This document shows, one piece after another, positions 1 through 64,000 of a stretch of DNA of 64,000 nt. Each line of letters begins with the position of its first letter. Within the stretch, counting starts at the first letter, position 1. The notes beneath the pieces are model-generated. The model was not told the DNA's origin. It worked only from the letters and a program-made list of their open reading frames with translations, and did no database searches. The position numbers were made by a program, and so were the translations under genes. Source of the DNA: Marinomonas balearica (GTDB taxonomy: Bacteria; Pseudomonadota; Gammaproteobacteria; Pseudomonadales; Marinomonadaceae); NCBI RefSeq assembly GCF_004362145.1, contig NZ_SNXC01000010.1:1-64000 (forward strand), read 5' to 3'.

Positions 1-44
1 GTAGTGTGGGGGATCCCATGTGAGAGTAGGTCGTCGTCAAGCTT
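1..44 (+). rRNA. rrf: 5S ribosomal RNA, 3' end only (cut by the window edge)
   Basis: The first bases follow the conserved 3' third of gammaproteobacterial 5S rRNA: the GTAGTGTGGGG block, then CCCATG, then GAGAGTAGG, then a terminal helix strand near CAAGCTT. An intrinsic terminator follows within 10 bases, as is usual at the end of an rRNA operon. The exact 3' end is estimated from the E. coli 5S by memory. The rest of the operon lies upstream of the window. Confidence 0.9.
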
Positions 45-53
45 CTAATACAG

Positions 54-84
54 AAAGCCCTGATCAGAAATGGTCAGGGCTTTT
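54..84 (+). terminator. Rho-independent terminator of the rRNA operon
   Basis: AAAGCCCTGA (54-63) pairs perfectly with TCAGGGCTTT (74-83), and the helix can extend by three weaker pairs into the loop. The 3' arm runs directly into a T stretch. It lies just after the 5S 3' end, so it most likely ends the rRNA transcript. Confidence 0.9.
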
Positions 85-133
85 CTCGTTTCTGAACGCA
101 CAATCCAGAATAAAAAAGAATAGCCTACTCTGC

Positions 134-154
134 TCCCTGAGCCTGTCGAAGGGA
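134..154 (+). repeat. Dispersed TTCGACAGGCTCAG-type repeat, copy 1
   Basis: TCCCTGAGCCTGTCGAAGGGA is an imperfect palindrome whose core CTGAGCCTGTCGAA belongs to the widespread CTTCGACARGCTCAG repeat family known from many bacterial genomes. Here it lies in the spacer after the rRNA operon. It probably does not encode anything; its origin and function are not known. Confidence 0.7.
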
Positions 155-192
155 ATTTGAAAGGGGTTACAAAGAGGTTATGAAGAGTCCAT

Positions 193-211
193 GGCTTCGA
201 CAAGCTCAGCC
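193..211 (-). repeat. Dispersed CTTCGACAAGCTCAG repeat, copy 2 (inverted relative to copy 1)
   Basis: GGCTTCGACAAGCTCAGCC is the reverse complement of the core seen at 134-154, with one base changed, and is flanked by GGC/GCC arms. Copies 1 and 2 face each other about 40 bases apart, the head-to-head arrangement typical of REP-like doublets. Confidence 0.7.
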
Positions 212-370
212 AACGGTAACACTATGGCTATCTTATCCTATCTTCACAAATACACCGCTGTCACCTAGATAAGTTCCAGCATGTTCCGTGAGAGCATGAG
301 TTTAGTATTGATACGCTCAGCCAATAGAAAGTTGATGTAATTCACAGTTACTTCTAGCTTGATAATACGT

Positions 371-390
371 TCCCTGAGTCTGTAGAAGAG
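371..390 (+). repeat. Degenerate third copy of the CTGAGCCTGTCGAA repeat
   Basis: TCCCTGAGTCTGTAGAAGAG matches copy 1 in the same orientation with scattered substitutions (GCC to GTC, TCGAA to TAGAA). This suggests an old, decaying copy. Confidence 0.5.
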
Positions 391-781
391 AAATAATTTA
401 TTAATACAAGCTGATTAACTTATTCATCATATATTTAAGGCTAAGTATTTTATGTAGCGTTAATACCAAAAACAAGTGAATTGAGTAGGAAATTACTTTT
501 AAGCGTGTTGAGTTATATATATCTAAATATTTTTTATATTCCCAAAAATTATATGTTTGGATTTATCTTATTGTCGTGATTTATATGGTTAATTAATATA
601 ACCATCTTTAATGTAGGGGTATAAAAGAGATTTTTATATTAGAAGCTTTATATTGAATACAGAGTCTACTTTATTAGTGTCGAATACGACATTAATGGAA
701 TTTCGTATAAATCGATACTTGCTTAAATAACAATTAAAAAGATAGAATCAACTTCGTATAGATTTATATCTAAATAAGTCT

Positions 782-818
782 ATAAAGCAATAAGATAATA
801 AAGCAATAAGATAATAAG
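782..818 (+). repeat. 16-base tandem repeat, 2.3 copies
   Basis: The unit ATAAAGCAATAAGATA occurs at 782-797 and again at 798-813 without change, followed by ATAAG. The two identical copies indicate a recent duplication or slippage event upstream of the chemoreceptor promoter region. Confidence 0.85.
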
Positions 819-880
819 AATCATTATTAGCCTTTGCCGAATTGTTTTAGGATTGTCAGCAGATTCCTTTATCCTGATCA

Positions 881-898
881 TTTTCAAGGCCTTGAAAA
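881..898. promoter_or_regulatory. Perfect 18-base palindrome upstream of the chemoreceptor
   Basis: TTTTCAAGGCCTTGAAAA is exactly self-complementary over 18 bases with no loop, which fits a dimeric protein site better than an RNA hairpin. It ends 46 bases before the ATG at 945. The binding protein is unknown; operator function is inferred only from symmetry and position. Confidence 0.4.
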
Positions 899-944
899 GC
901 GTTGCCCCCATACAATTATCTAATGAAAGATAAAAGGAACTGTT

Positions 945-2570
945 ATGCCCATTTTTTCTAGTATTCGTGGTCGATATACGCTCATCTTCGGTGGATTGAG
1001 TGCTGTTTTTTTAATAATGGTTATTTCCACTTTTAGTCTTGTATCCTATCTACAAAATAATCTTGGAAAACACGCCGAAGGTACTTTTCTTGTGCAGAAT
1101 GCCGATAGAGATCTGTACCAGTCTCGTCTCGCTCTTTCTTCATTAGCCTTTTCTCCTCATTTGGATCAAAACGCTAAGCAAAGTTTCGTTGAATCTGAAC
1201 AAAGTAATGCGAAGCAAGCTTATGATCGAATGCAACAGTTTATGCTTTTGACGCATGATATTAATGAAATTCAAACTAATCTTCGTAATTACCAAGAGGC
1301 GTATGAGCTATGGAGAGACAGTTCCAAACAGGTTCAGGAGCTTTCAAACAGTGGAAAAAGCTATGAAGCGCTGATTCTATTTTCTGGTGAAAACCAAACA
1401 ATCTTTTCTGACTTACGTGAATTGTATGATGGTTCTGAAGAATTAATTAAAAAATATTCTAAGATGGAGCAAGATCAGATTAATGATCATGCAGACCTGT
1501 TTATATTGAGTGTTAGTATATTGGCAGTTGTTGTTCTCACGGTAAGTCTGTTACTTGCTTGGTTAGCGCCCCGAAATATTTCTAACGCGATAAAAAGAGT
1601 TACGTTAGGAGTTAAAGATATCAGTGAAGGTGATGGCGATTTAACGAAGCGTATTAACAGCAATAAGAGGGATGAAACAGGAGAACTTAGTCGAGAGCTT
1701 GACCATTTTGTATCTAAGTTAGGGAGTCTAATTGGAGACGTACGTGATGGTTGCCATGGTATTCAACAAGAGATGAGCGTGCTTGAGCGTTCTGCAGTCG
1801 AATCTTCTAAACTTAGTGAGAAACAGAGTAACTCTCTTGAGTCGGTTGTTTCGGCGGTTGAAGAAATGGGTGGGGCAACACGAGAGGTCGCTCAAAATGC
1901 CGCAGAAACAGTAGAGCAAGTAAATGGGCTTACTTCTCAGGCCGATGAAGGTGCAAGTAAACTGGGCGAGTCGGTTTCAGAACTCTCTACATTAGTCGAG
2001 CAAGTGTCAGATGCCTCAAGGGTAATCGACCGTTTGTCTGAGCATTCTGAGAGAATTACGTCAGTACTTGATGTTATTTTAGGTATTGCAGAGCAGACGA
2101 ACTTATTAGCATTAAATGCAGCGATTGAAGCGGCTCGTGCAGGCGAACAAGGTAGAGGCTTTGCTGTCGTTGCTGATGAAGTACGTAACCTTGCTAGCAA
2201 AACTCAGGACTCTACGAGTGACATTCAATCGATGATCGATGATTTGAAATCAGGAGTTCACAACGCTGTTGAAGTGATATCAAAAAGTGTGAAAGTGGCA
2301 AATACTTCCCAAGTATTGTCTGAAGAAGCGATGCAGTCAATTCACGAGGTCAAAGATGCGGCGAATAGGATTTATGACTACACCGCTCAAACGGCCAGTG
2401 CGACAGAACAACAAAGTAAGGTCACGGATGAAATCAATGAGAACCTTACACTGCTGACTGGAATTTCAAAAGATGTGCTAGGTGTATCAAAACAGGTTAA
2501 TTCTTCTGTCAATGAGACATTGTTAAATTCAGATAAGCTTAATGAGCAAGTGAAACGCTTCGTCGTATAA
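945..2570 (+). CDS. Methyl-accepting chemotaxis protein with four-helix-bundle-type sensor
   Basis: This inner-membrane chemoreceptor of 541 residues signals to CheA/CheW. It has a first membrane helix at about 11-33, a helical periplasmic region at about 35-185 of the four-helix-bundle kind (no Cache-like pattern seen), and a second membrane helix at about 186-206. A HAMP domain (about 208-262, with DGDLTKRI) and a long cytoplasmic coiled coil follow. The hairpin tip is fully conserved at about 380-417 ([20 protein letters not shown], then [12 protein letters not shown]). The ATG at 945 has AAAGGAAC upstream at good spacing. It is monocistronic, with a terminator straight after. The ligand cannot be told from sequence. 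Confidence 0.93.
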
Positions 2571-2590
2571 GAACTAGCTCGTCACACTAT

Positions 2591-2626
2591 AAACCCAATA
2601 AGTAAAACCACTTATTGGGTTTTTTT
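2591..2626 (+). terminator. Rho-independent terminator after the chemoreceptor gene
   Basis: AAACCCAATAAGT (2591-2603) pairs perfectly with ACTTATTGGGTTT (2610-2622) around a six-base loop, followed by a T tract. It starts 20 bases after the stop codon at 2570. Confidence 0.93.
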
Positions 2627-2891
2627 ATGACTTCTGAAAACGTTTTTTTCGCGCATTGATCTAATCGTACATCAAAAAATGGCTAAGTCTGAATTTAGAG
2701 GTTATGCAGTTTTGATTAAATACTGAGCTTGGGGGATGGTACGTTATTCTCAAAGGTCGACGACCATAAAGGTTCGTAAATCCCCATTTATCCCTCTATC
2801 GCACCGTCTATCACTTGGCGTCGCTGCATTGAAAACAAACTGTCACAGTCACCTTTTCTAATCGTATTTCAATTGAATGAGGAAATGAACA
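2627..2891. other. Intergenic region upstream of the mipA-like gene
   Basis: No gene was seen. It must contain the promoter for the five-gene plus-strand block that starts at 2892. A GAGG-type ribosome binding site lies just before the ATG. No clear operator or consensus promoter could be picked out by eye. Confidence 0.4.
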
Positions 2892-3638
2892 ATGCAGATG
2901 TTTTCTAACCGTAATTTTGTAATGAGCATGGTGTGTATCACAATAAGTGGGAGTGCCTTTGCCGAAAATGGACTTGAAGCAACACTTGGTGCAGGCGTGT
3001 TACAAATGCAAAGCCATGTGAAGGGTGAAAAGAGTGAGACCGAGTTCTTTCCAATGGTGGAACTCAGTTACGGTGGATTTAGTTTATCAGCGGATGGATT
3101 GGGTTACACCTACGAGCTTTCTCCCCTTAGTGCCGTGTTTTTTAGCCTAGGTACACGAAATTCAACTGTTGATGGCGGTAATTTGACACTTAGTAACTTA
3201 ACTAAACGAGATGATGCCACAGAAGTTGGTGTTGCTTGGATTAAAAACGAGCCAATGTTTGAACTGACAACCTATTTGAATGCCGATATCAGCAATACTC
3301 ATAAGGGTTTTGAAGTTGGTTTTGATTTGGGTAAACCAATGATGTTTGCAGGCGGATATTTAACACCAAGCATCGGCGTTAATTATTTGTCTGAAGATCT
3401 AGTAAATTACTATTACGGAGTTTCTTCATCCGAAGCCTCAAACGGTATAAAAAGTTATGATGCCGACGGTAGTTTGGGAGCAAACCTTGGCCTTGAGTAT
3501 GTTTATAAAATCTACTCTGGTTGGCACAGCTATACCGCAGTCAGTTGGGATTACCTAGGCAGCGGTGTGGGCGACAGCAGTATCGTAGAACGAGATTCCG
3601 TCTGGTCAGGCATTATCGGTATTGTTTACGAGTTTTAA
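2892..3638 (+). CDS. MipA/OmpV family outer membrane protein
   Basis: The 248-residue protein opens with a signal peptide ending near SAFA at about residue 24. A beta-rich chain follows with alternating hydrophobic residues and the C-terminal aromatic ending IVYEF typical of outer-membrane barrels. The length and the early GAGV plus later GFDLG and YLTPSIGVNY segments fit the MipA/OmpV family, whose E. coli member scaffolds the murein hydrolase MltA and PBP1b; other members act as porin-like proteins. It is the first gene of a block ending in a LytS/LytTR two-component pair, with the next gene 14 bases away. Family assignment is fairly secure, function in this organism is not. Confidence 0.8.
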   Translation: MQMFSNRNFVMSMVCITISGSAFAENGLEATLGAGVLQMQSHVKGEKSETEFFPMVELSYGGFSLSADGLGYTYELSPLSAVFFSLGTRNSTVDGGNLTLSNLTKRDDATEVGVAWIKNEPMFELTTYLNADISNTHKGFEVGFDLGKPMMFAGGYLTPSIGVNYLSEDLVNYYYGVSSSEASNGIKSYDADGSLGANLGLEYVYKIYSGWHSYTAVSWDYLGSGVGDSSIVERDSVWSGIIGIVYEF

Positions 3639-3652
3639 AGGGAGGGAGGGCT

Positions 3653-5440
3653 ATGAAATGGTTTGTAGTTTACATTACGGTTTTGATTTTATCTGGGTGT
3701 TCTATGGCACCTTCAAAACCAAATTTTAGTTCGGATCAAGCAGCAGCTCGGGTTTATATAAAAGACAGTCTAGAATGGAAGATGTCGGAAGCGCGCCGAC
3801 AAAATGATATTGCGTCGATCACAACGTTATTAGTTGATAAGAGCACAGTGCTGTTTTCTGACAGTCAAGGTTATGCGAATGTACGGCAGGGCTTAAAAGC
3901 AAACCTTGATACTCCGTATCGGATTGGGTCGATAACCAAAGTATTTACCGCGATTGCGTTAATGCAGATGGTAGACGAAGGCAAAGTGGATTTGGACGCT
4001 CCTCTCAACCGTTATCTTCCTGAATTCAATATTCATACGCCTTATGGACAAGAAAGCATCACAATACGACGTATATTAAGTCATCAATCTGGATTACCTT
4101 CAGAGATAGATATAGGCTTTAAACGCTATGCGGCGCTTGATGACTTGATTCCAATATTGAACGAAACCTATATCAGCTTTGCTCCAGAGACCGCATTCAA
4201 CTATTCCAACACAGGGTTTGCTTTACTTGGGCTTGTAATCGAACGAATCTCTGGCGATGGATATGGTGATTACTTGGAGAAGAATATTTTTACGCCGTTA
4301 CAGTTAAAAAATGCTTCTGTAGGGAATCAGGATCCGAGACTTGCACACGGGTACGAATCGCTTGATGCTCAAAATTTACCTGAAATTCGTGATGTAGCTG
4401 CTGGGGATATTGCAATGAGTGGGCGTGATTTAGCCACATTTGCTCAAGTGCTTCTGAACCAGGGTCAATATCAAGATGAAAATGGGCAGAACAAGCAGCT
4501 ACTTTCTGAATCATCATTTGAGGCGATGTTCAAGGTTCAAACCGACAACTCAGCATTAGACAGTGATTTGCCAATTGGTTTAGCGTGGTTGCTTTTTCCT
4601 CCTGTTTCTAATTTATCAGGAATGCCGAGTTTTGCTTGGCACGGAGGCTCGACGTATTTCTTTCACTCAAGCTTAATGATCAACTTCGATCTTGGAGTAG
4701 CAAGCATTGCATTGACGAACTCACTAGAAGGCAATGATTCGGTTGTTAACATCAGTGGTGAAGCTCTCGCACTTGCATATGAGCTTAAAGCAGGCAAGTC
4801 GTTTATTTCTAAAACGAAGGAGAACTCAATCAAAGCATTAGTTACTTCATTTGATGAAGCGACTTTGCATAAGCTTGAAGGGCGCTACTTTATGCCACAT
4901 GTCGGGGAGTTTCGGTTGGAGCGATCAGGTGACGGTATGAAGGCTATATCAGAGTTCGGTAAACTTGAAGTATTGCATTTCAGTGATGGCTCGTTTGGCG
5001 TGAAGTACAACGCGTTTGGTTTTTTACCGTTTAGTCAAGAAGATCTAGATCAACTTCGCATTGAGGTTCGCGAATTTGATGACCACATTCTTTTGAAAGA
5101 GCGCGGTGGAGTCGTCTTCGCTCAGAAGGCTCCAAAGTTAAAACGATTGTCTGGAAATTGGCGTGATGCTCTCGGCCGCTATCAGCACCTTAACCCAGAT
5201 GAAGATCTGGCATTGGAACGGGTCATATTAAGAGAGATGGACGGATACTTGCTCGTAGAAATATCTGAAGACGAAGAGCAAGAGACGATTTATTTTGAGA
5301 TTCTCAATAATAATAGAGCGGTCTCTATTGGTTATATGCGTGATACAAAATACAGCCTGATTCTTAGTTCAGTAAACGGAATGTGGGAGCTGAATTACTT
5401 AGGAACAAAACTACGCAAGGAGGGAAAAGATGGAGGCTAA
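3653..5440 (+). CDS. Serine beta-lactamase/penicillin-binding-like lipoprotein
   Basis: The 595-residue protein has a lipoprotein signal (lipobox LSGC, cysteine near residue 20) and a class C beta-lactamase/DD-peptidase fold. The three signature motifs are visible: SITK (SxxK, within RIGSITKVF), YSN (in FNYSNTGF) and HGG (in FAWHGGSTYF). A further domain of about 200 residues at the C terminus has no obvious motif. The family includes peptidases, esterases and beta-lactamases, so the substrate is open. The ATG at 3653 was chosen over longer frames because GGGAGGGAGG sits just before it and the lipobox then falls at normal depth. It overlaps the next gene by 11 bases. Surface or periplasmic anchoring is inferred. 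Confidence 0.85.
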   Translation: MKWFVVYITVLILSGCSMAPSKPNFSSDQAAARVYIKDSLEWKMSEARRQNDIASITTLLVDKSTVLFSDSQGYANVRQGLKANLDTPYRIGSITKVFTAIALMQMVDEGKVDLDAPLNRYLPEFNIHTPYGQESITIRRILSHQSGLPSEIDIGFKRYAALDDLIPILNETYISFAPETAFNYSNTGFALLGLVIERISGDGYGDYLEKNIFTPLQLKNASVGNQDPRLAHGYESLDAQNLPEIRDVAAGDIAMSGRDLATFAQVLLNQGQYQDENGQNKQLLSESSFEAMFKVQTDNSALDSDLPIGLAWLLFPPVSNLSGMPSFAWHGGSTYFFHSSLMINFDLGVASIALTNSLEGNDSVVNISGEALALAYELKAGKSFISKTKENSIKALVTSFDEATLHKLEGRYFMPHVGEFRLERSGDGMKAISEFGKLEVLHFSDGSFGVKYNAFGFLPFSQEDLDQLRIEVREFDDHILLKERGGVVFAQKAPKLKRLSGNWRDALGRYQHLNPDEDLALERVILREMDGYLLVEISEDEEQETIYFEILNNNRAVSIGYMRDTKYSLILSSVNGMWELNYLGTKLRKEGKDGG

Positions 5441-6098
5441 TAGTAGAGTAACAATAAGGCTGACGGGTTACTTATCTCTAATTCAGAGCGGAATTTTTCT
5501 TTTGGGAATGGTGTTTTATATTATGTTTCTCTTACCGATAACGTTTGATTTAGGTGTAGTTTCTGTCGATCAAATTGGGATCATTTTAGACCATAAAAAT
5601 ATGCTACAGTCTTTTTATGGTATGACATATATTGTGTTTTCCGTGTTACTACTTTTCTTGAACAGCGCTTTATGTCGGGATTGTCCGAACCAGGTACTCA
5701 CATCCATTACAAGACACTTTGGTATCGTTTGGAGTGTGCTTTTATTATGTAGTGGTCTGTTTGTAATTACGAGCTTTGAATACATTGCACTGGCTGACGT
5801 TGAAAACTCGATTAAAATGAGCACGCTTGCGATAGCAAACCTCATGATGGAGGCACTTGGAGGAGGCAACGAACTTATCGGCGGACTGTGGGTAGGTAGT
5901 ATGAGCATTATACTGAGGAAAGCGTTTTATATAGGACGCACCCAGTGGTTACTTGGTTTGGTTATAGGAGGAATTGGTGTGATTACTGTTTTCCCCAAAT
6001 TGAGTGAATTAGGTGCATTTTTCGGTATAGGAATGATTATTTGGTTTGCTGCTTTAGGAGTTACTAAATTGAAGCCGGGTGAGAGGTTGTATGTCTAA
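5430..6098 (+). CDS. Six-to-seven-helix integral membrane protein, function unknown
   Basis: The protein has 222 residues with hydrophobic segments at roughly 12-35, 60-80, 92-115, 128-150, 165-185 and 190-212. It somewhat resembles DUF4386-type membrane proteins, but I cannot confirm the family. A strong ribosome site (AAGGAGGG) precedes the ATG, and the reading frame overlaps the preceding lipoprotein gene by 11 bases and the following kinase gene by 8 bases. The genes are therefore translationally coupled, and the product probably works with the lipoprotein or the LytS-like kinase. Confidence 0.75.
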   Translation: MEANSRVTIRLTGYLSLIQSGIFLLGMVFYIMFLLPITFDLGVVSVDQIGIILDHKNMLQSFYGMTYIVFSVLLLFLNSALCRDCPNQVLTSITRHFGIVWSVLLLCSGLFVITSFEYIALADVENSIKMSTLAIANLMMEALGGGNELIGGLWVGSMSIILRKAFYIGRTQWLLGLVIGGIGVITVFPKLSELGAFFGIGMIIWFAALGVTKLKPGERLYV

Positions 6099-7209
6099 TC
6101 GAAACCGTTTTAATCATATATTAATTCGGAATGAAATCATTCGAGATTCGATACAAACCTTTTTGATTTGCTGTGTTATTTCTATGCTTGTTTGGTGGTC
6201 CGGTGGTGGTGAGTTTTGGATTACGTTTCAGGTATCCATGGTGTTTGGTGCTGCTTGTTTAACTGCCGTACGTTTGTGTCTATATTTCATTCAACCCTAT
6301 ATGGGTGCATCATTAGCGGTATTACTCGGTTTCTTTATTGGCGTCTCTATTGGTCTAGTGAACTTATTTCATCAGATTTATGGTGACGTTTCTAAGATCT
6401 TTGACGTTCCGTTGTCAGAATTACTTCTTAAGGTGCTTTTCAGTGCATTAGTAACATACGTTTTTTTCAGCTCCAATCGCCTTACTCGAAAAAATCGCGA
6501 GCTTCAGGAGCAGAAAATAAAAGCAGTGACTCAAGAAAAAGAAATAGTAGAAGCAAACTTAAGGTTGCTGCAATCTCAAATAGAGCCCCATTTTTTATTC
6601 AATACCCTTGCGAACATAAAAGTGCTCATTGAGCTTGATAAAGAAGCGGCTAAACGAGTGTTAGACGATTTAACCGGTTTGCTGCGTGCATCAATCATGA
6701 AATCGCACGATAAGAGTATTTCTATTTCGGAAGAAATTGAGTTAGTGCGAGCGTACCTTTCTATTCAGAGCGTCAGAATGGGTGATCGCCTCACATTTGA
6801 GATTGATTGTGATGAGGATCTAAAGCAGGTATCTTGCGCCCCATTTTTGATTCAACCGATTGTTGAAAATTCTGTTCATCATGGGCTTGAGCCTAAAATA
6901 ATGGGTGGTAATGTTTCGGTAAAACTACTGCTCAACAATGACTATTGCGAAATTTTTGTGCGGGATACAGGGCTTGGATTACAGGGAAAAGATCCAATAG
7001 ATGGAAACTGGCAAACAGACAATCAATCGAAAGGAAATGGCATAGCTCTAAAAAACATACGAGAGCGTCTAAAGCTGATGTATGGGGAGGATGCTCGGTT
7101 AACTGTGGAAAACTGGTATGAGAACAATGGAGATCTAGGCGGCTGTCAGGCATGTTTGAGTTGGCCCTTAAGTCAATCGTTTAATTTAATCGAAGAATCA
7201 ATACCTTGA
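6091..7209 (+). CDS. LytS/YpdA-type membrane sensor histidine kinase
   Basis: The kinase has 372 residues. Four hydrophobic segments lie within 20-125, then a linker coiled coil (about 128-160). The His_kinase domain of the LytS family follows, with the phospho-acceptor at H167 in PHFLFNTLANI, an N box at VENSVHHG (N260) and DTGLGL from D292. The ATG at 6091 follows GAGAGG at suitable spacing; a GTG at 6079 would add four residues and has a poorer site. No extracytoplasmic sensor domain is evident, so the signal probably acts within the membrane or comes through a partner such as the neighbouring membrane protein. It forms an operon with the LytTR regulator 11 bases downstream. Confidence 0.88.
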   Translation: MSNRNRFNHILIRNEIIRDSIQTFLICCVISMLVWWSGGGEFWITFQVSMVFGAACLTAVRLCLYFIQPYMGASLAVLLGFFIGVSIGLVNLFHQIYGDVSKIFDVPLSELLLKVLFSALVTYVFFSSNRLTRKNRELQEQKIKAVTQEKEIVEANLRLLQSQIEPHFLFNTLANIKVLIELDKEAAKRVLDDLTGLLRASIMKSHDKSISISEEIELVRAYLSIQSVRMGDRLTFEIDCDEDLKQVSCAPFLIQPIVENSVHHGLEPKIMGGNVSVKLLLNNDYCEIFVRDTGLGLQGKDPIDGNWQTDNQSKGNGIALKNIRERLKLMYGEDARLTVENWYENNGDLGGCQACLSWPLSQSFNLIEESIP

Positions 7210-7220
7210 GGAACAAGTAA

Positions 7221-7982
7221 ATGAATGTTTTGGTTGTCGACGACGAGCCGCTCTTGCGTTTCCATCTTCAAAAAATGTTGTCTGAATTGTGGTTAGATAT
7301 TGATAATGTCGTAACCGCCGGTTCAGGAGTCGAAGCTCTGAAACTAACTGAAGAGGTCGACCCTTTTGCGATCTTCATGGACATAAAAATGCCCGGACTA
7401 AGTGGCTTAGAGACCGCGAAGAAAATGCGTGAACGAGGTTACACAGGCCATCTAGTGTTCGTTACGGCTTACGACGAGCATGCGATTGAAGCCTTCGAAC
7501 AAGAAGCGATTGATTACCTGCTAAAACCACTGGATGAAAATAGGCTGTTGATTTGCATCGAACGGCTGAAAAAGCAGAGCCAGCAAGTAACGTATGAAAT
7601 TGACGAACAGAGTCTCAATCGCTTATTGCATTTATCTGATGGTGTTTCGGAGACAGGTTCACGACTAAGATGGATCAACGCACACCAAGGCGATAAATTG
7701 CATGTTATAGATGTCTATGATGTGCGTTGTTTTATAGCGGAAGATAAATACACAACGGTTGTCGCAGATCAAGAATACCTCATTAGAACTTCCATAAAGC
7801 AACTTGCAATAAGCCTCAAAAATGATGAATTTTGGCGAATTCATCGCTCCATCATAGTACAGGTCAAAATGATCGAAAAGGTCTTAAAAGACGATGCTGG
7901 CCGCTTATTTGTACATCTGCGAGGCGTTACTAAGCCTTTGCCTGTGAGTCGCGCAAACACGCATCTTTTTAAGCAGATGTAG
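7221..7982 (+). CDS. LytTR-type response regulator
   Basis: The regulator has 253 residues: a receiver domain at 1-120 (acidic pair D7 D8, phospho-acceptor D54 in FMDIKMPG, conserved T/K residues in VTAY and LLKPL) and a LytTR DNA-binding domain at about 150-253. Such regulators (LytR, AlgR, YpdB class) dimerise and bind paired short direct repeats. It sits 11 bases after the LytS-like kinase, its obvious partner. Targets are not shown by the sequence. The upstream porin and lipoprotein genes are natural candidates because they share the transcript. Confidence 0.9.
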   Translation: MNVLVVDDEPLLRFHLQKMLSELWLDIDNVVTAGSGVEALKLTEEVDPFAIFMDIKMPGLSGLETAKKMRERGYTGHLVFVTAYDEHAIEAFEQEAIDYLLKPLDENRLLICIERLKKQSQQVTYEIDEQSLNRLLHLSDGVSETGSRLRWINAHQGDKLHVIDVYDVRCFIAEDKYTTVVADQEYLIRTSIKQLAISLKNDEFWRIHRSIIVQVKMIEKVLKDDAGRLFVHLRGVTKPLPVSRANTHLFKQM

Positions 7983-8286
7983 TTTTTGTTAAGCGAGTAA
8001 TAAAAAAGCTATGATCAGATCAAAAGTACTGAAGGGTAGGCTTGCCAATTATTCATGATCAGGGTAAACCACGGTCTAAATCTCGAAGACTTATATGCGT
8101 CGCATTCAGTACGCGGAAGCGGTGCAGGCCGAGCTCTCTTGGTGCAAAACCTAAAGATGGGTGGGTTGGATATCCGTTAACAGGTCAGAATCTGGTTGCA
8201 CTTGCTAATTCTTGAAACGAATAAAATTGGAAATGGATAAAAAGGATAAGCGACTCAAAAAGATAAGCGAGTCGCTTACCTCCGAT
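7983..8286. other. Intergenic region between convergent lytTR and cpxA genes
   Basis: About 300 bases with no convincing gene. A plus-strand frame from a TTG at 8042 to a stop at 8215 (57 codons) has a GAAGGG five bases before it and an Arg/Lys-rich predicted product, but no recognisable family; I do not call it. The right end holds the cpxA terminator (8244-8280). Confidence 0.5.
8244..8280 (-). terminator. Rho-independent terminator of the cpxRA operon
   Basis: Reading the minus strand, GGTAAGCGACTC (8280-8269) pairs with GAGTCGCTTATCC (8256-8244), followed by a T run at 8243-8239. It begins six bases after the cpxA stop codon. Confidence 0.85.
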
Positions 8287-9711
8287 TTATATTACCAATG
8301 GTAATGCTATTTCCACGGATAAGCCTCCAAGAGCGCTTTTATGTGCTTCAACTGTTCCGTTGTGCTGTCGTACAGCGCTTTCCGTTATAGCAAGGCCGAG
8401 TCCCGTGCCTCCGCTGTCTCTATCCCTAGCGGTAGAGACTCGATAGAAGGGGCGAAAAATCGACTCAAGTTCATCAGCGGGAACACCATCGCCATCGTCG
8501 TTGACATGGATAATGAGTTGATTACCTTGAGTAGAAAAAGAGACGTAAACTTTGTCTTTGCTATAGTAAATGGCGTTTCTAACGACGTTTTCGAGCGCGC
8601 TGATAATGAGTTGAGGGTGGCAGTCCAATGAGCGATCCGGCACTTTGTCAAACGTAAGCGCTTTGCCAGTTTGTTCTGCTTCAAATTTAAGGTCTATTAA
8701 CAAGGCTTCCCATAGGCTAGAAAGCAGCTGATGCTCGCGTTGATTGTGGCTGTCGACTTGCATACGAGACAGTGACAGCAATTGAGAAATCATCATCTCT
8801 AATCGTTGTGCTTCAGTGTCAATCCGCGTCAATTCAGGGCTTTCACCTTGTTTTCTCGTTGCTAATGCATTGGCCATTCTGAGACGGGTAAGAGGAGACC
8901 GTAGTTCATGGGAAATATCTGAAAGCAAACGTTGCTGTCTTGATATCATTTGGTTGATAGCTTCAACCATGTGGTTGAAGCTTGCTCCTGCTTGTTTAAA
9001 CTCTGATGGACCTTTCTCTAGCTTAGGGTCAATATCAAATGTTCCTTTAGCTACGCGTTTAGCGGCGTGTTCTAAGCGACGTGCAGGTTGACTTAGTGCC
9101 CAAGCTAACCAGAGCAACAAGGGGGTACTGACCAACATGGTGGCGAGAAGTAGTCTGAACGGACTGTCTAATAAGCCGATCAGAAAGCCGAGAGGAGGGT
9201 CGTTCAATTTCATGCCGACATAGAGAAAGTATTCGTTTCCAGCTAGTGTAATCGGTACTGGACCAGAAAGCATAAACCTGCCATAGAGTCGCATCATAGG
9301 CTGATTGCTGTTATCAATTGACGAAACGAAGTTGCGTATCGCTTTGTAGGGCAAATCCCTACGCTCAGCGCCTAATAGGCGACCATCCTTGCTTGTGAGA
9401 AAAAAGCGTTGTTTTCTATCTCCTCTGTTATCGTCAGACCGATTTTCACTGTGCCAGCTGTCTAATTGCCTGAAACGTCTCGGGTCCGTTAATACAGGAA
9501 TGATATTTTCAATGTCATGATCCTGTTTAAAAGTACTTTCTAATTTGTCTCGAATCTCAAGGAGTTCTTGATAGCGTTCTGGTGGTAAGTCGGTTTGCTT
9601 TCGAGGATCAAAGTGTGGAATGGATAAGACGACCACTAATACGAGGAAAAGTGTAAACCAGAAAATAGAAAAAATTCGGCCATACAAACTAGTGAATAAT
9701 GGAAAATGCAT
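8287..9711 (-). CDS. cpxA: CpxA-like envelope-stress sensor histidine kinase
   Basis: The kinase has 474 residues. Membrane helices lie at about 12-31 and 175-205, enclosing a periplasmic sensor of about 140 residues. A HAMP region follows (about 205-260), then the dimerisation box with H268 in SDISHELRSPLTRLR, an N box around NVVRNAIYYS and an ATPase part ending with DDGDGV and GGTGLGLAI. E. coli CpxA senses misfolded envelope proteins and phosphorylates CpxR. The start codon overlaps the last base of cpxR. The name rests on this architecture together with the adjacent CpxR, the CpxP-like gene and the CpxR box. Confidence 0.88.
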   Translation of the reverse strand: MHFPLFTSLYGRIFSIFWFTLFLVLVVVLSIPHFDPRKQTDLPPERYQELLEIRDKLESTFKQDHDIENIIPVLTDPRRFRQLDSWHSENRSDDNRGDRKQRFFLTSKDGRLLGAERRDLPYKAIRNFVSSIDNSNQPMMRLYGRFMLSGPVPITLAGNEYFLYVGMKLNDPPLGFLIGLLDSPFRLLLATMLVSTPLLLWLAWALSQPARRLEHAAKRVAKGTFDIDPKLEKGPSEFKQAGASFNHMVEAINQMISRQQRLLSDISHELRSPLTRLRMANALATRKQGESPELTRIDTEAQRLEMMISQLLSLSRMQVDSHNQREHQLLSSLWEALLIDLKFEAEQTGKALTFDKVPDRSLDCHPQLIISALENVVRNAIYYSKDKVYVSFSTQGNQLIIHVNDDGDGVPADELESIFRPFYRVSTARDRDSGGTGLGLAITESAVRQHNGTVEAHKSALGGLSVEIALPLVI

Positions 9712-10409
9712 TAGGTGCCCTCAACGAACAAGTAGCCGCGGCCACGTAGGGTTTTGATTCTTGGTTTACCGTTTTCCCAATCTGGCAGTTTCTTTCGTAA
9801 GTTTGAGACATGCATGTCGATCGCGCGATCAAATGGCGCTAGGCGCTTTCCTAAAACATCTAAACTCAATGCTTCTTTTGTTTGAATCTTACCTGGGGTT
9901 TGAAGAAAGTGGAGAAGAAGTTCAAATTCTGTACTGGTTAGATCGAGAAGTGTGTCGTTACAGTAAGCTTCTACTCTTCCTGGGTACAAGGTTATATCAA
10001 AGTATTGGAGACTATCGGGGTCACTGTTTTGTACTTTTGATGACGTTGAGATAGGAGATCTTCGTAAAATAGCTCGGATACGAGCAAGCAACTCCCGCTC
10101 GCTAAAAGGTTTGGGTAAATAATCGTCTGCACCGAGTTCGAGACCAACAACTCGGTCAATCTCATCGCCTTTCGCTGTGAGCATCAAAACTGGAATATCA
10201 GATTTTTCACGAATGCGTCTTAGGGTATCGATGCCGTTTAGCTTTGGCATCATGACGTCTAACAATATGATGTCGATCTTGTCATTGATTTTATCTAGAC
10301 CGGCTTCACCATCATGCGCCACAGAGATTGTAAAACTCTCAAAGGTTAATAGTTCTTTGAGTAAGTCTGTTAATTCTGTGTCATCGTCAATAATAAGAAT
10401 GTGCTGCAT
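9711..10409 (-). CDS. cpxR: CpxR-like OmpR-family response regulator
   Basis: The regulator has 232 residues: a receiver at 1-118 (DDD at 8-10, phospho-acceptor D51 in LLDVMMPK, TAKG lysine near 101) and an OmpR winged helix at about 135-230 (TSTEFELLLHFLQ, then RAIDMHVSNLRKKL and IKTLRGRGYLF). It is the first gene of the minus-strand cpxRA operon and reads away from a shared control region with the cpxP-like gene. A perfect CpxR recognition site lies there, so autoregulation is likely, as in E. coli. Confidence 0.92.
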   Translation of the reverse strand: MQHILIIDDDTELTDLLKELLTFESFTISVAHDGEAGLDKINDKIDIILLDVMMPKLNGIDTLRRIREKSDIPVLMLTAKGDEIDRVVGLELGADDYLPKPFSERELLARIRAILRRSPISTSSKVQNSDPDSLQYFDITLYPGRVEAYCNDTLLDLTSTEFELLLHFLQTPGKIQTKEALSLDVLGKRLAPFDRAIDMHVSNLRKKLPDWENGKPRIKTLRGRGYLFVEGT

Positions 10410-10476
10410 TCGTTGTACCGTTAAAGATTGCTAGATTCAGTTCATTTTACTGAGAAATTATAATGTAAGTCATACC

Positions 10477-10491
10477 TTTACGTTACTTTAC
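10477..10491. promoter_or_regulatory. Perfect CpxR box between cpxR and the cpxP-like gene
   Basis: TTTAC (10477-10481), five bases, TTTAC (10487-10491) is the exact reverse complement of the E. coli CpxR consensus GTAAA-N5-GTAAA. It lies 68 bases upstream of the cpxR start and 107 bases upstream of the cpxP-like start, so it could act on both. Another TTTAC at 10445-10449 and one at 10507-10511 flank it. Confidence 0.8.
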
Positions 10492-10598
10492 TTTGTCCAG
10501 ACGTCAGTTTACCTAGCAATCTCTATTCTATATCCAAGCGTTGGTAATGCAGCGACTTCTACTTTCAAGACAACAGATTAAACGCAAAGGATCGAATT

Positions 10599-11120
10599 AT
10601 GAAAAATACCAAAAAGCTAATTGTTGCGGCAATCGTACTTCCACTAACATTGGGCACCGCTAGTGCGTTCGCGTTTGGTGGCAAGGATCACGGCCGAAAA
10701 TTTGAGTCTAAAATGGAGCAGGGTTTTTGTGGCGCTGGAATGGATCGTGGAGTGCTCAGAAAGTTAGATTTGACCGATGAGCAAAAAGAAGAAATTAAGG
10801 TGTTAAAAAGTACTAAAAGATCAGAAATGAAAGCGTACTTTTTAGAGAACTTCCCCAAAGAAATGAAAGCTCGAGAGGCATCGCGCACTAAAGCACAAGA
10901 GCTGGTTTTAGCGGATACTTTTGACACAGCTGCAGCGAGTAAATTAGCAGCTGAAATGGCCGAGAAAAAGTCTCATTTAATGGTTAAAAAGATGGAATCT
11001 CAGCACGCTATGCTCAGTGTACTTACGGCAGAGCAAAAAGAGAAGTTTGTTGCGCTACAAAAAGAAAAAATTGAACGTTGCGAAGAGAAGGTGATGCGCC
11101 ATATGGATAAAGAACTGTAA
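10599..11120 (+). CDS. CpxP/Spy family periplasmic stress protein
   Basis: The protein has 173 residues with a signal peptide ending near ASA at about residue 24. The mature part is helical and charged and carries the two family LTxxQ motifs, as LTDEQ and LTAEQ. E. coli CpxP dampens CpxA and Spy is a cradle-shaped periplasmic chaperone. Position (divergent from cpxR) and the CpxR box favour a CpxP-like role. Whether it is functionally closer to CpxP or Spy cannot be decided here. Confidence 0.85.
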   Translation: MKNTKKLIVAAIVLPLTLGTASAFAFGGKDHGRKFESKMEQGFCGAGMDRGVLRKLDLTDEQKEEIKVLKSTKRSEMKAYFLENFPKEMKAREASRTKAQELVLADTFDTAAASKLAAEMAEKKSHLMVKKMESQHAMLSVLTAEQKEKFVALQKEKIERCEEKVMRHMDKEL

Positions 11121-11361
11121 CTGAGCATTTATTTATTCCTGTATATAGTTTGATACGAAGCACCTCTAGATGAATATAAATGGCCAAGGTTGTTTCTATT
11201 CATCTGTATTCGTTCATTTTCGATATTCTGTTAATTTACCTATCCTTCTAAATTTTTAATTGCTGAGCTAATCGTTTATATCGTAGAGAAAAAAGTAAAT
11301 GTATAGATTTGATTGGCGTGTTACAAATTGAAAGGTTTCTGCAATGACGTAAAGGGCTAGT
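11121..11361. other. Intergenic region, nothing recognised
   Basis: About 240 AT-rich bases between the cpxP-like gene and the dioxygenase gene. No terminator with a T tract or clear promoter was seen. Confidence 0.3.
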
Positions 11362-12009
11362 ATGGATCAGAAATGGAGTAGTTTAGACTTGGCAGTGCAG
11401 CTTGAATCCTTAAAGAGGGACTGTTCTATACATATCAAAGGCGCTCTTTCTCGCGAAGAGTGTATTTCTTTGATGGATATGGTCGAAAACTTACAGCTAA
11501 GCGATGCGAAAAGAAGTGATATTGAGGCTAAAGTAATTGAACAGTGTCAGGTGAGCGTTTTTAACAAAGACGTGACACGTATGCTAGAAGCTCATTTTGG
11601 GCAAGGCTATCAGATCATGTGGTCTAGCTTTGATGTTGTGGGAGACGATGCAGCACATTCCTACCCGAGTATCACTTGGCATTTAGATGGAGGGGTAACG
11701 GGGTCATTGAAGCTCTTTGTCTATCTTAACTCCGTCGAAGAACATGGTTGTAACACTTTAATGATGGATCAAGAAAGAACAAATCAGCTACGTAAGTCAG
11801 GGGCTTTTCCTATTTCTATGAAGGAACGTAAGGAAGACCTTACTAATGAATTAATCAATCTAAATTTGACGCCAGAATATATTTCATATGACTTGAAAGC
11901 AGGCGATATTTTATTGTTTAGTCCACTTATACTCGCGCATCGTTGTATACCACCTAGAATTGGAAAGCGGCGGTTTACTGTTTGCTTTACGATTATACCT
12001 GCCTCCTAG
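11362..12009 (+). CDS. Fe(II)/2-oxoglutarate dioxygenase, phytanoyl-CoA hydroxylase-like
   Basis: The 215-residue protein carries the double-stranded beta-helix metal site: H107-x-D109 in TWHLDGG and a distal histidine H193 in LAHRCIPP, followed by an arginine-rich segment (GKRRFTV, around 204) that would hold 2-oxoglutarate. The RCIPP context and the length fit the phytanoyl-CoA dioxygenase superfamily rather than prolyl hydroxylases. The substrate is unknown. The gene stands alone: no biosynthetic neighbours, and 130 bases separate it from the next small gene. ATG 11362 has a weak AAAGGG site upstream. Confidence 0.7.
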   Translation: MDQKWSSLDLAVQLESLKRDCSIHIKGALSREECISLMDMVENLQLSDAKRSDIEAKVIEQCQVSVFNKDVTRMLEAHFGQGYQIMWSSFDVVGDDAAHSYPSITWHLDGGVTGSLKLFVYLNSVEEHGCNTLMMDQERTNQLRKSGAFPISMKERKEDLTNELINLNLTPEYISYDLKAGDILLFSPLILAHRCIPPRIGKRRFTVCFTIIPAS

Positions 12010-12150
12010 TGTTAATTTTAAAATATCTTATTAGACATCGATACGTAGCTACTTTATGTCTATATCGGCCCCATTCAGACGCATTCAATCTTATTAGGTT
12101 TACCTTGTACCCTATAACCGTAAATTCAGATAAAAGTATGGGTGGGTATT

Positions 12151-12354
12151 ATGTTAGAGCTAAGAGCGAACTGTGAGTGTTGTGACAAAGATTTATCACC
12201 AGATGTAACTGATGCGATGATTTGTTCATATGAATGTACATATTGTCGATCTTGTGTTGAATCTGTTTTAGAAAATGTATGTCCTAATTGTGGAGGCGGT
12301 TTTTTTCACGACCAATTCGACCAAGAATCGCAAGACGAGACGGAGTTAGTTTAG
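12151..12354 (+). CDS. DUF1272 zinc-ribbon-like small protein
   Basis: The protein has 67 residues, MLELRANCECCDKDL at the start, followed by CTYCRSC and CPNCGGG, giving paired CxxC motifs likely to bind zinc. This matches the DUF1272 family in length, start and cysteine pattern. The ATG at 12151 was chosen because GGTGGG lies five bases before it and family members begin MLELR; a GTG at 12142 would add three residues. No function is known. Confidence 0.88.
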   Translation: MLELRANCECCDKDLSPDVTDAMICSYECTYCRSCVESVLENVCPNCGGGFFHDQFDQESQDETELV

Positions 12355-12492
12355 AGTTTTCACCTGCAACGAATCGCCGAGTTTATATGAAGTACACCTT
12401 GCAAGAGGTAAAAGAGTTCGCTCGAACTATAAAGAAAATTCCTCCAAGCGAGCGTTAACAGACTGCAGTTTTAGTATATGATCACAAAATAA

Positions 12493-12528
12493 AAAAGCCG
12501 CAAAGTACAATCTGTACTCGCGGCTTTT
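12493..12528. terminator. Bidirectional Rho-independent terminator
   Basis: AAAAGCCGC (12493-12501) pairs with GCGGCTTTT (12520-12528), and an inner AGTAC/GTACT helix extends it. T-rich ends on both strands let it serve both the plus-strand side and the chemoreceptor gene ending at 12581 on the minus strand. Confidence 0.85.
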
Positions 12529-12580
12529 AACGTCTGTTTGCTGTAAGGGGTGCTCGATTTACAGCATATTATCTGCGTGT

Positions 12581-14173
12581 TTACTTCACAGAGAAGTAAC
12601 TAACGCTGGTATTCAAATCTTGAGACAGCTCATCTAGGTGCGATACTGTTTCTCGGCAGCTCACGATAGAGTCTGCTGTGTTTTGAACCATACCTGAAAT
12701 GCGTTCAACGTGTTCAGAAAGCTCGTCGGATGCTTGTTTCTGCTCTGAGGTAGAGTTAGCAACACCGCGAATCATATCTAACGTATCAGTAGAGCTTTGC
12801 TGGATGTTCGTCAGCATCTCTGTTACTTCACTTGAGCTGGAAACGCTTTTTTCTACTTTAGGTAGAATCGATTCCAGTGCACCAGCAACAGTCTCTGTTT
12901 CAGATTGAATTTCTTGTATCGTTTCAGTGATTTCTTGAGTTGCGTTTGCAGTACGAGATGCCAATGTACGAACTTCATCAGCTACAACGGCAAAGCCTCG
13001 CCCTTGCTCGCCTGCACGCGCTGCTTCAATCGCTGCGTTCAATGCTAGCAAGTTTGTTTGTTCCGCGATTTCACTGATGACATTAACGATATTACCAATC
13101 TCATTAGATTTCTCTTTTAAGCCTTTGAAATCTTCGATAGAGCTGGTTATCTGGTTTGAAATATCATTGATCATTTCACTGGATTTGCGAACTAAGCTTT
13201 CACCGTTAGAGCACAGCTCAAATGATTTCTCTGAGTTCTCTTCTGAGGAACGAGAATTGTGAGAAATTTCATTAATGCTGCTCGACATTTGAGTGATTGC
13301 TGCTGCCGTAGAAATTGATGCTTCTGAAGACGATTTTGAATCATGAGTAATGCTTTCGAATTGATGTGATAGCTCGTTACTTGCTTTACTTAATTGATTC
13401 GCACCGCTTTGAATGCCTTCAACCATGCTCTTAAGCGAAGTCTGCATGCCATAAATAGAACCAAGTAAGCTGTCTTCTTTGAAGTTGCCTTCAATGTGCT
13501 TGCTTAAGTCCCCTTTAGCGATAGATTGAGTCACCTCAACGGCATAGTTCAGTTCACCACCAAGTTTATTAAGTACGGTGCGGAACATGAACAAACAAAC
13601 ACCAGTGATTGCAGCAAGGATGATGAGTGCAATGATGATAAATTTTGTTGCGAAGTTCCAGTAGGCCTGATCAACGTCGTCCATGTAGACGCCGATTCCC
13701 ATCACCCAATTCCACTTGGGAATAAAGGTTTTACCGTTCATTTTTAAAACTTTATGGTCTACCCCAGGCTTTTCGTTAAGTTTAACCTCAAACTCAAACG
13801 GGGAGCTGGCTGATTTTAATGCCGCTACGTCTTTCGCATAAGAGCTCTGGAATGTCCCTATTTTTTCCGACTTTACGTGAACACGCGCAGTAGAATTGTG
13901 GTCATTGGCCCAAATGTAAGAAGCGCCTTGTCTGACGCCAGACAATAATTCTATGACGCGCTTTTCAGCTTCTTCGCGACTGATTAACCCTTTTTCTTCT
14001 TGCTCAATGTAGATCAAAGCCTGATTTTTAGAATAGGTTAATACTGATTTGATTTCGTTTTGGTAACCGTTGACTAGGTTGGTTTTTAGTGTATTCAAAG
14101 CGAACACACATAAAACGATAAAACCTGCAGCAACAATGGCTACGATTAGTGATAACTGTTTCGATAGTTTCAT
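12581..14173 (-). CDS. Methyl-accepting chemotaxis protein with single Cache sensor
   Basis: The receptor has 530 residues. A membrane helix at about 8-28 is followed by a periplasmic sCache_2-type domain at about 30-175 ([16 protein letters not shown] and [13 protein letters not shown] are typical of this fold, which often binds small organic acids). A second helix lies at about 177-198, a HAMP domain follows, then a long coiled coil with the conserved tip [20 protein letters not shown] and ADEVRTLA. It signals to the chemotaxis kinase from the inner membrane. It is monocistronic, with the bidirectional terminator downstream. Confidence 0.93.
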
Positions 14174-14539
14174 ATATGCCTCAAATCAATCTTAATGGGA
14201 GTAAAATTCTATCAATGTTATTAGTACGCAAGTCTAAACCTCCTTGAGTTCAATACTTATTACTTAAATCTACTTTAAATATTACTACCGTATTAACGGC
14301 GTATATTAGCAATACTTAATAAGATTTGAAATGGTATTCACTATTAAAAAGCACAAAAAATGTAAGGATATCAATGAGATTTGTAATTTAATTGACACAA
14401 TTATCATTGATCTGTACTTTTTTTTGAATGACTACTCAATTTTAACCATGGCTTAATACTACTAAGGAACTATCGATAATCGTTATTTTTGACTATTGTT
14501 CTTTCTACTCACGATCTTGGAATTTGCGAATACTCTGAA
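14174..14539. other. Intergenic region upstream of the Cache chemoreceptor
   Basis: 366 AT-rich bases between two minus-strand genes. It must hold the chemoreceptor promoter and the end of the lipoprotein transcript. A GAGGCATAT run lies just before the chemoreceptor ATG. A plus-strand TTGACA at 14392 has no good -10 partner and no gene downstream. No terminator was seen. Confidence 0.4.
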
Positions 14540-15652
14540 TTAAATCTGATCAGTATTAGTGCTCGCAGCTTCGTTCGCGTCTGTATTATTGTTGCTTCCT
14601 TTCACTTGGCTTAGTTCTCTCTCAAGATCCATAATTGTCTTTTCAAGATCGCTCTTGATGTGGTGCTGAGCTTTGATAAAAGACACGATGGCTTCACCTT
14701 GCGCACGTATCGGATGATCTCTGTAGTCTTTTGCATCAATCGCTTGCGATATATCAAAGAGCAGCTTTTCGTAGCTTAATATATACCCTTCAAAGTCCGA
14801 AAGTGACATTGCATCGAGTTGTTTAACGGTGGCGGAAATGTGCTCACAATGGTCAAGATAGAATATCACAGCATCTGCTTTTTGTTTTATCTTGTCAGTT
14901 TCTCGTGGGCTGGTGGCAATAAATGCTTTTGCATCAGTTAACGTGGCATTAGCTTGCTCAAAACTTTTTGGTGCATAGCGTGAAATACGGCTGCTTTTGA
15001 GAGAGTCAAAACGAGCTTGAGCTTCTGTTAGATAAATCTTAGTCACTGTTTGGACTTCCAGCGCTTGCTGTTTCTTCACCAAGTCGGGTTGTTCTTCGAT
15101 GGCATCGTCGGTATCGCCGTCGGCAACATAAGAAACGAGTTCTTTAAGATCCAACTCCAGTTCATTGGTTGTTTTGGGGAAGTACTTTGCTGAGTCTATT
15201 GCTTTTAGTTGAGCTCGGTAATCAAATGCGTCTGCGAGAGATGTTTTAGCTTGTTGGCGGATCGCTTCTCCAGATTCTAGTTCTGTATTGAATTCTTCTA
15301 AAGATTCGTATGCCGCTTCGATATAGGTTTGAGAGGTTAACAGGCCACTTCTGTTGTCTGCTTTGGTTGGATCAAACTGAAATTCTTTGTAGTGTTCTTT
15401 GGTTTCTTCTAGCGCTTCTTTTGCTGCATATACTTTTTTGGGAGCGAACCAGTCGAGCTCTGTTTCTTCAGCGTTGGATAATTTCTTTTCAGCTAAGTCT
15501 AATGCTTGCTTAAACTCATTTACCTGAATCATGGCTTGAGATTCGCTTGCAGTATCGGCCAAACTGGCGGTTGAATCTGGGCTTGTTGCACAGCCTGTCA
15601 TCAACAGTGATCCAGAGGCTAACGCAACAATCAGCACGGACGCTTTCTTCAT
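14540..15652 (-). CDS. Helical lipoprotein of unknown function
   Basis: The protein has 370 residues and a clear lipoprotein signal (MKKASVLIVALASGSLLMTGC). The mature part is almost wholly helical and rich in Ala, Glu and Lys. It contains repeated helical units of about 100 residues (each with a pattern like AKxxLxxAK), loosely like DUF4398-type periplasmic lipoproteins, plus a low-complexity Asn/Thr tail. ATG 15652 has GGAG six bases upstream; a GTG at 15664 would put the lipobox deeper. It is a single gene downstream of ppsA on the opposite side of a terminator. I cannot assign a function. Confidence 0.65.
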   Translation of the reverse strand: MKKASVLIVALASGSLLMTGCATSPDSTASLADTASESQAMIQVNEFKQALDLAEKKLSNAEETELDWFAPKKVYAAKEALEETKEHYKEFQFDPTKADNRSGLLTSQTYIEAAYESLEEFNTELESGEAIRQQAKTSLADAFDYRAQLKAIDSAKYFPKTTNELELDLKELVSYVADGDTDDAIEEQPDLVKKQQALEVQTVTKIYLTEAQARFDSLKSSRISRYAPKSFEQANATLTDAKAFIATSPRETDKIKQKADAVIFYLDHCEHISATVKQLDAMSLSDFEGYILSYEKLLFDISQAIDAKDYRDHPIRAQGEAIVSFIKAQHHIKSDLEKTIMDLERELSQVKGSNNNTDANEAASTNTDQI

Positions 15653-15751
15653 TTTTTGCTCCACAATTGATTTTAAAAAATTTTACGCTTCAAAATAGTT
15701 AATAAACGATTCTATGGATGTTTTTATTATTATGAAAGAAAATGATGACAT

Positions 15752-15785
15752 AAAAAAAACCTCACAATCTTGTGAGGTTTTTTTT
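15752..15785 (-). terminator. Rho-independent terminator of ppsA
   Basis: ACCTCACAA (15759-15767) pairs with TTGTGAGGT (15770-15778), with A8 and T8 flanks on either side giving T tracts on both strands. It lies about 35 bases after the ppsA stop codon on the minus strand. Confidence 0.9.
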
Positions 15786-15818
15786 ATGTACAGTTGTGTC
15801 TTTATCTATGACTTTAGA

Positions 15819-18227
15819 TTAGACGATGTCTTGCTTTTTTGCTGTGTTTGTTTGTGTTTCGCTAAGATGTAGCCAAGTTTCAATCACAGTATCTGGATTC
15901 AATGAAACGCTTTCTATTCCCTGTTCTACTAACCATTCTGCAAAGTCTGCGTGGTCTGATGGGCCTTGACCGCAAATACCGACGTATTTTCCTTTTGCAC
16001 GGCAGGCTTCGATTGCCATTTTTAATAATTTTTTAACGGCAGGGTTTCGCTCGTCAAACTTGTCTGCGATAAGTCCAGAGTCGCGATCTAAGCCCAGTGT
16101 GAGTTGAGTAAGATCGTTCGAGCCAATAGAGAATCCATCGAAATAGTCTAAGAACTCATCAGCAAGTAGTGCGTTTGAAGGCAACTCACACATCATGATT
16201 ATTTTTAAAGCGTTTTCACCGCTAGATAAACCGTGTTCTGTTAACAGATCTGTGACTTGTTTGGCTTCTTCTAGGGTACGTACAAACGGTATCATGATTT
16301 GGACATTGGTTAAGCCCATTTCGTCTCTGACACGTTTTACGGCTTCACACTCTAGGGCGAAACAGTCGCGGAAAGAATCGTCTATATAGCGTGCTGCTCC
16401 TCGAAAACCTAACATTGGGTTTTCTTCATGAGGCTCAAACAATGGACCGCCGATTAAATTGTGGTATTCGTTTGATTTAAAATCTGACAGTCTGACAATG
16501 ACAGGCTTATTTGAAAATGAGCACGCGAGTGTCGCAATGCCTTCGACAAGTTTGTCTACATAGAATTCGACAGGACTCTTATAGCCTGCGATTCTATGAT
16601 CGATTTCCTCTTGAATGCCCGCATCCATCTCAGCGTAGTTAATTAAGGCTTTAGGATGAATGCCGATCATTCTATTGATAATGAACTCTAAGCGCGCTAG
16701 GCCGACGCCTTCGTTAGGCAGCATAGCGAAGTCAAACGCACGATTAGGGTTCCCTACGTTCATCATGACTTTGACTGGCGCATCTGGCATATTGCCGACT
16801 TCGGACGTTACAACATCAAACTCTAAACGGCCTTGGTATACGAACCCCATATCACCCTGAGCGCATGATACAGTGACGCTTTGACCATCTTTTAGAACTT
16901 TTGTCGCGTCACCACAGCCAACCACCGCAGGAATGCCCAACTCACGAGCAATAATCGCTGCGTGACATGTTCGACCGCCACGATTAGTGACAATCGCTGA
17001 TGCACGTTTCATGATGGGTTCCCAATCTGGATCTGTAATATCGGTCACTAAAACATCGCCGTCTTGGATACGGTCCATTTCAGTGATTGAAGATAAAACT
17101 TTTACTTCGCCAGAGCCAATTTTATGGCCGATCGCTCGACCTGTTACGACAACCGGGGCAGATTCTTTTAAGTTGTAGCACTCCATGCTTTGAGCACTGG
17201 TTTGAGAGCGGACCGTTTCTGGACGAGCTTGAACAATGTACAGTTTTCCATCAATGCCGTCTTTCGCCCATTCTATGTCCATTGGGCGCTGGTAATGTTT
17301 TTCAATGATCATTGCCTGATGAGCTAAGGATTCAACTTCTTCATTCGTTAGCGCGAACTGGTTTTGATCTTGTAGCTTAACCGGCACAATTTTGACGAAG
17401 TCATCACTGTCTGGCTCTGCGTATTCCATTTTTTGAGCTTTGCTTCCAAGTGTCTTTCTAACAACCGCAGGACGTTTATTTTCTAACGTTGACTTGTGAA
17501 CATAGTATTCATCAGGATTTACAGTACCTTGTACGACCATTTCACCTAGCCCATATGCAGCGGTAATGAAGACCACTTCATCAAAGCCAGATTCCGTGTC
17601 GAGTGTAAACAGAACTCCTGATGCGCCGATGTCACTGCGTACCATTTTTTGGATCCCTGCTGACAATGCGACTCCTTTATGTTCAAACCCTTGATGTACT
17701 CGGTACGAAATAGCGCGATCATTGTACAAAGACGCAAAGACGCTTTTTATAGAGGCTTTAATCTTATCTAAGCCTTCGACATTGAGGTACGTCTCTTGTT
17801 GCCCTGCGAACGACGCGTCAGGTAAATCCTCAGCTGTGGCTGAAGATCGAACCGCAAAAGAGGCTGCATCGCCTTGCCCGTCACTGAGTACTTTGAACGC
17901 GTTTTCAATTTCGCGATTAAATTCGGCGGAGAAAGGCGCTTCCTCGACCCATGTTCTAATTGTCTCTCCGGCAAGGCTCAAGGCGTTAACGTCGTCTACG
18001 TCAAGAGTATCCAAAAGTGCATGAATTTTGTCGTTTAGTCCGCTTTCTTCCAAGAACGTCTGATATGCATAAGCAGTAGTTGCAAAACCGTTAGGAACTT
18101 GAATTCCAAGGTCTGATAGGTTTGAGATCATTTCTCCGAGCGAAGCGTTTTTACCACCGACTTCACCCACGTCCTCCAGACGTAAATCGCTAAACCACTT
18201 TATAAATTGACTCACATTAGTCTCCAA
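15819..18227 (-). CDS. ppsA: Phosphoenolpyruvate synthase
   Basis: The enzyme has 802 residues and converts pyruvate, ATP and water to phosphoenolpyruvate, AMP and phosphate, the entry to gluconeogenesis from three-carbon sources. The N-terminal ATP-grasp/pyruvate-binding domain ([31 protein letters not shown]) is followed by the swivelling domain with the phospho-histidine H422 in [14 protein letters not shown]. The C-terminal PEP-binding barrel has [17 protein letters not shown] and the catalytic cysteine in [10 protein letters not shown]. The length matches E. coli PpsA (792). It is divergent from the kinase/phosphorylase that controls it. The ORF is intact. Confidence 0.97.
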
Positions 18228-18480
18228 ACGTTTTCATAATTTTTATTAGAAGAAGCGACAGCTGAAAATCATTTCATACAGCAAAATTGAAATTCAAGGG
18301 TTGTCAAATCTAGGGAAGCTGTGAAACCTTAAATTAGGCTTTCGTACTTGAGCTTTCCTGTCCGTCCTGTGACATTGTATGTAGAGCTAAGTCATTGAAT
18401 GAAATCGATTATTCGATGTTGTTTTATTTCAATCGGAATTTTTAATGTCGTTACATAACAACAAAAAGGGTAATAAACGG

Positions 18481-19281
18481 ATGAAAGTGTATTTTGTTTC
18501 AGATGGTACAGCGATCACTGCTGAGGTGTTCGGGTCAGCGATGTTGTCGTTCTTTGATGTGGATATAGAGGCCGAGAGTGTGCCTTTTTTAGCAACGATT
18601 GACCAAGCGAATGGATTCGTTCATCAGGTGAATGAAGAGGTTGAAGAAGGTAAGGCTGCGTTAGTTTTCTACACTATTTCTGATCCTGAAATAAGCGAGG
18701 TTGTTCAGCGTTGTGATACACATTGTTATAATTTATTTGGGGATTTACTTTCCCCAATTGAGAAGGCCTTGGGTGTTCCGGCGCGACCGACGGCACAGAA
18801 AGCGCACGGAATGAAAGCAGGCGTTTATGATACGCGTATAGATGCAATTAACTATGCGTTAGCCAATGATGACGGGGTATCTATTAAAAATTTTGAAGAA
18901 GCCGATGTCATATTACTCGGTGTATCTCGTTCAGGAAAAACCCCGACCAGTTTGTATATGGCAATGCAGTATGGTGTTAAGGCTGCGAACTATCCATTGA
19001 ATGAAGATGACTTTAAATCCGTTGGTTTGCCCAAAATATTACGTCCTCATAAAACCAAACTCTACGGTCTTACTATCAACCCTCAGCGTTTGCACGAAAT
19101 TCGTTCGGGTCGCATGGCTGCTTCAAAATACGCATCACATCGACAGTGTCGTTATGAGATTGATGAAGTCGAGGCGATTTACCGTCAAGAACGCATTTCG
19201 TTTTTAAATACCACGCATTTATCTGTGGAAGAAATTTCCACCAAAATCATGGCTGCGATGCAATTATCAAGACATCGCTAA
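18481..19281 (+). CDS. ppsR: PEP synthase regulatory kinase/phosphorylase (DUF299)
   Basis: The protein has 266 residues. It inactivates PpsA by ADP-dependent phosphorylation of a threonine next to the catalytic histidine and reactivates it by phosphate-dependent removal. It opens with SDGTAITAEV and carries the nucleotide loop GVSRSGKTPTS at about 147-157, as in E. coli PpsR. Its divergence from ppsA is the usual arrangement. Start: ATG 18481 gives the family's usual MKVYFVSDGT beginning. An in-frame ATG at 18445 would add 12 residues; neither has a strong ribosome site. Confidence 0.95.
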   Translation: MKVYFVSDGTAITAEVFGSAMLSFFDVDIEAESVPFLATIDQANGFVHQVNEEVEEGKAALVFYTISDPEISEVVQRCDTHCYNLFGDLLSPIEKALGVPARPTAQKAHGMKAGVYDTRIDAINYALANDDGVSIKNFEEADVILLGVSRSGKTPTSLYMAMQYGVKAANYPLNEDDFKSVGLPKILRPHKTKLYGLTINPQRLHEIRSGRMAASKYASHRQCRYEIDEVEAIYRQERISFLNTTHLSVEEISTKIMAAMQLSRHR

Positions 19282-19328
19282 TCAAGATTGAGCACAAACC
19301 TATCAGCTTTTTAGATGAGTTCTTAATA

Positions 19329-19359
19329 TTGGTCCGTTTTATGTCATAAAACGGACCAA
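19329..19359. repeat. 31-base near-perfect palindrome after ppsR
   Basis: The 15-base arms 19329-19343 (starting TTGGTCCGTTTT) and 19345-19359 are exact inverted copies separated by one base. It can form a strong hairpin and may act as a terminator for ppsR, but no T tract follows on the plus strand, so an operator or transcript-stabilising role is also possible. Confidence 0.6.
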
Positions 19360-19436
19360 ACTAATTTTTAGTATGGCTAGGTTTGTTGACCACAAATGAA
19401 AAAATACAGATAAACAGTACGTCATGTTGTGGAATT

Positions 19437-19461
19437 ACACGCAGTTTTAACAACCGCGTGT
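19437..19461 (+). other. Hairpin in the rnr leader
   Basis: ACACGC (19437-19442) pairs with GCGTGT (19456-19461), with a short inner GTT/AAC helix, in the space upstream of rnr. There is no T tract. It might be a leader structure or only chance; low weight. Confidence 0.25.
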
Positions 19462-19616
19462 TTAAATATGAAGAGTAAAGGGGGTTGCGTGAAGCTTATT
19501 AGAAGTGAATACACTATACTACTCCCCATAAATAAGTTAACGGCCTGTGCTCTTTTTTGTGCGTTTGAGCCGTTTTCTTTTCCAAGAAAAGAGTCTCCTA
19601 GAAGGACAATAATAAT

Positions 19617-22313
19617 TTGAGTAATAATAAAGTGAATGATCCTTTCTCGGATCGTGAGGCGTCTAAATACGACAACCCTATCCCCAGTAGAGAGTTCATT
19701 CTCGAACATATTGCTAAATTGGGACATCCAGCGACCCATCCTAGTTTATGTCATGATTTTAATTTGACGAGTGATGATGGAATTGAAGCGTTACGCCGCC
19801 GTTTAATTGCAATGAGTCGTGATCATCAACTGCAAAGCAACGTTGACAATGAATACAGCCTGATTGAATCTTCAGATCTTATTGAAGGGCGTGTTCAAGG
19901 TACAAAAGAAGGCCATGGTTTTTTAATAAGAGAGAATGACGACGATATTTTCCTTTCTGCGCGACAAATGCAGTCAGTAATGGACGGTGACATCGTTGTG
20001 GGTCGCCTTTCTGGGCGAACTGTGAAAGGGCGTTTGGACGGTGTTGTTGTTGAAGTTAAAGAACGCAAACACGCTCAAATTGTTGGCCGCTATTATGAAG
20101 AAAGCGCTACTGCATTTGTTACACCCGAAAACCCAAGGATTACACAGGATATTCTGATCGAACAATTCTCGGGCTTAACACCCAAGCATGGCCAGTATGT
20201 TTTGGTGGAGTTTTTAGAATACGGTGGGCGAAACTCAGCCGCTAAAGGGTTGGTGAAAAAAGTTTTGGGAGACTTCATGGCTCCCGGTATGGAGATCGAT
20301 GTTGCAATACACCGATACGACATTCCAAGTGATTGGCCAAAAGCCGTTGAGAACCAAGCAAAGCACATTGCAACAGAAGTTGCAGAAGAAGATAAAGTCA
20401 ATCGTGTAGATTTGCGTGAAACGCCATTTGTAACGATCGATGGTGAAGATGCTCGTGATTTTGATGACGCTGTTTACTGTGAAAAAACGCCCGGTGGATG
20501 GAAGTTATTCGTTGCGATTGCGGATGTTTCGCATTATGTCAAAAAAGGCACCGCGCTTGACGAAGAAGCCATCGTACGAGGTAATTCAGTCTACTTCCCT
20601 GGGCGAGTTGTTCCTATGCTGCCCGAGGCATTGTCAAACGGCTTGTGCTCGTTGAATCCTGACGTTGATCGTTTAGCCATGGTCGCTGAGATCTCCTTGA
20701 CCTCTCGCGGAAAAATGCGTGGTTTCAAATTTTACGAAGGCCTTATTCGTTCCCATGCACGATTGACTTATTCTAAAGTCGCAAAAATGATCGATGCGGA
20801 TCTTGATGATCAAGGCATGGAACTCCGTGATCGATATTCGTCAATTATCTCTCACATTGATGATCTTCATGGTTTGTATAAAGTACTGCGAGAAGCGCGT
20901 GAAGTTCGAGGTGCGATGGACTTTGATACAGTCGAAACACGTATGGTGTTCGACGAAAATTCTAAAATTGACGAAATTGTCCCGATCGAACGAAATGATG
21001 CACATAAGCTAATCGAAGAATGTATGTTGTGTGCCAACGTCGCGGCCGCTGAACTGCTGTTAAAAGCAGATTTACCTGCATTGTTCCGTGTACATGAAGG
21101 TCCTAAAGAAGAGAAGCTGCTGGCTCTACGCACATATTTGTCAGTACTCGGTTTGGAGTTAGAAGGCGGGCTTAAACCGACGCCGACGGATTATGCAAAA
21201 CTCGGTGACATTGTTCGCGAACGTGCGGACTCAAGAAGTATTCAGGTTATGATGCTTCGCTCAATGTCACAGGCGGTATATCAAGCGGATAACTTAGGGC
21301 ATTTTGGGTTGCATTATGAAGCCTACACGCATTTTACATCGCCTATTCGCCGTTACCCAGATTTGCTTGTCCACCGAGCGATTCGATATCTAATTCGGGG
21401 TGAGGGAGCTCCTAAAGTACGCCAAGTCTACAAAGTACCGGGAGCGGACAAACTAAAGGCAAATAAAATTTACGGTTACGATCATGCGGATATGGATGGT
21501 TTAGGCGATTCGTGTTCGACAACAGAAAGGCGAGCAGATGAAGCGACTCGAGACGTCGAAGCTTGGTTAAAATGTCAGTATGTTGAGCAGCACCTTGGCG
21601 AAGAGTTTGATGGTATTGTTGCCGCCGTGACACCGTTTGGTCTATTTGTCGAATTGGGTGGACTCTTTGTTGAAGGCTTGATTCATATATCTGGGTTAGG
21701 TAATGACTACTTTATCCACGATCCGGAGCACCAAGCAATAATCGGTGAACGTACCGGTAAATCCTATAAGCTTGGAGACAAAGTAAAAGTCAGTGTAACA
21801 AGCGTCAACTTGGATCAACGAAAAATTGATTTAGGCCTTGTTCAAAACCGTTCTTCTAAGCCCAAGAAACGCACTGAAAAAAGTGAATCTTCTGAGTTGG
21901 AAATGCAGTTAGCTCAACTTCCCCCAATGGAATTAGGTGGACGAAAACCAAGTAGAGCAAAAGCGGAATCTGACGGCCCTGAAAGCCTTGGCGAAGAAGC
22001 GACAAAGAAACCGGGCAATAGAAGTGAGAAAAACAGCTGGAGTTCTTCTAAAAGAGATGCTGAAAAACAAGCTGAAGGCAAAAAAGGGAAGAAAAAAAGC
22101 CCTCGAAAAAAAGTCAGTTTGAATAAAGGTAAACCAAAAAGTAAGGCGAAAAAAGCTGAAAAAGCCCATAGCCATGCGGAACCCAACAAAGGCAATACGA
22201 TAAAAAAAGCCAAGGCTGAAAAAACGGCGCCGAAAAAAGGATCATCCGACGTCAAAAAGAAAAAGCCTCGTAAGTCTAAAAAGAGTAACGCAAAGCGCCG
22301 CTCCGTAGATTAG
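19617..22313 (+). CDS. rnr: Ribonuclease R
   Basis: The 898-residue exoribonuclease degrades structured RNA 3' to 5'. Domains in order: winged-helix N terminus, cold-shock domains (about 85-230), and the RNB nuclease with catalytic acids in DGEDARDFDDAVY (about 275-287). The S1 domain follows (about 665-740), then a Lys/Arg-rich tail (about 745-898), longer than in E. coli (813 residues). The start is TTG at 19617 with GAAGGA ten bases upstream and no ATG nearby. The rlmB gene follows at 65 bases, the usual rnr-rlmB pairing. The long basic tail may bind RNA or the ribosome; that is inferred. Confidence 0.96.
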   Translation: MSNNKVNDPFSDREASKYDNPIPSREFILEHIAKLGHPATHPSLCHDFNLTSDDGIEALRRRLIAMSRDHQLQSNVDNEYSLIESSDLIEGRVQGTKEGHGFLIRENDDDIFLSARQMQSVMDGDIVVGRLSGRTVKGRLDGVVVEVKERKHAQIVGRYYEESATAFVTPENPRITQDILIEQFSGLTPKHGQYVLVEFLEYGGRNSAAKGLVKKVLGDFMAPGMEIDVAIHRYDIPSDWPKAVENQAKHIATEVAEEDKVNRVDLRETPFVTIDGEDARDFDDAVYCEKTPGGWKLFVAIADVSHYVKKGTALDEEAIVRGNSVYFPGRVVPMLPEALSNGLCSLNPDVDRLAMVAEISLTSRGKMRGFKFYEGLIRSHARLTYSKVAKMIDADLDDQGMELRDRYSSIISHIDDLHGLYKVLREAREVRGAMDFDTVETRMVFDENSKIDEIVPIERNDAHKLIEECMLCANVAAAELLLKADLPALFRVHEGPKEEKLLALRTYLSVLGLELEGGLKPTPTDYAKLGDIVRERADSRSIQVMMLRSMSQAVYQADNLGHFGLHYEAYTHFTSPIRRYPDLLVHRAIRYLIRGEGAPKVRQVYKVPGADKLKANKIYGYDHADMDGLGDSCSTTERRADEATRDVEAWLKCQYVEQHLGEEFDGIVAAVTPFGLFVELGGLFVEGLIHISGLGNDYFIHDPEHQAIIGERTGKSYKLGDKVKVSVTSVNLDQRKIDLGLVQNRSSKPKKRTEKSESSELEMQLAQLPPMELGGRKPSRAKAESDGPESLGEEATKKPGNRSEKNSWSSSKRDAEKQAEGKKGKKKSPRKKVSLNKGKPKSKAKKAEKAHSHAEPNKGNTIKKAKAEKTAPKKGSSDVKKKKPRKSKKSNAKRRSVD

Positions 22314-22319
22314 TAGAAC

Positions 22320-22343
22320 GCGCCGTCTATAAATAGATGGCGC
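22320..22343 (+). other. Intercistronic hairpin between rnr and rlmB
   Basis: GCGCCGTCTAT (22320-22330) pairs with ATAGATGGCGC (22333-22343) over 11 bases with a two-base turn and one GT pair. No T tract follows, so it is more likely a transcript-processing or stabilising structure than a terminator. Confidence 0.5.
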
Positions 22344-22378
22344 AAATTGATTAAGCATTAAGAGTAAAGATAGGCAAT

Positions 22379-23140
22379 ATGTCGAATTTAGAATGGGTAT
22401 ATGGCATTCACGCAGTAGAAAACGCGCTCACTCAACAACCAGAAAGAGTGAAAGAAGTTCGTTTTCAAGAAGGGCGAGAAGATAAAAAAACACAGCGACT
22501 TATGCAGTTGTGTAAGAAAAGCGGAGTGCGCTTTCAAGTCGTACCTCGTAAAGTGTTGGATCAGTTGTTTGTGACAAGTAAAGACCGCGTTGTTCATCAG
22601 GGTGTGGTTGCTCAGGCAACAATGACGAAAGCAAAAGATGAAGCCGATCTGCACAAGCACATTGGGTCTTTAGAAGAGACACCGCTTATTATTATTTTGG
22701 ACAGCATAACGGATCCTCATAATTTAGGTGCTTGTTTACGAAGCGCTGATGCCGCGGGTGCGCATGCTGTCGTTATGCCAAAAGATAAATCGGCGCCGTT
22801 AAATGCAACAGTTAGTAAAGTTGCCTGCGGAGCGGCTGAGAGTATGCCTGTTTTCGCAGTTACGAATTTAGCGAGAACCATGAAAAAATTGCAAGATCAA
22901 GGTGTCTGGATCTTTGGTACGGCAGGTGAAGCAACGGATATGTTGTACGATCATGATCTGACGATTCCGACAGCCATCGTGATGGGTGCGGAAGGCGATG
23001 GCATGCGCCGCCTTACGCGTGAACAGTGCGATTATCTCGTAAAACTGCCAATGGCGGGTGTGGTGTCGAGCCTAAATGTGTCGGTAGCGACCGGCGTTTG
23101 TTTGTATGAAGCCGTGCGCCAACGTACAAATAAAGCATAA
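22379..23140 (+). CDS. rlmB: 23S rRNA (guanosine-2251-2'-O)-methyltransferase
   Basis: The SpoU-family methyltransferase has 253 residues and uses S-adenosylmethionine. An N-terminal L30e-like substrate-binding part (WVYGIHAVENAL...) is followed by the trefoil-knot catalytic domain. The three family motifs are visible: SITDPHNLGACLRSADAAGA, VMGAEGDGM and LPMAGVVSSLNVSVATGV. It modifies the peptidyl-transferase region of 23S rRNA. It lies in the rnr operon and ends at an intrinsic terminator. Confidence 0.95.
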   Translation: MSNLEWVYGIHAVENALTQQPERVKEVRFQEGREDKKTQRLMQLCKKSGVRFQVVPRKVLDQLFVTSKDRVVHQGVVAQATMTKAKDEADLHKHIGSLEETPLIIILDSITDPHNLGACLRSADAAGAHAVVMPKDKSAPLNATVSKVACGAAESMPVFAVTNLARTMKKLQDQGVWIFGTAGEATDMLYDHDLTIPTAIVMGAEGDGMRRLTREQCDYLVKLPMAGVVSSLNVSVATGVCLYEAVRQRTNKA

Positions 23141-23163
23141 TTCATCGAGTAGAACGGTTACTA

Positions 23164-23195
23164 AAAAGGAGGCGACTTTCACGCTTCCTTTTCTT
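23164..23195 (+). terminator. Rho-independent terminator after rlmB
   Basis: AAAAGGAGGCG (23164-23174) pairs with CGCTTCCTTTT (23182-23192), one GT pair, with a short T-rich stretch after it. It lies 25 bases after the rlmB stop codon and separates it from the cobalamin cluster. Confidence 0.75.
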
Positions 23196-23238
23196 TATGT
23201 TTAAACTCGCTTAAATTTGATGTTCAGTGAGAGATATC

Positions 23239-24306
23239 ATGTCTGTATTTGATCAATTTTCTTTTCCCCCTGTAAGTTCTTGTTTAGATCCCGATATTCA
23301 ACAGAAAATTGACACCAAAACCAAACCTCCAGGTTCATTGGGTGTGCTTGAAAATATAGCCTCTCAGTTGTCTAGAATTCAGCGAACGGTAACCCCATCG
23401 GTTTCAAACTCCCAAATGATCGTGTTTGCTGCTGATCATGGTGTGGTCGATCAAGGAATCAGCGCCTTTCCTCAAGAAGTGACACCTCAAATGGTGGCGA
23501 ATTTTCTTGCGGGTGGGGCAGCCGTCAGTGTTTTTTGTGAGCAACATGGTGTCCCGTTAAAAGTGGTTGATGTTGGCGTTAAAGCAGACATTCCGCCTCA
23601 TCCTTTATTGATAAACGCCAAAGTCGCCTATGGATCAGAAGATTTCATGCTGCGTGCTGCAATGACGAACCAGCAATTAGAGCAAGCAATGGAGGTAGGC
23701 ATTGATCAAGCAAATGTCGCGGTTGACTCTGGTGTTGAGCTTCTTATGTTTGGGGAAATGGGGATTGGTAATACGTGTGTTGCATCTTGCATGATCAGTG
23801 CGTTGACAGGAATGTCAGGAGCAGAAACTGCAGGGCCGGGCACGGGGCTTAATGCGGATGGTATTTCTCACAAGGCAAACGTCATTCAGTCATCATTGAA
23901 GCGCGCAGAATCAACACTGGGGAGATCGTTGAAGGACTGGAGCATTCAGGATGTAGGTGAACAATGTGGTGGATTTGAGATCATTGCCATGGCGGGCGCG
24001 ATGTTGCAGTCTGCTAAGCGAGGTGTCGCTTTTGTTGTTGACGGGTTCATATGCACCGCAGCCTATGCATATGCTTGGAAGGTTCAAAGTAATATCTCTG
24101 AGTATGCAATATTTGCACATCAATCTAACGAAACGGCCCATCAAACGGTACTGACGTATCTTAACGCTCGACCTGTTCTCTCATTGGATTTGCGTCTTGG
24201 TGAAGGCTCCGGTGCAATTTTAGCCTATCCTATAATAAAAAGTGCAACGGTGTTTATCGCGCGTATGGCAAGTTTTGCCGATGCAGGAGTAAGTGATGGT
24301 CAATAA
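23239..24306 (+). CDS. cobT: Nicotinate-nucleotide-dimethylbenzimidazole phosphoribosyltransferase
   Basis: The enzyme has 355 residues and transfers ribose phosphate from nicotinate mononucleotide to 5,6-dimethylbenzimidazole, making alpha-ribazole phosphate for the lower ligand of cobalamin. Visible family motifs are TKPPGSLG near the start, FAADHGV, GEMGIGNT, and the catalytic glutamate E322 in LGEGSGA near the C terminus. The ATG at 23239 is preferred over GTG 23227 because GAGAG precedes it at good spacing. No cobalamin riboswitch fits in the 98 bases upstream. It overlaps cobS by 11 bases. Confidence 0.96.
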   Translation: MSVFDQFSFPPVSSCLDPDIQQKIDTKTKPPGSLGVLENIASQLSRIQRTVTPSVSNSQMIVFAADHGVVDQGISAFPQEVTPQMVANFLAGGAAVSVFCEQHGVPLKVVDVGVKADIPPHPLLINAKVAYGSEDFMLRAAMTNQQLEQAMEVGIDQANVAVDSGVELLMFGEMGIGNTCVASCMISALTGMSGAETAGPGTGLNADGISHKANVIQSSLKRAESTLGRSLKDWSIQDVGEQCGGFEIIAMAGAMLQSAKRGVAFVVDGFICTAAYAYAWKVQSNISEYAIFAHQSNETAHQTVLTYLNARPVLSLDLRLGEGSGAILAYPIIKSATVFIARMASFADAGVSDGQ

Positions 24307-25075
24307 ACTGCGCCCGTATCTAACGGGTATTCTACGAAGCATATCAACCTACACTCGCGTGCCTGTAAAGGTGGATTGGGAAGAGCAAAACGGTATCGCT
24401 CATCCCGTATGCTTTTTACCTTGGGTCGGCGCATTTGTTGCTTTTCTAAGTGCTTGGCCACTGCTTTTTTTTAGTTGGAGTGATGAATTTCAAGCTCTGA
24501 TGATGATGCTTTCTGCGGTTTTAATAACCGGAGCATTTCATGAAGACGGCTTGATGGATTCTGCTGATGGGCTTGTAGGCGGATGGAGCTCAGAGCAACG
24601 CCTTTCGATTATGAAAGATTCTCGAATTGGCAGTTACGCCGCAATTGTGATTGTTTTTTCAGTCGCGATAAAGTGGTGGTTGCTAAACCAGTGGATTAGT
24701 GTAAATGAGTGGGAAGGTGGCGTCGCTTCAATATTAGGAGGTTGGGTATCGGTTCATGTATTGGCACGCGTTTTACCTTTACTAATAATGAGCAGCCTTT
24801 CCTATGTCTCTTCTAACCAAAGTAAATCTGCCTCCATGATAGCTGAGCTTTCATTGCGAGATTGGTTTATATCTTTGAGTTCTTTAGTTGTGTGCTTCCT
24901 ATTTTTAGGCTTGCTTCCATTACTTTTTTCACTCATCACGCTTGGGCTGTTTTTTATAGTTGCCCGACTATATCTATCAAAGAGAATTCAAGGGTTTAAC
25001 GGCGATACGTTAGGAGCCACAGAGCAAGTTGCTGAAATCCTCGTACTGTTTTCGTTGTTAGGGTTTACTGCTTAG
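24296..25075 (+). CDS. cobS: Adenosylcobinamide-GDP ribazoletransferase
   Basis: The integral membrane enzyme has 259 residues and joins adenosylcobinamide-GDP to alpha-ribazole (phosphate), the last assembly step of cobalamin. Several hydrophobic helices are present, and the metal-binding acidic motif appears as EDGLMDSADGLVGG, with FNGDTLGA near the C terminus. AGGAG ends six bases before the ATG at 24296, inside cobT, so the two are translationally coupled. Confidence 0.95.
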   Translation: MVNKLRPYLTGILRSISTYTRVPVKVDWEEQNGIAHPVCFLPWVGAFVAFLSAWPLLFFSWSDEFQALMMMLSAVLITGAFHEDGLMDSADGLVGGWSSEQRLSIMKDSRIGSYAAIVIVFSVAIKWWLLNQWISVNEWEGGVASILGGWVSVHVLARVLPLLIMSSLSYVSSNQSKSASMIAELSLRDWFISLSSLVVCFLFLGLLPLLFSLITLGLFFIVARLYLSKRIQGFNGDTLGATEQVAEILVLFSLLGFTA

Positions 25076-25155
25076 ATACTTTTATTTAAGTCAAATGAGC
25101 TTCAACGTTACCATGCCCCCAGAGCGAGAAAATTAAAGGCGTTATTGAATCAACG

Positions 25156-25752
25156 ATGAAATTATTTTTAATACGTCACCCAAAGCCCGACGTAGAAAGT
25201 GGGTTTTGTTATGGCAAACTTGATGTTCCGATTGTATCGACATGGCAAGAAGATGCAGCTTGTGTTCGTAAGTGGCTAAAAAATCGCAAAATTAACAATA
25301 TTCAGTCCTTTCATAGCCCATTGTCACGAGCGGCAAAGTTGGCCTTAAATGTTTACTCTCATTCAGAACCAATCGACGAACTGGTTGAGTTAGATTTCGG
25401 CGATTGGGAAGGGCAAAACTGGTCTAGCATCTCGCAAGATGAAATCGAAGCGTGGGGAAAAGATCTGCAATTTTCGGCGCCGTATAACGGAGAGTCACTT
25501 GAAGATCTCAGGCTACGGATTATGCCAAAAGTTCAAAAAATACTTAGTAAAGCGGGAGAAAATGACGTTGTGTTGTTTGCGCACTCTGGTGTGATTAAAG
25601 TCATTGTTAGTGTGCTCTGTGAATGGCCAATTAGTGAGTGCCACAGAATTAATATTGGGTATTCGAGTATTACTGAGTTATCGATTCATGGAGAGTCGGC
25701 AAATCGATACATATCTCTAGATCGATTGGGTGCTGGAGACTGGGTTGAATAA
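25156..25752 (+). CDS. cobC: Alpha-ribazole phosphatase, histidine phosphatase family
   Basis: The protein has 198 residues. The histidine phosphatase signature RHPKP near the N terminus (nucleophile H8) and DFGDWEGQ and AHSGVIK define the branch-2-like acid/base residues. Family members release the 5' phosphate of alpha-ribazole phosphate. Location between cobS and cobO supports this over other phosphoglycerate-mutase-like functions. Confidence 0.88.
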   Translation: MKLFLIRHPKPDVESGFCYGKLDVPIVSTWQEDAACVRKWLKNRKINNIQSFHSPLSRAAKLALNVYSHSEPIDELVELDFGDWEGQNWSSISQDEIEAWGKDLQFSAPYNGESLEDLRLRIMPKVQKILSKAGENDVVLFAHSGVIKVIVSVLCEWPISECHRINIGYSSITELSIHGESANRYISLDRLGAGDWVE

Positions 25753-25835
25753 AAGCGACCGTCGTCACCTATAAAACATTAGTAGTTAGAGATCGTTTTA
25801 TACATTAAAAATCATTGCGGTTTTAAGAGGTTGTA

Positions 25836-26468
25836 ATGCTGTTATATTGGCTTGGCATGTTCGGGATCGCCGCATTTGCCATAACGGGAGTGATCTCGTC
25901 AGGAAAGCGAGACATGGATTTGTTCAGTGTTGTGTTATTGGGAATGGTGACCTCGTTAGGAGGAGGGACGATTCGCGATGTGATTTTATCAGTGGATGCT
26001 GTGTATTGGGTTGATGATGTTTCCTATGTATGGGTGGCATTTCTCTCGTCTGTATTTGCTTTTTCAGCTGTTCGGGTCATTGAAAATAGACAACAACTTT
26101 TCGAGTATGCGGACTCTTTTGGTCTGGCATTGTTTACGGTCGTTGCTGCAGAGAAAGTCTTGAATTATGGCTTTTCTTCTATCATTGCAATTGTGATGGG
26201 AGTTATTACGGGTGTAGCTGGAGGAATGATCCGAGATTTATTAAGTCACAGGCCTCCACTTGTATTGGGGAAAGAATTTTACGCAACACCTGCATTTTTG
26301 GGTGCCTTGCTGGTGGTTGCTCTGGAAAAAAACATACCTTTCCATGAATTTAATTCTGTTTACGGTGCCGCATTGATCTTTATACTGAGGCTATTCGCAA
26401 TACACAAAGGTTTATATTACCCGAGCTGGCTACTATACAAAAAGAGAAGTAAACATGACGCAGAGTAA
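25836..26468 (+). CDS. TRIC-type/UPF0126 membrane protein
   Basis: The protein has 210 residues, seven predicted helices and an internal duplication: GGGTIRDVIL in the first half and GVAGGMIRDLL in the second. This is the UPF0126/YicG pattern, now linked to trimeric intracellular cation channels. Its role in a cobalamin cluster is not obvious: it may be a cation channel or only a passenger. It overlaps cobO by 14 bases, so it is translated with it. Confidence 0.85.
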   Translation: MLLYWLGMFGIAAFAITGVISSGKRDMDLFSVVLLGMVTSLGGGTIRDVILSVDAVYWVDDVSYVWVAFLSSVFAFSAVRVIENRQQLFEYADSFGLALFTVVAAEKVLNYGFSSIIAIVMGVITGVAGGMIRDLLSHRPPLVLGKEFYATPAFLGALLVVALEKNIPFHEFNSVYGAALIFILRLFAIHKGLYYPSWLLYKKRSKHDAE

Positions 26469-27072
26469 AACTAACGACGAGAAAAATGCAATTCAGGAAG
26501 CTAAGTTATTAAAGAAAAAAGCCGTAGTGGATGAGCGTATAGCAAAAGCGACGCAGGAACGCGGTGTAAGCATTTTATTGACGGGTAATGGTAAAGGGAA
26601 AAGCTCAAGCGCATTTGGAACCATGGCCCGGGCGTTAGGACATGGCCAAAAGTGTGCGGTTGTTCAATTCATTAAAGGAAGAACAGAAACGGGAGAGCAG
26701 AAGTTCTTTGGAAAGTTGCCAGATGTCGCCTTTCACGTGATGGGACATGGTTTTACATGGGAAACGCGCAATCCAGAATTAGAACAGGAAGCGGCTGAAA
26801 GTGCTTGGGCGTTAGCAAAAGAACTGTTGGCAGACCCAGAAGTGGATTTTGTACTTCTTGATGAAGTGACTTATATGTACAAATATGGCTACCTACAAGT
26901 CGAAGATCTATTGAGTGCCCTCGAAAATCGACCAGAGCATCAAAATGTTATGATGACGGGACGAACTGCGCCCCGAGCATTGCTAGATTCGGTCGATACG
27001 CACAGTAAAATTGCGAATGAACGCCATGCCTTCGCGTCAGGAGTTAAAGCGCAAGAGGGAATTGAGTGGTAG
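26455..27072 (+). CDS. cobO: Cob(I)yrinic acid a,c-diamide adenosyltransferase
   Basis: The 205-residue enzyme attaches the adenosyl group from ATP to reduced corrinoid cobalt (CobO/BtuR/CobA type). A charged N-terminal extension (1-40) precedes the modified P-loop TGNGKGKSSSAFGTMARALG. Later motifs include QFIKG and DEVTYMYKYGYL. It is the fourth cobalamin gene of the cluster. It overlaps the next gene by seven bases. Confidence 0.95.
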   Translation: MTQSKTNDEKNAIQEAKLLKKKAVVDERIAKATQERGVSILLTGNGKGKSSSAFGTMARALGHGQKCAVVQFIKGRTETGEQKFFGKLPDVAFHVMGHGFTWETRNPELEQEAAESAWALAKELLADPEVDFVLLDEVTYMYKYGYLQVEDLLSALENRPEHQNVMMTGRTAPRALLDSVDTHSKIANERHAFASGVKAQEGIEW

Positions 27073-28103
27073 CCTTGAGGGTTGCTACTTTTAATGTGGC
27101 CTTTAGTCGATCATTTTCCGGAGAGTTAGAATCAGCGTTAGATCGAGGAGGGGACGAGCAAATTGCCGCAGTGCAACGGATCGTAGAATCCTACGCTCCC
27201 GATGTGCTTCTTTTAAACGAAGTCGATTATTCGCCTAATAGTTCGCTTAAAGAAAAACTTGCAGCCTTGCTGTCAGGTACCGAAAAAAGTGCCTTTCGTT
27301 ACGTGTATTTTGAAGCTGTAAATACAGGCGTTGCATCTGGCTTCGATTTAGATCGAGATGGAATTATAGGTGGCGCAGCGTCGGATGCTTGGGGTTTTGG
27401 AGCCTATCCTGGGCAGTATGGGATGATGTTATTGTCCCGCTACCCCATCGATTTTCATCGCTCTCGTACTTTTAAAAACTTTCTTTGGAAAGATTTTCCT
27501 GACGCTCACCTGCCAAAAATGTCTGACGGAAGCAATTACTATTCGAATGAAGAACTTGCGCTGTTCCCGCTTTCTTCAAAATCTCATTGGGACGTTTGTG
27601 TCAATGTTGAAGGAGTGAGTGTTCGCTTCCTATGCTCTCACCCAACTCCTCCTGTTTTTGATGGGGCAGAGCGTCGCAACTTCTGTCGTAATCAAGATGA
27701 AATTAATTTTTGGCGTTACTATTTGGATGGTTCTTCTTCGATTGTCGACGATTTAGGCAATGCTGGTGGACTAACTGATTCTCACTTTGTCCTACTTGGC
27801 GATTTGAATGCAAGCCCGTCTGAAGGTGATTCTCACAAAGGTGCCATTCGTAGCTTATTAAACCATCCTAAAATAGGCTCAAGCGAGCGTCCTAGACGTT
27901 CTGGATGGAGTGGTCGACTTACTCATGAGGCATTTCACACGGCTTCTTGGAAGTTATGTGTTGATTATGTTCTACCTTCTGCGTCTCTGTCATTGATTAA
28001 GCAGGAAGTAGTTTGGCCCGATAAACGTCAGGTGTCACTTTTAAACGATTGTATGACCAGCTCCGATCATAGAATGGTTTATGCTGATCTACTAGTGGAA
28101 TAA
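27066..28103 (+). CDS. Endonuclease/exonuclease/phosphatase-fold protein
   Basis: The protein has 345 residues. EEP motifs are visible: ATFNVAF at the start, NEVDYS, GDLNASPSEG, and SDHRMVYADL at the C terminus, which give the metal-binding and catalytic residues of the exonuclease III-like fold. No signal peptide is seen, so it is probably cytoplasmic. Substrate (nucleic acid, phospholipid or sugar phosphate) is not indicated. GTG at 27066, overlapping cobO by seven bases, has GAGGGA upstream. The co-transcription with cobO is likely, but no functional link to cobalamin is known to me. Confidence 0.8.
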   Translation: MVALRVATFNVAFSRSFSGELESALDRGGDEQIAAVQRIVESYAPDVLLLNEVDYSPNSSLKEKLAALLSGTEKSAFRYVYFEAVNTGVASGFDLDRDGIIGGAASDAWGFGAYPGQYGMMLLSRYPIDFHRSRTFKNFLWKDFPDAHLPKMSDGSNYYSNEELALFPLSSKSHWDVCVNVEGVSVRFLCSHPTPPVFDGAERRNFCRNQDEINFWRYYLDGSSSIVDDLGNAGGLTDSHFVLLGDLNASPSEGDSHKGAIRSLLNHPKIGSSERPRRSGWSGRLTHEAFHTASWKLCVDYVLPSASLSLIKQEVVWPDKRQVSLLNDCMTSSDHRMVYADLLVE

Positions 28104-28130
28104 ATCTAAATGAGATTTATTCTTATTTTT
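28099..28130 (+). terminator. Rho-independent terminator of the cobalamin cluster
   Basis: AATAAATCT (28099-28107, including the stop codon) pairs with AGATTTATT (28113-28121) around a five-base loop, followed by CTTATTTTT. It closes the transcript before the NiSOD operon. Confidence 0.75.
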
Positions 28131-28154
28131 CTGGATTTATTTAAAAAACTAGAT

Positions 28155-28173
28155 AATAATGATTCTCAATACA
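28155..28173 (+). promoter_or_regulatory. Candidate Fur box upstream of the NiSOD operon
   Basis: The stretch matches the 19-base Fur consensus (GATAATGATAATCATTATC) at 13 positions, with the core AATGATTCTCAAT (28158-28170) matching the common natural site AATGATTCTCATT at 12 of 13. It overlaps a GATAAT (28152-28157) that could be the -10 element and lies just upstream of the first gene (ATG 28192). Iron-dependent repression is therefore likely. Confidence 0.7.
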
Positions 28174-28191
28174 TATTATTGGAGAGTCGCT

Positions 28192-28632
28192 ATGCAGCAT
28201 TGGGAAAAATTGACAAGAAAAGCCAATATCGCCTTCTCAAATCAAGCTTATCTTGAATCCGTCGATTTAAATTTGAGTGCGTTGCTGACGGCTCAGCAAG
28301 AGTTTGATCAGCGATTCGATGTCGATGCAGAATCTGCCGTGGCCGCAAACATTGTGAGTTATTTAAATCTTGCTGAATCTTACGCCGCAATGGGCGATCT
28401 TCTTACCGCAAATGGCCATTATGAAAGTGCTCTTAACTTCCTAAATACCATTGTTATACGACCTTCTATTAATCGCGAGCAAACCGATTTAATCCATCGA
28501 ACGCTAAACCATGTCCGCTTTGAGTGGGATCTATTTAGCCAAAGTCATCGTAACGAGCTTTCGATGCAGCTTTCCAAGAAAAATGTTGAAAAAATTTCAA
28601 TTAGCAGTGTGTCAACACAAGTCATTCATTAG
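28192..28632 (+). CDS. Small TPR-like helical protein of the NiSOD operon
   Basis: The protein has 146 residues, all helical, with a TPR-like double hairpin: residues about 5-45 and 52-90 (SAVAANIVSYLNLAESYAAMG, NGHYESALNFLN). GGAG seven bases before ATG 28192 fixes the start. From memory, a similar helical protein (OrfX) sits in the Fur-repressed fagA-fumC-orfX-sodA operon of Pseudomonas aeruginosa; this would fit, but I cannot confirm the homology here. It is the first gene after the Fur box. The function is unknown; an adaptor or metal-related chaperone role is only a guess. Confidence 0.65.
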   Translation: MQHWEKLTRKANIAFSNQAYLESVDLNLSALLTAQQEFDQRFDVDAESAVAANIVSYLNLAESYAAMGDLLTANGHYESALNFLNTIVIRPSINREQTDLIHRTLNHVRFEWDLFSQSHRNELSMQLSKKNVEKISISSVSTQVIH

Positions 28633-28643
28633 GAGATTCTAGA

Positions 28644-28847
28644 ATGTTTAGAAGTACAAAGTGGTTTTTAGTGTTTACATGGTTTATTTCTACGGCTGTG
28701 TTTGCTCATCCTGGGCATGATCATCAACACTGGAGTAGCAGTATTATTCATGGAATATTCTACTTGTCTATTTTGATAGTTTTGTTTGTTGCAGGCGTAT
28801 TCGTAGCGAAATTAATCGACACTCATAAGCAAAATAAGGGGAAATAG
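28644..28847 (+). CDS. Small His-rich single-pass membrane protein in the NiSOD operon
   Basis: The 67-residue protein has a signal peptide ending at AVFA (about residue 21), so the mature form would begin HPGHDHQHW, a cluster of five histidines suited to binding nickel or another metal. A single membrane helix follows (about 36-58) and a short basic tail. Such a HPGHDH start also occurs at the mature N terminus of HupE/UreJ nickel permeases, but this protein is far too short to be one. It lies two bases before sodN. A periplasmic nickel-capture role is inferred from the His cluster and context. Confidence 0.65.
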   Translation: MFRSTKWFLVFTWFISTAVFAHPGHDHQHWSSSIIHGIFYLSILIVLFVAGVFVAKLIDTHKQNKGK

Positions 28848-28849
28848 CC

Positions 28850-29356
28850 ATGATGCATTCAATTTTGAATATGGTTGATAAGTTGAAACCTTTTGACCGA
28901 GTTAAGGCGCATTGCGATATTCCTTGTAAAATTTATGATCCAAATGCTGCCATTGTTGCCGCCATGACTTGTGTTCGTATGATGGATTTGATCGCCGAAA
29001 TCGATAAAAAAGAAGCGCCATCATTACAAGACTATGCCCAACTCGCGCGTTTAGTCAGTGAAAAGGAGGTGGCTTGCCGCGCCGTAAAAGAAGAAGTTCG
29101 CATCATTTGGGGGGATTATTTTAAGGCACCTCAATTTGCTAAATTCCCCGATGCGTCTGAACTTGTTCACAGTATTATGATGCAAGCATCAAAATGTAAG
29201 CAGTCGATCCAACAATCTGAAGGAGTGGATTTGGTCGAGAAAGTTAACTTATTTGCCGAAATGTTTTGGCAAACTAAAGAGGTGCCGACTTATCGGGCAA
29301 CGGTCCCGTACCCGCCTGCTCTTGAGAGCGTTTTTCCGGATCTAAAAGGTTCATAG
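28850..29356 (+). CDS. sodN: Nickel superoxide dismutase precursor
   Basis: The protein has 168 residues. The nickel hook is plain: HCDIPCKIYDP starting at H21, where H1, C2 and C6 of the mature enzyme bind nickel and Y9 and D3 shape the site. The 20-residue leader must be cut before H21 (after ...RVKA) for the amino group and imidazole to coordinate nickel. The mature part would be about 148 residues, helical, forming the hexamer of four-helix bundles. It dismutes superoxide in the cytoplasm. The likely processing protease is the next gene, three bases away. Canonical Gly7 is Lys here. Confidence 0.96.
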   Translation: MMHSILNMVDKLKPFDRVKAHCDIPCKIYDPNAAIVAAMTCVRMMDLIAEIDKKEAPSLQDYAQLARLVSEKEVACRAVKEEVRIIWGDYFKAPQFAKFPDASELVHSIMMQASKCKQSIQQSEGVDLVEKVNLFAEMFWQTKEVPTYRATVPYPPALESVFPDLKGS

Positions 29357-29359
29357 CCG

Positions 29360-29650
29360 ATGTTCAGGCTGTTTCGAGTGGAGGGAGGCAGTATGTCTCC
29401 CGATATTTCAGATGGGAGCTTTGTTCTTACGTCTAGGTTGTTTCGTCACGTTCAAGTAGGTCACATTGTTGCTGTGGACCACGAGGTGTATGGTTTCATT
29501 GTTAAGCGTGTAGCCAAAGTGGCACCGGATGGACAGCTTTGGCTAGAGGGAACGAATGTGTCTAGTCTAACATCCGAGCGAATTGGGTGGGTTTCTCCTC
29601 GTAGAGTGTTAGGAAAAGTGTGGTGGTTTAGTCGTTATCGCCATTGTTAA
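29360..29650 (+). CDS. sodX: NiSOD maturation protease SodX
   Basis: The small signal-peptidase-like protein of the S24/S26 group has 96 residues. The catalytic serine is S11 in EGGSMSPDI and the general-base lysine is K49 in FIVKRV. It lacks a membrane anchor, as known for SodX, the enzyme family that trims the NiSOD leader. It starts three bases after sodN. No other function fits a free-standing, cytoplasmic protease of this size placed here. Confidence 0.93.
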   Translation: MFRLFRVEGGSMSPDISDGSFVLTSRLFRHVQVGHIVAVDHEVYGFIVKRVAKVAPDGQLWLEGTNVSSLTSERIGWVSPRRVLGKVWWFSRYRHC

Positions 29651-29796
29651 AGAACGGTTGCTTTAGGTGTACAAAAAATTAGACAGTTGATGGTTTTTCC
29701 AGAAAACCGATTGTGCCTAAGACATAGCTCCCGTTGATATCCTTTATTAAAATTCCCAGTACATTAATTTTTGATATTTCTACAGGGTGATTAACA

Positions 29797-30426
29797 ATGG
29801 CATCGGCAGACACTGCAACTATTGCAAAGCGCACAAGCCATACCTATTTTGAAGATGCTCAGGCATTGTTTGTGGGAAGCGTGATTATTGCGTTGGGTAT
29901 TAACTTATTTACCCAAGCGGGCTTGCTCACTGGAGGAACGGCTGGATTGGCGTTTTTGACACAATACGCTACGTCTTTTACGTTTGGACAAGCCTTTTTT
30001 GTGATCAATTTACCTTTCTATTATTTGGCATACCGCACTTTGGGCTTAGAGTTTACTCTTAAAACCTTCCTCTCTGTTTTTATGGTGTCTGTGTTTTCTG
30101 AATGGACTTCTCATTTTGTGACATTGGAGAGCATTAATTCGGTGTATGCAGCGTTTGTGGGTGGCTTTTTAATTGGGGCTGGATTTTTGATGCTCTTCAG
30201 ACACAATGCGAGTCTGGGCGGCATCAATATACTTGCAAAATACATGGCAGATAAGCACGGTTGGTCGATTGGTAAATTTCAAATGGTAGTCGACACCTGT
30301 ATTGTTATTGCGTCTATATTTATTGTTGATTGGGAATTGGTGATCGTTTCTATTATGGGGGCAATTTCTCTTAATATTATTCTGGCGGTTAACCATAAGC
30401 CTGGGCGCTATAACCCTGGCGTGTAG
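29797..30426 (+). CDS. YitT/DUF161-family membrane protein
   Basis: The protein has 209 residues with five or six predicted helices and the family's glycine-rich features GLLTGGTAGLAF and HNASLGGINILA, then KYMADKHGWSIGK. It corresponds to YitT-type membrane proteins of unknown transport role. It lies alone, with 180 bases to the next gene. No signal for co-transcription with sodX; the gap between them holds no clear terminator. Confidence 0.8.
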   Translation: MASADTATIAKRTSHTYFEDAQALFVGSVIIALGINLFTQAGLLTGGTAGLAFLTQYATSFTFGQAFFVINLPFYYLAYRTLGLEFTLKTFLSVFMVSVFSEWTSHFVTLESINSVYAAFVGGFLIGAGFLMLFRHNASLGGINILAKYMADKHGWSIGKFQMVVDTCIVIASIFIVDWELVIVSIMGAISLNIILAVNHKPGRYNPGV

Positions 30427-30606
30427 TCTCGCTCTATTTTGTGCGCTATGGTTGTACCAAGGCGTACTAAACAACACCAAGCGGATTCGAAATTACACTC
30501 AATTCGCTTCTTTGTATCTTCCGCTCGTGAAAACGCGCTTATTCATTCACTAACGTTCCTCGCTCGGTTATCATAAGCAGATTATTATCTAAATAGGAAA
30601 GTTCGT
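30427..30606. other. Intergenic spacer, nothing recognised
   Basis: 180 bases between the YitT-like gene and a GNAT gene. No terminator or known repeat found by eye. Confidence 0.3.
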
Positions 30607-31137
30607 TTGGAACTTATAAAAGTTGATAACCTGTCTCCATACCTTGATGATCTAGTCGTTTTGCTGATCGACGGCGTCGATTCGAGTTCCTCCATCGGTT
30701 TTCTCTCGCCATTGAGTGAAGATGAAGCGAAAGCCTATTGGCTTTCTGTCAATGATGATCTGCAACAGAATGCTTGCCAGATAGCGCTTGCTAGGCTGAA
30801 TGATCGAGTCGTTGGTGCTGTATTGTTAAACTTCTCGCCGAAAGCAAATTCGATTCATCGCGCTGATATTGAAAAGCTAATGGTGCATTCAGATTTTCGT
30901 GGACAAGGCATTGGCACAAAACTGATGATGGCGGTTGAAAAAGTGGCCGCATCCTACCAAAAACAGTTGTTAGTTCTTGATACCCGAAGTGATGAGCCCG
31001 CTTTTAATCTATATAAAAAAATGGGTTGGCTAGAAGTTGGTCAAATTCCAAACTATACAAGAAATGCCAGCGGTTCCTTACAAGACAGCAGCATTTTTTA
31101 TAAAGAGATTGAGCCAACGAATGACCTTTTGGTGTAA
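30607..31137 (+). CDS. GNAT family N-acetyltransferase
   Basis: The protein has 176 residues. The acetyl-CoA loop is RGQGIGTKLM (about 100-109), in the usual position after beta-4 (IEKLMVHSDF), and a C-terminal LYKKMGWLEVGQIPNY supports the GNAT fold. The acceptor is unknown. The start is a TTG at 30607 with AGGA about nine bases upstream; no ATG fits. A single gene. Confidence 0.82.
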   Translation: MELIKVDNLSPYLDDLVVLLIDGVDSSSSIGFLSPLSEDEAKAYWLSVNDDLQQNACQIALARLNDRVVGAVLLNFSPKANSIHRADIEKLMVHSDFRGQGIGTKLMMAVEKVAASYQKQLLVLDTRSDEPAFNLYKKMGWLEVGQIPNYTRNASGSLQDSSIFYKEIEPTNDLLV

Positions 31138-31242
31138 GTCGTATGTTAACGCCTGTGATCGCTGTACACACCTAGATGGCCGATGGCCTCTTCCCAAACT
31201 TAGAAATACTATTTAGACAACGTTTTAACAGAGAGAAGCTAC

Positions 31243-31929
31243 TTGAGATTAGATTATTTTCTAGCGCATACCACGAGTTGGTCGCGCAAAGATGCCAAAC
31301 GTTTTATTGCGAAAGGTAAAATTCGTGTTAATGGGGAAGTGGTCACAAAACCAAACACTCCTGTTACAGAAGAGTGTAATGTTGAATCACATGGAGAAAC
31401 GATTCAGTGGCGTAAAGAGAAATACTTTGCCTTATACAAACCGGCAAATTACGTCAGCGCCTTGGAAGATTCCGAATCCCCTGTTGTTATTGATTTGATT
31501 GATCCAGAAGAACGTAAAAATCTTAAGATTGTGGGACGATTAGATAAAGACACAACAGGGCTTATATTTTTGACGACAGACGGGCAATGGCTTCACCGGA
31601 TAACTTCACCTAAACACGATTGTTTTAAAACCTATCGAGTTGAATGTGCAGACGTTATTGAAGAAAGCGAATGCCGTGCGTTAGAAAGTGGTGTTATGTT
31701 AAACGGCGAAGAACACCCAACTTCTCCCGCTAAAGTCGTTAAGCTGTCTGATAAAGAAATTCTGCTTAGCATCAAAGAAGGGAAGTATCATCAAGTAAAA
31801 CGCATGCTTGCTTCCGTTGGAAATAAAGTTGAAAAGTTGCACCGCGAGTCGATTTCAGATGTCAATCTCGATGGTTTGGAAGAGGGTCAGTATCGTATGT
31901 TGACCGAAGAAGAAATTAATCAATTCTAA
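31243..31929 (+). CDS. rsuA: RsuA-family 16S rRNA pseudouridine synthase
   Basis: The enzyme has 228 residues: an N-terminal S4 RNA-binding domain (LDYFLAHTTSWSRKDAKRFI) and a pseudouridine synthase domain with the catalytic aspartate in GRLDKDTTGLI, followed by the C-terminal KEGKYHQVKRMLASVG motif. E. coli RsuA modifies U516 of 16S rRNA. RsuA and RluE/RluF are close relatives, so the target is inferred from length. Start TTG 31243 follows GAGAGAAG. Confidence 0.88.
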   Translation: MRLDYFLAHTTSWSRKDAKRFIAKGKIRVNGEVVTKPNTPVTEECNVESHGETIQWRKEKYFALYKPANYVSALEDSESPVVIDLIDPEERKNLKIVGRLDKDTTGLIFLTTDGQWLHRITSPKHDCFKTYRVECADVIEESECRALESGVMLNGEEHPTSPAKVVKLSDKEILLSIKEGKYHQVKRMLASVGNKVEKLHRESISDVNLDGLEEGQYRMLTEEEINQF

Positions 31930-31943
31930 TAGGAAATTCTGTG

Positions 31944-32318
31944 ATGACAAAAGATCTGTCTACTGACCAACGTGTCGCATTACTTGTTGCTCCGGATGAA
32001 GAGCGTCTTACCTACTTTGTTACAGCGGTAAAAGACAGCAAAGAAGTATGGAGCCTTAGTAATGAAGAAGGCTATGTAATGGTAGAAACCGACGACGGCG
32101 ATTGTGTCATGGTTTGGCCTGATGCCGAATTTGCCGCGCAGTGGGCGGTTGATGAATGGGACGATTGCGAGCCCATCGCGGTGTCGCTAGAAGAGTTTAG
32201 AACGACCTGGTTACCAAGTTTGGAGCAGGATAATATTACGCTTGCGGTTTTTCCAAATATTGAAGATGAAGGAAAGCTTACGAGTGCTTCAGAGTTGAAG
32301 GTGCTACTGGAAGATTAA
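31944..32318 (+). CDS. DUF2750 domain protein
   Basis: The protein has 124 residues. The acidic, Trp-rich sequence with VWSLSNEEGYVMVE, VWPDAEFAAQWA, EEFRTTWLPSLEQ and LAVFPN matches the DUF2750 family over most of its length. Function is unknown. ATG 31944 lies eight bases after AGGAA; a GTG at 31941 would add one residue. It follows the rsuA-type gene by 14 bases and is probably co-transcribed. Confidence 0.83.
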   Translation: MTKDLSTDQRVALLVAPDEERLTYFVTAVKDSKEVWSLSNEEGYVMVETDDGDCVMVWPDAEFAAQWAVDEWDDCEPIAVSLEEFRTTWLPSLEQDNITLAVFPNIEDEGKLTSASELKVLLED

Positions 32319-32387
32319 GCATGAGTGCGAGTCAACATGTTACGTTGTAACTGAATTCGTTCCATAGGATTTAGAGGAAGAAGAGAA

Positions 32388-33005
32388 TTGATAAGTAAAA
32401 GGCAGGCCAACCGTGAGGAAATTTACACTCGTATTTTGGATGCAGCAGAAATCGAATTTGGTTTAAAGGGATTTAACGGAGCCAGTTTGCAGCATATAGC
32501 AGAGCGTGCCGGGATACCTAAGCCTAATGTCGTGTATTATTTTCAATCAAAAGAAAATCTTTATCGACAGGTGCTGAATCAAACTATCTCGAACTGGAAT
32601 GATGTATTTGATAAAGCAACAGTAGATGATAATCCAGCCGATGTGTTGGATTCGTTTATTCGGACTAAGTTAAAGCAAAGTTTTGAAAACAGTCGTTCTT
32701 CTAAAATTTTCGCAATGGAAGTGATTCAAGGGGCTAATCATATTGGCGAGTATTTAAAAGAAGAATTACGTCCTTGGTTGCAATCTCGCGTAACGCTTCT
32801 TGAAAGCTGGATGCAAGCAGGTAAGATGAAATCTCTCGATGCAGAAAGTTTAATCTTCATGATTTGGGCGACCACACAGCACTATGCGGATTTTGAAGCT
32901 CAAATTTGCGCACTTTCCGGTAAAGAGTGTTACAGCGAAGAAGACATTGAAAAAGTCGGTGACACTGTCTGCTCTATTATTTTGTCGGGCTGTGGGCTGA
33001 GCTAA
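32388..33005 (+). CDS. TetR-family transcriptional regulator, RutR-like
   Basis: The protein has 205 residues. The helix-turn-helix is in residues 10-60 (AAEIEFGLKGFNGASLQHIA, then GIPKPNVVYYFQSKENLY). The C-terminal half (MIWATTQHYADFEAQI, YSEEDIEK) resembles the YcdC/RutR ligand domain that binds uracil or related pyrimidines in E. coli. No rut operon lies here, so the ligand is not assured. The start is TTG 32388 with a purine-rich AGAGGAAGAAGAG upstream. Monocistronic, ending at a shared terminator. Confidence 0.85.
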   Translation: MISKRQANREEIYTRILDAAEIEFGLKGFNGASLQHIAERAGIPKPNVVYYFQSKENLYRQVLNQTISNWNDVFDKATVDDNPADVLDSFIRTKLKQSFENSRSSKIFAMEVIQGANHIGEYLKEELRPWLQSRVTLLESWMQAGKMKSLDAESLIFMIWATTQHYADFEAQICALSGKECYSEEDIEKVGDTVCSIILSGCGLS

Positions 33006-33050
33006 TTTTAATTATGTTCTATCAAATCTAATCTGAGATCTCTATGAGAT

Positions 33051-33094
33051 AAAAGCGAGTTAATGTCTTTTATAAAGTTCATTAACTCGCTTTT
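33051..33094. terminator. Bidirectional terminator between convergent genes
   Basis: AAAAGCGAGTTAATG (33051-33065) pairs exactly with CATTAACTCGCTTTT (33080-33094). A T run follows on the plus strand and an A run precedes it, so it ends both the tetR-type transcript and the opposing kinase transcript. It includes the stop codon of the kinase at 33082-33084. Confidence 0.9.
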
Positions 33095-36000
33095 TTACGC
33101 GAATAGATCTGATGAATTAGTGAGCGTAATTTAGCCGGCTTGGCGGGTTTTGCCATGTAGATCACTCCCTCTAGATCGCATTTTTTCTCTATTTCAGAAG
33201 ATCGAACTGCTGTTATGAGTACCGCAGGAAGGTCTATCGACCACGTCTCTCTTAGTTGTTGAATGACGTCTAATCCATTTGTGTGTTCGCCTAACTGATA
33301 GTCAACAAGAAGCAGCTCAGGTGCTTTTGTATTCGACGTATTCAGTGCAGAATCCGATGAACTAAAACAAAAGCATGAGCAATTCCATCGACTGAGCAAG
33401 GTGTTCATCGCTTCGAGGTTCTTTTCATCGTCATCGATACACCAAATGCGACAGTTTTCGAGTAGAGACGGGATGCTCGAATTCAACTGGCTGCTGGATA
33501 AAAGCTGTCTATCAGTCATCGCAGCTGTTGGTACATGGACAGTAAAGCAACTTCCGCGGTGGGGAATGGATCTTACTTCAATGGTGAGGCCTAACATCTG
33601 TTGCATACGCTTGACTAAACCTAGCCCCAATCCAATTCCGCTTTCGTTGTTGTTGTCCCAACGATAGAAGTCATTAAATATTTTATCTTGCTGTGATTTA
33701 GGAATACCCAAACCCGTATCCCAAACCTGAATACTGACATGATCTTTTCGGATGCGGGCACTAATAAGGACTTTTCCATTTGGCGTGTATTTTATGGCAT
33801 TGGACACCAAATTCTGCACTATTCGTCGAAGGTAGACAGGGTCTGTACATACATTGGCATTCTGTATTCGATGTTTGAGTTGTATTTTTTTGTCTTTGGC
33901 GATTACGTCGAACTCAGAAATTATAGGAGTTAAAATATCAAGAAGACAGAAGGTATCAAGGTTCGGTTTGACGGCGCCCTGATCAAATCTTGCAATTTCT
34001 AATAGTGTTGCAATGAGTGTTTCGGTTGATTCAAGCGCATTTGAAAGTTGCTGAGACACTTTATCTGCGTCAGCGGGTAGCGAAAACGACTGAAGGGCGC
34101 TCATGTAGAGTTTCGCAGCATTCAAGGGTTGAAGAATATCGTGACTCGCCAGTGCCAAAAATTCCGTTTTGGATATGTTAGCCTGCTCTGCTTCTGCTTT
34201 CGCTTTTCTTAGTTCTGCTTCGGCTTTAGAGCGACGTTGGTTCTCTTGATGCAGTTCTTTGTTGATGCTTTGAACTTGCTGTGTCCGATCTTCAATGTGC
34301 TTTGTTAAATCTATATTTGCTTCTTCAAGTGCTTGTTGACTTTCTATATGCACCGTGACATCTGTAAAAGAAGTCACGAAGCCACCGTCAGGAAGCGGAT
34401 TGCCAACCATTTCTATAACACGGCCATTGGCGCGGCGCCGTAGAAAACGATGCGCTGTGCCTTGTTTTAAATGCTTTAAACGCTTATTAACTTGAATCTC
34501 GATTTCGCCTACACCACACTCTCCATTTTGAGCATTTCGGCGGATGAGATCTTCAACTGGTAAACCTATTTTGAGAAGGCCGTCAGGGTATTCATATATG
34601 GATTGATAGGTTTTGTTCCAAGCAACCATTCGTTGATTTTTATCGACGACGCTAATGCCGTGGTCGAGGCTGTCCAAAGCCGTAAACAATAAATTCTGAC
34701 TAAATTGAATTGCCTGAGTGGTTTCGTCGAGATAAGTCACCATTTCTTCGACGTTAATTTGCTTATCAACAAGAAGAGAGTTGATCAATGTTCTGGCTGA
34801 TGATCCTCCTAAAACACCTCCTAGAACACGTTCACAATAATCGATGAAAATCCGGCTTGGTGTAGAATGTAATGGGAGAGCTTCTGTATAGTTTGTTTCG
34901 TACATTTTTAGAACTTCTTCCGTTTTCCCTTTCCCAAGAAACGTTTCAAGCAGCACAAATAAGTCCGCGTTCACAGCCTTACTTTTTGGTTTGAAAAAGC
35001 GGTGCTCCATTTTAGATCTTGGTGTAACAAACGCTGTTGCTTGTATTCGATCAGCCAGGCGTTCAGTGGCGAGTAATGAGCCAATAATATAAGCCGCTGT
35101 ATTGGCTAATAAACTGATTAACGCTCCCCAACTAATTTGCTCTGATTGGGTGCGATGTTTAATCAGTGAAGAATCTAACTCACTTGATACTGGAAGCAGC
35201 ATCCATAACACCCAACATAGAAAGCCGACAATAAGGCCAGCGTAAACGCCATATGCGTGTCCTTTTTTCCAATACAGACCGCCAACAACTGAAGGTACTA
35301 ATTGGAATACGAGAGAAAAGGCCAATAGCCCTGTCCCTGTTAAAGATTCATTGTTTGCGTGCCCTTTATAAAACAGGAATGAAAGTCCTAAGATGCCAAC
35401 CATAACGAAACGGCGAATAACGAGAATGCGTCGCCGATCTATCGGGCGCATTTGATGTGAGCTGCCGCTCGCGAGCATCAAGGGGAGAATAACATCATTC
35501 GAAATCATGATGCTCAGTGCGAACGTTGCAATAATAATCATGGCTGTTGTAGCAGACATGCCGCCCAAGAATATAAGCATTTGAAGCAAAATATTATCGG
35601 AGTTCAGCGCAAATTGAATAACATAGGTATCTGCGTTTACTTGGGGGCCAAATAGACTTTGGCCCGCCAGCGCAATAGGAGGAATGATGATTGCGAATAA
35701 AAGCAAATAGAGTGGGAAAAGCCATCGCGCCATCGAGGACTGTTTGTTGCTTTCGTGATCGACCACAGAAACGTGAAATTGTCGCGGCAAACATATAATG
35801 GCGGCTGCAGCCATGAGCGTTTGCATTATGAACGGAAAAGTTAACCACTGGTCAGAATGCCAAGCACTAAAATTAAAGTTTAAATATACATCGTCAAACT
35901 CTGCATGATGCGCACTGTATATTGCAACAAGCCCAACGGCTAGAATTGCAATAAGCTTAAATAGAGATTCTGCCGCAATAGCCAACATCATCCCCGATCG

Positions 36001-36540
36001 ATATTCTCTTACTTCGACCTTTCTTGTGCCAAATAGCATGGCAAAGACGCCAACCATTAAGGTGGCAATAAAGACGACCAAAGTAGACGAACTGTCATCC
36101 TGACGTACAAACAGAGCGAAATTCGAACCAATGGCTTTAAGTTGCAATGCGATATAGGGAATAATGGAGAGTACCGCAATCAAAATAACCAATGGCGCCG
36201 TTAATGGTCGCTTACCGTATCGGGATGAGATGAAATCGGCAATGGATGTTATATTTTGTTTGTGGCTTACATAGATCATTTTCCTAATAAAAGGAAAGGC
36301 GAAAAGGTAAAGTAGAATGGGTCCTAACAAAATGGGCAAATAAGACCAGCCTGAACGTGTCGCCTCACCTATTGCTCCATAAAATGTCCAGGCAGTGCAG
36401 TAAATTGCAAGAGAAAGGCTATAAACAGCAGGGTGGCGAGTGAGCTTTTTGGCAATCGGGCCTTCTTTGTCTCCCCAAAGCGCGATCCAAAAAAGCCCCA
36501 GAATGTAAAGAACTGCTAGAACAATCCAAAAAGCTGTCAT
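33082..36540 (-). CDS. CrbS-like hybrid sensor: Na/solute symporter, PAS, histidine kinase, receiver
   Basis: The fusion protein has 1152 residues. Residues about 1-500 form a sodium/solute symporter (SLC5-like) with about 13 helices. A PAS domain (about 595-715), a coiled coil and a histidine kinase (phospho-acceptor H800 in LASHDILQPLNAA; DTGLGI and GIGLGLGLV) follow. The C-terminal receiver has D1080 in LLLVDYQLG. The architecture is that of CrbS (Vibrio, acetate switch) and Pseudomonas MxtR/CbrA-like kinases, which act through an LuxR-type regulator on acetyl-CoA synthetase. An acetate-type symporter lies 3 kb downstream. The cognate regulator is not in this window. No truncation is seen. 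Confidence 0.85.
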   Translation of the reverse strand: MTAFWIVLAVLYILGLFWIALWGDKEGPIAKKLTRHPAVYSLSLAIYCTAWTFYGAIGEATRSGWSYLPILLGPILLYLFAFPFIRKMIYVSHKQNITSIADFISSRYGKRPLTAPLVILIAVLSIIPYIALQLKAIGSNFALFVRQDDSSSTLVVFIATLMVGVFAMLFGTRKVEVREYRSGMMLAIAAESLFKLIAILAVGLVAIYSAHHAEFDDVYLNFNFSAWHSDQWLTFPFIMQTLMAAAAIICLPRQFHVSVVDHESNKQSSMARWLFPLYLLLFAIIIPPIALAGQSLFGPQVNADTYVIQFALNSDNILLQMLIFLGGMSATTAMIIIATFALSIMISNDVILPLMLASGSSHQMRPIDRRRILVIRRFVMVGILGLSFLFYKGHANNESLTGTGLLAFSLVFQLVPSVVGGLYWKKGHAYGVYAGLIVGFLCWVLWMLLPVSSELDSSLIKHRTQSEQISWGALISLLANTAAYIIGSLLATERLADRIQATAFVTPRSKMEHRFFKPKSKAVNADLFVLLETFLGKGKTEEVLKMYETNYTEALPLHSTPSRIFIDYCERVLGGVLGGSSARTLINSLLVDKQINVEEMVTYLDETTQAIQFSQNLLFTALDSLDHGISVVDKNQRMVAWNKTYQSIYEYPDGLLKIGLPVEDLIRRNAQNGECGVGEIEIQVNKRLKHLKQGTAHRFLRRRANGRVIEMVGNPLPDGGFVTSFTDVTVHIESQQALEEANIDLTKHIEDRTQQVQSINKELHQENQRRSKAEAELRKAKAEAEQANISKTEFLALASHDILQPLNAAKLYMSALQSFSLPADADKVSQQLSNALESTETLIATLLEIARFDQGAVKPNLDTFCLLDILTPIISEFDVIAKDKKIQLKHRIQNANVCTDPVYLRRIVQNLVSNAIKYTPNGKVLISARIRKDHVSIQVWDTGLGIPKSQQDKIFNDFYRWDNNNESGIGLGLGLVKRMQQMLGLTIEVRSIPHRGSCFTVHVPTAAMTDRQLLSSSQLNSSIPSLLENCRIWCIDDDEKNLEAMNTLLSRWNCSCFCFSSSDSALNTSNTKAPELLLVDYQLGEHTNGLDVIQQLRETWSIDLPAVLITAVRSSEIEKKCDLEGVIYMAKPAKPAKLRSLIHQIYSRKKAS

Positions 36541-36666
36541 TCTTAAACTGCCTTGCTTAAGTTTTTTATTAACTTGTTACTTTAGCATAATGTTAATGTT
36601 TCATATGTAAGACAAAAGTAGCGAAAAGCCGCACTAAATGAACAATATAGATTAAGAATAATAATT
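36541..36666. other. Divergent control region between the hybrid kinase and the dioxygenase-like gene
   Basis: 126 AT-rich bases carrying the promoters for both genes. No consensus element could be fixed by eye. Confidence 0.3.
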
Positions 36667-37017
36667 ATGACTTTTCAAAATAAAGAGATTCTAGCATACC
36701 ATGCTCACATATATTACGACGATTTAAGTGGTCTGAAAGACGCACGAGAGTTAGCTGATAAGGCTAAAGAGTGTTTTGATATCACGGTAGGTAAATTTCA
36801 TGAAAAACAAGTCGGCCCTCATCCGAAATGGAGCTGTCAGCTTTCGTTTTTGCCGTCTGTATATGGTGTGATTATTCCTTGGCTTATGCTAAATCGTGGT
36901 GATCTTGATTTGTTTGTTCATTTTGTGACGGGCGATGATTACTTTGATCATACTCAAGGTATAAGTTGGCTAGGGAGATCATATACATTAAATTTGTCTA
37001 GATTTACGCAAAGATAA
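36667..37017 (+). CDS. DOPA 4,5-dioxygenase family protein
   Basis: The protein has 116 residues. The family histidine signatures are visible: HAHIYYD near the N terminus, GPHPKWSCQ in the middle and LFVHFVTGDDYFDHTQGISWLG near the end. The family name comes from fungal and plant pigment enzymes; most bacterial members have no tested substrate. ATG 36667 has no strong ribosome site. It is a single gene. Confidence 0.85.
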   Translation: MTFQNKEILAYHAHIYYDDLSGLKDARELADKAKECFDITVGKFHEKQVGPHPKWSCQLSFLPSVYGVIIPWLMLNRGDLDLFVHFVTGDDYFDHTQGISWLGRSYTLNLSRFTQR

Positions 37018-37178
37018 GCCATATTTGGGTAGTCATCGTTATGTTGCTTAGTTACCATAGCCCAAATGGGAACGTTAGATTCTCAAGCATAATGATTGAA
37101 GGTTCGAGTTAAAAAAGCTTCTTTTACATGTTTGAATGAACGATGAATTCCTACTTTTAAAAAATTCTGGAGAATAGA

Positions 37179-37661
37179 ATGCAAATCGCACCGAATAAAG
37201 TTGTCAGCATGCACTACACACTTACCGATGAAACGGGTGAAACTATTGATTCATCTGTAGGACAAGATCCACTGCTTTTTATTAGTGGTGCGCAAAATAT
37301 TATCGAAGGATTGGATAATGCATTACAGGGTAAGGTTACCGGTGACAGCCTTAAAGTAGAAGTGCAAGCGGAAGAAGGCTACGGTCCGATTCATCAGGAG
37401 CTTATTCAGCTTGTTCCTCGTGAAAATTTCGAAGGTGTTGATGACATTGAAGTGGGTATGCAATTTATGGCTCAGACCCCTGGTGGCCAGCAGCCTGTAA
37501 CGGTTATTGCGATTGAAGAAGATGGTGTTATGTTAGATGGTAACCACCCATTAGCAGGTAAAGTACTAAACTTTGACGTTGAAATTGTAGAAGTTCGCGA
37601 TGCGACAGAAGAAGAGATCGAGCACGGACATGCTCACGGTGAAGGTGGTCACCAACATTAA
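37179..37661 (+). CDS. slyD: FKBP-type peptidyl-prolyl isomerase SlyD
   Basis: The protein has 160 residues. An FKBP-fold proline isomerase with an IF chaperone insert: SMHYTLTDETGETIDSS..., ISGAQNIIEGLDNAL, the insert around residues 70-130 and a His-rich tail HGHAHGEGGHQH that binds nickel. In E. coli SlyD helps nickel insertion into hydrogenase; its tail is longer there. GGAG precedes the ATG. It ends at an intrinsic terminator. A nickel chaperone is relevant to the NiSOD operon 8 kb away. Confidence 0.93.
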   Translation: MQIAPNKVVSMHYTLTDETGETIDSSVGQDPLLFISGAQNIIEGLDNALQGKVTGDSLKVEVQAEEGYGPIHQELIQLVPRENFEGVDDIEVGMQFMAQTPGGQQPVTVIAIEEDGVMLDGNHPLAGKVLNFDVEIVEVRDATEEEIEHGHAHGEGGHQH

Positions 37662-37680
37662 GGTGGTGTTAGAAGCCATG

Positions 37681-37708
37681 AAAAAAGGAGCCGTAGGCTC
37701 CTTTTTTT
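37681..37708. terminator. Rho-independent terminator after slyD
   Basis: AAAAAAGGAGCC (37681-37692) pairs with GGCTCCTTTTTT around a three-base loop, with T tract on the plus strand and T tract on the minus strand, so it can also end the small opposing gene at 37727. Confidence 0.92.
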
Positions 37709-37726
37709 GTATTACATTGAAATGAA

Positions 37727-37924
37727 CTAGGCAGGTTGTTGACTAGCGACTTTTACGCTAGATTTAAATGCTAATTTTGATTTCAACCAAGTAACAGAAG
37801 CGCCCACCATTTTAACGATAAATTCAGCGCGTTGAGCTCGTGCAATTGCTAGGTCAATTTCACTTTGAGTCAGGTAACTAGTTTCGATGTTTTTGATTAA
37901 GTCTGCTGCTGTGTTCGTTTTCAT
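37727..37924 (-). CDS. Small protein of unknown function (65 residues)
   Basis: The protein has 65 residues, and the central part (SEIDLAIARAQRAEFIVKM) forms an amphipathic helix followed by a hydrophobic stretch. It loosely recalls short RSP_7527-type proteins, which I cannot confirm. No strong ribosome site precedes the ATG, but the frame is flanked by the slyD terminator and bluB on the same strand, and no other frame fits the gap. Confidence 0.55.
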   Translation of the reverse strand: MKTNTAADLIKNIETSYLTQSEIDLAIARAQRAEFIVKMVGASVTWLKSKLAFKSSVKVASQQPA

Positions 37925-38026
37925 GTCGGCGTCTCTATGGGCTGTTCTAAGATGAGTTCTATTTTATGAGTGAACTGCACAAGAAACAAACGATATAAAT
38001 TCGCGCCATACATGAAAAAAACTAAA

Positions 38027-38671
38027 CTATTTTTGCCATTTTTCAAAATGAATAAAGTTGTTTACCTCTCTTCTACTTTGCCAGCCGTGCCGCTCTAAAT
38101 CCGGTGTTTCTTGAAAGGTTTCAACATACCCAAGGCAAAAATACCCAATAATTTCAAGATTATTAGGAATGTTAAGGCTTTTTCGTAACACCTTGTCATG
38201 CAAAATGCTTACCCAACCAACACCGATATTTTCTGAGCGAGCGGCAAGCCATAAGTTTTGCGCTGCACATACAGCGCTGTATAAATCCATTTCTGGTTTG
38301 ATCGTTCGCCCTAACACGACATCTCCTGTTCTGGATCTATCACAGGTTAAGCAAATGCCAATAGGGGCTTCTTCAATACCTTCAAGCTTTAGAGTTTGAT
38401 ACTTTTCTTTTCGGTCGCTTTCAAACATTTCAGCAGATTGTTGATTGGCTTCTTGAAAACCTTGTTTAATGGACTTTTTTGTTTCTTCAGATGAGACGAC
38501 AATGAAATCCCAAGGTTGCATAAACCCCACACTGGGAGCATGGTGAGCAGCCAGCAGAATTCTGTTCAATACGTCATCAGAAATAGGTGTAGGCAAAAAC
38601 TCTCTTCGTACGTCACGTCGAGAAAATAAAACTTTATAAAAAGAGTCGCGTTCGGCTTCAGTAATTTTCAT
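38027..38671 (-). CDS. bluB: 5,6-dimethylbenzimidazole synthase
   Basis: The nitroreductase-fold flavoenzyme has 214 residues and breaks down FMNH2 with oxygen to make the lower ligand of cobalamin. Family signatures: SRRDVRREFLP, HHAPSVGFMQPWDF, ENIGVGWVSIL and LGYVETFQETPDLE. Its product feeds CobT encoded 14 kb away at 23239, so the organism can make its own lower ligand. A single gene; no riboswitch could be located in the short upstream gap (110 bases). Confidence 0.93.
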   Translation of the reverse strand: MKITEAERDSFYKVLFSRRDVRREFLPTPISDDVLNRILLAAHHAPSVGFMQPWDFIVVSSEETKKSIKQGFQEANQQSAEMFESDRKEKYQTLKLEGIEEAPIGICLTCDRSRTGDVVLGRTIKPEMDLYSAVCAAQNLWLAARSENIGVGWVSILHDKVLRKSLNIPNNLEIIGYFCLGYVETFQETPDLERHGWQSRREVNNFIHFEKWQK

Positions 38672-38781
38672 TTCGTTATACTCAGCTCTAAGTTGACTCG
38701 TTATATCAGGAACTTACCTAAAAACCAAATAACGTTTGAGTCTATGCCTTTCCTTAGAGCCTGTTTACAGGCAGCTCGTGT

Positions 38782-39303
38782 CTAAGAGTGACACAGTGCG
38801 ACTTTAATAGGGTCGTTATTGTTGAGTGTTTTCCACTCGTCTGATTGTGGGCGCTCACCAGATTTTGGGATATCGAGTAAGTTTGTGAAATTTGCCCTCT
38901 GGTTCAAATGACAGTTGATGACTTGCGGTACTCTTTTCGCGAGTTGGCGTCTTTCAAAAAAATAAAGGTCGACGAGGATTAGGTCAGGGTTGATTTTATT
39001 TTTGGCCGCCCTTTGGACATCGGCTGCCATGAATCTGAGGGTTTGAGGATATAAATAGCTCCATGGTCTCCATGGTGCTTTTTCTTCGACTTTTTTCAAT
39101 ACAACAACGCCCTCAGGAAGTCGGCTTGACTGATGCTCGTACCAGGAATATTCACTCTGAATTTGAAAAGCAAGCATAGCGATTCCTGCAAAGCTTGGTA
39201 TAAGCCATTTTGGCGCTTTACTAAAAGTAAGTTTACGTAGAGCTAGGGCAACCCCTGCGCCAGCGAGGCCTGCAGAGACAGTAGCAACAAATTCCCAAAA
39301 CAT
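38782..39303 (-). CDS. Conserved hypothetical membrane-associated protein
   Basis: The protein has 173 residues. Two hydrophobic segments lie at about 3-24 and 33-50 (GLAGAGVALAL, FAGIAMLAFQI). A soluble part of about 120 residues follows. It lies 202 bases after the symporter gene on the same strand. I do not recognise the family; presence of a short conserved-looking soluble domain with one Cys near the end is all that can be seen. Confidence 0.6.
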   Translation of the reverse strand: MFWEFVATVSAGLAGAGVALALRKLTFSKAPKWLIPSFAGIAMLAFQIQSEYSWYEHQSSRLPEGVVVLKKVEEKAPWRPWSYLYPQTLRFMAADVQRAAKNKINPDLILVDLYFFERRQLAKRVPQVINCHLNQRANFTNLLDIPKSGERPQSDEWKTLNNNDPIKVALCHS

Positions 39304-39375
39304 ATGTTTCCTGATCCTTTTTATTTTTCTTATTACCGATAGGTGTTAAGAGATTGTTAATGATATGACAGTAAT

Positions 39376-39422
39376 CAGGCTTCCCAATGACACCCTTTTA
39401 TTGAACGTAATTAGGAAGCCTG
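39376..39422 (+). other. Long-loop hairpin between the symporter gene and the hypothetical gene
   Basis: CAGGCTTCC (39376-39384) pairs with GGAAGCCTG (39414-39422) across a 29-base loop, followed by TGTTTTTT on the plus strand. No plus-strand gene ends here, so a terminator role is doubtful; it may end the symporter transcript only in part. Included as a real structure of unknown role. Confidence 0.35.
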
Positions 39423-39515
39423 TGTTTTTTCTTTAGTTGTAGCGTGAAGCTCGTTCCTTAGTGCAAACACTATATTAGAGAAAACCTATATCGCTACGAT
39501 TTATCGTCGCTAACG

Positions 39516-41282
39516 TTAATGATCAACCGCTCCTCCGGCTCCTTTAGGGTAGCGAACACTTTCTACAAGGTCTTGAATATCACTGGGTACTTCTTCGGTC
39601 ACAGATGACACAGCAAATGCGGTTGCGAAGTTGATGACGGCACCGATTGCGCCGAATGAGAGAGGCGATATGCCAAACAACCAGTTTTCAGGTGTGTTGG
39701 CCAACGTATTGGTATCTGGAATAAAGAACCATCCAAGGTACGTAAAGATATAAACTAGAGTCGATAAAATCCCGGCTAACATACCAGCAACGGCACCTGT
39801 GCTGTTGATACGTTTGGAGAAAATCCCCATCATCAGCGCAGGGAAGATCGAAGCTGCCGCGATACCAAAGGCAAGAGCAACAACTTGCGCCGCGAATCCC
39901 GGTGGATTCATACCTAAGAAGGTAGCAACGACAATTGCGACAAACATTGAAATTCGCGCCGCTAAGAGCTCTCCTTTTTCTGATATATCGGGTTTTATTG
40001 ATCCTTTGATTACGTCATGACTAACGGCAGACGAAATGGCGAGCAACAATCCTGCTGCCGTTGAAAGTGCTGCTGCTAATCCTCCTGCTGCAATCAAACC
40101 GACAACCCAGCTCGGTAAATTTGCAATCTCGGGATTTGCCAACACCAAAATGTCCCTATTGACCGTCAACTCGTTTCCATCCCAACCACGTTCTTCTGCT
40201 TGAGTTTTGAAGGTGGGCGTATCGTTATAGAATTGTATTCGTCCATCACTGTTTTTATCTTCGTATTTGATGAGCCCTGTGGTTTCCCAAGTCTGAATCC
40301 AGTCAGGGCGTTCATCGTAGCGAATTGCCTGTTCTGATGGGCCTTCTGGATAAATAGTCGTCATTAAGTTCAGTCGAGCCATTGATGCAACAGCGGGAGC
40401 GGTTAAATACAATAGTGCGATAAATACTAATGCCCAACCCGCTGACCAACGTGCATCTGCTACTTTAGGTACGGTGAAGAAGCGAATGATTACGTGTGGT
40501 AGACCTGCTGTACCTATCATTAAAGATAGGGTGAACAACACCATATTCAATTTGTTGTCTACGTCTGCCGTATAGTCTTTAAAACCGAGCTCTCGAACAA
40601 CCTCGTCAAGCTTTTGCAGTAATGGCATACCCGATTCAACGTGGTTGGAGAACAAGCCTAACGCGGGAAGAAATGTATCCGTGAGCTGAAGAGAGATAAA
40701 GACAGCTGGAATGGTATAAGCAACGATCAAAACACAATACTGTGCAACCTGCGTATAGGTGATTCCTTTCATGCCACCTAAAACCGCGTAGAAGAAAACC
40801 ACAATTGCAGCGATGATAAGCCCTGTATCTTTACCCACTTCTAGGAATCGGGAAAAGGCAACGCCTGCGCCAGTCATCTGCCCGATGACGTATGTGACGG
40901 ATGCGGTAATCAAACAAGCTACCGCCACCAGTCTCGCTGCTCGGCTGTAAAAACGGTCGCCTATGAAATCGGGCACCGTAAATTTACCGAATTTTCGTAA
41001 ATAGGGGGCTAACAACATAGCAAGTAGAACATATCCACCTGTCCAGCCCATAAGGAAGGTTGAGTTGGCATAACCGCCTGCTGCAATAAGCCCCGCCATG
41101 GATATGAATGAAGCAGCAGACATCCAGTCTGCTGCGGTAGCCATACCATTCATTACGGGATGAACACCGCCTCCTGCTACATAGAATTCTTTCGTTGACC
41201 CAGCGCGAGCCCAGATAGCGATGCCGAAATACAATGCGAACGACGCGCCTACAAATATGAGATTTATTGTGAATTGACTCAT
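39516..41282 (-). CDS. Sodium/acetate-type symporter, VC_2705 subfamily (ActP-like)
   Basis: The protein has 588 residues, with about 13 to 14 membrane helices in the SLC5 sodium:solute symporter fold (AGGGVHPVMNGMATAADWMSAASFISMAGLI, then GMKGITYTQVAQY). An insert between helices at about 310-370 contains repeated charged segments. Like E. coli ActP it probably carries acetate or another short monocarboxylate with sodium. It is preceded, on the same strand, by the small DUF4212 subunit with only four bases between, a pairing known for this subfamily. Substrate inferred from subfamily and from the CrbS-like kinase nearby. Confidence 0.85.
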   Translation of the reverse strand: MSQFTINLIFVGASFALYFGIAIWARAGSTKEFYVAGGGVHPVMNGMATAADWMSAASFISMAGLIAAGGYANSTFLMGWTGGYVLLAMLLAPYLRKFGKFTVPDFIGDRFYSRAARLVAVACLITASVTYVIGQMTGAGVAFSRFLEVGKDTGLIIAAIVVFFYAVLGGMKGITYTQVAQYCVLIVAYTIPAVFISLQLTDTFLPALGLFSNHVESGMPLLQKLDEVVRELGFKDYTADVDNKLNMVLFTLSLMIGTAGLPHVIIRFFTVPKVADARWSAGWALVFIALLYLTAPAVASMARLNLMTTIYPEGPSEQAIRYDERPDWIQTWETTGLIKYEDKNSDGRIQFYNDTPTFKTQAEERGWDGNELTVNRDILVLANPEIANLPSWVVGLIAAGGLAAALSTAAGLLLAISSAVSHDVIKGSIKPDISEKGELLAARISMFVAIVVATFLGMNPPGFAAQVVALAFGIAAASIFPALMMGIFSKRINSTGAVAGMLAGILSTLVYIFTYLGWFFIPDTNTLANTPENWLFGISPLSFGAIGAVINFATAFAVSSVTEEVPSDIQDLVESVRYPKGAGGAVDH

Positions 41283-41286
41283 TCTA

Positions 41287-41550
41287 TTACTCCTCGTCTA
41301 GACCAAATTCTTGATCCAGCCTGTTCATTTTCCAAGCGTAGAAAAAGGTAATTAGAATAAAAGTTAGAATCGATCCTTGTTGCGCGAACCAAAATCCCAA
41401 ATCAGTACCACCAACGGAGATTCCAGATAGAAGAGGCCGGAAAATCATACCTCCACCGTAGGAAACGAGCGCCCAAATAATGAGACATCCCGTTATCAGT
41501 CGAACATTGGCTTGCCAATAGCTTTCTTGATTTTTAGTGTGATCAGACAC
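41287..41550 (-). CDS. DUF4212 small subunit of the sodium:solute symporter
   Basis: The protein has 87 residues and two membrane helices (about 17-36 and 54-73). The family (TIGR03647/DUF4212) accompanies VC_2705-type symporters. The ribosome site of the symporter gene (GAGGAG) overlaps the end of this one, so they are translated together. Confidence 0.88.
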   Translation of the reverse strand: MSDHTKNQESYWQANVRLITGCLIIWALVSYGGGMIFRPLLSGISVGGTDLGFWFAQQGSILTFILITFFYAWKMNRLDQEFGLDEE

Positions 41551-41936
41551 GTTTGTACTCCTTTTATTATTTTTATGTGAGAACTCATAGTTTCGAGATT
41601 TTTATCATTCTCGAATAACCTGATGTTTTAAATTAGCACCTAGTTCAGGTTTTCGAATTGATACTTTAGTCTTAGGTCTACTGATCCTAGCTCTAAGCTG
41701 CAAAGGCGCTCTGGGTTAAACTCTAGTAGAAATACAAAGGGTATTAAGGCGACGTTGGCCTAGTGACAAATGCAATGTTGTAATTAAACGTACGAAGGTG
41801 GGTGTCTGTCTAGAGTAGAGAATGGTTAGCCCAATATAGCGAAAAGAGCATAAAAAAACAGCGCCTAAATAAGCGCTGTTTTAAAGTAATCTACCATGCT
41901 AATTGCGTTACGAAGCATTAGACTTGATGTTTTTGG
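41551..41936. other. Gene-free region upstream of the symporter operon
   Basis: 386 bases with no gene on either strand. The left end holds the promoter of the DUF4212-symporter operon on the minus strand, and the right end contains the flagellin terminator (41855-41882). No repeat, box or riboswitch was recognised. Confidence 0.4.
41855..41882 (-). terminator. Rho-independent terminator of the flagellin gene
   Basis: AAAACAGCGC (41855-41864) pairs with GCGCTGTTTT (41873-41882). On the minus strand it is followed by a T run (41858-41852). It lies 55 bases after the flagellin stop codon. Confidence 0.85.
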
Positions 41937-42749
41937 CTATGCTCCGAGAAGCAAACTTAAGCTCCGGTTTGCGTCCGCATTAGCTTGCGCCTGAACGGAT
42001 ACAGAAGACTGCTCCCTAATGCTTGCAGATATTTGTTCACTAATGACTGCCGCAAAATCCGCATCTTGAATTCTAGAGCGTGCCGCTGATTCGTTTTCTT
42101 GAGCTTCTAGAAGTGAATCCACACGACTCGTAAATGCGTTCTCTGTGGCTCCATAATCGGCTTGCAGTTCTGATACACTGCTGATGCTGTCGTCAATGGC
42201 AGTTATAGCCGTGTCTAAAGAGCTTTGATCCGTAATATCTAAAGAAAGCAACCCTGTTCCCGATAGCGTATTGGCAAGATCACTGGTAGTAACGCTAAGA
42301 GAAGACCCTGAATCGGCACCTACTTGAAAATCAAGTGAACCATCTTCTGATAGCAAATCTTGACCTGCAAATGAGGTTTGATCAATGGTGTCTTGTATGT
42401 TGGCAATCAGGTTATCTGCTTCACTTTGTAATGCCTGACGATCTGAATCAGAGTAAATGCCATTTCCTGCCTGCACCGCCAACTCTCGCAGAGAATTCAG
42501 GTCGTTGGTAACGGATTCGAGGCCGCTTTGAGCGATTTGAGTCGCAGAAATGCCTGAAACACTGTTTGCAACCGCTTGTCCTTTACCGTCTATTTGACTT
42601 GTGAGGCGATTAGCAATAGCCAAACCAGCGGCATCGTCAGACGCACTATTAATGCGTTGTCCACTGGCTAAGCTTTGGGATGTGCTCGCTAAGGATTGAC
42701 TTGCGCTAGAGTTTACGTAGCTAGAGCCGGAAATTCCGCCGATACTCAT
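41937..42749 (-). CDS. Short orphan flagellin
   Basis: The protein has 270 residues. The N-terminal D0/D1 coiled-coil part contains the flagellin signature NSASDDAAGLAIANRLTSQI, and the C-terminal part (ISEQISASIREQSSVSVQAQANA...LSLLLGA) resembles the usual flagellin end. There is almost no D2/D3 variable region. The beginning MSIGGISGSSYVN is not the common MAxxINTNxxSL start. GAGGAGGAA precedes the ATG at good spacing. No other flagellar gene is near. It could be a minor filament protein or a secreted flagellin-like protein. Confidence 0.9.
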   Translation of the reverse strand: MSIGGISGSSYVNSSASQSLASTSQSLASGQRINSASDDAAGLAIANRLTSQIDGKGQAVANSVSGISATQIAQSGLESVTNDLNSLRELAVQAGNGIYSDSDRQALQSEADNLIANIQDTIDQTSFAGQDLLSEDGSLDFQVGADSGSSLSVTTSDLANTLSGTGLLSLDITDQSSLDTAITAIDDSISSVSELQADYGATENAFTSRVDSLLEAQENESAARSRIQDADFAAVISEQISASIREQSSVSVQAQANADANRSLSLLLGA

Positions 42750-42921
42750 ATCAAATTCCTCCTCGCTTGTGCGAAGGTCATGTTACTTTGGAATTAGTAT
42801 AGAATGGTTCAGAAAAGAACAAAAGTTAAACAGTTACATTAACGCCACATTTTTACATAATATTACATATTGAGTAAAAGTAGCTCTGAGCCGTATCTTA
42901 ATCTACCTATATGAAAACACT

Positions 42922-44367
42922 TTATTGGATTCTCTTTCTTGGCTTTTTTTCTTCTTGAATTTGCATGTGTGCCAATAGGTTGCCCAATATTTTTATCGCT
43001 TCCAAACGGATTTCAGAGGTTCTATCGCAAAAATTTAGGCGTAGACAGTTACGATATTTCCCTGTTGCTGAAAACAGTTGACCCGGAGCGATAGAAACGC
43101 CTTTAGTTTGCGCTTGTTCTGATAATTTGACGGCATCGTATTGCTCAGGCAGTTCTACCCACAACACAAACCCGCCAGCAGGGAAGCTTATGAGTGTGCC
43201 TTTTGGAAAATACGTATTAATTTCTTTTAGTGTTTCATCTCTTGCGTCTTTATATTGTTTTCTCATGACCCGAATATGTTTATCGTAACCGCCTTGTCTT
43301 ATGAAGTTAGCGATAGCGATCTGAGGCAGTGTCGGGCACATTGAGCTGTTGACGTACTTTATATGTGTGACTTTATCTCGGTAACGTCCTGGTGCTATCC
43401 ATCCGACTCGGAAACCAGGGGCCAACGATTTGGAGAAAGAGGAACAAAGCAGCACTCGATCGTCTTCATCATAAGATTTGATTGATTTTGGACGAGGAAA
43501 TTCATAGACCATATCGCCATATATATCATCCTCTATAATCGGTATATCGTAGGCTTGTGCGAGCTGATACAGCGCTTTTTTCTTTTCTTCTGGCATCACA
43601 TATCCCATAGGGTTGTTGACCGTGGGTGTGACCAGAATGGCTTTAATTGGCCATTGATCCAATGCCAGCTTCAATGCTTCTATGCTCATTCCATTACTGG
43701 GATCGGTAGGGATTTCAAGCGCTTTCAAGTCGGCAGCTTTTATCGCCTGCATAGCACCGTAGAATCCAGGAGATTCAACTGCAATGATATCTCCGCCTTT
43801 GGTAACAGCCTTTAAGCAAACGGACAGCGCTTCCTGACACCCTGATGTAATGACCAATTCGTCAGGGTGCAGTACACAGCCAGACGCCGCAGTGAGTCGT
43901 GTAAGTTGTTCCCTTAAGCTGTAATCCCCACGAACGTCACCATAGGTCATGCCTTCATAAGGACGGTGTTTGTTTAATTCATATAATGACTTGATTAAGG
44001 GTTTTAACGTATTGGAATGCATCGCTGGCATGGCATGTTGTAGCTGACAAAATGCATCTTTTTCACGACTTAGAAGCATGTTTAAAACATCTTCCCACAA
44101 GGATACGTCAAGTGGGCGTTGAGGTGGGCGAGATAGTTTTGGCATGCGGATGACATGGTTTTTTTGGGGAACAAAGTAGCCAGATTTAGGCCGAGCTTCA
44201 ACTAATTGCTCCATTTCGAGAATTCGATAGGCTTCCTGAACGGTCGAGATACTTACGCCGTGCTCGTTTGCAAGCTGGCGGACGGACGGTAATTTGTCTC
44301 CGTTGTTAAAAAAACCGAGTTTTATGTGTTCTCTTAGTCTGTCCGCTAATTGTGAGTAAAGCGTCAT
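42922..44367 (-). CDS. MocR-type regulator (GntR winged helix fused to aminotransferase)
   Basis: The protein has 481 residues: a GntR winged helix at about 1-75 (LPSVRQLANEHGVSISTVQEAYRILE) and a fold-type-I aminotransferase domain at about 110-470. The PLP lysine lies in SSFSKSLAPGFRVGW; ITSGCQEAL and DDIYGDM are also present. MocR proteins (PdxR, GabR and others) use PLP or an amino acid as effector and usually regulate the divergent gene. Here the divergent gene is a DUF1127-LysE pair, so it probably controls amino-acid export. Confidence 0.92.
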   Translation of the reverse strand: MTLYSQLADRLREHIKLGFFNNGDKLPSVRQLANEHGVSISTVQEAYRILEMEQLVEARPKSGYFVPQKNHVIRMPKLSRPPQRPLDVSLWEDVLNMLLSREKDAFCQLQHAMPAMHSNTLKPLIKSLYELNKHRPYEGMTYGDVRGDYSLREQLTRLTAASGCVLHPDELVITSGCQEALSVCLKAVTKGGDIIAVESPGFYGAMQAIKAADLKALEIPTDPSNGMSIEALKLALDQWPIKAILVTPTVNNPMGYVMPEEKKKALYQLAQAYDIPIIEDDIYGDMVYEFPRPKSIKSYDEDDRVLLCSSFSKSLAPGFRVGWIAPGRYRDKVTHIKYVNSSMCPTLPQIAIANFIRQGGYDKHIRVMRKQYKDARDETLKEINTYFPKGTLISFPAGGFVLWVELPEQYDAVKLSEQAQTKGVSIAPGQLFSATGKYRNCLRLNFCDRTSEIRLEAIKILGNLLAHMQIQEEKKPRKRIQ

Positions 44368-44393
44368 ATCTCATTCCTTGTCTTGTTTATAGC

Positions 44394-44500
44394 CATACAA
44401 TTAACTATACACCGACTAGATACGGATTTTTAGCATACAGAATGCGGTAAAAAGAACCATACAGATGTGCTGTGTGGTGTTCTGTATGTTGAGTTGTATG
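44394..44500. promoter_or_regulatory. Array of CATACAR / YTGTATG boxes, likely MocR operator
   Basis: CATACAA (44394-44400), CATACAG (44434-44440) and CATACAG (44458-44464) are in one orientation; CTGTATG (44482-44488) and TTGTATG (44494-44500) are in the other. Three of the starts (44434, 44458, 44482) are spaced 24 bases apart. The array fills the gap between the mocR-type gene and its divergent target, as in known MocR-type operators with direct and inverted repeats. Confidence 0.6.
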
Positions 44501-44579
44501 TTTGACTGAATCTAACGAAAGGATGAACTCGGCGTTATTCTGAATAGGCTTTAAAACTAAAAACTTTCAGGGGAACCTT

Positions 44580-44804
44580 ATGCTTATTATTGGATTGCTC
44601 AACCATGTCGTTACCTGTTTTCAAAAGTACCAAACACGTAAACAGCTCAATGCCTTAAGCGCATTACAGTGTCGTGACATTGCTATTGACTGTGCTGCAC
44701 AGAAACAAGAACTAGCGAAAGCGAATGTCATCTTTTTGCTTAAGGAAGTATTTGTCGGTGTTTCAGACTCTATTCAGCAACCATATAAAACGAGGCGTTT
44801 CTAA
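44580..44804 (+). CDS. DUF1127-like small protein
   Basis: The protein has 74 residues: a basic Arg/Lys-rich middle (FQKYQTRKQLNAL, CRDIAI) and an amphipathic helix, matching the DUF1127 pattern. AGGGG before the ATG at good distance supports translation. Its stop (TAA 44802-44804) shares its last base with the start of the LysE gene, so they are coupled. DUF1127 proteins have been linked to stress responses and RNA turnover; function here unknown. Confidence 0.7.
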   Translation: MLIIGLLNHVVTCFQKYQTRKQLNALSALQCRDIAIDCAAQKQELAKANVIFLLKEVFVGVSDSIQQPYKTRRF

Positions 44805-45412
44805 TGGAAATATCACTGATTGTCGCTGTTGCTGCATTTGCATTTATTACGTCGGTAACTCCAGGGCCTAACAATATAATGTTGTTGGCTTCTGGAGCTC
44901 AGTACGGCTATATGAAAACGCTTCCTCATATGCTTGGCATTGTCATCGGCATGGCGATGCTATTGTTTTCTGTTTTAATAGGATTAGGAGCTCTATTTAC
45001 TTTGTATCCCGCCTTATATTCTGTATTGAATGTGGCGGGAGGCGCTTATTTGATATGGTTAGCCTACAAAATTGCGACGGCTCCTACTGATGAAATAAAT
45101 GTCAGAAGTGACGATAGGCATGGGCCCATACGCTGGTGGGAGAGCGCATTGTTTCAGTTTATTAATCCTAAAGCGTGGATGATGTCGCTGGGCAGTGTGA
45201 GTACCTTCTCTGTGCCGGGCGATTTGTATATTCAATCTGGTGCATTGATAATGCTCGCTTTTGCTCTCCTTGGATTTCCGGCAATTTCTATCTGGGCCGG
45301 AGCAGGAGCAAAAATTCGTATTTGGCTTAATACTCCAACACGCCGCCGTCAATTTAATTGGATAATGGGTGGGTTAACCGTGGCTACTCTTATGTTGATT
45401 TTGGAAATTTAA
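44804..45412 (+). CDS. LysE-family exporter (RhtB type)
   Basis: The protein has 202 residues and six predicted helices. SVTPGPNNIML is the family signature at about 19-29; a second-half motif FQFINPKAWMM follows. LysE/RhtB members export amino acids or homoserine lactones. It is divergent from a MocR-type regulator and translationally coupled to the DUF1127 protein. The exported compound is not known. Confidence 0.93.
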   Translation: MEISLIVAVAAFAFITSVTPGPNNIMLLASGAQYGYMKTLPHMLGIVIGMAMLLFSVLIGLGALFTLYPALYSVLNVAGGAYLIWLAYKIATAPTDEINVRSDDRHGPIRWWESALFQFINPKAWMMSLGSVSTFSVPGDLYIQSGALIMLAFALLGFPAISIWAGAGAKIRIWLNTPTRRRQFNWIMGGLTVATLMLILEI

Positions 45413-45413
45413 T

Positions 45414-45695
45414 TTGAATAATTGGTCATTGTATTTAGTACGAACGCGCTTGAATACCCTTTATACAGGCATAACGACAGATGTTGAACGTCGTTTTGGT
45501 GAGCATTGTTCTGGAGGACCGAAGTCTGCTCGTTATTTACGTGGAAAAGGTCCTCTAATACTCGTTTGGCATGAAAATGTCGGATCAAAAAGTGATGCGT
45601 CTAAGTTAGAGTACCGTTTGAAGAAATGCAGTAAGTCAGAAAAAGAGAAATTGGCTACAGGCCAAGTATCATTAGGCTCACTATTAGCTAAGTAA
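45414..45695 (+). CDS. GIY-YIG nuclease-superfamily small protein (YhbQ-like)
   Basis: The protein has 93 residues. The single GIY-YIG domain contains SLYLVRT (GIY position as LYL) and LYTGITTDVERRFGEH, and SARYLRGKGPL follows; this is the UPF0213/YhbQ pattern. The start is TTG 45414, two bases after the LysE stop, with GGAAA upstream. Other members bind or nick DNA. A role is not shown by context. Confidence 0.82.
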   Translation: MNNWSLYLVRTRLNTLYTGITTDVERRFGEHCSGGPKSARYLRGKGPLILVWHENVGSKSDASKLEYRLKKCSKSEKEKLATGQVSLGSLLAK

Positions 45696-45781
45696 ACTTA
45701 CGCGTTGAACACAAAAAAGGGCTTGTTTTTACCCCTTTCTCTTCGTAGCATGATGGAGCAAAATCGGAGGAGAATTCGGGC

Positions 45782-46171
45782 ATGATCAGTCGTATTGACC
45801 ATATAGTTTTAACGGTTGCAGACATTGAGCAATCGGTTCAATTCTATGTAAAAGTGCTAGGGATGGAAGAAGTCACGTTTGGTAATGGTCGTCGAGCCGT
45901 CAAGTTCGGTAATCAAAAAATTAATTTCCAAACAATAGGGCAAGAGTTGCGCAATCACTCGTTAGAAGGTAGCGGCGATTTATGCTTGATTACAAATTGG
46001 AAGCTTGAAGACGTTATTGCGCACTTGGAAAGCAATCAAGTAAACCTTCTTGAAGGGCCAGTCGAAAAATCTGGCGCTAACGGTATGATTACCTCGATTT
46101 ATTTTAATGATTTGGATAATAATTTGGTTGAGGTAAGTCGATATATAGATCAGGAACAGTCTGATTTGTAG
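45782..46171 (+). CDS. VOC-superfamily (glyoxalase/dioxygenase fold) protein
   Basis: The protein has 129 residues. The VOC beta-alpha-beta-beta-beta halves are visible: MISRIDHIVLTVADIEQSVQFY with a metal histidine at position 7, and a second half with MITSIYFNDLDNNLVEVSRY containing the C-terminal metal glutamate (E). The substrate is unknown. The ATG follows an AGGAG site. A stem 46172-46196 separates it from the opposing gene. Confidence 0.86.
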   Translation: MISRIDHIVLTVADIEQSVQFYVKVLGMEEVTFGNGRRAVKFGNQKINFQTIGQELRNHSLEGSGDLCLITNWKLEDVIAHLESNQVNLLEGPVEKSGANGMITSIYFNDLDNNLVEVSRYIDQEQSDL

Positions 46172-46196
46172 AATCGGGTCGTTTGCCTTCCCGATT
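46172..46196. terminator. Possible bidirectional terminator
   Basis: AATCGGG (46172-46178) pairs with CCCGATT (46190-46196) between two convergent genes; no long T tract, so it is a weak candidate. Confidence 0.4.
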
Positions 46197-46219
46197 TCCA
46201 TAGCGCTTATTGATTGCTA

Positions 46220-47203
46220 TCAATGTGCCATATTCCACTGAGATTTAATCTCGTGTAGTTCTTTAATCAGGCCACTCCAGTATTCTTCGGTTTTATACCA
46301 AGGAAACGCTTTTGGAAAAGCTGGGTCACTCCATCTTTGACCTAGCCATGCAGCATACCTTACTGTTCTTTCAAGTTTAAACACATCAATAAGAGCTAGG
46401 CTGTTTGAATCAAAAGGGTGATGGCTCTCGTACCCTTCTATTAATTCGCTGAGTTGTTGGCGATGGTGTTCTTTTGACGTAAGGTGCAGCCAAATGTCTT
46501 GGCATGGAAAACCAGTCTGGATATCATCGAAATCGAGTAAAACCATGCCTTCATCGGTTTTTAGTAGATTCGATGCATGGCAGTCTCCATGGATAGTCTG
46601 CTGCTGCAATGCACCCGAACGATTTACTGCGCCTTTTGCCAATGTACTAAGTACATCGAACAACTTTATAAACTCGCTGTGTATTGTATTGGGAAGTGCA
46701 CCACGTAATGAGCTTGGATCAAGTAACCATTTCATTTGGAATTCAATGCTTTCAATCAGCGACGGCGATTTTCGTGCGGTTAAAGGCAGGTGCGCGAGAG
46801 CGCTGTGAGTTTCACCAATAAGTTCTCCAATTTGGAACAAATCATCGAGATCTTCAGCTTCTGGCGTGCGGCCTATTACTTTTTCAGTGAGGGAAAACCG
46901 AAAGCCTGAGTGCTTAAACAGAGTTTGATCGTTTAATGCGATAGGTGCAGCGACAGGGACTTGCTTGTTTTTGAGCCAAGATAGAGCGTCGTGTTCTTCT
47001 AGAATTTGTGCGTCGTTCCAACGATCAGGGCGATAGAATTTCACGATGATCGGGGCTTCTTCTTCTATACCCACCTGATAAACTCTGTTTTCGTAGCTAT
47101 TTAGCGGATATATTTGGAAGTTAGTGTATTTGCCTGTTGAGGATTCAACAGCGTCGACAATAACGTCGGGAATAAGCTTAGAAAATGGATGTTCGGAGTG
47201 CAT
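46220..47203 (-). CDS. srkA: Stress-response serine/threonine kinase SrkA (YihE-like)
   Basis: The protein has 327 residues. The choline-kinase-like/RIO fold is shown by VKFYRPDRWNDAQILEEH, IHGDCHASNLL (catalytic loop, HGDxHxxN) and VLLDFDDI (metal motif). E. coli SrkA (YihE) lowers cell death under stress and its N-terminal half, around SYENRVYQVG, matches. It is a single gene. No dsbA downstream in this window. Confidence 0.9.
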   Translation of the reverse strand: MHSEHPFSKLIPDVIVDAVESSTGKYTNFQIYPLNSYENRVYQVGIEEEAPIIVKFYRPDRWNDAQILEEHDALSWLKNKQVPVAAPIALNDQTLFKHSGFRFSLTEKVIGRTPEAEDLDDLFQIGELIGETHSALAHLPLTARKSPSLIESIEFQMKWLLDPSSLRGALPNTIHSEFIKLFDVLSTLAKGAVNRSGALQQQTIHGDCHASNLLKTDEGMVLLDFDDIQTGFPCQDIWLHLTSKEHHRQQLSELIEGYESHHPFDSNSLALIDVFKLERTVRYAAWLGQRWSDPAFPKAFPWYKTEEYWSGLIKELHEIKSQWNMAH

Positions 47204-47327
47204 AGAGTTCCGTTAATTAAGGTAGAAGAACAGAGTGACCCTGTATAGGGAGCATTTTTAATGCAACGAGTCTAGCATGAAAGCGGCAGCCCTTGCAGTC
47301 ACCGCAGAGAAGACCTTTTGTGATTAA

Positions 47328-48608
47328 CTAAAGGTTCAAACGTTTTTTTAATGTGTATTCTTGAGCTTCAGAGAGCGGTGTAGCTAGCCCATCTTCAATT
47401 AATTTACGCCAAATTTTCCATGATTTTATCGCTTCAGCCATATGATTACGCGTGACGTATTGTTGAACTTCAATTCGGAATGAATTGGAGACCGCAGTAG
47501 GGTTTTGTTTTCCAATTATGCGTAATCTCGTAAGGGAACGTTTGAATTTATCATTCAGCTTTTTAACGTCTGAACCTTGTTCAATCATTTGAGTGATGGA
47601 TTGAAGATGGCCGTAGTATAAATCATAGGTTTCTTCGTTGCTGTCTCGTGATAGGCGAATAGCACGCGAAAAGGCATGTTCCGCCATTGGCCAGTCTCTA
47701 TTCTTAACGCTTAGTTCAGCAAGTCGTTTACTTCGCTCAATAGAACGCGGAGACACTTCTAATACCGACTTTAAAATTGATTGGGCTTGTTCATAATTCT
47801 CCATCTTTTCATGTGCGTCGGCTAATGTGTCGTACGCGGAAAGAAAGTGGCGACTTAATGTGATAGTTTGCTCTAAATTTTTGATTGCAGCGACCACAGC
47901 GCCTAACTTAAGTTCGCATTCCGCAATTCCGTAATGTGCCCAGGCGAGGTTTTTGTGTTCTTTTATGACCATCAAATAGTGCGTTTTTGCTTCTTTATAG
48001 CGCTCTTGAGCAAAAAGGGCTTCGCCAATCGATTTAAGGCAGAGATGAGTATATTGAGGGAACTTTTCTTTAATGGCTCTCGCTAATTCAATAACTTTTT
48101 CAAAGTCCTGATCTATTCTGGCTTTGTTAAGTGGCTCAAATATCTTTTTCTGCTGACGTACCTTTCCGAGGCGTCGAATAAACGACTGAGGTGGGAAAGG
48201 TTTAACCAGATAGCTGTCGGGTTGATATTCTAATACACTCACGACAGCTTCATAAGCGGTGTCCGCTGTGATCATGATAAATATTGTAGAGTGGTCTAGA
48301 GAGTAGGTTTTTCGTGTTGTTTCGAGAATTTGCTGGCCGTCTACCGAGCCTCCTAAATTGAAGTCTGATAGTACAATATCGTATTTTATTTCGAGAACAC
48401 GCTTTATCGCAGATTGCCCTGAGGGTTCAATATCGATCTTTTGATATCCCAAACTCGACATAAGAGATTTAAGCATTAGCCTCATTTCACCGAGGTCCTC
48501 AATAATCAGAACTCGCTTATTTAGGATGCTTGTATCAGTCTTACTTTTCTTATTGCCTGTTTCTGGGGAATCTACCGCTTTAAACGTCGGAATATCTACA
48601 TCTACCAC
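47328..48608 (-). CDS. Response regulator with C-terminal TPR repeats
   Basis: The protein has 426 residues. An N-terminal receiver (about 30-155; phospho-acceptor aspartate in IVLSDFNLGG, lysine in LVKPF) is followed by tetratricopeptide repeats (about 185-370; e.g. AWAHYGIAECELKLGAVVAAI). No DNA-binding output is present, as in VieB-like proteins that act by protein contact. Start: a GTG at 48608 sits eight bases after AAGGT; a TTG two codons earlier would be too close to it. The partner kinase is not in this window. Confidence 0.85.
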   Translation of the reverse strand: MVDVDIPTFKAVDSPETGNKKSKTDTSILNKRVLIIEDLGEMRLMLKSLMSSLGYQKIDIEPSGQSAIKRVLEIKYDIVLSDFNLGGSVDGQQILETTRKTYSLDHSTIFIMITADTAYEAVVSVLEYQPDSYLVKPFPPQSFIRRLGKVRQQKKIFEPLNKARIDQDFEKVIELARAIKEKFPQYTHLCLKSIGEALFAQERYKEAKTHYLMVIKEHKNLAWAHYGIAECELKLGAVVAAIKNLEQTITLSRHFLSAYDTLADAHEKMENYEQAQSILKSVLEVSPRSIERSKRLAELSVKNRDWPMAEHAFSRAIRLSRDSNEETYDLYYGHLQSITQMIEQGSDVKKLNDKFKRSLTRLRIIGKQNPTAVSNSFRIEVQQYVTRNHMAEAIKSWKIWRKLIEDGLATPLSEAQEYTLKKRLNL

Positions 48609-48924
48609 AATCAAACACCTTAGTAATGCTGCTCTTGTTTCTTTATAGCACGTCGTTTACTGCTGTCCTAGCGATCTAAAGTGCTAAGTTAATGTTTCAA
48701 AGAGTAATAAAGACAAAAAGGTTTTATAAAACAGCGGTATAGAGTAGAAATTCCAGTGTCATAAAAATGTGTAATAATGTTGTCGTCAGATCTGATATCT
48801 AACTTATTTGTCGGTAAAAGGAGTGAGGTGCACCTGCGTTAATGGAAATCAAAGGGGGAAGGCATAGACCGCAAAATGCTCGTCTGCGGCCTTATTCCTG
48901 ATTGCTCGCGAATAAACCCATTGT
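48609..48924. other. Intergenic region between the PF10014 dioxygenase gene and the receiver-TPR gene
   Basis: 316 bases, with no gene visible. The part near 48864-48893 forms a short hairpin (GGCCGCA with TGCGGTC on the minus strand) after the dioxygenase gene and may be a weak terminator. The rest is AT-rich and must contain the promoter of the receiver-TPR gene. Confidence 0.4.
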
Positions 48925-49590
48925 TTAATATGGCATTGAGTGGGCCGTTAAATTAGCGGTTAGTACAAATACATCCATATACCCTAAATCACCGTCTCTT
49001 GGGCAAATGGCTTTGGCACTGTGAAAAAACTTCTTGTCGTTAAGAATGACAAATTCACCGTGGTCGAATGCGTGACTAATAAAGGCCGGGCTGCTTTCGT
49101 CTAAATGAACATTAATACTCCCACCTTCGATGTTGTGACGTTGAATCACATAGATGCCGATACGATCAAAACCATCCTGATGAATGCCTTCAGGGGCGAC
49201 TTCTACTTTTTGATGATCTGCAAAAATACGTAATTGATGTACTTCTACATGCGTGCCGTACTCGACACCCGACATGTGTTTGAAATGTTCGAACATTTCG
49301 ATAAATTTTGGATCATCGATTACAACGCTTTCGATTTCTTTGTAGCGCCTTACGACATTTCCTTGAAAGTGATTAATGCTTTCATCTTGCACAAAGGGCT
49401 GAGAAGGCAAATGTTCTAAGCAACCTTGAAGGAAACAAAATTGTGAGTAACGTCTTAGTCGATAGGTTCCATCCGCGTATGGATTTTTAGGTAAGCGATC
49501 AAAGGATGGGGCGAGATGGTCGACACACTGTGGTGTCAGTTGACCAAGCTCTAAATAGAACGGTTCTATATGCGAGGTATGGCTTTTCAT
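48925..49590 (-). CDS. 2OG-Fe(II) dioxygenase, PF10014 family (amino-acid hydroxylase-like)
   Basis: The protein has 221 residues. The metal triad is H137-x-D139 in EGIHQDGFDR and H190 in KKFFHSAKAI. The sequence fits the 2OG-Fe_Oxy_2 family that includes bacterial free L-isoleucine hydroxylases (IDO). GAGGAA six bases before the ATG at 49590 fixes the start; an upstream TTG was not used. The gene is alone, so the substrate amino acid cannot be read from context. Confidence 0.85.
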   Translation of the reverse strand: MKSHTSHIEPFYLELGQLTPQCVDHLAPSFDRLPKNPYADGTYRLRRYSQFCFLQGCLEHLPSQPFVQDESINHFQGNVVRRYKEIESVVIDDPKFIEMFEHFKHMSGVEYGTHVEVHQLRIFADHQKVEVAPEGIHQDGFDRIGIYVIQRHNIEGGSINVHLDESSPAFISHAFDHGEFVILNDKKFFHSAKAICPRDGDLGYMDVFVLTANLTAHSMPY

Positions 49591-49772
49591 TATCAATTCC
49601 TCTTTCTAACTGGGTAAGTTACGTTAGGCAAATTCGTTAAAATCTGGAAGAACAGCTTGCTCCTTTTGAGAACAGGCAAGTCTTCGTAAATTGACATTAA
49701 TTTAGATTAACACTCTCAGTTTAGACCTGAAAGTGTCGAAGTGAGAAAAGCAAATGGTTGTAGGGGGTTCTT
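49591..49772. other. Intergenic spacer before the glycogen cluster
   Basis: 182 bases between the dioxygenase gene and glgX. It must contain the dioxygenase promoter (minus strand). No terminator with a T tract was found for glgX. Confidence 0.25.
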
Positions 49773-51800
49773 TTAAGGCAGTTTAACCAAAGCCACGCCG
49801 CGTTGACTAAAGTGTAAACGATCGTTTTGTATGGAAACCCCGGGAGTGTTGAAGAGCAGTTCGCAGGTTGGGCTGCTTTTCGCAAATGGAACGTTCAGCG
49901 CCTGATCTTCACGGTAGAAAATTAACCATAATTGTGTCGAAAGATTTGCTGTCGTGAAGAGAACAGAGATAAAGTCTCGCTCGCTTTCTGCCCAGTTTTC
50001 GTTGGACATTGGCATACCTGTTTCAGAAATCCATTCGACTTTGTCAGAATCTTTGTATTGATATAAAGGGTCGTCTTCTAAGAAAACTTCTGCTAATACT
50101 GGATGAGCTTTGCGTATGTCCAACAGTTTTTTTATTGTGCTTTGAAGTAGTGCTCGTTCTTGGCTAGTATGCCAGCTTAACCAGGTTGTTTGGTTGTCTT
50201 GACAATAGGCGTTGTTGTTCCCGTTTTGCGAATGTGAGAGTTCGTCGCCACCGAGTAAATGAGGAGTCCCTTGACTTAATAGCAGTGTTGCTAAAAAGCA
50301 GAGTTGCTGATTCAGTCTTTGGGATTGTATCCGCTTATCTTTTGTCGGACCTTCGGCTCCAAAATTCTGACTAATGTTATCTCCATGCCCATCTCGGTTA
50401 TTTTCCATATTCGCGTGATTATGACGCCTATGGTAAGAAACTAAGTCATGTAATGTATATCCGTCATGGTAACTGATGTAGTTAACCGAATGCAGGGCGC
50501 ATTTATACCCTTTATGAAAGACATCGCGAGAGCCCATAAAGCGTGTTGCGAATTCGCCTATGATGTCTTCATCGCCTCTCCAGAAGCGACGTACAGTATC
50601 TCGATATTTATCATTGCACTCTAAAAAACCACGAGGAAAGTTGCCGACTTGGTAACCATTCGGGCCAATGTCCCATGGCTCCATAACCAAGCAGGTATCG
50701 CTTAAAATAGGATCTTGCAGTATGGCTTGTAGGAGTGGTGATGTTGCAGAGAATTCGTGGTGCTCACGACCTAAATCCACGCCCAGATCGAACCGGAAGC
50801 CATCTACTCCCATGATTTCAACCCAGTAGCGCATGCTGTCACAGATTAATCGTACCGTGGCTGGATGGTATGTGTTAATACAGTTTCCACAACCTGTATA
50901 GTTAAGGTACTTGCCGTCGCTGTGGCGATAATATCGGGCATTATCAAGGCCGCGAAAACTGAAGGTTGATTGATCCAATTCACTTTCCGCAGTGTGGTTA
51001 TAAACCACGTCAATCAGAACCTCAAAACCTGCTTTCTTTAAGCCTAGAATCATTGTTTGGCATTCTAAAACGGGATCGTTTACTGCGTATCTGTGATCGG
51101 GCGTAAAAAAGTTAATGGGGTTGTAGCCCCAGTAATTTTGCAAACCTAGTTGATGTAGATGTTTTTCAGTCGCAAAAGCGAAACAAGGCATCAGCTGGAT
51201 GGTTGTTATTCCCAGTTCTTTTAGATGAGATATTCCTTGATCAGAGATTACCCCTAAGTAAGTCCCTTTTAATTTTGGCGCGATATCTAGGTTTTTACTA
51301 AACCCTTTAATATGCAGTTCATACAAGCAGCGTTCAGCGCCTTTTACGGATGCTCTTATTAGAGCGTCATTTGGGCGTGATACTGTTCTGACAATCGATT
51401 TGGGAATATGGTGAGCGGTATCAATGGGATTAAAATGCCCATCAGGATACATGGACGATAAGTCAGGGTGCCACTCCAACGTACCGGTTAAAGATTTAGC
51501 ATAAGGATCAATCAACAGTTTATGGCGATTGAACATCAATTGTTTATCAGGAGAAAAAATACCTTCTGCGCGAAAACCGTATCGCTGTCCTTCATGCACG
51601 TTGAGTACTTCCATGTGCCAAATACCGCGATGATGGGATGCGAAGGGAATGACGTGCTCTTCTTCGTCGTTATCGTTGAAAAGGCATAGGTATATTTGAG
51701 TCGCATCTTCAGACGCAACCGCGAAATTAACGCCGTCAGCCGTAACAGTCGCCCCCAGTGGAAACGCGTTACCTGTTCGGACTAAGGGGGCTAACGACAT
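49773..51800 (-). CDS. glgX: Glycogen debranching enzyme (isoamylase type)
   Basis: The protein has 675 residues. A CBM48-type N-terminal domain precedes the GH13 catalytic barrel with region I DVVYNHT, the nucleophile aspartate in GFRFDLGVDL (about 337), the acid glutamate in VMEPWDIG (about 372) and region IV YISYHDGYT. It cleaves alpha-1,6 branches, usually of phosphorylase-limit glycogen. ATG 51800 has GGAG six bases upstream, while ATG 51812 has none. It is the last gene of a minus-strand cluster with glgB. Confidence 0.94.
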   Translation of the reverse strand: MSLAPLVRTGNAFPLGATVTADGVNFAVASEDATQIYLCLFNDNDEEEHVIPFASHHRGIWHMEVLNVHEGQRYGFRAEGIFSPDKQLMFNRHKLLIDPYAKSLTGTLEWHPDLSSMYPDGHFNPIDTAHHIPKSIVRTVSRPNDALIRASVKGAERCLYELHIKGFSKNLDIAPKLKGTYLGVISDQGISHLKELGITTIQLMPCFAFATEKHLHQLGLQNYWGYNPINFFTPDHRYAVNDPVLECQTMILGLKKAGFEVLIDVVYNHTAESELDQSTFSFRGLDNARYYRHSDGKYLNYTGCGNCINTYHPATVRLICDSMRYWVEIMGVDGFRFDLGVDLGREHHEFSATSPLLQAILQDPILSDTCLVMEPWDIGPNGYQVGNFPRGFLECNDKYRDTVRRFWRGDEDIIGEFATRFMGSRDVFHKGYKCALHSVNYISYHDGYTLHDLVSYHRRHNHANMENNRDGHGDNISQNFGAEGPTKDKRIQSQRLNQQLCFLATLLLSQGTPHLLGGDELSHSQNGNNNAYCQDNQTTWLSWHTSQERALLQSTIKKLLDIRKAHPVLAEVFLEDDPLYQYKDSDKVEWISETGMPMSNENWAESERDFISVLFTTANLSTQLWLIFYREDQALNVPFAKSSPTCELLFNTPGVSIQNDRLHFSQRGVALVKLP

Positions 51801-51828
51801 AACTTTCTCCATTTAACGTATTGAATGC

Positions 51829-51856
51829 AACCTCGCAGTTTTAATACCACGAGGTT
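51829..51856 (-). other. Intercistronic hairpin between glgB and glgX
   Basis: AACCTCG (51829-51835) pairs with CGAGGTT (51850-51856) in the 80-base gap of the cluster. No T tract follows on the minus strand, so it may modulate processing or partial termination. Confidence 0.35.
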
Positions 51857-51880
51857 GGCGTTCTTCTTTCAAAACCTAAT

Positions 51881-54049
51881 TTATGCTTTCCATTTATAGA
51901 TCACAGTGGATAAAGGAGGAATCTCCATTATTACACTGTTATTTCGCCCATGACTTTCAATGTGCTCAGCTTTAAGTACTTTTGGAAGCGGGAACCCACT
52001 GCCACAGTACATTGTGTCGTCTGTATTTAAAACGAGTTCGTACTGACCTTCTTTGGGAGCTCCGATTCGATATCCGCTATGAGGCGTAGGAGTGAAATTG
52101 ACGACAACCATCACCAATTCGTCTCTTTGTTTCGATTGTCTGACGTACGCGAGAATTGAATTCTGGCCATCATCATAAGACAACCACTCGAACCCTTGGT
52201 GATCGTGGTCAATTTGCAATGCTTGTTCGGCGGAATAAAAGTGGTTAAGGTCTTTGACAAGCGTCTGTAAGCCTTTGTGGTAATCAATATCGAGCAAATG
52301 CCAATCAAGTGATTTTGTATGGCTCCACTCTTGACCTTGACCGAATTCACATCCCATGAAGTTCAGTTTCTTACCTGGATGGGTGAACATATAGCCATTA
52401 AAAGCTCGAAGATTGGCGAATTTCTGCCAGCCATCTCCAGGCATTTTTTCAATCATAGAGCCTTTGCCGTGTACGACTTCATCGTGTGAAATAGGCAACA
52501 TGAATTGCTCGTTAAAGGCGTAAACCATAGAGAACGTGAGCTCTCCTTGATGATACTGCCGATAAATAGGGTCTTTCTTCATATACTCTAACGTATCGTT
52601 CATCCAGCCCATATTCCATTTGAACCCAAAGCCTAAACCATCCATGTATGTCGGCTTAGAGACGCCTGGATAAGCTGTAGACTCTTCTGCAACGGTGAAG
52701 CAACGAGGGTGGTTCAAGTAAACAGTTTCATTGAGTTTTTTCAAAAACGCGATGGCTTCATAATTATGATTTCCTCCATCAACGTTTGGAATCCATTCTC
52801 CGTCTTCGCGGGAATAATCTAGATATAGCATTGAGGCAACCGCATCTACGCGCAAGCCATCGATGTGATATTCCTCTAGCCAAAAATTAGCGTTACTAAT
52901 AAGAAAATCAACAACGTGTTCTTTACCAAAGTCGTAGATCAAGGAGTTCCATTCTGGGTGCCAGCCTTTTTTAGGGTCTTCGTATTCGTACTGGTGTGTG
53001 CCATCAAAATTAGCAAGACCATGACTGTCGGATGGGAAGTGTGCTGGAACCCAATCCATAATGACACCGATACCTGCCTGATGAAATGCGTCAATAAGTG
53101 CCTTAAATTCGTCAGGTGTTCCATATCGAGAAGTGACGGAAAATAGGCCAACAGGTTGGTACCCCCATGAACCATCAAATGGATATTCCGAGACGGGAAG
53201 CAATTCGACGTGTGTGTATCCCATTTCGGTAACATACTGTACGAGGTGTTCTTTTAGCTCAAGATACGTCAGTGGTTCGTTGTGGTCTTTTCGTCTCCAT
53301 GAGCCTAAGTGCACTTCATAAATGCTTACCGCTTCTTCGTATATATCGGTAATCGGTCGAGACATCCAATTGTTGTCATTCCATTCATACTGCGATTCTT
53401 GAACGACACTTGCAAACGAAGGGAATTGTTCAATGCGTTTGGCGAATGGGTCGGTTCGGTGGGGTAACACTTCGCCAGACTTTGCTCTGATTTCAAATTT
53501 GTATTTAGCGCCATCTCTGACGTCTGGAAGAAAGAGGCGCCAGACTCCGTCGCCATTACTGGACATCGGATGAATACGGCCATCCCAACCATTAAAATCA
53601 CCTACAACATAAACGGAACGAGCCGCAGGTGCATAAACCGCAAAACGCGTTCCATCGATGGCCAATGAATCGCTCACAGGCGCACTTTGGAATAGAGCTC
53701 CTTCTTTTTGATATAGCGTGGCTTTATGGTGTTTAGGGTCGGAGAAGGTTGCTTCGTTAAACTGATATGGATCGACTATGGTCGCTGTATTACCGTCTGA
53801 ATACGTAATTTTTAGACGGTAATGAAAATGCTCTTTTTTATCGCTCCATTGGCATGTAAAGAGCCCATTGTATCCGTGAGGTGACATTTCCCCTAGTACG
53901 GTATCTTCATCGATTGCTAGCACGTCGATCGCGACTGCGTCGGGGCGCCAAACTTTTAGAGTTAAATCCTTTTCATCAATCCAGTGTAGGCCAAGGAATC
54001 CGAAAGGGTCGGAACAGCGGGCATTTACAATGTCTTCAAACAGATCCAT
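51881..54049 (-). CDS. glgB: 1,4-alpha-glucan branching enzyme
   Basis: The protein has 722 residues (E. coli 728). N-terminal CBM48 domains precede the GH13 barrel with region I DWVPAHFPSD, nucleophile D402 in LRVDAVAS, acid E455 in AEESTAYP and LPISHDEVVHGKGS as region IV. It cuts alpha-1,4 chains and re-attaches them as alpha-1,6 branches. It lies between glgX and the phosphorylase-kinase-like gene, same strand. No glgA, glgC or glgP is present in the window. Confidence 0.96.
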   Translation of the reverse strand: MDLFEDIVNARCSDPFGFLGLHWIDEKDLTLKVWRPDAVAIDVLAIDEDTVLGEMSPHGYNGLFTCQWSDKKEHFHYRLKITYSDGNTATIVDPYQFNEATFSDPKHHKATLYQKEGALFQSAPVSDSLAIDGTRFAVYAPAARSVYVVGDFNGWDGRIHPMSSNGDGVWRLFLPDVRDGAKYKFEIRAKSGEVLPHRTDPFAKRIEQFPSFASVVQESQYEWNDNNWMSRPITDIYEEAVSIYEVHLGSWRRKDHNEPLTYLELKEHLVQYVTEMGYTHVELLPVSEYPFDGSWGYQPVGLFSVTSRYGTPDEFKALIDAFHQAGIGVIMDWVPAHFPSDSHGLANFDGTHQYEYEDPKKGWHPEWNSLIYDFGKEHVVDFLISNANFWLEEYHIDGLRVDAVASMLYLDYSREDGEWIPNVDGGNHNYEAIAFLKKLNETVYLNHPRCFTVAEESTAYPGVSKPTYMDGLGFGFKWNMGWMNDTLEYMKKDPIYRQYHQGELTFSMVYAFNEQFMLPISHDEVVHGKGSMIEKMPGDGWQKFANLRAFNGYMFTHPGKKLNFMGCEFGQGQEWSHTKSLDWHLLDIDYHKGLQTLVKDLNHFYSAEQALQIDHDHQGFEWLSYDDGQNSILAYVRQSKQRDELVMVVVNFTPTPHSGYRIGAPKEGQYELVLNTDDTMYCGSGFPLPKVLKAEHIESHGRNNSVIMEIPPLSTVIYKWKA

Positions 54050-54122
54050 TTACTTCTCCAACCTGAGAATTATTATTAGATTTATCGTATATAACGAAAG
54101 TGACTAACAGAGTTTAGTTGCT

Positions 54123-57100
54123 TTACGCTTGGTGCTGTAGGCTATGCTGTTTGCTTACTGCCCAACGAAGGTATTGTCCTACCTTATTTGGGGTGAGTTG
54201 AGCAAATTCGTCCAGTGCGATTTCTTCTGTGTTTTTCTCTGGGTGCTCTTGTTTTACTTGTTTCGCTCGGTCGTGTGCTGCGAGTGAAACAAGTACAGGT
54301 AAATTTACCTCATTTAACAGGATATTACCTTTGTGTTGTTCGCTGAATTGAATAAAAGCATACAGAGCTTCAAATATAAGGCTCTTATACCAACTTGGGT
54401 GAATATCAGATGTCAAAGATTCGACAAGTAGCGCAAACGTGTCTTCTCCTGGTGTCATAGAGCTTAGTGTGCGTTTACAGTCTAATGTTGTATTACTTTG
54501 GGTATCACCAAAGACAATATATTGCGCATTACTAAGAGAATCCCACAGTTGTGACAGCATGTCTTCCGGTAATTTCGTTATTAGCCCTTGTTCCGTTCGC
54601 CAATCGAACCAGTCTACGTCCTTCATTTGAGCGTCTGTGCTGTTTGCGCTTTGATTGTATCTAAGGTTTGTTGCAACGTGAGTAAAGTCTTCATGTTTTT
54701 GGATCAGTACCGCTTTAAGAGCTTGATATAGTGAATACGGTGTTGCTCCAGCCAATATGTCGATAGAAGGGCGAGTGTCGTTAGGGTCGAGTTGACGAGC
54801 ACACAGTAGCGCCAAACTGTGAATTCTGATCGTACGGACACCATCAAAATACTCTGGGTGAATTTTGATGAGTGCGCCTGCAATAGATATAATTTCGTGA
54901 TGTAAAACCATCGTCAGACTTGAGGATGACGCTTGACGAATGATCTCTAAAATTTCTTTTTGATGAAGAGGTGAGGAGATATGGGTTTCATTTTCCTGAG
55001 AATCTCCTAACACTAAAACCCGCTGACGTACTGTTATATCGGCAATATACGTCGCTAAATCGGTCGACGGTTTGATCATCAAAGAGAATAGACGTCTGAC
55101 AGAACACCAATCTTCGTGTAATAACGCCTCAACATACACAGAATCCATTACTTTGTAAGCGGTAATGGCGGGAGTCGAATTAGGAATAGTATTCATCAAA
55201 GCACGACGATGGCCTAACTCTATAAGCGTTTCGATGGCTAATGGTAACGGAGGGTTGTCCATCAATTTTGACAAAAGTGTATCGGTATCCAGCCCACTTA
55301 GATCGCTGCAATCAAGCTCTGTAATAGACCTGTCAATGGGCCAAGGTTTTTCATCAACAACAAATCTCGCTCCCAATTGGCGATCATTTGTTGGTTTGAT
55401 TGTCATTGAGCGTCTAGAACCGGATTTAAACGCATTTTTTGCCGACTGAGGAGTGATATGAAACTCTTCAGATTCGTGATTTTGCAATTGACGAATAAAG
55501 TCTAATAATTCGGAGCTGTTTGGCATTTCAACCATCGCTTCATCAACCAGTACGGTAAATACCGCATTGGCAGGGTAATACCAATGAGAGTCGATGATTT
55601 TTAGCTCATTTCTAATGTGCTCTTTAAACAGAGTTGGATCGGTTTTTGTATAGTCTTTATCTTCGTTTTGAATCCAAGAAAGGCACAAGTAATTTTGATC
55701 GTTGATTGTAAACGGCTGCGACGTCGCTAAGCTGTTCAATGCACGAGAAGGGCGGCCGGTAAGCTCCAAACTATCGGAAGCGCCAAGGTAATGATAAAGC
55801 TCGATCAATTGCTCGGAACTGATTACTCGAAGGGGGGCAATTTCATCAATAGTTTGGCACAAGCAGCCTGCTTCAATCAGTTGTTCTTTTACTTTTTCGC
55901 TTTTCGCAAGTACAACCATTGAGGTTGAGACGGACTTTCGATTATGTTGAACTTTATGTAAGCCAAGTGGATCAAGATCATCGGTTGTTATAAGTTCTTC
56001 ATCAATCATCTTGCCAACCAAATAGAGGCTTTGCGCCCACACTAATGGCAGGTTATCGTTTGGTACTCGTTCTTGAGATCCCGGGTTGTCTTTTTCTGCA
56101 AGAATTTTGTCTTCAGGTACATAATAAAGCTCCGGAAGCAGTCGCTCTCCGTCTCTTTCAACCATCAGCTCTTCTAGTTTATAACGATAAAAATTGGCAC
56201 TTTCCCAGTCTCTGGCAAACAATCTGTCTAAATAGAGGTAGGTGTAAAACAGTGGCCATTCAGACTCTATGTGCTCAAAGTTAATGAGCTCATCGTATTC
56301 ATAATAAATTCGACTGTGGTCTTCTAATACCGTTTGGTGTCCATCGAGTAGAAAGCGTTTGCACCCGTATTTTCCACCCAATTTATCTAATATTTCTTTA
56401 CGCGTCTTTTTGGTAAGTTTTTCGTCATTTACCGCAAACGCTGGGAAGCTAATAATGCTGAGTAGAGCGCCATCGACTTCTTTCGACCGAGACTCTTTTG
56501 GTAACAATGATTGTAGAACCGACCCTGCACGAGCAACCGCATCTGCAAAAGAATGGATAACGGCCCATTCTGGGCCGTCTTCTCCGAATAGATTCAGTCC
56601 ATCAAGGGCTTCCATTGCAGCTTTTGCCATTCCGACTGAGCTTGCGTTGATTTCCGCTTTGCCGTTATTAACTTTGTTGCCTCGCTCCCAGATGCCGTAA
56701 TCTGGCGTACGGTATGTTCGGGAAATGTAATAGACAAGGTTTTGAATAAAGTTTAATTCTTCTTGGTTGTATATTAACTTACTGCCTGCCTTGGTCATTT
56801 GCGCAAGCGTCAGCAAATAAAAGCTGGTGGCGTCGATCTGAAGGTGTCCCCAAGCGTCGTCGGCAACGACTTCTAACCCAGTTTTAGTATCGTATTTTGC
56901 GTGTAACGAATCGATTGGGTCTAAGCTGTGTTTAAACGCCTCCACTTTTGGAGACTGGCGCATCATCGCAAACAGCAATCCACGCATCATTTTAATGCAT
57001 GTGTATTCGAGTTCGTGCGCTCGTTTATCAGGGTTAGAGGCTCTTTTATAGGCCAAGTACAAAGCCCAAACTGCTTGAATGCTGTAAACATTATCTCGAA

Positions 57101-57242
57101 CCCAAGCGTCGGTGTAGTCTCCGTGTTTATTGACACTGGTACTAGCAGGAAACAGCCCTGTTACAGGGTGTTGACGAGATAAAATGACATTTTTTATGTG
57201 ATGATATAGAGAATCAAGCTTGCTCTGAGTATCTGACGCCAT
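54123..57242 (-). CDS. Phosphorylase kinase alpha/beta-like GH15-fold protein
   Basis: The protein has 1039 residues. Residues about 20-430 form a GH15-like alpha/alpha barrel and match, from memory, the eukaryotic phosphorylase kinase alpha subunit closely: GDYTDAWVRDNVYSI, MRGLLFAMMRQ, DSLHAKYDTKTG, WGHLQIDATSFYLL, YGIWERGNK, and NASSVGMAKAAMEALD. The rest (about 450-1039) is helical without clear motifs. It is 73 bases from glgB. Eukaryotic alpha/beta subunits regulate the kinase and bind calmodulin. Here no kinase subunit is near. Possible roles: a glucan-binding or glucoamylase-like enzyme, or a regulator of glycogen metabolism. Confidence 0.8.
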   Translation of the reverse strand: MASDTQSKLDSLYHHIKNVILSRQHPVTGLFPASTSVNKHGDYTDAWVRDNVYSIQAVWALYLAYKRASNPDKRAHELEYTCIKMMRGLLFAMMRQSPKVEAFKHSLDPIDSLHAKYDTKTGLEVVADDAWGHLQIDATSFYLLTLAQMTKAGSKLIYNQEELNFIQNLVYYISRTYRTPDYGIWERGNKVNNGKAEINASSVGMAKAAMEALDGLNLFGEDGPEWAVIHSFADAVARAGSVLQSLLPKESRSKEVDGALLSIISFPAFAVNDEKLTKKTRKEILDKLGGKYGCKRFLLDGHQTVLEDHSRIYYEYDELINFEHIESEWPLFYTYLYLDRLFARDWESANFYRYKLEELMVERDGERLLPELYYVPEDKILAEKDNPGSQERVPNDNLPLVWAQSLYLVGKMIDEELITTDDLDPLGLHKVQHNRKSVSTSMVVLAKSEKVKEQLIEAGCLCQTIDEIAPLRVISSEQLIELYHYLGASDSLELTGRPSRALNSLATSQPFTINDQNYLCLSWIQNEDKDYTKTDPTLFKEHIRNELKIIDSHWYYPANAVFTVLVDEAMVEMPNSSELLDFIRQLQNHESEEFHITPQSAKNAFKSGSRRSMTIKPTNDRQLGARFVVDEKPWPIDRSITELDCSDLSGLDTDTLLSKLMDNPPLPLAIETLIELGHRRALMNTIPNSTPAITAYKVMDSVYVEALLHEDWCSVRRLFSLMIKPSTDLATYIADITVRQRVLVLGDSQENETHISSPLHQKEILEIIRQASSSSLTMVLHHEIISIAGALIKIHPEYFDGVRTIRIHSLALLCARQLDPNDTRPSIDILAGATPYSLYQALKAVLIQKHEDFTHVATNLRYNQSANSTDAQMKDVDWFDWRTEQGLITKLPEDMLSQLWDSLSNAQYIVFGDTQSNTTLDCKRTLSSMTPGEDTFALLVESLTSDIHPSWYKSLIFEALYAFIQFSEQHKGNILLNEVNLPVLVSLAAHDRAKQVKQEHPEKNTEEIALDEFAQLTPNKVGQYLRWAVSKQHSLQHQA

Positions 57243-57643
57243 TAAATGATCCCTTAATTACAAGTTGCGAATTCTGATAGTCGTTTATATTAAATTAACG
57301 CTGAAGTGTTAAGTCCCTATGAAATCGCGACTGTCCATTCATTAAAAATTTAGGTAAGCACCGAATTGTATGTAATTTAGTCTGTATTAATCGGTCTGCA
57401 ATAATCGCGCCTTAAAAGCCTAGATTTTTATGAGATTTAAATCAAACGCTTCCTTTCTTTAGATCCACTTAAATTTAGCAGATTTTCGCTTTTTACGCAC
57501 AGGTACGTGGATTCTCTTCAGATAATGGTTTTTTTCAGTATGATTTTTCGACTGAAAACGCGGCGAAATTAGTCCAAGAGCGCCTTAGTTCCAGTCAAAA
57601 AATCCACAATAATTCTACTTCGGGTGAGTCATTTCAGCGGGAA
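57243..57643. other. Region upstream of the glycogen cluster
   Basis: 401 AT-rich bases with the minus-strand promoter of the cluster and the end of the chemoreceptor gene at 57644. A hairpin TTTTCAGT/ACTGAAAA (57532-57539 with 57551-57558) is present but no T tract follows on either strand. No gene, repeat or riboswitch found. Confidence 0.4.
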
Positions 57644-59194
57644 TTAAGTTTGATAGGTTTCGACGACTTTCCTTAGTTCTTGTGCACATTCCCCAATTCG
57701 TGTGACGGATGCTTCTATAGCTACCGAATTTTGCTGAGTTTGGTCGCAGACTTCTCCGATGTTTTCCAGTACCGTGTTGACGTTACTTGAAATATGGTAT
57801 TGGTTGTCTGAGCCCGTTTTGATTTCGGCGTTTAGTTTTGAAATCGTCAACATACCTTGTGCGATATCATTAAACGCAGACTCCGCTTCGGACATTTGTA
57901 ATGCTCCTGCATTTGCCGTACCTTGCGCTTTTTCCATGATTTCAACGGTATTAAAGGTTTGAGTCGTTAGTTGATCAATTAAACTTCCGATTTCACCTGC
58001 CGCCTGTTGGGATTGCTGAGCAAGTTGTCTTACTTCGTCTGCAACCACGGCAAACCCTCGACCTTGTTCTCCTGCTCGTGCCGCTTCAATGGCTGCATTT
58101 AAAGCGAGAAGGTTGGTCTTATCTGCAACTTCTGAAACAATTCCGAGACGGTTGTTAATGTGTTTTACATCTTCTCTTAATTGCTGAAACTGCATCGCAG
58201 CTTCGCCCACTTCTAAAGAAAGGTTTTGCATATCTGCATTGGCTTTATTCATAGTGTGAAGGCCACCTTTGGAATGCTCTCCTAGACTGTTTGCGGAGAG
58301 GTTCGCTTCGTCAGCAACGTTCAATATTTGGTCGACTGAACTCATCACCTCAGCCATTGAGCGAATTGCGTCTTTTGTGTTCATTTGCTGAGTGTTTACG
58401 CCCTGTGTCGTTGCTAATATGGCCTTATTAGTTTCAGCGATTACGTCATTTAGAGATTTACTTGCGTCCCCAATTTGTTGAACGATGACACCAAAGCTTG
58501 AAACCATATGGTTAAACGCATCAGCCATTTCTCCCATTTCGTCGTTTCCATCAAAGCGGACGCGCTGGGTAAGGTCTCCTGACTGTTTTACGGAGCGCAT
58601 TGTGTCACAAAGGGTTGTTATTCTAATCGTAACAAGACTAATGATCGTTAGTGCTGCGCCACCGATTACGATCGTCAGTATTGCTACAAGGATGCCGAAA
58701 TCGACTAATGCACTCTTAAATTCACTGTAAACAACGTCCATATTGGAAACGGCGATGAGAGAATATTTCTTTGACAGGGATAGGTTATCCAGAGGGGTTG
58801 ATGCGAGAAGAAGGGTTATTGATGATTGGTTATTGGATGAAGGGATCTCGACAATGCTTGGATTGTCTGTGAAATCTATTGATTTCAGTGATGCTTTCCC
58901 AATCCACGGCGGTGTGTAAAGTGCATTTTTATTTTTGTCGATTAAAACGTACGCCGATAGTGGCGACGTTGCTAAGGCGTCGATTTCTTTAATCAACTCG
59001 CGTTCATTTTTAGATGAAAGGTTAGACGCTGCTGTATCGACCATCATCTGAGTTTGTCTTAACAATCCATTAAGGTTGGTTTGATAAAGTGAATACAGTG
59101 AAACGAATATTAGAGCGCCAGTCCCAATAGACATAAGGCCGATGATTGCCCATAGCTTGTATTTGATTTTGACATTGTTTACACGGTTGATCAT
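57644..59194 (-). CDS. Methyl-accepting chemotaxis protein
   Basis: The receptor has 516 residues. Membrane helices at about 12-34 and 166-190 flank a periplasmic sensor of about 130 residues that is not recognisable as Cache or four-helix. HAMP and a long coiled coil follow, with the tip [20 protein letters not shown] and ADEVRQLA. The ATG at 59194 was chosen because AGAGGAAG lies just before it and the first membrane helix then falls at a normal distance; a start at 59272 would add 26 residues that look non-coding. It is a single gene. Confidence 0.92.
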
Positions 59195-59461
59195 ATAGCT
59201 TCCTCTCACAGTGTTCCCCATTCTACGAGGAGTTGTTATGTATAAGAAATGTAAAAAATTGATCTGAGTCAAAGGAGCTGACGTTAGCCATTAAACAAAT
59301 TAAGACGCACGGTTTAACCGCAATTGAGGTGCGAAGCGTTGAATATATTTAAATTACGTAATAAAGTTGAAAGTTATATATGTTTTAGTAAGTTGTTTTG
59401 TACTATAAATTATGTCTATCTGTTGGCAACGAGTTGATGACATTCATTTCGCACAGGGTTA
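59195..59461. other. Divergent control region, nothing specific recognised
   Basis: 267 bases between the chemoreceptor (minus) and PAP2 phosphatase (plus) genes, AT-rich, carrying promoters for both. Confidence 0.3.
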
Positions 59462-60214
59462 ATGAGAAAATTAAAGATGTTTAAGTCTTGGAAGTACGGT
59501 GTCGCTCCTGCAGGTTTTATTTTCTGCGCTGTATTGTTTTCGGTATGGCCTGAGATTGATTTGTATGTGAGTGGCTTATTTTACGATGCTGGAACGAGTC
59601 GATTCCCTGCAAACGATAACGCTATAGTTAAATTTGTCTATTGGCTTTTCAAGGAAATGCCAGCGGTCATTGTTCCTGTTTTGCTTGGTTTGTGTGTCAT
59701 GACATTGTTCAAGTCGGGCCCTGAGTGGAATAAAATACACAAAAGAAAATGGTATTTTATGCTCGCTTTTTTGTTGATTGGCCCCGGTATTATTGTGCAC
59801 ACTGGCTTTAAAGATAATTGGGATCGTGCGCGCCCTCGTCATGTTGTTGAATTTGGCGGAGCTCAACAATTTACTCCTGCGCTCGTAGTCAGTGACCAAT
59901 GTGAGAGAAATTGCTCGTTCGTCAGCGGTCATGCCGCGATGGGATTTGCATTTATTGCTCTTGGCTGGGTTTTGCAAAGCCGTCTTTGGTTGTTCTTCGG
60001 GCTTGGGTTAGGGTTGTTTGTCGGAGGAATTCGAGTCCTTCAAGGTGGACACTTTTTAAGTGATATTATATTCAGCGGATTTATTTGCTACGCCAGTGCA
60101 TGGGTCATGGCGAAGTGGATATTGGAACCTTCACAGAGCAAATTGCAAAAGCAAGACACTCAACAATACGTCAAATTAAGCGAAGACCCATCTTCCAAAA
60201 CAAACCACTCCTGA
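59462..60214 (+). CDS. PAP2-superfamily membrane phosphatase
   Basis: The protein has 250 residues with about six membrane helices. The three PAP2 signature motifs are visible: KDNWDRARPRH, VSGHAAMG and GGIRVLQGGHFLSD (catalytic His). Likely substrates are phosphatidic acid, lipid A or undecaprenyl pyrophosphate. It may form a unit with the following YqaA-like and SPOR-type genes on the same strand. Confidence 0.88.
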   Translation: MRKLKMFKSWKYGVAPAGFIFCAVLFSVWPEIDLYVSGLFYDAGTSRFPANDNAIVKFVYWLFKEMPAVIVPVLLGLCVMTLFKSGPEWNKIHKRKWYFMLAFLLIGPGIIVHTGFKDNWDRARPRHVVEFGGAQQFTPALVVSDQCERNCSFVSGHAAMGFAFIALGWVLQSRLWLFFGLGLGLFVGGIRVLQGGHFLSDIIFSGFICYASAWVMAKWILEPSQSKLQKQDTQQYVKLSEDPSSKTNHS

Positions 60215-60289
60215 TCATTCTTTCTAAAATGTTGTATGGTGAGCAATCTGTCGATTGTTCTCAATACAACGTTTTGATGCGCATGCCTT

Positions 60290-60715
60290 GTGTTTGATTT
60301 AATCTCTCTGTTTTTCTCGTCATTTCTTTCTGCAACCGTTTTTCCGGGCAGCTCCGAGGCGTTGATAATCTACTTATCCGCCACTGCTGAGCATTCATTG
60401 ATTTTGCTATGGGGTGTTGCAAGCCTTGGTAATACATTGGGGGGCGTAACAAACTGGGTGTTAGGTCGGTATTTGTTTCATTTTAGAGATCATAAGTACT
60501 TCCCTGTGTCCGTTTCGCAATTGGAAAAGGCCAGTGCATTTTTTTCGACGTACGGAAAATGGACTCTTTTGTTGAGTTGGCTTCCCGTTATCGGTGACGC
60601 CTTGTGTTTGTTTGCTGGTGTTTCAAAAATTCGGCTTTTCACTTTCTTTGTTCTTGTTTTGTTTGGTAAATCGCTTCGATATGCCATACTCTTAATTGGA
60701 ATTGAATATATCTGA
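60290..60715 (+). CDS. YqaA-family membrane protein (DedA/SNARE-associated type)
   Basis: The protein has 141 residues and four predicted helices. SSFLSATVFPGSSEALI, LGNTLGGVTNWVLGRYL, and WLPVIGDALCLFAGVSKIRL match YqaA. DedA-family relatives maintain membrane integrity and lipid flipping. The start is a GTG at 60290 with no clear ribosome site. It lies 75 bases after the PAP2 phosphatase gene. Confidence 0.8.
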   Translation: MFDLISLFFSSFLSATVFPGSSEALIIYLSATAEHSLILLWGVASLGNTLGGVTNWVLGRYLFHFRDHKYFPVSVSQLEKASAFFSTYGKWTLLLSWLPVIGDALCLFAGVSKIRLFTFFVLVLFGKSLRYAILLIGIEYI

Positions 60716-60748
60716 TTTTACTTTTATCGATTGTTAGAGGTGTCTGAA

Positions 60749-61432
60749 GTGCGTTATTCAAAGCACATAGTCTGCTTTAGTGTATTGAGCCTTGTTGGAT
60801 GTGCCTCGTTGACGGGCACGTCTGATGCTCTAACAAATGCCGAATTACAAAACCATGTTGCAGCACACGCGACACAAATAAATACAATCAATCCAAAAGT
60901 CGATCAACTTGAGATTCAGCAAGTAAGCTTACAGGAAGGTCTTGCAAGTCTTGAACAAGAACTTGCTAGGGTAAAAATGGAGGCCGTTAAACAGGATCCT
61001 AAAAAAGGAAGCATGAGTCAAAATGCTCCCGAAATTAAGGATCCAGCTACGATGGAAGAAATGAGCGATAGTCGGATTGATCCCGTTATTGTTGATTTCA
61101 AAGCGACTCGAAAAATGGAAGAAAAGTTGAAGTTAGCAAAGATGGCTGCCTCTTCAGATAAGTACTACGGCGTTCAATTAGCGGCCTATGCCAGCAAATC
61201 ACTCGCTATGCAAGGTTGGAGAAAAATCAGCCGTGCAAACCCGATAGATTATGTCGATACCGCCCCGCTCATTAAGAAGCATACGATAAAAGGTAAAGTG
61301 TATTTTCAACTAAAAGTTGGACCGTTTATCGAGCGTTCTTACAGTGTCGATTTTTGCAATATGTTAAAACAACAGCGTTCGCAAACCTGCCTCATTACTC
61401 GTTATGATGGCGAGCCATTCTTAAGTCCTTAA
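60749..61432 (+). CDS. SPOR-domain lipoprotein
   Basis: The protein has 227 residues. The lipobox SLVGC (cysteine near 17) gives an outer-membrane or periplasmic lipoprotein. A coiled coil follows at about 35-90 (LEIQQVSLQEGLASLEQELA), then a linker. The C-terminal SPOR domain (about 145-225; YYGVQLAAYASKSLAMQGW) binds glycan strands lacking stem peptides. The GTG at 60749 is preferred over TTG 60731 because GAGG lies eight bases before it and the signal sequence fits. Confidence 0.78.
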   Translation: MRYSKHIVCFSVLSLVGCASLTGTSDALTNAELQNHVAAHATQINTINPKVDQLEIQQVSLQEGLASLEQELARVKMEAVKQDPKKGSMSQNAPEIKDPATMEEMSDSRIDPVIVDFKATRKMEEKLKLAKMAASSDKYYGVQLAAYASKSLAMQGWRKISRANPIDYVDTAPLIKKHTIKGKVYFQLKVGPFIERSYSVDFCNMLKQQRSQTCLITRYDGEPFLSP

Positions 61433-61471
61433 ATTGGTGAAAAATCCTTTTTTAGAAATGTGTGTTTAGCA

Positions 61472-62512
61472 CTATTTCTCGCCGTCTAAGGATTTAGGGA
61501 TCCAGCCTGTAAAAATCGTTTGTATTGAATATTTGGAAGCAGACTCTTCGCTAAGATGAAAAGGTGACCTAGCAGCACCATCTCCTCTACATTGGTATAG
61601 ATTGAATCGAGCGTCTGTGTCCGGCGAAAACCAGATTTGATCCCCGTTTATGTCTTTTCCTGACATCTTGTCCCATCCGTATATGTGATCATCTAAAAAG
61701 CAGCTAATAAACGTTGTGCAACCGACTGCATTTGGGTCGGCGTATTTTCCATCTGAGAACAATGTGGTGGGATGCCAAGGTCGTCCTAGTGCGTAGCTTT
61801 CTTGAGGGATTTGTGGTGATTCTTTAATCAAGTCGCAATTAAAAAAGGTGAGCCCGAACTCTTGGTCTGTTTGAGTGCTGGGTGCAGTGACAAATCCAAC
61901 GCTCGATTCGATTGAAGATGTATCGCGAGCAATAATACGACACTGATCAAATATTGCAGTGCCATTCCCAAAGATGAAATCAACACATCCTGAAATATCA
62001 CATCGATGGAAATAACTTCTTAGCCCTTTTACAAATAGAGTGTCTTGATAGCCTTCTAGTGCGACGTCAGAAATTTCACATTGATCACATTCGTTTCCTA
62101 AAAGTAGGGCAACAGCTTGTGTATGAGTGACTTTATCTGGCGAATCGGCTGGTTTTGCTGCATTGCCAATGTAGTCGAAACTATTTCGAATGGTAAGTGA
62201 TTTTAGGCTACAGTCCTTCGCATTCACCATCAGAGTCCGACTGTTTAAAGTGCTGATTATTTCTCCGCTGCGGTCCAGTTGTCCCGCTACTGCTGCTCCT
62301 GAAATAATGGTTTTGTTCTTACCTGCGCCCACTAAATGAACGTTATTGTGTTCGACGTTTAGGCGTTCTTCGTATGTGCCTTCATCTATGTAGATGGTGT
62401 AAGGCCTACCGTCATTTGGCGCACTTTGAAGAGCAAGTTCAATACTTATATAGGCATCTTTGCTAGGTGCTTTGGATACTCTGGCAATATGATTTTGATT
62501 CTTATTATTCAT
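61472..62512 (-). CDS. Pectinesterase-fold protein without signal peptide
   Basis: The protein has 346 residues with a right-handed parallel beta-helix. All pectin methylesterase catalytic motifs appear: GYQDTLF (Asp), GCVDFIFGNGTAIF (second Asp) and LGRPWHP (Arg). No signal peptide is seen at the N terminus, so the enzyme is probably cytoplasmic and would act on short imported methylated oligogalacturonides. It lies 240 bases from a TRAP permease gene, same strand, but the two are separated by a terminator-like hairpin. No pectate lyase is present. Confidence 0.85.
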   Translation of the reverse strand: MNNKNQNHIARVSKAPSKDAYISIELALQSAPNDGRPYTIYIDEGTYEERLNVEHNNVHLVGAGKNKTIISGAAVAGQLDRSGEIISTLNSRTLMVNAKDCSLKSLTIRNSFDYIGNAAKPADSPDKVTHTQAVALLLGNECDQCEISDVALEGYQDTLFVKGLRSYFHRCDISGCVDFIFGNGTAIFDQCRIIARDTSSIESSVGFVTAPSTQTDQEFGLTFFNCDLIKESPQIPQESYALGRPWHPTTLFSDGKYADPNAVGCTTFISCFLDDHIYGWDKMSGKDINGDQIWFSPDTDARFNLYQCRGDGAARSPFHLSEESASKYSIQTIFTGWIPKSLDGEK

Positions 62513-62677
62513 CGCTCGCTGCCCATAGGTTAATTTATCATGGCTAGAAGGAATAATAGATGATTAGATCGCTAAAATAAAACGCCGTTTTAAAAATTAA
62601 TTGAAAATGCTGTTCGGAAAAAAAAGAGTGGTTTGAGAAAAACGTGACTTAGGAAAAAGTCATGTTGAAAACAATAA

Positions 62678-62707
62678 GGGCAGACAGAGGGTTGGGTATG
62701 TCTGCCC
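62678..62707 (-). terminator. Rho-independent terminator of the TRAP permease gene
   Basis: GGGCAGACA (62678-62686) pairs with TGTCTGCCC (62699-62707); on the minus strand TTATTGTTTTC follows. It lies just after the stop codon of the permease gene at 62754. Confidence 0.85.
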
Positions 62708-62753
62708 CTTTGTTACGCCAGAATTTAAGCGTCAATGTGTTACGTTAACTTAA

Positions 62754-64000
62754 TTAGCACTTAGCTTGGCGATAACTACGATGCGTCATGATGAAAAGCG
62801 CCAAAAATACAATGACACCTGCTAGATTGGCAAATATCGGTAAATCTGGCCAAAGCATTGCTAAAGAGGCTGCAAGAGCAATAAGTCTTGTCACTATGTT
62901 TAGTTTGTCTTCTAAGTAACCTTCCATTGCTGCGACAAGTGCGTACAAACCGAAAATGCCAAAAATAGTCAGCTTAAGCAGTTCAATAGGTTCGCCGCCG
63001 ATCAAAGGGGTATAGGCCATCATGAGTGGAATGATGTACAAACCTTTTGCAAGTTTCCAGGCTGTTACACCTGTACGCATCGGTGGCGTTTTCGCAATGG
63101 CTGCCGCTGCGAAGGCTGTAAGACAGACAGGAGGCGTTACGTTACTGTCTTGCGATAACCAAAATATGATCATATGAGCGGTAACCAATATCATGGCGAC
63201 CGTCTCAGCACCAAGCGCTTGATCAACCAGCATGTTTTTAAAGTCGGATGGAACTTGTGCCAGCAAAGCCTGTGCTTGTTCAATAGGCATGCCTTGCGCT
63301 AACGTTCCCAATACACTCGGGTCGACCAACATGAAAATAGCCGACGCCGCTTCAGGAAGCTTCCCAGATGCAATTTGCTCTACTAACTGACTTTCGGCAA
63401 TTAAGTTGAATATTGCAGGTGCAGATAATGTACCTAAAACGATGTAAGAGGCCGTAACGGGTAATCCCATCCCCAAAATAAGTGATGCAATTGCAACCAG
63501 AATGATGGTCCAAAGTAAGCTTCCGCCAGCCCAATCCGTGATGAGCAATGAGAACGTGTTACCAACCCCTGTTGTGCTTATGACGTTGACAACGAGACCA
63601 ATGCCAACAAGCAGAACGGCCGTGGTCGACATATTTTTCGCGCCCTGTACTAACGCATCTAATATCGCAATGGGGCCCATTCTGTGTTGTTTTGATAACC
63701 AAGACGCGGCGATAACAGACAGTATACTGATACCAGCAGCATAAGTTGGTGTGAACCCCTGAATCAATAATGTGACAAGAACCGCAAGTGGAATGGCGTG
63801 ATGCCAACCTTCTTTCAATACTTCTTTAATGGCCACACCATCTTCTTCTGTTGACGTGACGTTACTGCGTTTTGCTTCTACACGGACAAAAAATGCGACC
63901 GATAGAAAATAAAGCAGAGCGGGAATAGCAGCAACACCAATGATAGTGACATAAGAAACCTGAGTATAGGACGCCATAATAAAAGCACCTGCTCCCATAA
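62754..64000 (-). CDS. TRAP transporter fused permease (TAXI type), C-terminal part
   Basis: The gene continues past the right edge of the window; about 415 C-terminal residues are visible. It carries a DctM-like large-permease half with many helices, including GMGLPVTASYIVLGTLSAPAI and the DctM-like SQDSNVTPPVCLTAFAAAAIAKTPPMRTG. Such fused DctQM proteins partner a TAXI solute-binding protein, which would be encoded outside the window. They move organic acids or similar solutes with sodium. The true start is not in view; an ATG at 63998 is internal. Confidence 0.85.
   Translation of the reverse strand, partial: MGAGAFIMASYTQVSYVTIIGVAAIPALLYFLSVAFFVRVEAKRSNVTSTEEDGVAIKEVLKEGWHHAIPLAVLVTLLIQGFTPTYAAGISILSVIAASWLSKQHRMGPIAILDALVQGAKNMSTTAVLLVGIGLVVNVISTTGVGNTFSLLITDWAGGSLLWTIILVAIASLILGMGLPVTASYIVLGTLSAPAIFNLIAESQLVEQIASGKLPEAASAIFMLVDPSVLGTLAQGMPIEQAQALLAQVPSDFKNMLVDQALGAETVAMILVTAHMIIFWLSQDSNVTPPVCLTAFAAAAIAKTPPMRTGVTAWKLAKGLYIIPLMMAYTPLIGGEPIELLKLTIFGIFGLYALVAAMEGYLEDKLNIVTRLIALAASLAMLWPDLPIFANLAGVIVFLALFIMTHRSYRQAKC

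Follow-up and report, generated by a model that had tools for sequence, protein, structure and literature searches.

A bacterial phosphorylase kinase alpha/beta homologue with a conserved GH15-type catalytic residue set beside glgB and glgX in Marinomonas balearica

The window analysed here, the first 64,000 nucleotides of contig NZ_SNXC01000010.1 of Marinomonas balearica, carries at 54123..57242 on the minus strand a gene (ATG start, exact ORF limits) for a protein of 1039 amino acids, which is confirmed as a full-length homologue of the alpha and beta subunits of phosphorylase kinase (PhK), helical C-terminal half included. The explanation to which we give somewhat better than an even chance is that this protein acts in the cytosol as a catalytically competent alpha-glucan glucohydrolase of GH15 type, with the five-domain architecture of PhK, and feeds glucokinase; it would be the counterpart of an ancestral protein from whose copies the PhK scaffolds arose. 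Although phosphorylase kinase is a textbook example of a regulated kinase, section 7 of PMC10978961 states that what the glucoamylase-like domains of two of its subunits do physiologically needs further investigation. The question becomes testable in a bacterium that has a relative with the active site intact and gave no phosphorylase match: one can ask whether the protein cuts glycogen and whether ADP switches it. If the explanation is right, it also identifies the exo-acting enzyme with which glycogen is broken down in bacteria like this one, which have GlgA, GlgB, GlgC and GlgX and in which no GlgP was found. No dedicated study of the bacterial PhK alpha/beta-like proteins was recognised by title and start of abstract in a literature set of partial coverage, and the available portions of PMC11046441 and PMC6282683 held nothing bearing on them.

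The kinship with PhK is evident over the whole chain. Searched against the PDB with phmmer, the protein matched human PhK alpha most strongly over residues 5-587 (E 2.5e-162) and human PhK beta over residues 7-991 (E 6e-141), values that exclude a chance likeness; the remaining match listed was one ribosomal protein (E 0.64). Pfam recognises both the GH15 family (PF00723, E 2.1e-69, 234.9 bits vs a cut-off of 22) and the PhK C-terminal domain KPBB_C (PF19292, residues 830-1029, E 5e-24, 85.2 bits vs a cut-off of 27). The AlphaFold model (pLDDT 84.2, pTM 0.84) was compared with PDB folds by re-examining Foldseek's own matches, and among the matches so listed the top six rows are all PhK alpha or beta, with 933-987 residues aligned. 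Human PHKA1 (8jfk, 8z5r) fits along its whole length with Z 52.1 and rmsd 3.4 over 948 residues, and human PHKB (8z5t, 8jfl) with Z 44.3 and rmsd 3.7 over 987 residues; within the first domain the identities are 54.2% and 45.6%, respectively. A GH15-like D1, a KPBB_C domain and a five-domain fold running along the chain thus place the protein in the PhK alpha/beta family by descent. The resemblance to PhK proposed in the initial annotation is borne out by these results, among them the comparison of models it suggested, and the motifs it quoted are present in the translation; as a specific likeness to the alpha subunit they hold in part, for the HGDY preceding TDAWVRDN falls in a six-residue gap of PHKA1. 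Human PHKB could not be placed safely in the tree (end branch of 2.55, long branches that meet, odd composition), and the tree was built again without it.

The domain plan follows that of the human subunits, with approximate borders, all on the minus strand. D1, an (alpha/alpha)6 domain of GH15 type (residues 8-430, 55953..57221), is defined by PF00723, by identity to PHKA1 and by the fold of GH15 enzymes; D2 (residues 431-612, 55407..55952) by homology to PHKA/PHKB; and the helical D3-D4 region (residues 651-874, 54621..55292) by the same homology, the AlphaFold model and a fold match. D5 (residues 875-1039, 54126..54620) matches PHKA 1051-1217, and 8xyb_A fits it with Z 19.7 and rmsd 2.4 over 159 residues. 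The C-terminal half, previously described as unexplained, is therefore accounted for by fold as D3-D5 of PhK. Judged from the alignment of 91 bacterial sequences, conservation in these proteins is much the strongest in D1, with 101/423 invariant positions vs 2/182 in D2, and the large D2-D5 region is retained across the whole bacterial family.

Seven GH15 catalytic-site positions of D1 that were checked, Tyr43, Trp47, Arg49, Asp50, Trp185, Glu186 and Glu371, are each identical in 91/91 of the aligned bacterial sequences. Tyr43 (57114..57116) aligns with the GH15 tyrosine that hydrogen-bonds the catalytic base, a holding role assigned to KfIG Tyr48 in the consulted part of PMC12446779, and like the conserved Arg49-Asp50 pair (57093..57098) it is found in 12/12 ordinary GH15 proteins. 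Glu186 (56685..56687) takes the position of the general acid and corresponds to PHKA1 Glu185, while Glu371 (56130..56132) takes that of the general base and corresponds to Glu371 in PHKA1 and to Lys in PHKB; the acid and base roles in PHKA1 follow the excerpted PMC10978961. Both glutamates, the base-holding tyrosine and the Arg-Asp pair, the features of GH15 membership, are thus present, and the profile alignment shows the catalytic residues to be common to this protein and ordinary GH15 proteins: hhalign paired DYTDAWVRDN with DYYYDWVRDA (probability 86.8, E 4.3e-6). That alignment begins exactly at the DY of the motif. The human subunits differ, since PHKA1 shares both catalytic glutamates but has a six-residue gap at Tyr43, and PHKB lacks Tyr43, Trp47, Arg49 and Glu371, all four of which the M. 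balearica protein has.

The neighbouring genes point to glycogen. Downstream on the same strand lie glgB, encoding a 1,4-alpha-glucan branching enzyme of 722 amino acids (51881..54049; NF003811, 938.8 bits vs 741), and glgX, encoding a glycogen debranching enzyme of 679 amino acids (49773..51812; TIGR02100, 755.7 bits vs 640.9), both above their NCBIfam equivalog cut-offs. The spacings are 73 bp from the PhK-like gene to glgB and 68 bp from glgB to glgX, and the PhK-like gene is likely the first of an operon with them. Scans of 49500-57700 returned fewer sites than shuffled sequence, both for promoters (11 vs a shuffle mean of 16.9) and for terminators (6 vs 7.6). In 36/36 loci of the Marinomonas type, M. 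balearica included, the next gene belongs to the glgB/glgX cluster, in tight order with gaps of 0-124 bp, which upholds the link to glycogen drawn earlier from this locus. Outside that type, glucokinase lies next to the gene or one gene removed from it in 20/43 loci, as would fit the release of free glucose, with seven of these glucokinase genes named by NCBIfam; it is present in 8/15 loci of another gammaproteobacterial draw, in six of them directly downstream on the same strand, and loci of other GH15 genes gave 0/17 (flanks up to 1.5 kb from the match). Glucokinase is directly downstream in 16 loci, 13 of which are from Campylobacterota, so that these loci are not independent. Some of the loci also carry Entner-Doudoroff or MalQ genes, with Eda and MalQ at one (L048) and Zwf, Pgl and Edd at another (L049). 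Counting against our explanation, glucokinase is nearby in 0/24 cyanobacterial loci and is not nearby in 23/43 of the loci outside the Marinomonas type.

The M. balearica genome (completeness 99.99%) contains GlgA, GlgB, GlgC and GlgX, and a glucokinase gene adjoining zwf. A search for glycogen phosphorylase (PF00343) gave no match and no candidates in it, while detecting the family in 12/14 control genomes. Synechococcus elongatus, one of the controls, matched GH15 and KPBB_C as well as phosphorylase. An intact sugar-cutting site and a genome in which no glycogen phosphorylase was found together suggest that the protein probably cuts glycogen itself. Replacement of phosphorylase as a role of the whole family was rejected: PF00343 was unmatched in 10/48 other carrier genomes and matched in 38/48 (21 strongly, 17 weakly), and in a class draw 14/16 carriers matched the phosphorylase family vs 227/370 genomes overall. 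The matches in most carriers also count against the preferred explanation, and the 10/48 carriers with no match speak for it.

The initial annotation had suggested that the protein could be a regulator without a kinase. That it binds glucan and nucleotide but has no catalytic activity, regulating GlgB/GlgX or serving as their scaffold, is in our judgement unlikely, if the strongest of the rivals. Human PhK gives reason to consider it, for no glucoamylase activity was detected there and PHKA1 is inactive though it keeps both glutamates, according to the portion of PMC10978961 available; this counts against activity in the bacterial protein too, and a conserved Glu pair alone is called an unsafe guide to mechanism in the excerpted PMC12446779. 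Directly after the base, 91/91 bacterial sequences have Leu, where the 12 aligned ordinary GH15 proteins have Glu (eight) or Gln (four), and the same excerpt describes Gln there in characterised inverting GH15 enzymes as helping to hold the base. This Leu counts against our explanation, as does the catalytic loop 183-195, whose pLDDT below 50 leaves the active-site geometry uncertain in the model. The tight gene order with glgB-glgX and the family-wide preservation of D2-D5 would also suit a scaffold. Against it stand the invariance of the catalytic set, including the Tyr that PHKA1 has lost, the far stronger conservation of D1 than of the rest, and neighbours (glucokinase, Entner-Doudoroff genes) that suit glucose as a product; the regulatory part of the earlier reading also sits poorly with the unmatched phosphorylase. 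Placement among catalytic glucoamylases with an active Glu pair and confirmed glucoamylase activity had been named as what would overturn that reading; the pair is present, but the distance from ordinary GH15 enzymes is large.

The Kribbella isomaltose glucohydrolase (5z3a), the T. thermosaccharolyticum glucoamylase (1lf6) and the Aspergillus glucoamylase (1dog, 6frv) have the (alpha/alpha)6 domain in common with the protein, but only about 340-350 of its 1039 residues align with GH15 glucohydrolase folds, at 14-18% identity, and these structures have no counterpart of its D2-D5. One ordinary GH15 protein of 613 amino acids gave no match against the PDB at E 1e-5. An active GH15 enzyme of other specificity, a transglucosylase, an isomaltose (alpha-1,6) hydrolase or a trehalase, seems slightly less probable again than a regulator. 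The family includes all these activities (PMC12446779, in the part consulted), the best GH15 fold rows are those of the Kribbella enzyme (Z about 30), and Leu replaces the Gln that several GH15 enzymes carry after the base; the recurrent neighbours, however, are genes of alpha-1,4-glucan and glucose metabolism (glgB/glgX, malQ, glucokinase). The match to archaeal TreH1 trehalase (NF041084) is weak and partial (residues 128-297), and a trehalase identity was rejected because its 32.9 bits lie far under the cut-off of 820.

As a glycogen glucohydrolase, the protein would act with GlgX to trim glycogen or maltodextrin from the non-reducing ends, and the glucose freed would be taken up by glucokinase and the Entner-Doudoroff route; in M. 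balearica it would substitute for the undetected phosphorylase. The hydropathy maximum of 1.47 over 19 residues gives no evident membrane or export signal. D2-D5 would serve in assembly, presumably of an oligomer, and probably as an energy sensor that binds ADP or a similar nucleotide at the seam of D1, D2 and D4. In PHKB, ADP is held by four side chains (Arg, Tyr, Arg, Arg), and the M. balearica protein has each of them: Arg175-Thr-Tyr177-Arg178 (56709..56720) aligns with Arg211/Tyr213/Arg214, and Arg238 (56529..56531) with Arg274, which holds the diphosphate; PHKA1 has Ala, Tyr, Lys and His. Control by ADP is plausible on this likeness, more weakly so than cutting of glycogen. All four residues occur in 54/91 bacterial sequences and in 18/55 outside the Marinomonas type, so that an ADP site constant in the family was rejected; the 18/55 counts against our explanation. 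A bolder version, which we hold tentatively and think rather doubtful, is an ADP-gated glycogen glucohydrolase combining in one chain a catalytic site, lost differently in human alpha and beta, with an ADP site that, of the two, beta alone retains. On this view a bacterial enzyme of cyanobacterial type that cut glycogen was duplicated, ceased to be catalytic and came to serve PhK as the scaffold of its kinase, and the activation of human PhK by ADP would go back to an energy sensor inherited from bacteria.

That the protein belongs to a true PhK, as the subunit that regulates a bacterial Ser/Thr kinase controlling glycogen enzymes, is very improbable: the alpha/beta homology, five PF00069 places in the genome and a Ser/Thr kinase gene after the PhK-like gene in Aliterella (L073) speak for it, but the genome has no phosphorylase match, 20 more cyanobacterial loci show no such kinase directly beside the gene, the gamma-docking Lys588 and Tyr593 of PHKA1 are replaced by Gln585 and Glu590 (variable across the 91 sequences), and the C-terminus, AVSKQHSLQHQA, lacks the CaaX motif of the farnesylated PHKA1. 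No recurrent Ser/Thr kinase gene was seen directly beside the PhK-like gene at the loci examined, and a conserved kinase neighbour was rejected. The earlier suggestion that the protein works without a kinase is supported by the unretained docking residues and by nine ORFs scanned at 46220-60715, none of which matched PF00069. Kinase-like genes lie near the PhK-like gene at two loci, L133 and L136.

The gene for the phosphorylase kinase (PhK)-like protein (54123-57242, minus strand; an ORF of 1039 aa with an ATG start) is followed on the same strand by glgB (51881-54049, minus) after 73 bp, and then by glgX (49773-51812, minus) after a further 68 bp. Its closest relatives in named genomes are Marinomonas proteins of 74-75% identity, and in our tree of the GH15-type domain (D1) it falls within a starred group of 11 rows from Marinomonas and Maribrevibacterium. 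The genome itself (GCF_004362145.1) contains a single PF00723 match and a single match to the PhK C-terminal domain KPBB_C (PF19292), both in this gene.

A phmmer search against the PDB matched the window protein to the alpha (E 2.5e-162) and beta (E 6e-141) subunits of human PhK, and a family profile built from 56 bacterial sequences (the window protein and relatives from 55 of a set of 78 loci) scored 1023 bits with the human alpha subunit PHKA1 and 856 bits with the beta subunit PHKB, with one further match among those listed, at E 0.32. The comparison of a structure model with both subunits, proposed in the initial annotation, bears out this kinship: the AlphaFold model (pLDDT 84.2, pTM 0.84) matches PhK alpha along residues 1-1039, with 948 of them aligned at Z 52.1 and rmsd 3.4, and PhK beta with 987 residues aligned (Z 44.3, rmsd 3.7). 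The C-terminal half, which that annotation had left unexplained, thus corresponds to PhK domains D2-D5. The next fold rows are GH15 enzymes, which cover D1 with Z 30 or lower and some 340 residues aligned. Twelve of 29 GH15 loci drawn have an ORF matching the family profile, while in the other 17 no ORF of at least 300 aa does so at E 1e-3, which argues that the PhK-like proteins are a distinct branch of GH15, well separated from its ordinary members.

Tyr43, Trp47, Arg49, Asp50, Trp185, Glu186 (general acid position) and Glu371 (general base position) show zero variation in 91 bacterial sequences, comprising the 78 loci, the window protein and the 12 GH15 loci. With hhalign, DYTDAWVRDN stands opposite DYYYDWVRDA of ordinary GH15 (probability 86.8, the alignment starting at that DY), and ordinary GH15 proteins have the Tyr, Trp, Arg, Asp and both Glu in 12/12 each. 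Tyr43 matches Tyr48 of the Kribbella isomaltose glucohydrolase, described in PMC12446779 as bonding the general base. PHKA1 has a 6-residue gap where this Tyr stands in bacteria, and PHKB lacks its equivalent together with the Trp, the Arg and the base; among positions of residues 8-610 kept in at least 90 of the 91 bacteria, 13 are lost in PHKA1 and 40 in PHKB. For these reasons both human subunits look catalytically disabled, each in its own way, which may be why glucoamylase activity is reported as missing from human PhK in PMC10978961. The residue following the base, Leu in 91/91 bacteria versus Glu (8/12) or Gln (4/12) in ordinary GH15, calls for caution in reading the PhK-like site as active. 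The catalytic loop of the window protein (residues 183-195) is nearly invariant, yet it has the lowest AlphaFold confidence (pLDDT <50), and is perhaps ordered only by a ligand or partner subunit.

The PhK-like enzyme most likely frees glucose from glycogen or maltodextrin, its putative partner in glucan breakdown being GlgX in Marinomonas or MalQ in Saccharospirillaceae, and the freed glucose would pass to glucokinase. In all 36 Marinomonas-type loci (35 relatives, Maribrevibacterium included, and the window), a gene of the glgB/glgX cluster, assigned by BLAST to the window genes, comes next, 0-124 bp away and in the same orientation. Among the other 43 loci, glucokinase lies immediately downstream in 16, immediately upstream in one and two genes upstream in three; tblastn recovered the same 20, and the seven glucokinase genes checked (L048, L049, L050, L057, L060, L067, L079) all passed TIGR00749 (NCBIfam). 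The spacing is -4 to 24 bp in 13 of the 16 downstream cases. Thirteen of these 16 loci are from Campylobacterota and are therefore not independent. NCBIfam identified Eda and MalQ genes in L048 and Zwf, Pgl and Edd genes in L049, Pfam identified MalQ in L050 and L052, and by BLAST clustering 7 loci contain Eda, while Zwf, Pgl and Edd each occur in 5. The Campylobacterota loci L065 and L071 share the gene order small alpha-glucan phosphorylase, PGK, PhK-like, glucokinase, to which L071, whose phosphorylase and PGK are identified by cluster alone, adds pgm; in these loci the phosphorolytic and the predicted hydrolytic routes are adjacent.

A second gammaproteobacterial draw of 15 loci, in two of which (L148, L156) the PhK-like gene is unlabelled, gave glucokinase in 8: in six it lies immediately downstream in the same orientation, in L150 it is a partial match at a contig end, and in L157 it is upstream on the other strand. 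Glucokinase was found in 0/17 of the other GH15 loci, a weaker control because their flanks extend no further than 1.5 kb from the match, and nearby in 0/20 and 0/4 cyanobacterial loci; the cyanobacterial L134 has glgA two genes from the PhK-like gene. Kinase-like genes near the PhK-like gene in cyanobacterial L133, L136 and L073 (Aliterella; a PF00069 Ser/Thr protein kinase gene right after it, 11437-12789, plus strand) form no pattern. A histidine kinase gene (HisKA, HATPase_c) comes right after the PhK-like gene in L063 (11516-12880, plus), and a BLAST relative of it directly after in L128 and two genes off in L054 and L123. L048 also encodes a DUF4032/Kdo-kinase-like protein (14647-15885, plus), whose gene follows malQ and a MalK/UgpC gene and whose cluster occurs in four Saccharospirillaceae loci.

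The M. balearica genome has GlgA, GlgC, glucokinase and Zwf, and a profile search of it found no match to the glycogen phosphorylase family (PF00343). Ten of 48 carrier genomes likewise gave no PF00343 match, namely M. pollencensis, Marinomonas MED121, three Gilvimarinus, Saccharospirillum MSK14-1 and four MAGs, which are weak evidence of absence; the PhK-like protein can thus, it appears, work without phosphorylase. The other 38 carriers matched, 21 strongly and 17 weakly. Since carriers tend to have PF00343 (14/16 in the class draw versus 227/370 of all genomes), the protein is no general replacement for phosphorylase.

Arg211, Tyr213, Arg214 and Arg274 of PhK beta are described in PMC10978961 as surrounding the ADP diphosphate. 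The window protein has Arg175, Tyr177, Arg178 and Arg238 at these positions, where PHKA1 has Ala, Tyr, Lys and His. All four residues occur in 54 of the 91 sequences, comprising 36/36 Marinomonas-type and 18/55 others, the four cyanobacteria of the 78-locus set included. The four-of-four agreement of beta and window protein is suggestive only, because PHKB anyway agrees with the bacteria at 149 of the 238 D1 positions that at least 75% of them conserve, and PHKA1 at 184. ADP as a signal would suit an energy-short cell.

KPBB_C was found in 16/370 genomes drawn from the window's class and in 49/194 of the cyanobacterial phylum (48 above cut-off). Over D1, PHKA1 shares 65% identity with the Aliterella protein, 54% with the window protein and 47.7% with its human paralogue PHKB. 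In the tree of D1, built from 68 of 93 rows by omitting 25 from Marinomonas, both human chains cluster with four cyanobacteria (support 98/95), and PHKA1 does so again when PHKB is left out (45 rows, 97/96). As the tree is unrooted and represents eukaryotes by human sequences only, a cyanobacterial-type source of eukaryotic PhK alpha/beta is a lead. Two loci listed under the window's class, L103 (genome G146) and L104 (G137), have PhK-like proteins inside the Campylobacterota group of this tree (100/99), through either transfer or contamination. One cyanobacterium (G607) has two KPBB_C places on different contigs (L115 and L123, on C20 and C57), possibly a bacterial duplication resembling alpha/beta.

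Further genes lie beyond glgX in the window, all on the minus strand. Directly after it comes a 2OG-Fe dioxygenase gene (PF10014, 48925-49596; no NCBIfam match), whose cluster is present in 9 Marinomonas-type loci, and a response-regulator receiver fused to TPR repeats (47328-48614) has its cluster in 19. About 2.6 kb beyond glgX is a kinase gene (46220-47203; NF008738, 346.5 bits against a cut-off of 194), which we take to be of the SrkA/YihE type; its cluster occurs in 16 loci, and in L040 it adjoins the PhK-like gene on the opposite strand.
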